This document shows, one piece after another, positions 1 through 27,486 of a stretch of DNA of 27,486 bases. The stretch's first letter is position 1; every line of letters begins with the position of its first letter. Where the stretch lies: the IMG/VR virus record IMGVR_UViG_3300025379_000058, positions 1 through 27,486 of that record. One strand, written 5' to 3'. The position numbers and the translations under genes are program-made. The notes beneath the pieces are model-generated. The model was not told the DNA's origin. It worked only from the letters and a program-made list of their open reading frames with translations, and did not search any database. The DNA is from a virus.

Positions 1-131
1 GTCCTTGCCAACCTCTCCTCTAGAGATAATTGAGCGGTATCTTCTGGCGCATCGGAAGTACCAGGTATTTCCTGACCGATACTCTGCAACCAATTAGGAT
101 CCTGTAGTAAAGAATTTGTATCGTCTGACAT
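1..131 (-). CDS. Start of a gene running off the left edge
   Basis: An open frame begins with ATG at 131 and stays open to the window edge, giving the first 43 residues. It starts MSDDTNSLLQDPNWLQSIGQ and is acidic and polar, with no recognisable domain in this fragment. The preceding gene stops only five bases upstream (TAA at 139-137, then TAGTT, then ATG), so it is the next cistron of the same operon. No Shine-Dalgarno sequence is visible. By position, after two ejection-type proteins, it may encode another internal virion protein, but that is inference from order only. Confidence 0.6.
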   Translation of the reverse strand, partial: MSDDTNSLLQDPNWLQSIGQEIPGTSDAPEDTAQLSLEERLAR

Positions 132-136
132 AACTA

Positions 137-2374
137 TTATTTATTGGAAGCTAGGTAATCGGAGAGCTGTTTTTCCTGTGCTTTCAACGCTTCATAGTTA
201 TGAGCAAATGTATTTGAGAATATGCCAAAACCCGCGTCGCTACTCTTTGAGTAGTTTTGAATCTCTGCTAGTTTTTGCTGGGTTTGTGCTAGTTGAGCTT
301 TAGCGTTTGATATCGCCATTTGTTTGGCCTGCGATGTCTTAAAATCCATCTGTGCTTTTTGAGCACTAGCTTCTTGTTTTGCCGCCTCTACGTTTGCGTT
401 TTGAGTAGGTTGCTTCAGAGGATTATCGGGGGATAGGTCTTTGGTGTAATCCACCAAGAGTGGGTTTGCAGAATTCGCTGTTGTCGAAGAACTAGATTTT
501 TCGGATTCTTTTTTAGCTGGGGTTGAAGACACACCAAAATGGTCAGCCAATACCTGCTGGGCTGTGATTGAAGGATCTTTCCTAATCATTCCAGGTAGCC
601 CTGTAATGACGTAGTTCTTACCTGCCGGAGCTTGATTGTAATCCTGAATAAACCTCTGAACCTCTGGCGTATTCGTATCGAGCTTGAAGTGAGGAATATC
701 GTAAAGGGCGTTATTGTTCGCCGCCGCCTTCATAATTTCAGGCCGTATAATCGCTGACGCCTTGTTTGGGTCAGTAGCAATTCCTGTCAGCTTAGTCCCT
801 CCTCCTAAATCAAGATCCGTGGTTTTGACGCCTGAAGCGTTCAGCGCGGAGAGTTTTGTATTGATTCCGTTGAACTTGTCTAGCGGATCAACATACTGCG
901 AAGACTGCGCTGGCTGAACTCCAGTCAATTTGTTGATTTGGTCGGTCAACGCATTTTCTTGCGCCTGAAGTTTGACATAGTTGTCTCCGGTGACGTTACC
1001 TGAGTTTTTTACATCGGTGACGTTTTTAAGGTCTCCGAGCATTTTTGTAAGAAGAGCCTGCTGTGCCGCTGGGTCTACCTGTTTACTTGCGGCATTTCTT
1101 TCGGCGGTAAATAGCTGTGCGGCTGATGCGTAGTCAGGAGCTTTTCCGTTCTGAACATACGAGTGAATCGCATTGATCTTGTTGGGATCTTTTAACGTGC
1201 GAAGATATTCGATGTTTTGGGGGGCAAGTCCGGTTTCCTGCGTCATGTGCAATGCTAGGATTTGACCCGTATTTGCATACTTATCGGATTCCGCAGAGGC
1301 ATTGAATGCCTTTTGAAGTAGTGGTATGCGATTAGGATCCTTGGAGCTGGTAGCTCTGGCGAGTGCTCCGTACCTCAAACTATCCTGCTTTGCCATCGTG
1401 GCTCTTAGAGCCAGTTGATTCATAGCGGTGTCATACGCAGAAATCTTGTTGCCAATCGAACCATCGTTTTTTGGAGTAGTGCTTGCGTCGCTCTTCAATG
1501 CGTCAGCGATGTTTAGAACCCCTTTGCTTCCTGATAGAATTTGTTCGCCTCCAAGTCCTAGGGTTTTTGGAGTTTGATCAGTTCCGTGAGCAAAATCTGC
1601 CAAAGGGTTATTGGCCTGAAGCCTATCGGGTACTGCATTTGCGGCGGCAAGCTGTGCAGATTGAACAGGTGAAATCCCTACATCAGATGCGGCAGTAGGC
1701 ATATCCCCCGAAGAACTCGTGGTCTGATCTGCTAGTCTAGCCGGAGAATTTGCGCCTAGGTTCTCAGGAGTGATTGGAAGTCCTTGCGCGATAGTGGCAA
1801 GCGCATCTCCTGTAGAAGGTGCACCTGGAGCGGTTATGATTGCTCCTAGGGGAGTATTAGGGTCGATACCAAGATGGATCAAATCATCTGTAGTTAGAGA
1901 TCCGTAGCCTGATCCACTCGGAGGGGCTGGATTTTTGCTTTTATCCGCCGCTGAATCCATTTCTGAATCAGTTGGAGTTGTGCCGGGTGTTTTTGAATCA
2001 TTTGACGCAGTAGTTCCTGTGTCTCCGGCTCCCATATCATCAGCCGATTTGAAGTTCATTTGCTTCAAAAGATCAGGGGATATTTCGTCTATAGCATTGG
2101 ACGAACCTGCGGCTCCTTTTAGATCCAAGATTGGAGACTCGGTATTTATATCCTTCTCGTACTTATCTGCCCTCGCATCGTAATACTTTGCTCTGGCTTG
2201 CTCGTAGGCTAACTGGATCGGAAGAAGCTGGTACTGACGGGCGGCGGTTGCAGTTTTAGCCGCTTCGTCTTCTCCCTGCTGAATCGCATTCAGATACGCA
2301 GTGGACGGGTTCCAGTTCCAACCTGGAGTCTGAATGTCATTCGGTACTATTGGTGCAATATATCCTTCAGCCAT
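137..2374 (-). CDS. Large low-complexity structural protein, putative internal virion/ejection protein
   Basis: A 745-residue protein rich in Ala, Ser, Asn, Gln and Asp, with no transmembrane segment. Residues 1-75 contain charged, helix-forming sequence (TATAARQYQLLPIQLAYEQ). Residues ~95-310 are Ser/Thr/Pro/Gly-rich and probably disordered. The last ~70 residues (AQKAQMDFKTSQAKQMAISN and onward) look like a coiled coil. The start is well supported: GGAGG lies five bases before ATG 2374, inside the last codons of the upstream gene, whose stop is one base away. I do not recognise a named family. Length, composition and position at the end of the virion operon resemble podovirus internal (ejection) proteins; this is inferred from context. 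Confidence 0.6.
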   Translation of the reverse strand: MAEGYIAPIVPNDIQTPGWNWNPSTAYLNAIQQGEDEAAKTATAARQYQLLPIQLAYEQARAKYYDARADKYEKDINTESPILDLKGAAGSSNAIDEISPDLLKQMNFKSADDMGAGDTGTTASNDSKTPGTTPTDSEMDSAADKSKNPAPPSGSGYGSLTTDDLIHLGIDPNTPLGAIITAPGAPSTGDALATIAQGLPITPENLGANSPARLADQTTSSSGDMPTAASDVGISPVQSAQLAAANAVPDRLQANNPLADFAHGTDQTPKTLGLGGEQILSGSKGVLNIADALKSDASTTPKNDGSIGNKISAYDTAMNQLALRATMAKQDSLRYGALARATSSKDPNRIPLLQKAFNASAESDKYANTGQILALHMTQETGLAPQNIEYLRTLKDPNKINAIHSYVQNGKAPDYASAAQLFTAERNAASKQVDPAAQQALLTKMLGDLKNVTDVKNSGNVTGDNYVKLQAQENALTDQINKLTGVQPAQSSQYVDPLDKFNGINTKLSALNASGVKTTDLDLGGGTKLTGIATDPNKASAIIRPEIMKAAANNNALYDIPHFKLDTNTPEVQRFIQDYNQAPAGKNYVITGLPGMIRKDPSITAQQVLADHFGVSSTPAKKESEKSSSSTTANSANPLLVDYTKDLSPDNPLKQPTQNANVEAAKQEASAQKAQMDFKTSQAKQMAISNAKAQLAQTQQKLAEIQNYSKSSDAGFGIFSNTFAHNYEALKAQEKQLSDYLASNK

Positions 2375-2375
2375 A

Positions 2376-3701
2376 TTATCCTCCGATATACCACTGCCCT
2401 GTGCCGTATTGGCTTACGTTTCCTACTAGCCCATTGTCTCCTGTAGCCGCAGTTAGCGCGGCCTGTTGAGTGGGGTAGAATCCGCTGGACATAGGTTGTG
2501 GCCCTCCGTTGAAAGTGTTGGCGTATGGATTTCCTCCTCCTAGGTTGGAAAGGGCGTTGTTGAAGTTGTACGCCCCGATCCCGCTTCCTAGTGCCGAGGT
2601 CAAGCCGTTGACAAGCCCCTGTTGCATCTGCGTGTTATACGCAGAAAGTGCGTTGTTGGACTGGTACTGCATCAGGTTGCCGTTCATCTGGGTTCCGTAG
2701 TTTCCAGTGATTCCTTGAGCCTGTAGTGCCGCCGCCTGTGCCGCCGCCGCCGCTTCTGCGTTCATCACGCTTTGGTTTGCACCGACTCCGGTGTTGAAGA
2801 CGTTCCCATAGAGGTTCATCAAACCTCCGAAGTTTGTTCCTTGAGTAGAGAGACCTCCTTGAAGTCCGGTCTGTAGCCCAGTAGCGGCGATATTCGTCCC
2901 TAGGGCACCTGCGTTCATGGCCTGACCAGAATTTACGCCAGAGTTGTTGTAGATGGCATTTGGGTTGGTAAGCAGTCCCGCCACCTCCATTCCATACTGT
3001 TGCTGTCCTAGGGACTGGGCTTGCGCCGTTCCCTGCTGTTGCAGTTGCATCGAGGTCAGCCCCAGATCACGAGCGGTAAGGTTGCGACCCAATCCGCTCC
3101 CCCCACCTACACCTGACTGAAGAGCGTTGAATCCGGCGGTGCGACCCACGTTGCCCTGAACATCTGAGGCAATGAGACCCTGTTGCATCTGGCCTGCATT
3201 CTCCATTCCTTGTGAATACTGCTGTTGCCACGAGGGTAACGCATTATTTACCAGGCCAATCTGAGAGTTCTGGGCTTGGTTAGAGAGGTTATTGGCAATG
3301 CCCCCGTAGAGCCCTAGGTTGTTTACGTTAAAGCCCAACCCTGATTGCGCGGCGTTTAGCTCATTCTGTGGAGCCCCCATCGCAAGGTTCGAGATGTCGT
3401 TGCCGTAGTTGCTAAGGTAATTGCCTGTGTTGGTCAGGTAGTTCGTAGAAGCTCCTGCACCTTGAGTTCCGTATGTGTTAGCCAGTCCCTGTTCTGCGGT
3501 GAGGAAGTTCTGACCATACCCGGCAACCTGACCTTGATACTTAGCCGCAAGATCGGATAGTGCCTGTTGTTGTTGCTGTGCTAGGAAATTGTTTGCTCCT
3601 GGGTTGTATGCACTAGGTTTATTTGACTGTCCGATCAAATAGTTAGCCCCAGCCCCTAGGGCACCGACGGCAACCGAAGCTCCAATAGCGGCCATTGTCA
3701 T
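2376..3701 (-). CDS. Gly/Gln/Asn-rich protein with hydrophobic N-terminus, putative DNA-ejection protein
   Basis: A 441-residue protein. Residues 3-25 are a Gly/Ala hydrophobic stretch (AAIGASVAVGALGAGANYLI) of the kind seen at the N-terminus of podovirus ejection proteins that enter the host envelope. The rest is extremely rich in Gln, Asn, Gly and Ala, with repeated GLxxG and QQQ patterns, and almost lacks charged residues. The ATG at 3701 is supported by AAGGAG eight bases upstream. A second ATG lies two codons in. It overlaps the upstream cupin gene by four bases (ATGA). The role in genome delivery is inferred from N-terminal character, composition and operon position, not from a specific homologue. 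Confidence 0.6.
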   Translation of the reverse strand: MTMAAIGASVAVGALGAGANYLIGQSNKPSAYNPGANNFLAQQQQQALSDLAAKYQGQVAGYGQNFLTAEQGLANTYGTQGAGASTNYLTNTGNYLSNYGNDISNLAMGAPQNELNAAQSGLGFNVNNLGLYGGIANNLSNQAQNSQIGLVNNALPSWQQQYSQGMENAGQMQQGLIASDVQGNVGRTAGFNALQSGVGGGSGLGRNLTARDLGLTSMQLQQQGTAQAQSLGQQQYGMEVAGLLTNPNAIYNNSGVNSGQAMNAGALGTNIAATGLQTGLQGGLSTQGTNFGGLMNLYGNVFNTGVGANQSVMNAEAAAAAQAAALQAQGITGNYGTQMNGNLMQYQSNNALSAYNTQMQQGLVNGLTSALGSGIGAYNFNNALSNLGGGNPYANTFNGGPQPMSSGFYPTQQAALTAATGDNGLVGNVSQYGTGQWYIGG

Positions 3702-4168
3702 AGCGGCAACTCCTTTGTGTTCTCGAAAGCCTGATCCACGAACCCTTCAGGCATGAGCTTGTTGTTGTGCTCCGTAATGGTCGCAACGATCTCATTAGGA
3801 TCCGTGAGGTCTGTAACGTGAGCCGTGAGCCATACAGAGTCCTTGATGATGTTGAGAACCCTGCGGGTACCTGGCTTTGTAACTCCGACAAAAGGAGCTT
3901 CTAGGGTCTGGATAAACTCACCTTTTTCGTCAAAGACTTCCGCTACCCCTTCTAAGACAATGAAGGGATGTTCGGTAAGGTGGCGTCGTGAAACCACAAC
4001 GGAACCGGCTGGCATGAAGATTTGACGCAGGTAAAGCCCCGGCGTAAAGAGATGCTTCAGAGGAAGATCGACAAGATTTTCCTGATTAGAAGCCAAGCCT
4101 GCCTCCAACTGGTCAATCAGGTACTCTGACTCTAGGGCGGGTTCTGGTGTAGGTACAGGGGCTTCCAT
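3698..4168 (-). CDS. Small cupin-fold protein
   Basis: A 156-residue protein starting MEAPVPTPEPALESEYLIDQ. Residues ~45-118 read as one cupin beta barrel: IFMPAGSVVVSRRHLTEHPF supplies His63, Glu66 and His67 as possible metal ligands, then a VLEGVAEVF strand, then VTKPGTRR and VWLTAHVTDLTDP. Similar small cupins occur in many environmental phages near tail genes; their role is unknown to me. The frame extends to a TTG at 4213, but ATG 4168 is preferred because it follows the intergenic GTGTAATAACC motif and avoids overlap with the upstream gene. The end overlaps the ejection-protein gene by four bases. It could be a virion accessory protein or a small-molecule binding protein. Confidence 0.7.
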   Translation of the reverse strand: MEAPVPTPEPALESEYLIDQLEAGLASNQENLVDLPLKHLFTPGLYLRQIFMPAGSVVVSRRHLTEHPFIVLEGVAEVFDEKGEFIQTLEAPFVGVTKPGTRRVLNIIKDSVWLTAHVTDLTDPNEIVATITEHNNKLMPEGFVDQAFENTKELPL

Positions 4169-4182
4169 GAAAAAGGTTGCAA

Positions 4183-4193
4183 GGTTATTACAC
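4183..4193 (-). promoter_or_regulatory. GTGTAATAACC motif before the cupin gene
   Basis: A full copy on the minus strand followed by TTGCAACCT, 14 bases before ATG 4168. Its location supports the choice of ATG 4168 over the upstream TTG. Confidence 0.5.
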
Positions 4194-4196
4194 CAG

Positions 4197-4667
4197 TTAT
4201 CGGAAACTGACAACTCGTTTGTTATGAGGTGAGTTCATGTTCTGCTTAAAGTAGTTTTGGCTAACTTGAGCCGCCAAAAGTTGCTTAGGACTGTCGAGCG
4301 TTCCGGCTTTTCCATCAGAGAGAATATACTGAACTGTCTCAAGGATCGCCCGATAGTGTCTAAGAATCATGGTTTCCGAATCAGCTACATGGGCTATGGG
4401 TCGCTTTTTAGCTAAAATGGTAACAATGCTAATTGTCATTATAGCGGTTGCGGCAGATCCCGTGTACCCAGATTGAGTCGGAGTAACCGTAACAGTGTAG
4501 TTACCTATGGCAGAAGGAGCTGATGTCGTTACGTTCCCTAGGGCATCAGTGTAGGTTACCGAGCAAGTTACATTTGCCGGTGTTGTAGAGTAGACAGCGG
4601 AAAATGCCGTGTTTGGCATATACGCATATACTTGATTAGAGATGTTAACAGTTACAGGAGTGCTCAT
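4197..4667 (-). CDS. Ig-like domain protein with helical C-terminus
   Basis: A 156-residue protein. Residues 1-80 are beta-rich and resemble a bacterial Ig-like (MBG/Big type) domain: TYTDALGNVTTSAPSAIGNY then TVTVTPTQSGYTGSA. Residues ~88-156 change character to charged helices (ILRHYRAILETVQYILSDGK, then SQNYFKQNMN) with a basic tail. No known family fits the whole chain. It starts three bases after the stop of the connector-like gene and has no Shine-Dalgarno sequence. The Ig part suggests surface or glycan contact on the virion, while the helical part may anchor it; both are inferences. It resembles a small head or tail decoration protein but is not assigned. Confidence 0.6.
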   Translation of the reverse strand: MSTPVTVNISNQVYAYMPNTAFSAVYSTTPANVTCSVTYTDALGNVTTSAPSAIGNYTVTVTPTQSGYTGSAATAIMTISIVTILAKKRPIAHVADSETMILRHYRAILETVQYILSDGKAGTLDSPKQLLAAQVSQNYFKQNMNSPHNKRVVSFR

Positions 4668-4670
4668 GGT

Positions 4671-5918
4671 TTAATAAGGTGCAAAGGCTTCTCCCCCGTA
4701 TCGGTCAGCCATGCTGGCTCCGGCATCGTCTGGATAACTCACAAAGTATTTTCGCTTCAAATGCCCATCTATAGGATCGATACCCTCGCCGCGATCGATA
4801 AACGAATACCGCCAAGGTTGGTCGTCGGTTCTCAATCCGCTTCCTTCCATCATCCATTCGTTGAATCGATCGTAGACAGGTTGGGGATTGCTTCCAAATT
4901 GTGCGAACAAAACAGTCTCAACCTCCCTAGGGAGGAAAACCTCACCGCTCGTAACAACCGGAAGAACGTATGTATCAATGGTGCCAACCCACTTGCCGGC
5001 GTTCATCAGAAGTTCTTCGGCGGTATTTACAGCACGTTTTATTTGATCATCGGAGTATTGGAGCCCGTTCGCTAGATCCAATCCGATGCGACCCCAGTGA
5101 TATCCGAAGGTAGATGGATCCAAGGTCTCAAAGTTGTTCTTACGATTTTCATACCTTTGGCGTTGGATTGCGGCTTGTACGTTACGCTCGATGAGCTGTT
5201 GTGCCTCCGCCTTGAAGTTTTGAAGTTCTTTTCCACTGGTGTATTGGACTTCGCTGTCAGCATTCTGCGACAGCATGGAAAGTACAAACCCACGAATAAC
5301 CTCCGCCGGAAGAATCTGGGGAAATGCGTCGGTATCGTTAACCAGTGGGCTGTAGCTCATTACAGCAAGCTCTGCCTGCTCGTTACGAACGATGAAATTG
5401 TAGTGGTCGATAGCCTGCTGGTATCCCTGATTAACAAAACTCTGAAGACGGGCTTTAGGTGCTTTGTAACTTTCAAAGGTTTCCAATCCGATACGCCCCA
5501 CCAAACCACCGAAAGTGTTTTGATCAGACAAAGCCAAAGAAGAAAAAAGGGCGTATCTAGCCCTACTTACGTTATCAACAATGTCACGCTCGACGTAACC
5601 AAAAGCTTTTTTCTCAAGCCCTTCAGCCATATCGATCTGGTTGTTTTCTTCTCGAAAAGCACAAAGAACCATCAACTTTGTTGAATCGATGTCATCAAGA
5701 ATCAACGTGGAGTCCGCAAATCCTGGGTTAGTTCCACCGGCTTGCCACACTAGGGCGGTTTCTAGTGATTCTTCCCTGGCAGAAACAAAGTTATACTGAT
5801 TGATCAGCCTCCGCTGGGCTTCATCCAGGCGAGCGGCCACCCTAGGGTCACCTGGCAACACGCCGTTGTCCACGACGGGTGCAAGAATCTGAAGAGCAGT
5901 TGTGTACAGGGTTGCCAT
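4671..5918 (-). CDS. Connector/tail protein with a three-fold internal repeat
   Basis: A 415-residue, mostly helical protein. It carries three related segments about 130 residues apart: residues 22-50 (ARLDEAQRRLINQYNF), 141-180 (GRIGL, then GYQQAIDHYNFIVRNE) and 276-310 (GRIGL, then AEELLMNAG). Each repeat is followed by beta-type sequence. The third contains FLPREVETVLFAQFG (328-342), a pattern I associate with uncharacterised structural proteins of short-tailed phages. Position between fibres and ejection proteins suits a tail or head-completion role such as a gatekeeper; this is inference. A variant of the intergenic motif lies just before ATG 5918, and no Shine-Dalgarno sequence is seen. 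Confidence 0.6.
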   Translation of the reverse strand: MATLYTTALQILAPVVDNGVLPGDPRVAARLDEAQRRLINQYNFVSAREESLETALVWQAGGTNPGFADSTLILDDIDSTKLMVLCAFREENNQIDMAEGLEKKAFGYVERDIVDNVSRARYALFSSLALSDQNTFGGLVGRIGLETFESYKAPKARLQSFVNQGYQQAIDHYNFIVRNEQAELAVMSYSPLVNDTDAFPQILPAEVIRGFVLSMLSQNADSEVQYTSGKELQNFKAEAQQLIERNVQAAIQRQRYENRKNNFETLDPSTFGYHWGRIGLDLANGLQYSDDQIKRAVNTAEELLMNAGKWVGTIDTYVLPVVTSGEVFLPREVETVLFAQFGSNPQPVYDRFNEWMMEGSGLRTDDQPWRYSFIDRGEGIDPIDGHLKRKYFVSYPDDAGASMADRYGGEAFAPY

Positions 5919-5927
5919 AGGTTATGC

Positions 5928-5938
5928 GGATATTACTC
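5928..5938 (-). promoter_or_regulatory. Variant GAGTAATATCC motif before the three-repeat connector gene
   Basis: A degenerate copy with two changes, followed by GCATAACCT and ATG 5918. The layout is the same as at 11179-11189. Confidence 0.4.
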
Positions 5939-5950
5939 TGGTATCATTTA

Positions 5951-6886
5951 TCATACAAGAGCGGTTAGAAGAGTCTTTACGCAGGTATCGATGATCGGGA
6001 TAGATGCGGAAGCCCCCAAGGAATAAAAAGCAATCCTTGCATCACTCGCACCTGCCGTATTTCCGCAGAAAACTCCATAGTTTGCGGTGGTTTGGGTGGG
6101 AGCAGTTCCGGTGATTGTGGTGAGGTTACCGTTAATGTACGGAATCGTCGTAGTAGAACTGTTGTGGTTCATTCCAAAACCATTGGTAGCCGAGAGGGTA
6201 TTTGTATAGTTCGTAGTGGTACAGCTAAGACCCATTGAGATTCCGCTACCCACGCCAGTCGGCATCTCTATCCTACCGTCTCCCGAAGTGTTTCCAGACC
6301 CCATAAAGAACATGGCCGTTGTTTTTGTGGGCATGGACGTAGCACAGACGTACATATGCTTGCTTGCGTTTGAGTTGTTAGCGTATCCGGTAATCAAATA
6401 CTTGTTTCCTGCATTGCCCATAAGCCCCGTCAGGTAATTGTAGTCTGCCGCAACAAAGTTATTGTTGGTTACAGTACCCGCCAATGGAACTAGCGCACCC
6501 GCAATAGACGTTGGCCCGACAAGCAGGTTTGCCTGTTGGATTGAACTCCATACTCCTGCGTTATTCAGCGATACCAAGAACGTGTTAATCGATATCTGGT
6601 TTTGGGCAGAAATAGAAGATCCTGCGGCGGAAACTGCGTTAAACCAAGTAGTCGAGATAGAATCAAAGATTACTGAACCGCTACCAATGATCAGCCAGTT
6701 TGAAGGGTTGGTAGGAACAACCGAAGAAGTTGCCAAAGAACATTGGTAGATGTTGCCGGAATACCAAACATACTGCCCTGCGGTATAACTCCCGTAAGGT
6801 GTCCAAGTGGGGGCTGATGTGACTGGCGAAGTGTAAATCCCGCCAATCGATGCCCCTAGGGCTAGTTTAAGGCTTAGGGAGGGCAT
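5951..6886 (-). CDS. Tail fibre/receptor-binding protein, carbohydrate-binding-like plus LamG-like jelly roll
   Basis: A 311-residue protein. Residues ~27-68 (WTPYGSYTAGQYVWYSGNIY then PSNW) match the pattern of a small chitin/cellulose-binding domain (CBM5/12-like), with Trp/Tyr spacing intact. Residues ~80-311 form a lectin-type jelly roll shared with the fibre gene at 26207-27061. Matching segments are NNFVAADYNYLTGLMGNAGN versus HGFVSSDFNPLRGLLGDGSK, and IAFYSLGASASIP near the end versus IFYYSMGTSMGGS. This domain is common in phage fibres and is expected to bind host glycans. It is coupled to the upstream fibre gene by a TAATG junction at 6886. Confidence 0.7.
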   Translation of the reverse strand: MPSLSLKLALGASIGGIYTSPVTSAPTWTPYGSYTAGQYVWYSGNIYQCSLATSSVVPTNPSNWLIIGSGSVIFDSISTTWFNAVSAAGSSISAQNQISINTFLVSLNNAGVWSSIQQANLLVGPTSIAGALVPLAGTVTNNNFVAADYNYLTGLMGNAGNKYLITGYANNSNASKHMYVCATSMPTKTTAMFFMGSGNTSGDGRIEMPTGVGSGISMGLSCTTTNYTNTLSATNGFGMNHNSSTTTIPYINGNLTTITGTAPTQTTANYGVFCGNTAGASDARIAFYSLGASASIPIIDTCVKTLLTALV

Positions 6887-9033
6887 TAAGCGTTGTACGC
6901 AATAATCGTTCCGCTGGTAAGAGCAATAGAGGTAATGTTACCGAAGAAAGTAGTTCCAGCCGGTATCGTTACACCCGTCATAGTTGAACCAGTACGAGTT
7001 GAATCCGTTAGAGTTGCAAATATGGTGTTGGTAAGCACTTGGACTGCATAGAAGTTGCCCGTAGCAGATCCAGTTCCTGTGAGAAATGCACTACCGGAGG
7101 CGGCGGCGTTATGGTCTTTTACGAGTAACCTTCCGGCAGAGTCTCCCTGTAATGGTACCGCTTGACCACTTGTGGCAGTTGGAGCAGTGCTATTATACAC
7201 TGACATAGTAATCTCGTTTTGTAGTCCTGTCGCGGCAATGGGTGCCGTTTGCCCCGAACGAGCCCTGTCGTATGTTGTTCCATTAAACAGCATCGGAACT
7301 TCAGCAGGAAGACCTGTCGCAGATTGTGCATCTCCAATGACTTCACGAGCACGATCCATTGAAGACCCGTTCCACAGCCCAGGTGACTCTAGGACGATAT
7401 TCTGAGAAGAAACTCCATCTTGAGTTGCGGAACGCTCGATGTAGTAAAGGTTTGTAACCGGATCAAAAATTGCCTCTTCCTCAATTCCGATTCCGTGCGG
7501 CAAAAAGCCTGAAATTCCGGGGCCATTTGCACTATAGATGTCCCAAGAAGCGGTGGTCTGACCTGCATTTACTACCGCAGACTGCAACGGAACCGTGGCA
7601 CTTGACCCTGGAACCCATGTGCTAGAAGAAAACACAGTCTCAGCGGTTGCGCCGCCGGTAAGCCTAATAGCATGACCCGCAGGAATTGTCTGAGCGGCAG
7701 ATGCCGAAGAGAAAACAAGACTGGTATTTCCAGCTACACTAGCGGTTATTGGTGCACTTGCGTATCCTTTACCGACCATAGATTGACCTTGGAAAAGTCG
7801 TTTTCCAGAAGGTATTCCTGTTGCTAGTACAGGGCCACCACTGGCATCCTCGTAAACAACGGCACAGGCGGCACCTTGACCCGTGGCTCCAGTAAGCTCG
7901 CCGGAGAAAGAACGCTCCATCTCCAGACCGCCAACTCCGTTATTCAACGATGCGTTCCAGAAAAACATTACTCCAGCCGGAACCCCAGCAGTTGTAGACC
8001 CATCAGTTAGGGTAGCATCTTTGGCTTGATTGTAGGAGTAAGTCGATACGGTGACATTAGCGGCATGGTTATTGTAGAAAATACCGTTAACTGAATTAGT
8101 TACGGTATTTACTGAGTTAACATAAACATACTCTTGGTTTGTGTTTCCGCCATCGACCAAAAGGATAGACCCAGGTTGAATAGTTCCGGTTGCTCCTCGG
8201 AAGGTAAAAGACAAAGCCGCCAAAGTCACGTTCTGTGGGAGATTGTTTCCATTGATTGCTCCGCTGGTGACTGTCGTAGACATTAAGGCGGAGGCAAGCT
8301 GTTGAGACCCAGTAGCCACGCCTCTAGAAGGGATATTATCAAATCCGGTACTCCGCTGACGATCGATTGTGCCAGCAGGGTTAAGAACTTGAGCAACTCC
8401 CCCCGTCAAGATACCATAACCCGTCCCAGTAGTGGTGTTATCTTGGTTATGAAAAGCAGAAACGGTTACCTTATTGGAGGTGTTGACTCCATCTGATATC
8501 TGACTGACAAGAGTGCTTGTCAGTTGTTTGTAAATTGAAGATAGCCACCCTAGTACACCCGACCCTGACCCTAGGTTTTGCCCTGTGATTGCAGATCCAG
8601 AGTTTGTATTTCCCGCAATCGTATTGAGATAGTTGATTTCAGTAGCCTGATTTGTTGCGGTAGCGGCACCTGTAGGGAGAGGCAAACTACTTGCGGTTAC
8701 CGGAATAGCAGTAGCATCGCTGGAACTAACCAAAGAAACATTCTGGGTTGCAGGAAAAGTTACATTGGCGGTTACCGTTGTCGGGGCATTCGTGGTCTTT
8801 ACTCCATCATCATAAGCGATATAAAGTCCGTCATTCGATCCCGGAGCAGTAGCCAACGTGATTACCGAATTTGTTCCTTGGACGTAACTTGTGGCGGCGG
8901 GGCCGGCCACTGAATAAAGCACTGTTCCGGTACTTACATCCGATATCAAAGTAACCTGAGACAAAGGTACATTAACACCTGTAAGAGTTACTTGGTTTCC
9001 AGATACGGAATATGAGGTTGCGATTTGTTTCAT
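6886..9033 (-). CDS. Large tail fibre protein
   Basis: A 715-residue beta-rich protein. The N-terminal domain (residues 1-75, SYSVSGNQVTLTGVNVPLSQ, with YIAYDD near its end) matches a beta-sandwich widespread in phage fibres. Next come the fibre-type motif TFPATQNVSLVSSSDATAIP and a SLPLPTGAATATNQATEINY linker, also common in phage fibres, and then ~550 residues of Gly/Ser/Thr/Ala-rich beta sequence. There is no enzymatic motif that I can see. ATG 9033 overlaps the upstream small gene by four bases (ATGA), and its stop overlaps the next fibre gene (TAATG). It probably forms a trimeric fibre or appendage; the receptor is unknown. Confidence 0.7.
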   Translation of the reverse strand: MKQIATSYSVSGNQVTLTGVNVPLSQVTLISDVSTGTVLYSVAGPAATSYVQGTNSVITLATAPGSNDGLYIAYDDGVKTTNAPTTVTANVTFPATQNVSLVSSSDATAIPVTASSLPLPTGAATATNQATEINYLNTIAGNTNSGSAITGQNLGSGSGVLGWLSSIYKQLTSTLVSQISDGVNTSNKVTVSAFHNQDNTTTGTGYGILTGGVAQVLNPAGTIDRQRSTGFDNIPSRGVATGSQQLASALMSTTVTSGAINGNNLPQNVTLAALSFTFRGATGTIQPGSILLVDGGNTNQEYVYVNSVNTVTNSVNGIFYNNHAANVTVSTYSYNQAKDATLTDGSTTAGVPAGVMFFWNASLNNGVGGLEMERSFSGELTGATGQGAACAVVYEDASGGPVLATGIPSGKRLFQGQSMVGKGYASAPITASVAGNTSLVFSSASAAQTIPAGHAIRLTGGATAETVFSSSTWVPGSSATVPLQSAVVNAGQTTASWDIYSANGPGISGFLPHGIGIEEEAIFDPVTNLYYIERSATQDGVSSQNIVLESPGLWNGSSMDRAREVIGDAQSATGLPAEVPMLFNGTTYDRARSGQTAPIAATGLQNEITMSVYNSTAPTATSGQAVPLQGDSAGRLLVKDHNAAASGSAFLTGTGSATGNFYAVQVLTNTIFATLTDSTRTGSTMTGVTIPAGTTFFGNITSIALTSGTIIAYNA

Positions 9034-9260
9034 AGAGCTACAGAAAAAGCGATGGCTTGTGATTGGGTAATACCTGCGGGTATGCCAAAGTTAATTGACT
9101 GATTAGGGGCATTTCCAGTTATGGAAACCGTAGGATTAGAACTAAGTGGCAATAGAGTTATCGAGGCGTTTTGCAAATTGTTAACAAAAACACCTGAGTC
9201 AACCACAATCGTCTCAGTGCTTACTAGATCTTGAAATGTGACGTTTACGGCTCCGCTCAT
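9030..9260 (-). CDS. Small beta protein of the fibre cluster
   Basis: A 76-residue protein with the segment PTVSITGNAPNQSINFGIPA. This repeat type occurs in phage fibre and spike proteins and is also present in the neighbouring gene at 9593-10216 (KATASLTGTAPNQVLNLGVP). No signal peptide or membrane segment is seen. It lies in a tight cistron run: one base after the upstream stop, and a four-base overlap with the large fibre gene downstream. It may be a fibre adaptor or a split-off fibre module; the function is not established. Confidence 0.55.
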   Translation of the reverse strand: MSGAVNVTFQDLVSTETIVVDSGVFVNNLQNASITLLPLSSNPTVSITGNAPNQSINFGIPAGITQSQAIAFSVAL

Positions 9261-9261
9261 A

Positions 9262-9591
9262 CTATTTATCTAAGTTGACTATGCCTCTAAGGTAGCGGCT
9301 ATGTGCTCCGTTGTAGGGATACTGAAGCCAGACTTCAAAGTAAGGCTTGCTGTAAATAATAGAAGAGCTTGCGGTGGCAGAAAGGGTGAAGATAGCTCGT
9401 CCTACGGTTGAGGAATCCAAAGTAACTGCAAAAGAAGAAATAGGATTCGCATCCCCTTCTTTTGCATAAATAGGCGCAGTAATCGTTATTCCGGTAAGAT
9501 TAAGCGGATTTCCGTTCTGATCCGAGAATACAAGGCCGAAGTTGTAGTCAGCACCCTTGTCAAAGATAAGATTGTAGATGGCGGATGGCAT
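9262..9591 (-). CDS. BppU-like N-terminal-type beta domain protein, putative fibre adaptor
   Basis: A 109-residue protein starting MPSAIYNLIFDKGADYNFGL. The pattern of an N-terminal 'dkGad+nf' strand, then DQNGNPLNLTGITI, then strands ending YFEVWLQYP, matches small phage proteins related to the BppU N-terminal domain (PF10651-like), which often link fibres to the tail. The open frame extends to a TTG at 9621, but ATG 9591 is preferred: it follows the upstream TAG by one base and gives the typical family N-terminus. The assignment rests on recognised pattern only, without a search. Confidence 0.6.
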   Translation of the reverse strand: MPSAIYNLIFDKGADYNFGLVFSDQNGNPLNLTGITITAPIYAKEGDANPISSFAVTLDSSTVGRAIFTLSATASSSIIYSKPYFEVWLQYPYNGAHSRYLRGIVNLDK

Positions 9592-9592
9592 A

Positions 9593-10216
9593 CTAATTAG
9601 AATAAACCACAAAGTTCCCAAAAAGAGGCTTGCTGATTAACAGCGCTCCGGTGGATGAAGCGGTATAAAAAGATACAACAAATCCGGTAGTGCTTACGCT
9701 CTGTATGTTTGCCCACCCTTGACCCGTAACTAAAACCGCATAATTTGTATTATTTAGAGGAGTTGTGAATGTTATGCTGTAGGCTTGATATGTAGGATAT
9801 GGAAGCGAGGAGATAGGTACTGTGCTAATTGATCCAAAGTTATATCCACCTCCTTTAGTTAATGCGCCTCCCCCAAGAGGATTAGTAAAAGAACCCCACG
9901 AAGCGGGTATTAAAGAAGCCAAAGTAGAACCAGCTTGAGGCGCAGAGGCGGTAGCGGCATTACCCGTTGTGCTGTTTGAAAGAACAATGGAAGAATTATC
10001 CACAATCTGCCCTAGGGCATTAGCACCTAGGATGTTCACGCTGATCGGAACAGATGCTCCGTTAATCTGAGTTGGGCCTACAGGAACAGAGGCGGCAGAG
10101 CTTACGTTCTGGGGAACCCCAAGATTCAAAACCTGATTAGGTGCTGTTCCTGTAAGGCTTGCAGTTGCCTTAGAGCCAGGAGCTAAAGGTGTGATTGTTC
10201 CTATGGAAATGCTCAT
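9593..10216 (-). CDS. Fibre protein with a GTAPNQ motif and a C-terminal beta tip domain
   Basis: A 207-residue protein. Residues ~8-36 contain KATASLTGTAPNQVLNLGVP, a collagen-like/fibre linker motif also found in the 76-residue neighbour. The middle is low-complexity Ala/Ser/Gly. Residues ~145-207 (AYSITFTTPLNNTNYAVLVT, then a FVVSFYTASSTGALL strand) resemble the small C-terminal tip domain of several phage fibres. The start at 10216 overlaps the stop of the collar-domain fibre gene (TAATG). It is probably a fibre or tip component; no enzymatic feature is seen. Confidence 0.6.
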   Translation of the reverse strand: MSISIGTITPLAPGSKATASLTGTAPNQVLNLGVPQNVSSAASVPVGPTQINGASVPISVNILGANALGQIVDNSSIVLSNSTTGNAATASAPQAGSTLASLIPASWGSFTNPLGGGALTKGGGYNFGSISTVPISSLPYPTYQAYSITFTTPLNNTNYAVLVTGQGWANIQSVSTTGFVVSFYTASSTGALLISKPLFGNFVVYSN

Positions 10217-11169
10217 TATGCTTTGATGCAGTAGAGCATCGCAATGTTGGAGGGGCGTGTTTCCGCGGCAGTCCTAGGAGTGCCATTGGTTCCGTCAGTC
10301 GTGGGACTTGTAACCGTTACGGTACCCGCTCCATTATACGTTACATTAACGCCGTTAATTCCGTATTGACTGTTATTGATTCCGTAATTGTTAAAAGAGG
10401 TTACTCCTATTCCAGGCGCAGGATTCGCGTTTGTTGTGGCGGAATGGTAGTGACCTTGCAGAGCATCTGTTTGCTTAGTTCCAAAAGCGGCAGAATTCCC
10501 TCCATAACCCCTGATGAATTGCCCTTGGAGATCCGGCACGTTGAATGTGGTCGATCCGTCGCCTTGCCCATAAGGGCTTGCAGTAGTTCCTAGCGCAGTC
10601 CAGAGAGCCGAATAGGTGCTCCTAGAATAGGCGGTTCCATCGCAGATCAACCAACCAGAAGGTGTAGTATTGAAAGCAAACGGAAGTATTGCTCCGCTAG
10701 GTATGGCTTGAGCCGCCGTCGGTAGCGTCAAGGACGTACCATCACCGTAGAACTTGGTAGCGGTAACGGCACCAGGGACAGTTAAAGCTCCCTGCGTAGT
10801 CCAGCTAGGTGCTCCAGCCGATAAAAGACCAGGAGTAACTGCTCCTAGGGCAATCGTAGATGTGGTGACTGCGCCGGTAGCAATCGCATTGGTATTTACC
10901 GCACCAGTAGCAATAGCACTAGCAGAGATAGCACCGTTGGCAACCGTCGGAGTATTCCAGCTCCCGTTAGAGTATACGTTAAGGGTATTGGCTCCGGTGT
11001 TGTACCAAAGAGCCGTTCCATCAGTAGGGACACCAACGGAAGTAGGCTGAACAAACAACTGCCTAGATGATGGAGGAGCGGATAAGTATGAGGAAAGAAG
11101 ATTAAGGAGAGCCTGTGGAGTACCAGGAAAATTCGTTCCAGTAGGTAAGGTTCCGGGGATTAAGGCCAT
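10216..11169 (-). CDS. Tail fibre with phage tail collar domain
   Basis: A 317-residue protein. Residues ~155-215 contain a phage tail collar domain (PF07484 type): FAFNTTPSGWLICDGTAYSR, then GDGSTTFNVPDLQGQFIRGY. The C-terminus ends TRPSNIAMLYCIKA, the usual end of such fibres. Residues ~85-115 hold a run of ten-residue repeats (AIATGAV, AIATGAV, TIALGAV) that likely form a beta shaft. The domain is typical of short fibres that contact the cell. The ATG at 11169 has no Shine-Dalgarno sequence but is preceded by a full GTGTAATAACC motif ten bases upstream, so this gene may begin its own transcript for the fibre block. Confidence 0.85.
   Translation of the reverse strand: MALIPGTLPTGTNFPGTPQALLNLLSSYLSAPPSSRQLFVQPTSVGVPTDGTALWYNTGANTLNVYSNGSWNTPTVANGAISASAIATGAVNTNAIATGAVTTSTIALGAVTPGLLSAGAPSWTTQGALTVPGAVTATKFYGDGTSLTLPTAAQAIPSGAILPFAFNTTPSGWLICDGTAYSRSTYSALWTALGTTASPYGQGDGSTTFNVPDLQGQFIRGYGGNSAAFGTKQTDALQGHYHSATTNANPAPGIGVTSFNNYGINNSQYGINGVNVTYNGAGTVTVTSPTTDGTNGTPRTAAETRPSNIAMLYCIKA
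10845..10940 (-). repeat. In-gene tandem repeat encoding Ala/Thr/Gly/Val repeats
   Basis: About three imperfect 30-base units within the collar fibre gene, each containing a form of gcaccagtagcaatagca on the plus strand. They encode the AIATGAV-type decapeptide repeats. Such repeats can expand or contract and change shaft length. Confidence 0.6.
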
Positions 11170-11178
11170 AGGTTATGA

Positions 11179-11189
11179 GGTTATTACAC
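11179..11189 (-). promoter_or_regulatory. GTGTAATAACC motif before the collar-fibre gene
   Basis: A full copy on the minus strand followed by TCATAACCT and ATG 11169. It opens the fibre gene block after the gp10-like tail gene. Confidence 0.5.
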
Positions 11190-11211
11190 TAGGGTAGAGT
11201 TACAAGCAAGA

Positions 11212-13848
11212 TCATATCGATCCTCCTCCGACTGGCTCTACGATCTCTAGAGCATGGAGCATTAAACGACCCAGACGGGCATGGCCTGTCCAAGAAAGTT
11301 GAAAATTAAAATCATACCCTAGGGCAGAAGGTTTTGAGCTATAAGTATTGGCTGTAGCGTCTGCTGAAGATGTTGGGTAGGAAGGAGCTGGTAGCCTTAG
11401 TTGCGGTGCATATCCGTCAGAAAGTGTGGGATAGAGTGCGTAATTGCCAGGTACCGTCTCAGAATTTGAAGTCTTAGTAATCGTTGCCCAAGGAATCCAA
11501 CTAGGCCAATCGTCAGGTCTATACGACACGCTTCCGATTACCGATCTGTTTGGGCCTCCTTCTATGGAGTCAAACCAGAGATCAAGCCGGATCAGCTTTT
11601 TCAAAGCCATATTTTCGTTAAAATTGTATGCTCTGGTTATCAGGGTACTTGTAATTGGAATTGGCCCTTGAGTACCTAAGTCGCACTCACCAGTTTCAAC
11701 GATCTCCCAGAGTCCTACTCCAGGTGTGCCTACTGACGTTGTATTGTAGGAAAGGAAAAATGCTCTCTTAACACCAGCATCATTACCTCCAAAGATCCTA
11801 AGAATGTTCTGCCCTGTCCAAACGCCATCGAACGCCGGTTTCGCAGTTCCGCTTAGATGCCCGTTTGCAACCGCCCTAAAATCCAAAGCGACAATTCCTC
11901 GATAGTAAATAGGAAGCGTGCTGATGGACGACGGGTCTCCGGCTTGGGGAGGAAATTGTTCAGGCAGGCAAGTCATCAACAGCCTGTCGTTGTGGTAAAG
12001 GAAAGAAACGTTTCCCAGCAACCAGGTAGTATCTTGTTTTAGAATGGGATCAATTTCTGCTGATATAGGTACCTGACCATACCCCGTAAACTCGGCTCGT
12101 GCGCTTCGATATGACCGTATACCATTTCCATCCAAAGACCGGAAAAATAAGTCCCCGTTTACAATAGCCGTGCTATCGGAAACAGCTCCAATGTCTCGAT
12201 AGAGAACTCGTTGAAATCCAGGTGTTTGACTCCAAAGAGATCGTTCTACAGCTACCGCAATGGAAGCCGCGCCTCGATTGCAAAGAACGACCAAGTCACC
12301 CTGACCCGTCGAAGTATCCTGCAAGGGGACAAAGTTCATAGTGACAATGGTTCCTAGATCAGCAGGGATGGATAGGTTTCCCCCTTCGGCTAGGAACGTA
12401 GTCTCTGTAAAATTCAAAAGATCAGTATCTTGACCGGAGTTTGTCAGAGTTACAGTTCCTCCGGTACCAAACCCGTAAGCATAGCCATCTACCGCAATCG
12501 TAAATGCCGTAGAATTTAAGATCTGCTGAACCACAAAAGTTCCGTTCAAAGCGGCTGTTGTAGTAGTTCCCTGAATCGTTACGACGCTATCCACAGAAAA
12601 CCCATGAGGTGTTGCAGTTGACACCGTGACATAGCCAGGGAACCCATAGTTCACCATAAGATTACCAACAGGTAATGTCGTGCCTGCCGGCACTTGATAC
12701 GTTATGGTAGTAGGAGTTGTGGGGGTTCCTGCAACAAATGTCCCTAGGGCACCATTTGAAACATCCAAGGTATTATCGCTAGAAACTAAAAAACTAGCTC
12801 CAGGAACTACAGGCATCTGAACTCCAGAAAGTGTGCACGTTGCAATCGGTTGGCTTATCGAAAGTTTTCCTACCGGAGCATTTGTTCCATTAGGTACAGG
12901 ATAGGTAATTGTCGTGGCGTTTGCAGTTGATGCCACAATAAAATTGGCTTCTAAAACTGCATTCGTAGAGTCGTTTGAATTGTTACTGGTGATGTAAAAT
13001 ACGCTACCGGCGGTGAACGGGAGCCCTGTACCTGTCAATGTGCAGGTTGTTCCAGTTACCGAAGCAGTTACAGGGTAGCTTGTAGGTTGTACTATGGAGG
13101 CAGTTACCTTGAAAGAAGGTGGAGTAATTGAGGAAATGTTTACCGAAGCAGAACTTCCGCTGTAGATAAGATCCCCTGCGGTAATCTGTGTACCATCAGA
13201 GTTTGCAACAAAAAGACGACCTTGACCAAAGGCCATCTGCTTTCCTACTGGTACTACATTAACTCCATTCCCAAATGCAGTTGAGGGTCTTAACTGATAC
13301 CCATCGTAGATTTGAGGAGTATCATATCCATTCTGTATAATCAAAAATCTACCTGCCTGACACATATAGACAGGCAAAGAAGGATTGAGGAACTTGATAG
13401 CCCCGGTCGAATCTAAATTGAGAACAAAACAACTTCTAGCGGCAAAGTTAAGAGCCACAATAACGCCGCTACTGACAACAATTACTTGGGCAGGATTTCC
13501 AAAACGAGGATCGTTGTAAAAATATACTCCTTGAAAATTAAGTGCTTGTTGGACGAACAGGTTGTATCTGCTCGATGATGTGGTGACTCCGTATCCGGCA
13601 ATCGTTATTTGATCTCCAAGTACCGTAGATTCTAGCTGTCCGTTGTCTCCACGAACAGATGGCCTCCAAAAAGAAGGAGGGATCTCGTTGAAAATCGGAC
13701 GGGTCTTTGCACCAAGTCCGTCTCGGAAAGAGACGTTCTCAGCATACCAAACGGAAGTAGGAGGCACCAGAGGCGGAAGGCGACTGCCATCCATACCATC
13801 TGGTAACCCCCTGAATCCGTCGGTAAGACGCTTCGGATCGGTGATCAT
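11212..13848 (-). CDS. P22 gp10-like tail accessory/tail tubular B-like protein with inserted beta domains
   Basis: An 878-residue protein. The N-terminus (LTDGFRGLPDGMDGSRLPPL, then AENVSFRDGLGAKTRP) is the hallmark of the short-tail needle/tubular protein family that includes P22 gp10-like stabilisation proteins. Family sequence resumes at residues ~478-500 (LNFTETTFLAEGG). Between them, residues ~258-400 hold two related ~70-residue beta repeats and residues ~405-460 a third Ig-like unit (VTVSTATPHGFSVDSVVTIQ). The protein probably forms the tail tube or its tip. AGGGG lies six bases before ATG 13848, within a 14-base palindrome that also covers the upstream stop codon. Family membership is by recognised motif. 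Confidence 0.7.
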   Translation of the reverse strand: MITDPKRLTDGFRGLPDGMDGSRLPPLVPPTSVWYAENVSFRDGLGAKTRPIFNEIPPSFWRPSVRGDNGQLESTVLGDQITIAGYGVTTSSSRYNLFVQQALNFQGVYFYNDPRFGNPAQVIVVSSGVIVALNFAARSCFVLNLDSTGAIKFLNPSLPVYMCQAGRFLIIQNGYDTPQIYDGYQLRPSTAFGNGVNVVPVGKQMAFGQGRLFVANSDGTQITAGDLIYSGSSASVNISSITPPSFKVTASIVQPTSYPVTASVTGTTCTLTGTGLPFTAGSVFYITSNNSNDSTNAVLEANFIVASTANATTITYPVPNGTNAPVGKLSISQPIATCTLSGVQMPVVPGASFLVSSDNTLDVSNGALGTFVAGTPTTPTTITYQVPAGTTLPVGNLMVNYGFPGYVTVSTATPHGFSVDSVVTIQGTTTTAALNGTFVVQQILNSTAFTIAVDGYAYGFGTGGTVTLTNSGQDTDLLNFTETTFLAEGGNLSIPADLGTIVTMNFVPLQDTSTGQGDLVVLCNRGAASIAVAVERSLWSQTPGFQRVLYRDIGAVSDSTAIVNGDLFFRSLDGNGIRSYRSARAEFTGYGQVPISAEIDPILKQDTTWLLGNVSFLYHNDRLLMTCLPEQFPPQAGDPSSISTLPIYYRGIVALDFRAVANGHLSGTAKPAFDGVWTGQNILRIFGGNDAGVKRAFFLSYNTTSVGTPGVGLWEIVETGECDLGTQGPIPITSTLITRAYNFNENMALKKLIRLDLWFDSIEGGPNRSVIGSVSYRPDDWPSWIPWATITKTSNSETVPGNYALYPTLSDGYAPQLRLPAPSYPTSSADATANTYSSKPSALGYDFNFQLSWTGHARLGRLMLHALEIVEPVGGGSI

Positions 13849-13852
13849 TGAG

Positions 13853-13866
13853 ATCCCCTAGGGGAT
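13853..13866. repeat. 14-base perfect palindrome with CCCTAGGG core
   Basis: ATCCCCTAGGGGAT lies between the acidic-protein gene and the gp10-like tail gene. It overlaps the upstream stop codon by one base and contains the AGGGG used as the ribosome-binding site of the next gene. Folding would hide that site. Confidence 0.6.
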
Positions 13867-14270
13867 TATTTATTCATCCCTTTCTTTTTCAGACCGCCCA
13901 TGACGGCTTTCAAGAAATCGCCATCCTCACCCTGATCAGCTTCGTCTTCACTAGGCTGGGTGCTTGTTGCGCTTTCCTGATCCTCGTTCATTTCAGCTTC
14001 ATGCTGATCTTCTTCAGGGGACTGGTCTTGATCTTCCATCATCTCCTGTTTTGCGTCGTGCATCACAGGCATACCATCGATGGCATCAAGCTGAAGAACC
14101 CCGTCAGCCTGCATACGCAGAGTGGCGAGAGCCTCGAAGGTATCACCCTCTTTGGCGTTATCGGGAGGGGTGAAGCCTTTTGGGGCTGGGAATTCAATGA
14201 CCTTATTGTCGTCTTCCATAGGTTTTTTTGCGGCGATGCCGATGATCAAAAGTGATTTGTGAGGTTTCAT
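13866..14270 (-). CDS. Acidic, probably disordered small protein after the capsid gene
   Basis: A 134-residue protein with a highly acidic middle (QDQSPEEDQHEAEMNEDQES) and a basic tail (GGLKKKGMNK). No domain is recognised. ATG 14270 is preferred because GGAGGGG lies about 12 bases upstream; an internal ATG at 14219 (MEDDNKVIEFPAPKG) follows AAAAAAACCT and is an alternative. The ribosome-binding region lies in one arm of the 14281-14339 hairpin, so translation may be controlled by RNA structure. Its position directly after the capsid gene suggests a head-associated, decoration or assembly-aid protein; this is inference. Confidence 0.6.
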   Translation of the reverse strand: MKPHKSLLIIGIAAKKPMEDDNKVIEFPAPKGFTPPDNAKEGDTFEALATLRMQADGVLQLDAIDGMPVMHDAKQEMMEDQDQSPEEDQHEAEMNEDQESATSTQPSEDEADQGEDGDFLKAVMGGLKKKGMNK

Positions 14271-14280
14271 AAGTAGAAGG

Positions 14281-14339
14281 CCCCTCCACCTGGCTACCCT
14301 AGGGCTTTGTAGGCTCTAGGGCAGTTGAGGTAGAGGGGC
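14281..14339 (-). promoter_or_regulatory. Long hairpin between capsid gene and acidic-protein gene
   Basis: The arms at 14281-14302 and 14317-14339 pair over about 20 positions with a small internal loop: CCCCTCcACCT against AGGTaGAGGGG, then CTACCCTAG against CTAGGGCAG. No run of T follows on the minus strand, so it is not a standard intrinsic terminator. In the minus transcript the second arm includes GGUGGAGGGG, the only plausible Shine-Dalgarno sequence of the next gene. It could be an RNA processing site, an attenuator or a translation-control element that lowers expression after the capsid gene. Confidence 0.55.
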
Positions 14340-14347
14340 TGTTCTAA

Positions 14348-15682
14348 TTAGTAGCTGGCGTCAGGAGTGCCGACGGGAACCAGATCAGAGATTCCGCGAG
14401 GGGCACGCTGGTGGCGCACCACGAAACCGAGATCAGGACGCTCAACTTTAGGGCCATAACCATATAAAGCCCTAAAGAAACCGATGCTTCCATCGATGTT
14501 AGATGTCCTGTCAGGTATGTTACGCCATACAAATTCACCAGTCCATGAATACTGGGGATTGTAGGTCATTCCGCCACCCGAAACCTTTGGCTTCGGAATG
14601 AGGATCTTGAGAACATCCTGATGGTACACAGCCGTGTCCGTGTAAGCGGCGGCTTTGTAAGCCTGCTGGACTTCCCAAGCATCACCACGAGTGGTGGCAA
14701 GGGGGCTGTATGGGAAACGACGCACCCAAGCTCCGGCAACGAGGTCATACCGTGGGGGTAGCTCGATGTTGAAGAACTTGAATCCACGATAGACACCGTT
14801 CAGGCCGGGAGCGGCAAGGAGAGGATTGCTCTTCTCGTTGCTGTCGCCCTGGTAGGCAAAACGGAAGTCCTGACGGACGTTGTTGTCATCCATGAGGAGA
14901 TCACGGAACGTCCAACGCTCGCCGACAACTGCATAGATGGGGGTCGTCTCATCAACACGCATGAACGGATTGATGGAACCACCATTGTAGCCGAGACGCT
15001 CGTAGATGTACTCCAGAATACCCCAGGTGAGGCGGCTGGTAGGAGCCGTGAGCGGGAAGCTAGTCGTGCCCTCTGGAAGACCAGCGGCGGCGATAATCTT
15101 AGCACCCGTAGCGGCGATGTACTCGTCCTGATAGGCGTTTGTCCAGACGTACTTGGTGTTCTCAGAGAGGACACGAATGACGTTTTTGACCTGATCTTCA
15201 ACCTGCCATGCGAACTGAAGGTCATTCAGATCGATGTTGGGTGAGTTCAGAGCGGCCTTCTTGAGCGAAGCAGTGCGGAGGGTAACACCGAAAGAATCGA
15301 TGTTGCTACCTGCGCTATAGGATCCGCCACCAACGATTCCGGCAACACCACCGGATACTGAGGTATCGCCCTGGTTATTGATGGAAGTAGTACCGTCAGC
15401 GTTCTGCTGGGTGGAAGCAAACGGAGATCCGTCGGCATTCTGACCAGGATTCATAACGCCATCGCCACCGGACGACTGCCAAGCGGAGAAGGTAACAGGG
15501 TTGGTAGGAAGAGTACGCTCGTACACCGGATAGGTGATTGCGGTACCCTGACCATCGACCCAAGGCTCCTTGGGAAGATATTTAAGATAGAAGTCGCTGG
15601 TGACAATGTTCTTAGCCACGTTGTTGCGGATAAGACCAGACCACTCAACGAACAACTGCTCGATATTTGTTTGAGCTGCCAT
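14348..15682 (-). CDS. Putative major capsid protein
   Basis: A 444-residue protein with even composition and no low-complexity region. It starts MAAQTNIEQLFVEWSGLIRN and later has KYVWTNAYQDEYIAATGAKI and ERWTFRDLLMDDNNVRQDFR. Length, lack of motifs other than a mixed alpha/beta fold, and location directly after portal and scaffold genes fit an HK97-fold capsid protein. Expression signals are the strongest in the window: a hairpin terminator and two copies of the GTGTAATAACC motif precede it, and a long hairpin follows it. I cannot assign a capsid subfamily by eye. There is no Shine-Dalgarno sequence before ATG 15682. Confidence 0.75.
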   Translation of the reverse strand: MAAQTNIEQLFVEWSGLIRNNVAKNIVTSDFYLKYLPKEPWVDGQGTAITYPVYERTLPTNPVTFSAWQSSGGDGVMNPGQNADGSPFASTQQNADGTTSINNQGDTSVSGGVAGIVGGGSYSAGSNIDSFGVTLRTASLKKAALNSPNIDLNDLQFAWQVEDQVKNVIRVLSENTKYVWTNAYQDEYIAATGAKIIAAAGLPEGTTSFPLTAPTSRLTWGILEYIYERLGYNGGSINPFMRVDETTPIYAVVGERWTFRDLLMDDNNVRQDFRFAYQGDSNEKSNPLLAAPGLNGVYRGFKFFNIELPPRYDLVAGAWVRRFPYSPLATTRGDAWEVQQAYKAAAYTDTAVYHQDVLKILIPKPKVSGGGMTYNPQYSWTGEFVWRNIPDRTSNIDGSIGFFRALYGYGPKVERPDLGFVVRHQRAPRGISDLVPVGTPDASY

Positions 15683-15700
15683 GATTTTTGAAAAGTATGG

Positions 15701-15711
15701 GGTTATTACAC
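15701..15711 (-). promoter_or_regulatory. GTGTAATAACC motif, proximal copy before the capsid gene
   Basis: A full copy on the minus strand, 18 bases before ATG 15682 of the capsid gene. Two copies ahead of the gene likely to need highest expression fit a promoter role. Confidence 0.5.
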
Positions 15712-15836
15712 TTTGTTGTCCCTTTCCTCATTTGAGGTGGGCAAAGAGTAGTAGTTCTTGTTCCCTCGTGCGGTCGAGAGTGGTTACACGCAGTTTTTGT
15801 TGCCACAGATTTACTGCCCTGTAACCGGCATGGTCA

Positions 15837-15847
15837 GGTTATTACAC
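15837..15847 (-). promoter_or_regulatory. GTGTAATAACC motif, distal copy before the capsid gene
   Basis: A full copy on the minus strand just after the probable scaffold terminator. Its TAACC pairs with GGTTA ten bases on, placing ATG 15831 of a six-codon frame in the loop. Confidence 0.5.
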
Positions 15848-15848
15848 C

Positions 15849-15893
15849 AAAACACCCTAGGGTGCAACAATAAAGTCACAACCCTAGGGCGTT
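15849..15893 (-). terminator. Probable intrinsic terminator after the scaffold gene
   Basis: Two CCCTAGGG copies (15855-15862 and 15882-15889) form a 13-base stem, AACGCCCTAGGGT against ACCCTAGGGTGTT with one G-U pair. The loop is 17 bases, and the stem ends in UUUU on the minus strand. It lies about 20 bases after the scaffold stop and just before the first motif copy ahead of the capsid gene. Confidence 0.6.
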
Positions 15894-15910
15894 ATTTTAG
15901 ATCTTAAAAA

Positions 15911-17224
15911 CTAAAACCTGAGTTCTCCTTTTAGGGCATCGAGGAAGTCGTCGTACTGAGGCTTACCGCCACCGGCTACGTCAGCAGGTGATGCCCCTCC
16001 CCCAGCCTTCGGTTTCGCACTGGTGTACTTGGCGAGCTGTGACTGGGCTTCCTTTAGTTCGCTGTAGAGCTTGGTTACTTGGTTAAAGAGCATCGGCGAA
16101 AGAGCCGCTCTCCAAGCAATACCTGCCCTAATAGCGGGATCAGGGCTTTGAAGCTGTGCATTCCTAGCGAATGCTTCAGCCTCGTCGAGCTGTTTGTTCC
16201 ACTCATCATTTCCTTCGACCCGCTTAAAGATAGGGCTGGCTTCGGTGATTGTTTTGCCAATGGTTTCGATAGCTTGAGAGTAAGCTTTACTACCCTCTTC
16301 CATCTGAACCTTAGCCTGCTCCTCACGGTGGGCGTTAATCTTCTCTAGGGCGAGTTTGGCATTATTGACAACTCGGTCACGGATAGTGCGAACTTTCGAG
16401 AATTGATCCGCCATCTCGTACAGACGGAAACGATCACGATCGTTCATTCCAGCCGCTAGGTCGGTGATTTTATCGCCTTCTGGATCCGCAAGTGATTCAA
16501 AGAGATCCTTGGGGCTGATATCGTACTTTGTGGCAAGGCCAGTGACTGACTCTTGAACCTTAGAAAGAGGAACCAAGACGGCTTCTTTATACTCCTGAGT
16601 AGCTTCGACTCGAACTACCTGAAGCTCGCGTTCGTACTCTTCGTTAACTTTGCGAATACGCTCAAGTTCCGTGGGGTCGATCTTCTGTTTCTCAAGCTCG
16701 GCTACCCTAGCGGCAAGCTCATCAGCTCGTTTTTTCTCGGCTTTGATGGCCTCACGCTGTTCCTTCCAAGCCTCTTGGGCTTTCTTGGTAGCACCCTTCA
16801 AGTTCTCTGGAATCTCATCGCTTTCGGCAGTCGTAGCCTCATCTTTCTTGGGGGAAATGATGCTTGCGAGATCCTCTGCGCTAGGGAAAACAGAATCCGC
16901 GGGGGATTTAGTCTCCTCCTTGACTGGTTCTTTTACTTTTGATTTGGCGGGAGCTTTCTCCTCTTTGACAATCTCGGAGGGTTTGAAACCTGGATCCTCG
17001 TCTACCCTAGGGGCTTTGGCTTCCGATGCCGGAGTTGATGGAGCGGGTTCGTCAAAAGTCAGCTTACCCTCGTCTTTTAGTTTATCGAAGGCGGCACCAA
17101 ATGCGGTGGCGGCCTCGAACGATTGTGTTCCTCCGGTATCTCCTTTGCTGGAGAACTCTGCCAAATCAGGCGGAGGAGGAATCATGGTGCTAGTTTCGGG
17201 GTTTGCGTCAGTTTGCGGGTTCAT
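15911..17224 (-). CDS. Putative capsid scaffolding protein
   Basis: A 437-residue, highly charged protein. Residues 1-130 are Pro/Glu/Lys/Ser-rich and probably disordered. Residues ~150-215 form a coiled coil (AWKEQREAIKAEKKRADELA, then ELERIRKVNEEYERELQVVR). Further helices follow, and the C-terminus is Gly-rich with a short end DDFLDALKGELRF. This composition and the location between portal and capsid genes are typical of scaffolds, which fill the procapsid and leave before DNA packaging. ATG 17224 overlaps the upstream gene by 17 bases; only a weak GAAG precedes it. A probable terminator follows the stop. Confidence 0.75.
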   Translation of the reverse strand: MNPQTDANPETSTMIPPPPDLAEFSSKGDTGGTQSFEAATAFGAAFDKLKDEGKLTFDEPAPSTPASEAKAPRVDEDPGFKPSEIVKEEKAPAKSKVKEPVKEETKSPADSVFPSAEDLASIISPKKDEATTAESDEIPENLKGATKKAQEAWKEQREAIKAEKKRADELAARVAELEKQKIDPTELERIRKVNEEYERELQVVRVEATQEYKEAVLVPLSKVQESVTGLATKYDISPKDLFESLADPEGDKITDLAAGMNDRDRFRLYEMADQFSKVRTIRDRVVNNAKLALEKINAHREEQAKVQMEEGSKAYSQAIETIGKTITEASPIFKRVEGNDEWNKQLDEAEAFARNAQLQSPDPAIRAGIAWRAALSPMLFNQVTKLYSELKEAQSQLAKYTSAKPKAGGGASPADVAGGGKPQYDDFLDALKGELRF

Positions 17225-17516
17225 AAGTATCTTCGTTTACGAGCGATGGCATAAGGCCACGGGTTGAAATTTCTTTTTGTTTTGAGACTGGCTTTGCCAT
17301 GAGTTCGATAAGACGAATGGCCTCATAAAACCCCTCACGGCGGGTATTCTGATGACTATTCCATGTCTCAAAAGAAACCCCTTTAGGAGGCTCCGAAGAG
17401 ATGGGCAGGTAGGCGTCTTTGATTGTGTTAATCGCCAACTCGAATTCGGGAGCTTTGATAAGCTGTGAAAACACAGTCACCAAAGCCTCGTTCGATCTAA
17501 AATCGAGGATCGTCAT
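17208..17516 (-). CDS. Hypothetical protein between HNH-like and scaffold genes
   Basis: A 102-residue soluble, mostly helical protein starting MTILDFRSNEALVTVFSQLI, with FETWNSHQNTRREGFYEAIR in the middle. I do not recognise a family. It is joined to the HNH-like gene by a TAATG junction and overlaps the scaffold gene by 17 bases, so translation is likely coupled. Small genes at this place in short-tailed phages sometimes aid head assembly, but nothing in the sequence proves that here. Confidence 0.6.
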   Translation of the reverse strand: MTILDFRSNEALVTVFSQLIKAPEFELAINTIKDAYLPISSEPPKGVSFETWNSHQNTRREGFYEAIRLIELMAKPVSKQKEISTRGLMPSLVNEDTYEPAN

Positions 17517-17743
17517 TATTGGCGAGACCTATTTTTAGATGCCGACATAACCCGAAGGTTGGAACGGCGGTTATTGCTGGTTCGGTGATCTTTATGATCA
17601 ACATCCTTTCCGTCGCCCTTTCGGACTCGGCCTGCTTTTTCCATCTTTGCACGAGCAGCATTGCGCTCGGCTCGACGTTTGATTTGTTCGGGCTTACCGT
17701 GGTAATCCCTATACTCCTTGGCGTAGTCTCTGACTCTTGGCAT
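17516..17743 (-). CDS. Small HNH-endonuclease-like basic protein
   Basis: A 75-residue, very basic protein. The segment GKDVDHKDHRTSNNRRSNLR followed by SASKNRS has the layout of a minimal HNH nuclease: His50 in the DH pair, Asn62 and Asn71, with the Arg-rich RRAERNAARAKM upstream. Similar tiny proteins are widespread in phages close to head or terminase genes and may aid packaging or nick DNA. No zinc-binding Cys pairs are present. It starts three bases before the end of the spacer after the DUF6321-like gene and ends in a TAATG junction. Catalysis is not certain for such a short form. Confidence 0.7.
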   Translation of the reverse strand: MPRVRDYAKEYRDYHGKPEQIKRRAERNAARAKMEKAGRVRKGDGKDVDHKDHRTSNNRRSNLRVMSASKNRSRQ

Positions 17744-17746
17744 AAA

Positions 17747-17998
17747 TTATCGCATGGACTTGTTTCCGTGGCATTTCCACTTCTTGCGAGAAAGGCTGTT
17801 GGGGGAGTTGGGGTCTTTTCTCCAATCTCCTTTGATCTTGTTGGATCGAGCGCAATAGGCATCGCCCTTTTTAGTTCCTGGGCGAATGCGATCACCGCCA
17901 TCTTTAGCTTTTCCAGCCTGTCCGTAGTGAACGGTTCTAGTACGTCCTGTTGTGGCGTTCTTTATGACTTTAGTGAATCGCTTTTTAATGGTGGTCAT
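17747..17998 (-). CDS. DUF6321-like small basic protein
   Basis: An 83-residue basic protein with GTKKGDAYCARSNKIKGD (residues 41-58) and PNSPNSLSRKKWKC (63-76). This matches my memory of the DUF6321 family, small phage proteins of unknown role with two conserved Cys and an LSRKKWKC motif. It starts at ATG 17998, eight bases after a GTAATAACC motif that itself abuts the portal stop codon. It may bind DNA or a head component given its charge; the function is unknown. Confidence 0.65.
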   Translation of the reverse strand: MTTIKKRFTKVIKNATTGRTRTVHYGQAGKAKDGGDRIRPGTKKGDAYCARSNKIKGDWRKDPNSPNSLSRKKWKCHGNKSMR

Positions 17999-18004
17999 AT
18001 ATGT

Positions 18005-18013
18005 GGTTATTAC
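18005..18013 (-). promoter_or_regulatory. GTAATAACC motif before the DUF6321-like gene
   Basis: A nine-base copy on the minus strand, directly at the portal stop codon and six bases before ATG 17998. It opens the gene run from the DUF6321-like gene to the scaffold gene. Confidence 0.45.
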
Positions 18014-20373
18014 TATTCCTGATCGGGTTGAGCCATCGGGACGGTCGTAGGTACTGCCGGCATACCGGCGGCTTTAACTTTAGCGGCGGTTTCAGCATCT
18101 CGCAGAGCGAGCTTCTGAGAAACTTCGGCTTGCTTCAAAGCCATCTCCTGCTGATGACGTTGTGCTTCCATCTGCATCTTGGCTTGGCTTTCCAAAATCT
18201 GCTGTTTCAGTTTTGGCGACATCGCATCGGCTTCCGCGGCCTTCTGCTGAAGCATCTTTATCTGAGCCTGTTGTTGCTCTGCATTACGTTGAGCCTGTGC
18301 CTGCTGGGCTTTCTGAGCGTTGATCTGCTGGGCTTGTAGCTGATCTTGCAAACGCTTTGCAGTTGCATTGAGTTGCTGAAGTCGCTGGCGCATCAAACCT
18401 ACCTGCTGTCCTCGTAGCTTGTCTTGCCCTAGTCTCTGAACGTGTTGTGCTGTATGCGGCAAAAATGCTTCCATCGCCATAAGGGAAGCCTTGGGATCTG
18501 CTTGACCCTGCCCTAGGGCTTGATCGAGTTCGTCAAGGGCCTGCAAGTGACGACCGGCATGAATAAAGTCATCTTCACCAGGAGATACGGGAATGGTGGT
18601 TCCATGGCTCATGGTGGCGTTTTCCAGAATAGCAATCTTATCGTCAATAGGGGGACGAAGAGGTTGATCAATAGGTTTGGCGTACCGATTAACCGCTTCT
18701 TGACCTACAAGTGCGGCAATGTTGTCTCGTAGAAGATGTGCCTGACCTTCCTGATCGAGAGCACCATACATGGACATCATCTGGGAAAGCACCTGACTAC
18801 GCATGGCGGGGCTTCCGTTACCGACGGCACGGACAGGCCAAACAGCAGTAACGTGGTAGATAGCTTCAGCGGGAACGCCTCGCTCCATGCAACGCTTCTT
18901 AAACGCTACCGCTTCCTTGCCACCCGGCTCCAAAGGAGAAGAGTCCCTGCGGCTGAGTCTACGAAAAACCTCCCAAAGAAGACGCTTCCAAGGATGGTAG
19001 AACAAGTTGATGGATGCACTGGTAAGAGTTGCTTCTTGTTGAAGTTGGGCGCGGACTTCAAAAGCGGTGCGAGCTTGTCCTTCGGGAGTAATGGCACGGC
19101 TCTGAAACCCGATCGTATTGTTCTGAAGAGTCTGCGTCATGTCTGCCAATACCGGCATCATGTTGGCGCGGAAATCAGGAACCGCTTTTTCAACGATTTT
19201 AAGGCCGGCAGGGAAAAGGGCGTAAGGCCCAAAGTAGTTCAGCGTCAGATCCTCTAGGGAACGAGTGCTGGCATCACTGGGCTGGACGATGAGTGCGGAA
19301 GACAGAAGAGCCCCATCACTCATGCCACACCGCATACGATTGATGAGCTGGATGTGAGGGTAAATCTTGTACCCAAGTCCTCGAATTCCGTGGTAGCAAC
19401 CATTTCCAATTCCGTAGGTGAAAGTAACAAAGCAACGAGTTGGGGCATCAAAACGCTCGAACTTCTCGTACAAGAACTGCTCGTTTGCCTCACCGAATCC
19501 GGTGTCTGCCGGAAGCGGGTCTTTAAGGAAAATCATGTGAGAGACTTTGCCTGAAAACTCTTGAACCCACATATGGACAACCTTGACCCTCTTGGCCTTG
19601 GAATTGCCATAGAGTAGATCGTTGTTCTTGAGTTCGATTTCGAGTTTTTCCCAGTCAGCAAGATATGGGGTAGGAGTGGCGAGGCAGGCGTGCATAAGTG
19701 CCTGCTTTACCATATCTACATTCCATCCTAGTTCCTCGGCTACTTCAGGATTTCGGATAAAAGCATAAAGCTGATGGGCTAGGTATTCACGCTCCACGGT
19801 TGCAACTTCAATCTCAGCCTCGCTGGCTTTTGTTCCGCGGGGCATCTTGAACTCATTGAGTCCGGTTACACGATAACGCCAGTCGGTCTCATCCTCGAAG
19901 TAAGCAACTCCCACTCCATGTGAAACAAACTGGTCTGAAAGAAGCTGATGGTTGAACTCAAACTCCGTCCAGTTCATCAGCGTATGATGGAACTCTTCGG
20001 CGATAATCCCTTCCCATTCGACCCGCTGTTCATCCGTTCCGTAGTCAACATGAACCGAGGCTAGGCGAGGAACACTCGAAGTCAGATCGTAATACTGAGC
20101 TAAAGCCTGATCTTTGACTGCGGCGGCAATTCCGAAATCAATGTTGGTTCTTTCTGATTGTCCGATTTCGACTAGGTCATCGGGATTGAAAGGAGGGGCA
20201 CCTCCAAACATGGCATCCACCAAAGAACGGTTTTTTGAGCTACCAAGATCGCTTGTCCAAATGGTGTCGTAGATGCTACGAGCCGCATCTACATCAGCAA
20301 CTCTACGTTCAGGAACTTCTCCTGTTACTGGATCGAGTCCAGCAATATCTAAAGGGGCAGTCGAGATCTCCAT
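18013..20373 (-). CDS. Portal protein with long C-terminal coiled coil
   Basis: A 786-residue protein. The core (residues ~40-560) has portal-type features: GQSERTNIDFGIAAAVKDQA, FVSHGVGVAYFEDETDWRYR, FTYGIGNGCYHGIRGLGYKI, and TAFEVRAQLQQEATLTSASI leading to FYHPWKRLLWEVF. From about residue 640 the chain is a Gln/Ala/Lys-rich coiled coil. A large portal with a Gln-rich helical tail is known in N4-like and other short-tailed phages. It would form the dodecameric DNA gate at the capsid vertex. ATG 20373 overlaps the stop of the glycosyltransferase-like gene (TAATG). Closest relative not determined. Confidence 0.85.
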   Translation of the reverse strand: MEISTAPLDIAGLDPVTGEVPERRVADVDAARSIYDTIWTSDLGSSKNRSLVDAMFGGAPPFNPDDLVEIGQSERTNIDFGIAAAVKDQALAQYYDLTSSVPRLASVHVDYGTDEQRVEWEGIIAEEFHHTLMNWTEFEFNHQLLSDQFVSHGVGVAYFEDETDWRYRVTGLNEFKMPRGTKASEAEIEVATVEREYLAHQLYAFIRNPEVAEELGWNVDMVKQALMHACLATPTPYLADWEKLEIELKNNDLLYGNSKAKRVKVVHMWVQEFSGKVSHMIFLKDPLPADTGFGEANEQFLYEKFERFDAPTRCFVTFTYGIGNGCYHGIRGLGYKIYPHIQLINRMRCGMSDGALLSSALIVQPSDASTRSLEDLTLNYFGPYALFPAGLKIVEKAVPDFRANMMPVLADMTQTLQNNTIGFQSRAITPEGQARTAFEVRAQLQQEATLTSASINLFYHPWKRLLWEVFRRLSRRDSSPLEPGGKEAVAFKKRCMERGVPAEAIYHVTAVWPVRAVGNGSPAMRSQVLSQMMSMYGALDQEGQAHLLRDNIAALVGQEAVNRYAKPIDQPLRPPIDDKIAILENATMSHGTTIPVSPGEDDFIHAGRHLQALDELDQALGQGQADPKASLMAMEAFLPHTAQHVQRLGQDKLRGQQVGLMRQRLQQLNATAKRLQDQLQAQQINAQKAQQAQAQRNAEQQQAQIKMLQQKAAEADAMSPKLKQQILESQAKMQMEAQRHQQEMALKQAEVSQKLALRDAETAAKVKAAGMPAVPTTVPMAQPDQE

Positions 20374-21152
20374 TACTTTGATTTCTTAGAGGGCTTGGCT
20401 GATTTGTTCTCCAAAAGATCGATAAGAGACTCGTCCTTACACCCATGCACAACGGCAATAGCGTCGGTAACATACTTGGGTGGGTGATTGGGATCCATAG
20501 CCGTGCAGGCGATCATTCCGTCGGAAGTGCGAACGTATTCCTTGCTCTTCCAGTTGTTGATCATCTGCTTGCTGTTGTGGATACAACCCTTCATTTCCCA
20601 GCGCAGATAGATATCCCAAGGCTGTGCTTCCTTATGAGTATGAATCGAATCAAATAGCTGTGAGGCACGAACAAAATTTGCAGGGTAGATTCCACTTCCA
20701 TTCATATGTTGTCCGTCCTTCCTAATGAACTCTTTGGTATCCGGCTTCCTTACGATGGAATCTTCTACGACGCCCATAAAGGGTTTCTGTGCCAGGTTGT
20801 ACTCAGTCTGGAGATCGTCCAGCCAAGAAGACTTCATGGGTACGTTGTCGGCTTCAAACCAATAAAAAGGGAGACGGTTTCCTCTCGCGTAGACATACCC
20901 CGCGGTTTTCTTGAACATGAAATTTGCGGAAGAAGGCCAACCCAGCTCATGATCCTGATCAAGGACGTAAATTCCAGCAGAAGCAAAAGTTCCTTTAAGG
21001 ATGTTCTGGATTTCTTCAGCTACGCTTTTCTGGTTGAGTGGGCAAGAAACCAATAAATGATGGTTAGCTCCGCCTCCTAGGGTAGAAATCCAGTTTGCTA
21101 GTCGTAAAGCCAACCCAGAATCGATTCGGCTAATGGGAAGAATGAGAAGCAT
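20373..21152 (-). CDS. Glycosyltransferase-like (GT-A type) protein
   Basis: A 259-residue protein. The N-terminus (LLILPISRIDSGLALRLANW, then HHLLVSCPL) fits a nucleotide-sugar transferase Rossmann half. FYWFEADNVPMKSSWLDDL (residues ~96-114) is placed like the metal-binding DxD motif, here as E-x-D (Glu100, Asp102). A later acidic/aromatic segment AQPWDIYLRWEMKG could be the acceptor side. There is no transmembrane segment. Proteins of this kind occur beside portal genes in environmental phages. It could glycosylate a virion protein or host surface glycan; the donor is unknown. The gene lies 18 bases after a GTAATAACC motif and is coupled to the portal gene by TAATG. Confidence 0.55.
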   Translation of the reverse strand: MLLILPISRIDSGLALRLANWISTLGGGANHHLLVSCPLNQKSVAEEIQNILKGTFASAGIYVLDQDHELGWPSSANFMFKKTAGYVYARGNRLPFYWFEADNVPMKSSWLDDLQTEYNLAQKPFMGVVEDSIVRKPDTKEFIRKDGQHMNGSGIYPANFVRASQLFDSIHTHKEAQPWDIYLRWEMKGCIHNSKQMINNWKSKEYVRTSDGMIACTAMDPNHPPKYVTDAIAVVHGCKDESLIDLLENKSAKPSKKSK

Positions 21153-21169
21153 GAATAAAGAGGTTAAGC

Positions 21170-21178
21170 GGTTATTAC
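21170..21178 (-). promoter_or_regulatory. GTAATAACC motif before the glycosyltransferase-like gene
   Basis: A nine-base copy on the minus strand followed by GCTTAACCT, giving the tandem AACC layout, 17 bases before ATG 21152. It overlaps the stop codon of the winged-helix gene. Confidence 0.45.
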
Positions 21179-21474
21179 TTTTTAGTCAAACGCTGGATGA
21201 GTGTTGGACGATAAAAGTTTATAGGTCTGCGAACTCCATTATTTCCGACTACGCTGACCTGTATCTTTTCCATCTTTCCTTCCTCTACCAGCTTGTTGAG
21301 GCGATTGTTCATCGTAGACTGAGGAAGATCTGCCTCAGCTTTGAGATCGTATAAGCTCTTCCAACCCTGCTCTCTGTAGGTATCTACAGAAGCCGTTATT
21401 AGTTCTGTTTTTATAGCATCCCATGCAGATGCTAGGAGGTCATGCTCGGGTGGATTCACTTTCTTCTGGGTCAT
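21175..21474 (-). CDS. Small winged-helix DNA-binding protein
   Basis: A 99-residue protein. Residues ~40-75 give a helix-turn-helix (SLYDLKAEADLPQSTMNNRL), followed by helix NKLVEEGKMEKIQV and a beta wing with RRPINFYRP. This is the layout of small MarR/DprA-type winged-helix regulators. It may control late phage transcription or bind host promoters. It overlaps the end of the phosphoesterase gene by 35 bases, so it is translated from the same message. Its TAA stop forms part of the GTAATAACC motif before the next gene. Confidence 0.65.
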   Translation of the reverse strand: MTQKKVNPPEHDLLASAWDAIKTELITASVDTYREQGWKSLYDLKAEADLPQSTMNNRLNKLVEEGKMEKIQVSVVGNNGVRRPINFYRPTLIQRLTKK

Positions 21475-22276
21475 AAGTCAATAGTTGCGTGGATGGAAGA
21501 CCTCCATCTGGAGTGGCGTCCCAATCCAGAATGGCAATGCCAGGTCGGCAAATTGAGTCTCCGACTACTTTGTGTCCGTATCTGGTAAGAAGTTGCCACG
21601 CTGGCGTGACTAGGAACAGCGCGTGTCCATCCGAGTAATATCCTCCTGTGTGGCGATGACCTCGTAGATACACCCTAGGGACACGCTGGCCTACCCTAGC
21701 GTAGTTCAGTCTGGCGTTGCCCATCGTAATCGACATGGCTCCGGCCTCAAGGTAAGCACGACCTGCGGTGGGCATATGATGAGCTACGTCAAGAAGTGTT
21801 CCGTTAATCTCAATAAGTCCCTTGTCTCCACACCACTCACCGCCAAGTTCTTTGCAGATGACTTTCTCGAAGTCTCCCACATGGCACTCAGTACCAGCGG
21901 TAAAATAAGTCTTGAAACAAGACTCCACAAGAGGGCGCAAACATTCGGTTGCGGCGGCGGCATGATCAATGTTCTTTGCCACTACAATCTCGGTAGTCCC
22001 ATGATGCCGGCCTTCGATACAATCTCCGTTGACGATTACGACAAACGGCCTGCCCTTAAAGTGATTTACAGCTTTATTGACCGCATCAAGCCAGCACTTC
22101 CAAAGCCATTGCTGATGAAGATTGTTACCCAGCTTAATCTGATTTCCGGTCTCAGTTTCAAAACCATCAGGCCATAGCCCCACGGAAGAACCGCAGTGAA
22201 GATCGGAAACAACGACGGCTCCTCCGATCCTAGGATTTACTGGCGGCAGTTTAACTGCTTTGGTTTTCTTTGCCAT
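21440..22276 (-). CDS. Calcineurin-like metallophosphoesterase
   Basis: A 278-residue protein with all main motifs of the Metallophos superfamily (PF00149): VVVSDLHCGS (Asp25, His27), IVNGDCIEGRHHG (Asn83, Asp85), TAGTECHVGDFE (His132), DVAHHMP (His166, His167) and LRGHRHTGG (His207, His209). It is expected to bind two metal ions and hydrolyse a phosphoester; the substrate could be DNA, a nucleotide or a small molecule. The N-terminus is basic (MAKKTKAVKLP). The start follows a 44-base gap after the endolysin gene, with no Shine-Dalgarno sequence. Similar enzymes are found in other short-tailed phages near structural genes. Confidence 0.85.
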   Translation of the reverse strand: MAKKTKAVKLPPVNPRIGGAVVVSDLHCGSSVGLWPDGFETETGNQIKLGNNLHQQWLWKCWLDAVNKAVNHFKGRPFVVIVNGDCIEGRHHGTTEIVVAKNIDHAAAATECLRPLVESCFKTYFTAGTECHVGDFEKVICKELGGEWCGDKGLIEINGTLLDVAHHMPTAGRAYLEAGAMSITMGNARLNYARVGQRVPRVYLRGHRHTGGYYSDGHALFLVTPAWQLLTRYGHKVVGDSICRPGIAILDWDATPDGGLPSTQLLTYDPEESESTRA

Positions 22277-22320
22277 GAGAGTCGCAGGGAATATGGATGT
22301 AATAACCTTTTATGCAAGTA

Positions 22321-22902
22321 TTACTTTTCTAAATCAGAAAGTTTTTTCCACCAGTGATCAAGTGAAACATCCCTTGCCAGCCACCCAGCAAGGAACTTTC
22401 GGTCTACCGGATTCTTATACGCAATTCTCCGATATCGTGCGTCTGCGGCTGACTCTATGTCCTCGGCTAGGCGATAAGGGTTTACTTGATTGGCGGATCC
22501 TAGGGTATCGGGGCCAAGTTTTCCATCGATGGTGATTGTAGTTTGAGCCTCTATAGCTTCTTGAAGGAGCCTAACTGAATTGCCTAGCCCCATGTTGACA
22601 GCAAAGTTTGCGGCTACTTCACAAACGGGAAACTGCAAAGAAGAGAGAAAGTTCCAAGCATCTTTCAAATACGCCTGGACAACGTCTTCCGCCGTCCAGC
22701 TATCGAAAGGAAACGTCGGATGGCTGGCTTCATCAATGCCGCAAACAGTCCTTCCTCCACTATCACCTGGCACATTTTCAATCCGAATAGTCACACCATC
22801 CGACTCGTAAGCACACTCCCACCCTAGGACAAAACCTAGCCACTTAACAAACCTAGGAGACTGCCCTTCTGCGGCGTAATTCAAGATCTCTTGGATTGTC
22901 AT
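22321..22902 (-). CDS. Endolysin, glycoside hydrolase family 108 (N-acetylmuramidase) type
   Basis: A 193-residue protein with the GH108 pattern: catalytic Glu29 in LGWECAYE and GDSGGRTVCGIDEASHP (residues 46-62), followed by a C-terminal peptidoglycan-binding part (PF09374 type) with NFAVNMGLGNSVRLLQEAIE, IDGKLGPDTL and DRKFLAGWLARD. It should cleave the glycan backbone of murein at lysis. There is no signal peptide, so export needs a holin. It is the last gene of the lysis cassette, overlapping the holin-like gene by four bases (ATGA). An insertion between the Glu and the GDSGG loop (YESDGVTIRIENV) is longer than in typical members. Confidence 0.85.
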   Translation of the reverse strand: MTIQEILNYAAEGQSPRFVKWLGFVLGWECAYESDGVTIRIENVPGDSGGRTVCGIDEASHPTFPFDSWTAEDVVQAYLKDAWNFLSSLQFPVCEVAANFAVNMGLGNSVRLLQEAIEAQTTITIDGKLGPDTLGSANQVNPYRLAEDIESAADARYRRIAYKNPVDRKFLAGWLARDVSLDHWWKKLSDLEK

Positions 22903-23198
22903 AATTTTGAGGGGAGCGATGAAGTTTCTTGAGCCGGAGTTGCTTCAACACCCTTTTGAACAATCTTGCTACCTCTATTGATAGTGAACCATCCGGCCAA
23001 AACAGCACCAATCGCAGTAGGATTAAAGGGATTCTTGGGGTCGTGGTAATGCGACCAAAGTGTAAAAACCACGACGGAGACAATGCACAGCCCTAGGATG
23101 AAATCGTGAAACCAAAAAGGAGGTCGAAGGCTAGAGGGTGTTCCGTCGGACTCGGATAACGCCCTGCGAATCCAGTCTACGATACCGGAGAAGTTCAC
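22899..23198 (-). CDS. Holin-like small membrane protein
   Basis: A 99-residue protein with a charged N-terminus, a clear membrane segment at ~31-48 (FILGLCIVSVVVFTLW) and a second, weaker one at ~60-75 (PTAIGAVLAGWFTI), then a polar tail. Size and position directly before the endolysin fit a two-span holin that opens the inner membrane. It has ATGA overlaps with both neighbours. The 159-residue neighbour is also membrane-bound, so either one may be the holin. Confidence 0.6.
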   Translation of the reverse strand: MNFSGIVDWIRRALSESDGTPSSLRPPFWFHDFILGLCIVSVVVFTLWSHYHDPKNPFNPTAIGAVLAGWFTINRGSKIVQKGVEATPAQETSSLPSKL

Positions 23199-23674
23199 CG
23201 AAGAGATTGTTTAGCGTGATGAAACCACCTAGTTGCCTCGTCCCAAGAAGGAACAGTAGGTATAAGCTTCCCGATTTCATCGATAAAATGATTTAGAACG
23301 TACATACTAGCAAAGAAACAAAGAGCGTAGGCTACCGCACTTGCAATCCAACCCTCGACGGCTGGGAAGTTTCTGATGATGAGTCCTGCAATCACTGTCC
23401 CCACATAAAGAGCAAAAAAGAAAGCACCTATCTCTACCACTACTTCAGTACGATGCTCCCATAGATCTCCGCGCTGTGCCTGCTTGGTATCGTCTTCGAC
23501 ATACCAGTTTAACTGCCCTTCAACTTTCAAATAGTCTTGTTGGGCGTGCAAAAGATCCGTTTTTTCCTGCGCTGATAGAACTTCTATTTGATTGAGCAGG
23601 TTTATTTGCTGTTTGGAAAGTGGGCTTGCCAATAGACCGGCGGAAAGCACAAAAAAGAAAAATATACTTTTCAT
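23195..23674 (-). CDS. Membrane protein of the lysis cassette with N-terminal signal and two spans
   Basis: A 159-residue protein. Residues 1-17 (MKSIFFFFVLSAGLLAS) look like a signal peptide. A Gln/Leu-rich coiled coil follows at ~20-60, then two membrane spans at ~82-102 (GAFFFALYVGTVIAGLII) and ~110-132 (ASAVAYALCFFASMYVL), and a short polar tail with several Trp. It could be a second holin, an antiholin or a structural lysis factor. It overlaps both neighbouring genes by four bases. I do not recognise a named family. Confidence 0.55.
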   Translation of the reverse strand: MKSIFFFFVLSAGLLASPLSKQQINLLNQIEVLSAQEKTDLLHAQQDYLKVEGQLNWYVEDDTKQAQRGDLWEHRTEVVVEIGAFFFALYVGTVIAGLIIRNFPAVEGWIASAVAYALCFFASMYVLNHFIDEIGKLIPTVPSWDEATRWFHHAKQSLR

Positions 23675-23883
23675 CGAGAGTGTTCGAGAATGATGACCTT
23701 CTGGTCAATCTGATCGTTGATTGAAGTGGCCCCTTGTATGTATGTGTCGGGGGATGAGGTATGCCGCTTGGAAAGTGGATCAGAGGAACACCCCACTAGG
23801 ATAGAAAGAGCAATCGTAATCAGTCCAAGTAAGAAACTCGTCATAAGAAACGCGGCAACAGCTTCTTTTGCTAACGGTGTCAT
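23671..23883 (-). CDS. Small lipoprotein, o-spanin candidate
   Basis: A 70-residue protein with a hydrophobic segment at ~12-31 and a lipobox LVGC (Cys32). Residue +2 after the Cys is Ser, which favours transfer to the outer membrane. The mature part is 38 polar residues. Location in the lysis cassette and pairing with a membrane-anchored coiled-coil gene fit an outer-membrane spanin subunit. It overlaps both neighbours by four bases. The long n-region before the lipobox is unusual; it may be an inner-membrane protein instead. Confidence 0.55.
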   Translation of the reverse strand: MTPLAKEAVAAFLMTSFLLGLITIALSILVGCSSDPLSKRHTSSPDTYIQGATSINDQIDQKVIILEHSR

Positions 23884-24164
23884 TTGCTAGGGGCGATCAA
23901 GTGATCTTCAATCCTTCGTGTTCGGGAATCAATTTGCTGTATTAGTGCTAGAGCCGTTGCAAGTGCCTCACGGCGTTGGGAGTTATCTAACTCGATAGCG
24001 GAAAGACGGGTTTCATGTTGTTTGTTGATCTCTTCAATCATGGTCACCCTGGTCGGTAATAGTGCGTAAGACCAAAAAATTGCCCCAAATGCGGCGACAC
24101 CGGAGAGCCCTCCCAAAAGAGGAAGATGTCTCATTATGAAGTTTGGTTTCTCTGGGGTATCCAT
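23880..24164 (-). CDS. Membrane-anchored coiled-coil protein, i-spanin candidate
   Basis: A 94-residue protein with one N-terminal membrane span at ~14-33 (LPLLGGLSGVAAFGAIFWSY) and then a coiled coil to the end (IEEINKQHETRLSAIEL, then ALALIQQIDSRTRRIEDHL). This is the shape of an inner-membrane spanin, which with the next gene's lipoprotein would fuse or disrupt the envelope. ATG 24164 opens the lysis cassette; a full GTGTAATAACC motif lies 31 bases upstream, with a five-codon frame (MNHAS) between. The assignment is by topology, not by homology. Confidence 0.55.
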   Translation of the reverse strand: MDTPEKPNFIMRHLPLLGGLSGVAAFGAIFWSYALLPTRVTMIEEINKQHETRLSAIELDNSQRREALATALALIQQIDSRTRRIEDHLIAPSK

Positions 24165-24195
24165 GAGGACTTATGATGCGTGATTCATAGTGTGT

Positions 24196-24206
24196 GGTTA
24201 TTACAC
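24196..24206 (-). promoter_or_regulatory. GTGTAATAACC motif before the lysis cassette
   Basis: A full 11-base copy on the minus strand, 31 bases before ATG 24164, in the 56-base gap after the APS-kinase-like gene. It is followed nine bases later by a five-codon frame (MNHAS). Probably a promoter or leader element. Confidence 0.5.
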
Positions 24207-24220
24207 CTGCAAATTGTTTT

Positions 24221-24655
24221 CTAGGCAAGAAGGTTTTGACGGTTCTCAGATACAATCTCAGGCGTGAGAGGGTCTTCGTACCCAACTTCTTGATCGTATG
24301 TTCGGTAGTTCTCTTCCGGGCACTTGACCAAGACTTCAATGAACTTGATTCCTGCTTCTTGGCACTTAGTTCGCACCAGGTTTCGGCAAGCGCGAAAAGG
24401 GGAAATCATAGAAACGATTGTATAGATTCCTTGAGTAGCGGCCAAGATGGCAACTTCACTGACCCTGCGTACATTTTCATTCCTGTCCGACTCCGAAAAC
24501 CCGAGGTCAAAAGACAAAGTAGCTCGAATGTCATCCCCGTCCAAAAGCAATACAGAGTGCCCTAGGGAGTAGAGTAGTTTGCGATACTCTTCTGCCAGAG
24601 TAGATTTACCGGCACCAGAGCGTCCGGTGAGCCATATCACCGGAGCAATTTTCAC
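24221..24655 (-). CDS. Shortened APS-kinase-like (CysC-like) P-loop kinase
   Basis: A 144-residue protein matching adenylylsulfate kinase over its first ~110 residues: Walker A GRSGAGKST (11-19), LLLDGDDIRATLSFDLGFSE (36-55; the usual DGDN is DGDD), SDRNENVRRVSEVA and MISPFRACRNLVR. APS kinase turns APS into PAPS, the sulfo donor. Typical CysC has ~200 residues. Here the lid region with the RDPKGLYKKAR and FTG motifs is missing, replaced by a short link before YEDPLTPEI. The GTG start at 24655 overlaps the stop of the sulfotransferase-like gene (GTGA). This is strong context for a joint role, though another small-molecule kinase is possible. Confidence 0.7.
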   Translation of the reverse strand: MKIAPVIWLTGRSGAGKSTLAEEYRKLLYSLGHSVLLLDGDDIRATLSFDLGFSESDRNENVRRVSEVAILAATQGIYTIVSMISPFRACRNLVRTKCQEAGIKFIEVLVKCPEENYRTYDQEVGYEDPLTPEIVSENRQNLLA

Positions 24656-25443
24656 GAAGCAGATACTTGTTTGTATAACGCCACATCGTCAGCGTAAAAG
24701 TTCTGTAGCGTGGCGATCTGGTCTGCCGTGAGGGTTGGCTTCTTAGTGGTATCTGTTACATTCACGGAAGGAAGGGGGGTGGGTAGCCCAAGGGCAACCG
24801 CCATGAGCGTGAGGTCTTTGGCAAAGTCAAAATACACAATGTTTGACGGAGCGGGGATGCCAACAAGATTGACCTGTGGCATGAAGTGAGGATTTAGCTT
24901 TGTTTTATCCTGCTGAACCAACCAAGCAATAAACTGATCTACTGGAAGCCAGCAAGGAACACCACCTGTTTGAAGGGCATAAGATGATACAAACCTATCG
25001 ACAGGATCACGGATAATAGCGTAGGGAGTTCCTACTGGTGTGGAGGTTATCGGAACACCTATCAAATTAACCACAGACTGATTATTCCCATTCTCTTTCC
25101 CAAAATAGGTTGTCGCAATAAGGCCAGTAAAAGTAGATGAAGCTGACCTAAATGTTATGCAATAGGAAGTGTTGTTTGGGAGGTTAATATACCTTGATGG
25201 GGTGGTATTGTTCTGGGTTATATCTCCCCGATAAAAAGCATCCGTTGCATAATCATAGTAATCCCCAACCGAAGCATATTTCCTTCTCTTGGAAGCGTCT
25301 TGAAAGGTTTGTACAAAGTCACCACCTCCGCAGAAGGATTGGCAAAAGTTTATTCCAGATTGTTCGTTAACAGCTTCTGCATCCGCAACAACAATTAAAT
25401 CTGTTACTAAATTATTAACATCTAATTGTGCAAAAATAGCCAT
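24652..25443 (-). CDS. Sulfotransferase-like protein with phage-type N-terminal domain
   Basis: A 263-residue protein in two parts. Residues 1-75 (MAIFAQLDVNNLVTDLIVVA, then SKRRKYASVGDYYDYATDAF) match a short domain common in cyanophage and other marine-phage structural proteins. Residues ~88-262 resemble Sulfotransfer_2 (PF03567): AIIRDPVDRFVSSY (143-155) is the 3'-phosphate-binding motif of PAPS enzymes, NPHFMPQV matches the usual D-x-HW-x-PQ region, and IVYFDFAKDL and LTADQIATLQNFYADD fit the C-terminal part. The 5'-phosphosulfate loop is FRSASST, with Arg at the usual Lys. The target could be a fibre, a capsule or another glycan. Confidence 0.6.
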   Translation of the reverse strand: MAIFAQLDVNNLVTDLIVVADAEAVNEQSGINFCQSFCGGGDFVQTFQDASKRRKYASVGDYYDYATDAFYRGDITQNNTTPSRYINLPNNTSYCITFRSASSTFTGLIATTYFGKENGNNQSVVNLIGVPITSTPVGTPYAIIRDPVDRFVSSYALQTGGVPCWLPVDQFIAWLVQQDKTKLNPHFMPQVNLVGIPAPSNIVYFDFAKDLTLMAVALGLPTPLPSVNVTDTTKKPTLTADQIATLQNFYADDVALYKQVSAS

Positions 25444-25445
25444 AA

Positions 25446-26210
25446 TTATGAAATATAAGTACCACTTCCAGTATAGGTTAAAATAGTGTTAGATCCACTT
25501 GTTGTTATTGTTGGAGATCCAGTTGTTTTACCACTATATGAAGATGTTGGAATTGAAAGAATAACAACACCATTATTGCCTCCGGGTTGTTGAACTGATC
25601 CAACATAGATAGCTGTTGCGCCAGCACCATAAGATCCCTGACCCGCAGTACCCGATGCGTAATATGGAGGAACTTGTAAATTTACGATTCCAGCACCTCC
25701 ACCTGCATAATAAACAGATGATCCAGTTATTGAGCTAGTTAATCCATTTCTTCCATTTCCTCCACGAGTGTTTGCCACAGGCGCACCACCAGTTCCACCA
25801 GCACCAGCCGCACCAGAACCTCCATAAGAAATTCCTAAAGAATTTGGATTGCCGCCAGATGCAGTAGCAAGTACAGAAGCCCCAAGTTTTATTTGTGAAG
25901 GCTGACCAGATCCAGCAATTTGAGTGCTATTATTTGTATTGTTTCCCGGCAATCCACCTCCATTACCCCCATAGCCAACAGTAATGGTGTAAGTATTTCC
26001 AGCGTAAAAAGGTAACGTAGCTTGCACTACTGCTCCCCCATCTCCTCCAGCGTAATAATAAGGATCGTTTGTGTCATTTACACTTGTTGCCCCTGCACCG
26101 CCTCCAACCAATAAATAATTGACAACATAAGGGTATGCCCCCCCCGATAAGGAGCTTTTTTGAATATAAAACCCGTGGTTAAGGTCTATTATTGCTTTTT
26201 GTATGCTCAT
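25446..26210 (-). CDS. Glycine-rich tail fibre/tip protein
   Basis: A 254-residue protein with a central ~150-residue Gly/Ala/Asn/Ser-rich region (VNYLLVGGGAGATSV; GGSGAAGAGGTGGAP), interrupted by short hydrophobic strands. The YLLVGGGAGA opening and the NNGVVILSIP strand are typical of glycine-rich fibre or tip proteins that recognise receptors, comparable in style to T-even gp38-like adhesins. Base composition is AT-richer than in the head genes. It overlaps the upstream LamG-like gene by four bases (ATGA) and stops two bases before the sulfotransferase-like gene. Confidence 0.65.
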   Translation of the reverse strand: MSIQKAIIDLNHGFYIQKSSLSGGAYPYVVNYLLVGGGAGATSVNDTNDPYYYAGGDGGAVVQATLPFYAGNTYTITVGYGGNGGGLPGNNTNNSTQIAGSGQPSQIKLGASVLATASGGNPNSLGISYGGSGAAGAGGTGGAPVANTRGGNGRNGLTSSITGSSVYYAGGGAGIVNLQVPPYYASGTAGQGSYGAGATAIYVGSVQQPGGNNGVVILSIPTSSYSGKTTGSPTITTSGSNTILTYTGSGTYIS

Positions 26211-27061
26211 GTTAAACCAAGGGCTAAAGTGTTCATTATTCCTGCTAAGGCAATCAATCCTTGTCCGCTTCCTCCCATAGAGGTTCCCATCGAATAATAG
26301 AAAATGTAACCACTAAAATTTGAATAAGTAAAAGATGGATCCGCAAATAAATAAGTTGGTGAATTAGATGCAGGAGAATAACTATCTGCATATTGGGTGG
26401 CTGATCCCGTACCAGTTCCTGAATAAGCCCTTACCTGTGTAACACTATTATCCCTATTTAACCCAAACGAAGAAAAATTAGTTGTACTTACATTTCTAAC
26501 AAAGCTAGGTGAGGTTAAAGAAGAAAGTGCCGCATTTGGGTTCCCACTAGATAGCAGAATTGAATCCCCCGTATTTATTCCTGATCCCATAAGAGCTTGT
26601 GAGCCAACTCTTTGGTAATAGCCAACTTGGATATGTTTGTTATTTCCGTCAACACCATTACGTCTGTTTAAGTCAATGTATTTAGATCCATCACCTAGTA
26701 AACCCCTTAATGGGTTAAAGTCCGATGAAACAAATCCATGATTTATAGGGGTATTTCCGACGATGGGAACAAAGCACCCATTGATTGCACTTCCGGCACC
26801 TCCAGACCCATCTTTGAAACCAATTAAAAATCCTGTCTGTGCGATTGCTCCAGAGATAGTGCTGTTTGAATAAATTGATTGAAATGCAGTATCAAAAACT
26901 GGCTGGTTAAGAGGTGATATATCTGCCCCTGCCGCAAGCACCCTTTGATACCAAGCATAACCCTGAGAGCTTTTCCAATTATAAGCAAAAGAGCCGCCAG
27001 TAAGGGAATACTTATTGACGTTTAATCCTTTACCAGCCAGCCCTATAAGAGCAGAACCCAT
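26207..27061 (-). CDS. LamG-like tail fibre/receptor-binding protein
   Basis: A 284-residue protein related to the fibre at 5951-6886: WYQRVLAAGADISPLNQ, HGFVSSDFNPLRGLLGDGSK, then ...NKHIQVGYY and FADPSFTYSNFSGYIFYYSM. This is a concanavalin/LamG-type jelly roll found in many phage fibres and likely to bind a glycan. It lacks the carbohydrate-binding-like module of its paralogue and has its own N-terminus (GSALIGLAGKGLNVNKYSLT). The base composition is AT-rich. It is coupled at both ends (TAATG at 27061, ATGA at 26207). It probably acts with the glycine-rich protein as a receptor-binding pair. Confidence 0.65.
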   Translation of the reverse strand: MGSALIGLAGKGLNVNKYSLTGGSFAYNWKSSQGYAWYQRVLAAGADISPLNQPVFDTAFQSIYSNSTISGAIAQTGFLIGFKDGSGGAGSAINGCFVPIVGNTPINHGFVSSDFNPLRGLLGDGSKYIDLNRRNGVDGNNKHIQVGYYQRVGSQALMGSGINTGDSILLSSGNPNAALSSLTSPSFVRNVSTTNFSSFGLNRDNSVTQVRAYSGTGTGSATQYADSYSPASNSPTYLFADPSFTYSNFSGYIFYYSMGTSMGGSGQGLIALAGIMNTLALGLT

Positions 27062-27486
27062 TACGAAAGCTCAGTTATATTTAGTGTTCCGGCAGAAGTG
27101 AAGATTCCTTGAACAGCACCAGTCCATCCAGTAATGGTAACTGTGTCGCTAGTTCCAAGGCCGACACTAAAATTAGTTGCTGAAGCCGTTCCAGTACCAA
27201 GCAAAACAAACACGCTTCCCCCACCTTGATTGTACAACACAATTCCTTTACGGCTTGAGTTAGCCGCAAGCACTTGTGCAGAAGAAGTGGAAGTGAATGT
27301 GGTGACTGAAGATGTGGAAGAAGCTGGTAGGGTGACTGCTTGACTTGAAGGAAAATTGCTAACAGTTGCAGAAACAGAAGGGGTTCCGCTGATGGTAGCA
27401 GTAACATTTCCAGAAACAGGTTGTGTAGCTGGGAAATTAGAAACGGAAACACTTCCACCTGTTCCGCCACCGCCTATGTTGTTAAC
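27061..27486 (-). CDS. 3' part of a tail fibre gene running off the right edge
   Basis: The frame is open from 27486 to its TAA at 27061, giving 141 residues of the C-terminus. It has a Gly-rich stretch (GGGGTGGSVSVSNFPATQPV) and two fibre repeats of the type VSNFPATQ/VSNFPSSQ, then a compact beta domain (SSRKGIVLYNQGGGSVFVLL, GTLNITELS). The NFPATQ repeat is a recurrent phage fibre linker and also occurs as TFPATQ in the 6886-9033 fibre. A GTG at 27273 could be read as a start but lies inside the continuing frame, so it is not chosen. The stop overlaps the next start (TAATG). Confidence 0.65.
   Translation of the reverse strand, partial: VNNIGGGGTGGSVSVSNFPATQPVSGNVTATISGTPSVSATVSNFPSSQAVTLPASSTSSVTTFTSTSSAQVLAANSSRKGIVLYNQGGGSVFVLLGTGTASATNFSVGLGTSDTVTITGWTGAVQGIFTSAGTLNITELS

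Follow-up and report, generated by a model that had tools for sequence, protein, structure and literature searches.

Gene order and coordinates

The stretch of DNA analysed here (the window) comprises 27,486 bases of an IMG/VR virus record, and nearly all of its longest open reading frames lie on the minus strand. The earlier note on this DNA had described two overlapping genes, and both frames were found as described: a transferase gene at 24652-25443 (minus strand, ATG start), encoding a fusion protein of 263 amino acids, and a kinase gene at 24221-24655 (minus strand, GTG start), encoding a P-loop protein of 144 amino acids that belongs to the APS-kinase clade and from which the lid is deleted. 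The stop codon TGA of the former and the start codon GTG of the latter share the GTGA at 24652-24655 (minus strand), and the junction reads GCTTCGTGAAAATT.

Along the minus strand, the gene order is 26207-27061, 25446-26210, transferase, kinase, small proteins and endolysin. The gene directly upstream of the transferase (25446-26210, minus strand) carries a Gly_rich_2 domain with 22% glycine and probably encodes a fibre or tip protein. The next gene upstream (26207-27061, minus strand) belongs to phrog_17104, a family of unassigned function, and only its position suggests a fibre role. Both genes are judged probably fibre-type by the glycine-rich domain and by position, although neither matched a tail family and the window's sole clear tail-fibre match is a gene elsewhere, at 10216-11169. 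The description of the pair as lying directly after receptor-binding fibre genes draws on the Gly_rich_2 match, on the phrog_17104 match and on position. Downstream of the kinase, four small proteins (23880-24164, 23671-23883, 23195-23674 and 22899-23198, all minus strand) look membrane- or spanin-like by eye, and a family search of those tested gave no match. They are followed by an endolysin gene (22321-22902, minus strand; PG_binding_3, phrog_315). A scan of 22000-27486 for sigma-70-type promoters yielded 4 sites against 9.3 expected, none of them above chance for the pair.

The transferase gene encodes a fusion that the earlier note had overlooked, with a phrog_7759 domain at residues 1-71 (25231-25443, minus strand; E 2.1e-12) followed by a Sulfotransfer_2-type domain at about residues 92-263. 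In the Synechococcus phages Bellamy and S-RSM4, relatives of phrog_7759, a family of unassigned function, occur as small stand-alone proteins close to tail-fibre genes, and in phage DSL-LC04 the relative is a small protein adjoining genes for a 2OG-Fe(II) oxygenase and a lectin-like protein.

The transferase and kinase proteins

Against the Pfam profile PF03567 (Sulfotransfer_2), the whole transferase scored 16.7 bits (E 0.0087) and the isolated domain 17.5 bits, both under the cut-off of 22, so the protein is named Sulfotransfer_2-like by profile and fold and not as a Pfam member by score. A 21-row alignment was built from the window's protein and 20 relatives, some of them bacterial; it reaches distant relatives and is cut at residue 92. 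All 21 members matched PF03567 with E <= 0.01, and the resulting family profile matched heparan sulfate (HS) 2-O-sulfotransferase with E 2.6e-5. Profile-profile comparison of the nearer transferase family with 12 phage Sulfotransfer_2 proteins gave a probability of 97% (E 9.9e-11).

The structure predicted for residues 92-263 from the 21-row alignment had a pLDDT of 91.0 and a pTM of 0.87. A full-length model from a 6-row alignment had a pLDDT of 36.7, and the fold comparison is based on residues 92-263. VIA-align returned 171 chains with Z of at least 2, and sulfotransferases were found in all 50 entries listed. The best match was HS2ST (Z 9.2, rmsd 3.9, 152 aligned), only slightly above the Z of 8 below which VIA-align warns of common arrangements, so the fold assignment leans also on the sequence profile. 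Among the matches listed, HS 2-O- and 6-O-sulfotransferases were the best (PDB 4ndz, 3f5f and 5t03, with Z 9.2, 9.0 and 8.8), the HS6ST match having Z 8.8; the sulfotransferase Teg12 was also among the structure matches. Foldseek matches to the PDB were weak (best E 0.031), and those to viral models reached E 4.3e-5, with phage sulfotransferases at the top. Comparisons of this kind had been proposed by the earlier note as a check, and together with the profiles they bear out its family assignment of the transferase. The best viral structure matches were E3SP23 of Prochlorococcus phage P-SSM7 and A0A0E3HI70 of Synechococcus phage ACG-2014f, which are 14 and 19% identical to the window's transferase and, at 196 and 207 amino acids, would have no room for an additional domain.

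Alignments placed the 5'-phosphosulfate-binding loop at ITFRSASSTFT, residues 96-106 (25126-25158, minus strand). Its Arg99 occupies the column of the Lys in the canonical IPKTGGTS and is replaced by Lys in most distant relatives. INLPNNTS, the PAPS loop of a first alignment, was dropped, as the trimmed alignment puts FRSASST there; the choice was made by the strand-loop-helix order in the models. The 3'-phosphate-binding motif is RDPVDRFVSSY, residues 145-155 (24979-25011, minus strand), in which Arg145 and the helix Ser153 stand eight residues apart, a spacing that marks PAPS-dependent sulfotransferases. Arg99, Ala101-Ser102-Ser103, Arg145 and Ser153 are invariant in 12 of 12 family rows, the window included. 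PMC11625862 describes the class as defined in practice by the loop Lys/Arg, the helix Ser and the sheet, and gives Mt Stf0, with alanine and arginine in its PAPS loop, as a known variant with Arg there.

Phage Sulfotransfer_2 proteins carry a His between the two PAPS motifs, in 11 of 12 by one alignment and invariably by another. The window's family does not conserve this column (the window has Asn, other members Pro, Leu or further residues), so no catalytic base, His or Glu, was assigned. The catalytic base of sulfotransferases is said to lie in non-conserved loops and to vary in position (PMC11625862). In comparison with HS 2-O/6-O-sulfotransferases (4ndz, 3f5f, 5t03), the window's transferase shares the fold, the 5' loop and the 3' RDPxxRxxS motif, and differs in its minimal domain of 172 residues, the loop Arg for Lys, the lack of conservation of the usual His and the N-terminal phage domain. 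Between the window and L003 (L numbers denote the IMG/VR viral loci and records of this comparison), dN was 0.16 and dS 1.0 in the transferase domain, which for this one pair indicates purifying selection. Weak as a single-sequence score and clear as a family by profile and fold, the identification of a Sulfotransfer_2-like protein with an RDPVDRFVSSY motif was upheld, and by its fold and both PAPS-binding motifs the product of 24652-25443 is best read as a predicted PAPS-dependent sulfotransferase.

The kinase, which the earlier note had called CysC-like, matched Pfam APS_kinase (PF01583) with 126.1 bits (cut-off 21.1; E 1.5e-36), and scored 132.3 bits on the apsK equivalog TIGR00455, under its cut-off of 138.7. 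In a tree it was placed on the APS-kinase side with Salmonella CysC (support 100/100, on a long branch), in agreement with that name. Its best PHROGs match was to the phrog_10255-type phage kinase (E 1.4e-8), but the tree splits this type off with support of 100/100. By alignment it retains the P-loop Lys17, Asp41 (in LDGD), Phe53, Arg58 and the ISP motif; the four residues were equated to Lys456, Asp480, Phe492 and Arg497 by counting from the numbering in PMC4373884. With the APS kinase CysC (PDB 7yq0, 3uie and 4bzq; M. tuberculosis), the window's kinase has the P-loop, LDGD, LGFS, DRxENxRR and ISP in common; it differs in a deletion of about 18 lid residues and a shortened C-terminus, at 144 amino acids in all.

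The lid stretch of 13 lidded kinases, approximately DPKGLYKKARxGxIxxFTGID, is absent from the kinases of the window and L003, and the equivalents of Arg559, Lys562 and Phe576 (M. tuberculosis numbering, placed by motif) are deleted or changed in both, a loss that had escaped the earlier note. According to PMC4373884, Arg559 of the M. tuberculosis CysC lid stacks on ATP, Lys562 is associated with the gamma-phosphate and Phe576 stacks on APS; lid closure is essential there, and a single lid-loosening Cys-to-Ser change abolishes activity. With this hold on ATP and APS gone, synthesis of PAPS by the window's kinase is doubtful. Its gene is nevertheless under purifying selection and not decaying, with dN 0.06 and dS 0.34 between the window and L003, the only pair available.

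Recurrence and neighbourhood in other viral records

CysC-like kinases were found by a scan at 48 viral loci, and 46 further records were tested (L010 and L011 share records with L003 and L004). As controls, the first 50 of 80 viral records found by a 14-base word were used, without matching for habitat; the median record lengths of the two sets stand at 14.2 kb against 21.4 kb (p 0.07). Many records are fragments, and absences are therefore weak. A sulfotransferase over the Pfam cut-off was found in 19/46 kinase records against 1/50 random records (Fisher p 1.2e-6): Sulfotransfer_3 in 15/46 and Sulfotransfer_2 in 5/46, against 0/50 and 1/50. At E <= 0.01 the two families were found in 18/46 and 7/46 kinase records. 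When kinases were collapsed at 80% identity, 12 of 25 clusters had a sulfotransferase against 1 of 50 controls (p 2.1e-6). The remaining 27 kinase records had none over the cut-off.

Eight of the 46 records (L023, L026, L027, L030, L034, L036, L055 and L057; 6 kinase clusters) have a sulfotransferase match ending <=0.6 kb from the kinase on the same strand. Six more (L041, L049, L054, L059, L060, L066) have it 2-4 kb upstream of the kinase, same strand, and five (L022, L028, L042, L052, L058) farther away, on the opposite strand in two. The cleanest independent case is L023, where a Sulfotransfer_3 gene is followed by an overlapping lidded APS kinase and then a repeat-rich fibre-like protein. 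In L023 and L026/L027 the sulfotransferase adjoins the APS kinase on the same strand, as in the window; these differ from the window in that the former is a Sulfotransfer_3 and the latter canonical Sulfotransfer_2 proteins, the kinases keep the lid and there is no phrog_7759 match. The co-occurrence survey, in which an absence of pairs had been expected to count against the sulfation idea, confirmed the same-strand pairing of a sulfotransferase with a CysC-like kinase and showed further instances of it among viral records.

The phrog_7759 domain was also considered as a marker of sulfation cassettes and rejected: it was present in 3/46 CysC-like-kinase records and in 5/50 random viral records and, being common in the latter and not enriched, is no pointer to sulfation by itself. 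The three kinase records that have it (L034, L036, L057) all have a neighbouring sulfotransferase.

The nearest transferase family comprises 16 loci in 15 IMG/VR records, and more distant members were found later. An APS kinase is present in two of the 15 (L003 and L004) and none is visible in 13, among them the long records of 35 to 138 kb (L007, L008, L068, L069, L072, L075); the record of L076 ends inside the transferase gene, with its downstream side out of view. L012, a fragment starting inside the kinase gene, also has an APS kinase. The transferase is therefore taken as the core and the kinase as an extra, and self-made PAPS is not a required part. The interpretation in the earlier note is supported in part: both protein families are as it named them, and the missing lid and these 13 records speak against its simple form.

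The gene directly upstream of the transferase has more than 20% Gly in 13 of 18 loci, the window included, and these represent some 8 different proteins, since near-identical loci are among them. In four loci (L068, L076, L172, L177) it encodes 527-1025 amino acids and is fibre-like by eye, and in one (L175) it is out of view. PHROGs gave no tail assignment for the tested proteins adjoining the transferase in L172 and L177. Blastn aligned the window with L003 at 98% identity in two blocks, 18655-25032 and 27335-27486; the divergent segment separating them includes the fibre-type genes and the transferase's first half.

Phage sulfotransferases are also found in Synechococcus phages S-SKS1 and S-SRM01; these are of the Sulfotransfer_3 type and came up in the search with the L055 transferase rather than the window's. 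They have no annotated kinase within 5 kb, where most neighbours are unnamed. A scan of genome contigs for a host prophage returned six distant sulfotransferase relatives (24-34% identical). In the literature, the function of phage-borne sulfotransferases is called unclear (PMC10580990) and sulfotransferase-based modification systems are reported in phages (PMC10829341, citing Iyer et al. 2013). The literature search, which did not cover Iyer et al. 2013, found no phage unit of sulfotransferase and APS kinase and no phage fibre sulfation.

Possible roles of the pair

The explanation we tentatively prefer, at somewhat less than an even chance, is a PAPS-dependent sulfotransferase that modifies the fibre or tail of the phage itself, or its glycan, with the altered kinase as a helper. 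The pair would be a tailoring unit of the receptor-binding cassette and would be expressed late. During virion assembly, the transferase would move sulfate from PAPS to a fibre or tail residue or to an attached glycan, and the phrog_7759 domain may bring it to its substrate or leave it there. The sulfate would give the adhesin surface a different charge. The host would be the main source of PAPS, and the lidless kinase would be an accessory that either retains some PAPS synthesis through a modified mechanism or now acts on a different substrate. A more specific and general version is unlikely in our judgement: virion sulfation by a tail-domain-guided sulfotransferase on the adhesin tip, with the kinase raising PAPS, and comparable cassettes, sometimes with a 2OG-Fe(II) oxygenase, across the fibre regions of many environmental phages.

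The transferase might instead sulfate a capsule or LPS glycan of the host, late or in lysogens, and so block further phage adsorption or change release, the virion itself not being acted on. Its best structure matches, HS 2-O and 6-O, are polysaccharide sulfotransferases, and lysogenic conversion is conceivable in view of a 413-aa protein of L003, a near relative, that scores weakly on Phage_integrase (17.9 bits, under the cut-off of 27.1). We consider this role improbable, as the gene lies between fibre-type and lysis-type genes and not beside the integrase-like gene, the protein is fused to a tail-region domain and no sigma-70-type promoter of the pair's own stands out. That same fusion would suit a non-catalytic domain that binds PAP, nucleotides or sulfated glycans as part of a tail tip or adhesin, as would the unconserved His between the motifs and the divergence between the window and L003 (25032 to 27335) that the first half of the transferase shares with the upstream genes. 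Simple glycan binding would not call for the invariant Arg99, Arg145 and Ser153, however, and the position of the base varies in the superfamily according to PMC11625862, which leaves a binding module with a low probability.

For the kinase, a P-loop enzyme with another substrate (a nucleotide, nucleic-acid base, sugar or protein) is a nearly balanced prospect. It would be compatible with the preferred reading of virion tailoring, or the two genes would be only loosely connected, and the pair may for example be part of nucleic-acid modification, given the sulfotransferase-based systems reported in phages (PMC10829341). The loss or change of the three lid residues and the apsK score under its cut-off point in this direction, as do the surroundings of other phage CysC-like kinases, one of which lies between NADAR and DNA methyltransferase genes in Stenotrophomonas phage Bhz60 and another in a block with DNA ligase. 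The position on the APS-kinase side of the tree and apart from the phrog_10255 type, although on a long branch, the retention of Lys17, Asp41, Phe53, Arg58 and the ISP motif, and the overlap with the transferase gene argue against a changed substrate. An ordinary auxiliary cysC of sulfur assimilation that is a chance neighbour of a fibre-region gene seems very improbable: cysC is reported among viral auxiliary genes in PMC9529941, but the lid is missing, sulfotransferases recur in the records with CysC-like kinases, and PAPS_reduct (PAPS reductase) had no match in any of the 11 records searched, most of them fragments, so that no sulfite-making set is visible. A role in reductive sulfur assimilation was rejected on this last ground.

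Phage sulfotransferases and viral cysC were each already known from surveys; the present analysis adds their recurrent same-strand pairing, here in a probable receptor-binding region. The pairing leads to a concrete proposal, namely that phages sulfate their adhesins or surface glycans, and similar speculation has been made for giant viruses (PMC11625862). The missing lid suggests that the status of lidless viral 'cysC' calls as auxiliary metabolic genes is to be doubted. If the proposal is true, phages would have in sulfation a further way of tuning host binding.

Probable recombination within the transferase gene

The block of 98% identity common to the window and its near relative L003, which also carries the transferase and the kinase, stops at position 25032 of the window, within the transferase gene (24652-25443, minus strand). 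This position is probably a recombination point, at which the fibre-type genes and the first half of the transferase were swapped together.

Gene settings of CysC-like kinases

In L034, one of the viral records surveyed for sulfotransferases on account of their CysC-like kinases, a run of five genes (3186-5953) was found to encode a phrog_7759 protein, a 2OG-Fe(II) oxygenase, a Sulfotransfer_3 protein, an APS-kinase-like/cytidylyltransferase-like fusion and a small protein judged by eye to resemble DUF2061. The oxygenase and the sulfotransferase could act in fibre hydroxylation followed by sulfation. Genes for phrog_7759, a sulfotransferase and a kinase are likewise present in L036. DUF2061 membrane proteins (PF09834) are encoded directly after the CysC-like kinase gene in L026 (5511-5942) and L066 (5429-5674). 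The kinases of L028, L030 and L031 bear hydrophobic extensions, which by eye are similar to DUF2061 proteins; of the three, the L030 kinase was scanned with Pfam, and DUF2061 was not listed for it.

L029 (4995-5459) encodes a second member of the APS-kinase clade whose lid, the segment holding ATP and APS, is shortened, with a Cys and an Arg still present at the lid start. Its gene is followed, at the contig end, by a sulfotransferase-like ORF with a Sulfotransfer_3 score below the cut-off. Upstream of the sulfotransferase-kinase pairs of two further surveyed records lie a reverse transcriptase gene (RVT_1; L055, 2447-3574, just upstream) and a gene for an Lcl_C-domain protein (L057, 132-1103), and a diversity-generating retroelement setting is possible.

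Cultured phages and bacterial-looking records

Kinases of the phrog_10255 type, a phage family apart from the window kinase in the tree, also lie in DNA-metabolism blocks in two cultured phages, DLP_6 (L189) and Stenotrophomonas phage Bhz60 (L190, 4992-5732); in many viral records they are fusions of a CysC-like and a cytidylyltransferase-like part. Two phage-collection records look like or are bacterial DNA: OQ572406.1 ('Pseudomonas phage Y4', L013), which has cysC as well as two genes judged by eye to encode a sulfotransferase-like protein and a glycosyltransferase, and AGRM01000002.1 (L015), a Salmonella contig.

A run of sulfotransferase genes

Six Sulfotransfer_2 genes scored over the cut-off within about 7.5 kb in one of the random control records (G095, behind L109, 46000-55500; L160). 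Genes between them were glycosyltransferase-looking by eye. The run is possibly a viral glycan-sulfation cluster.
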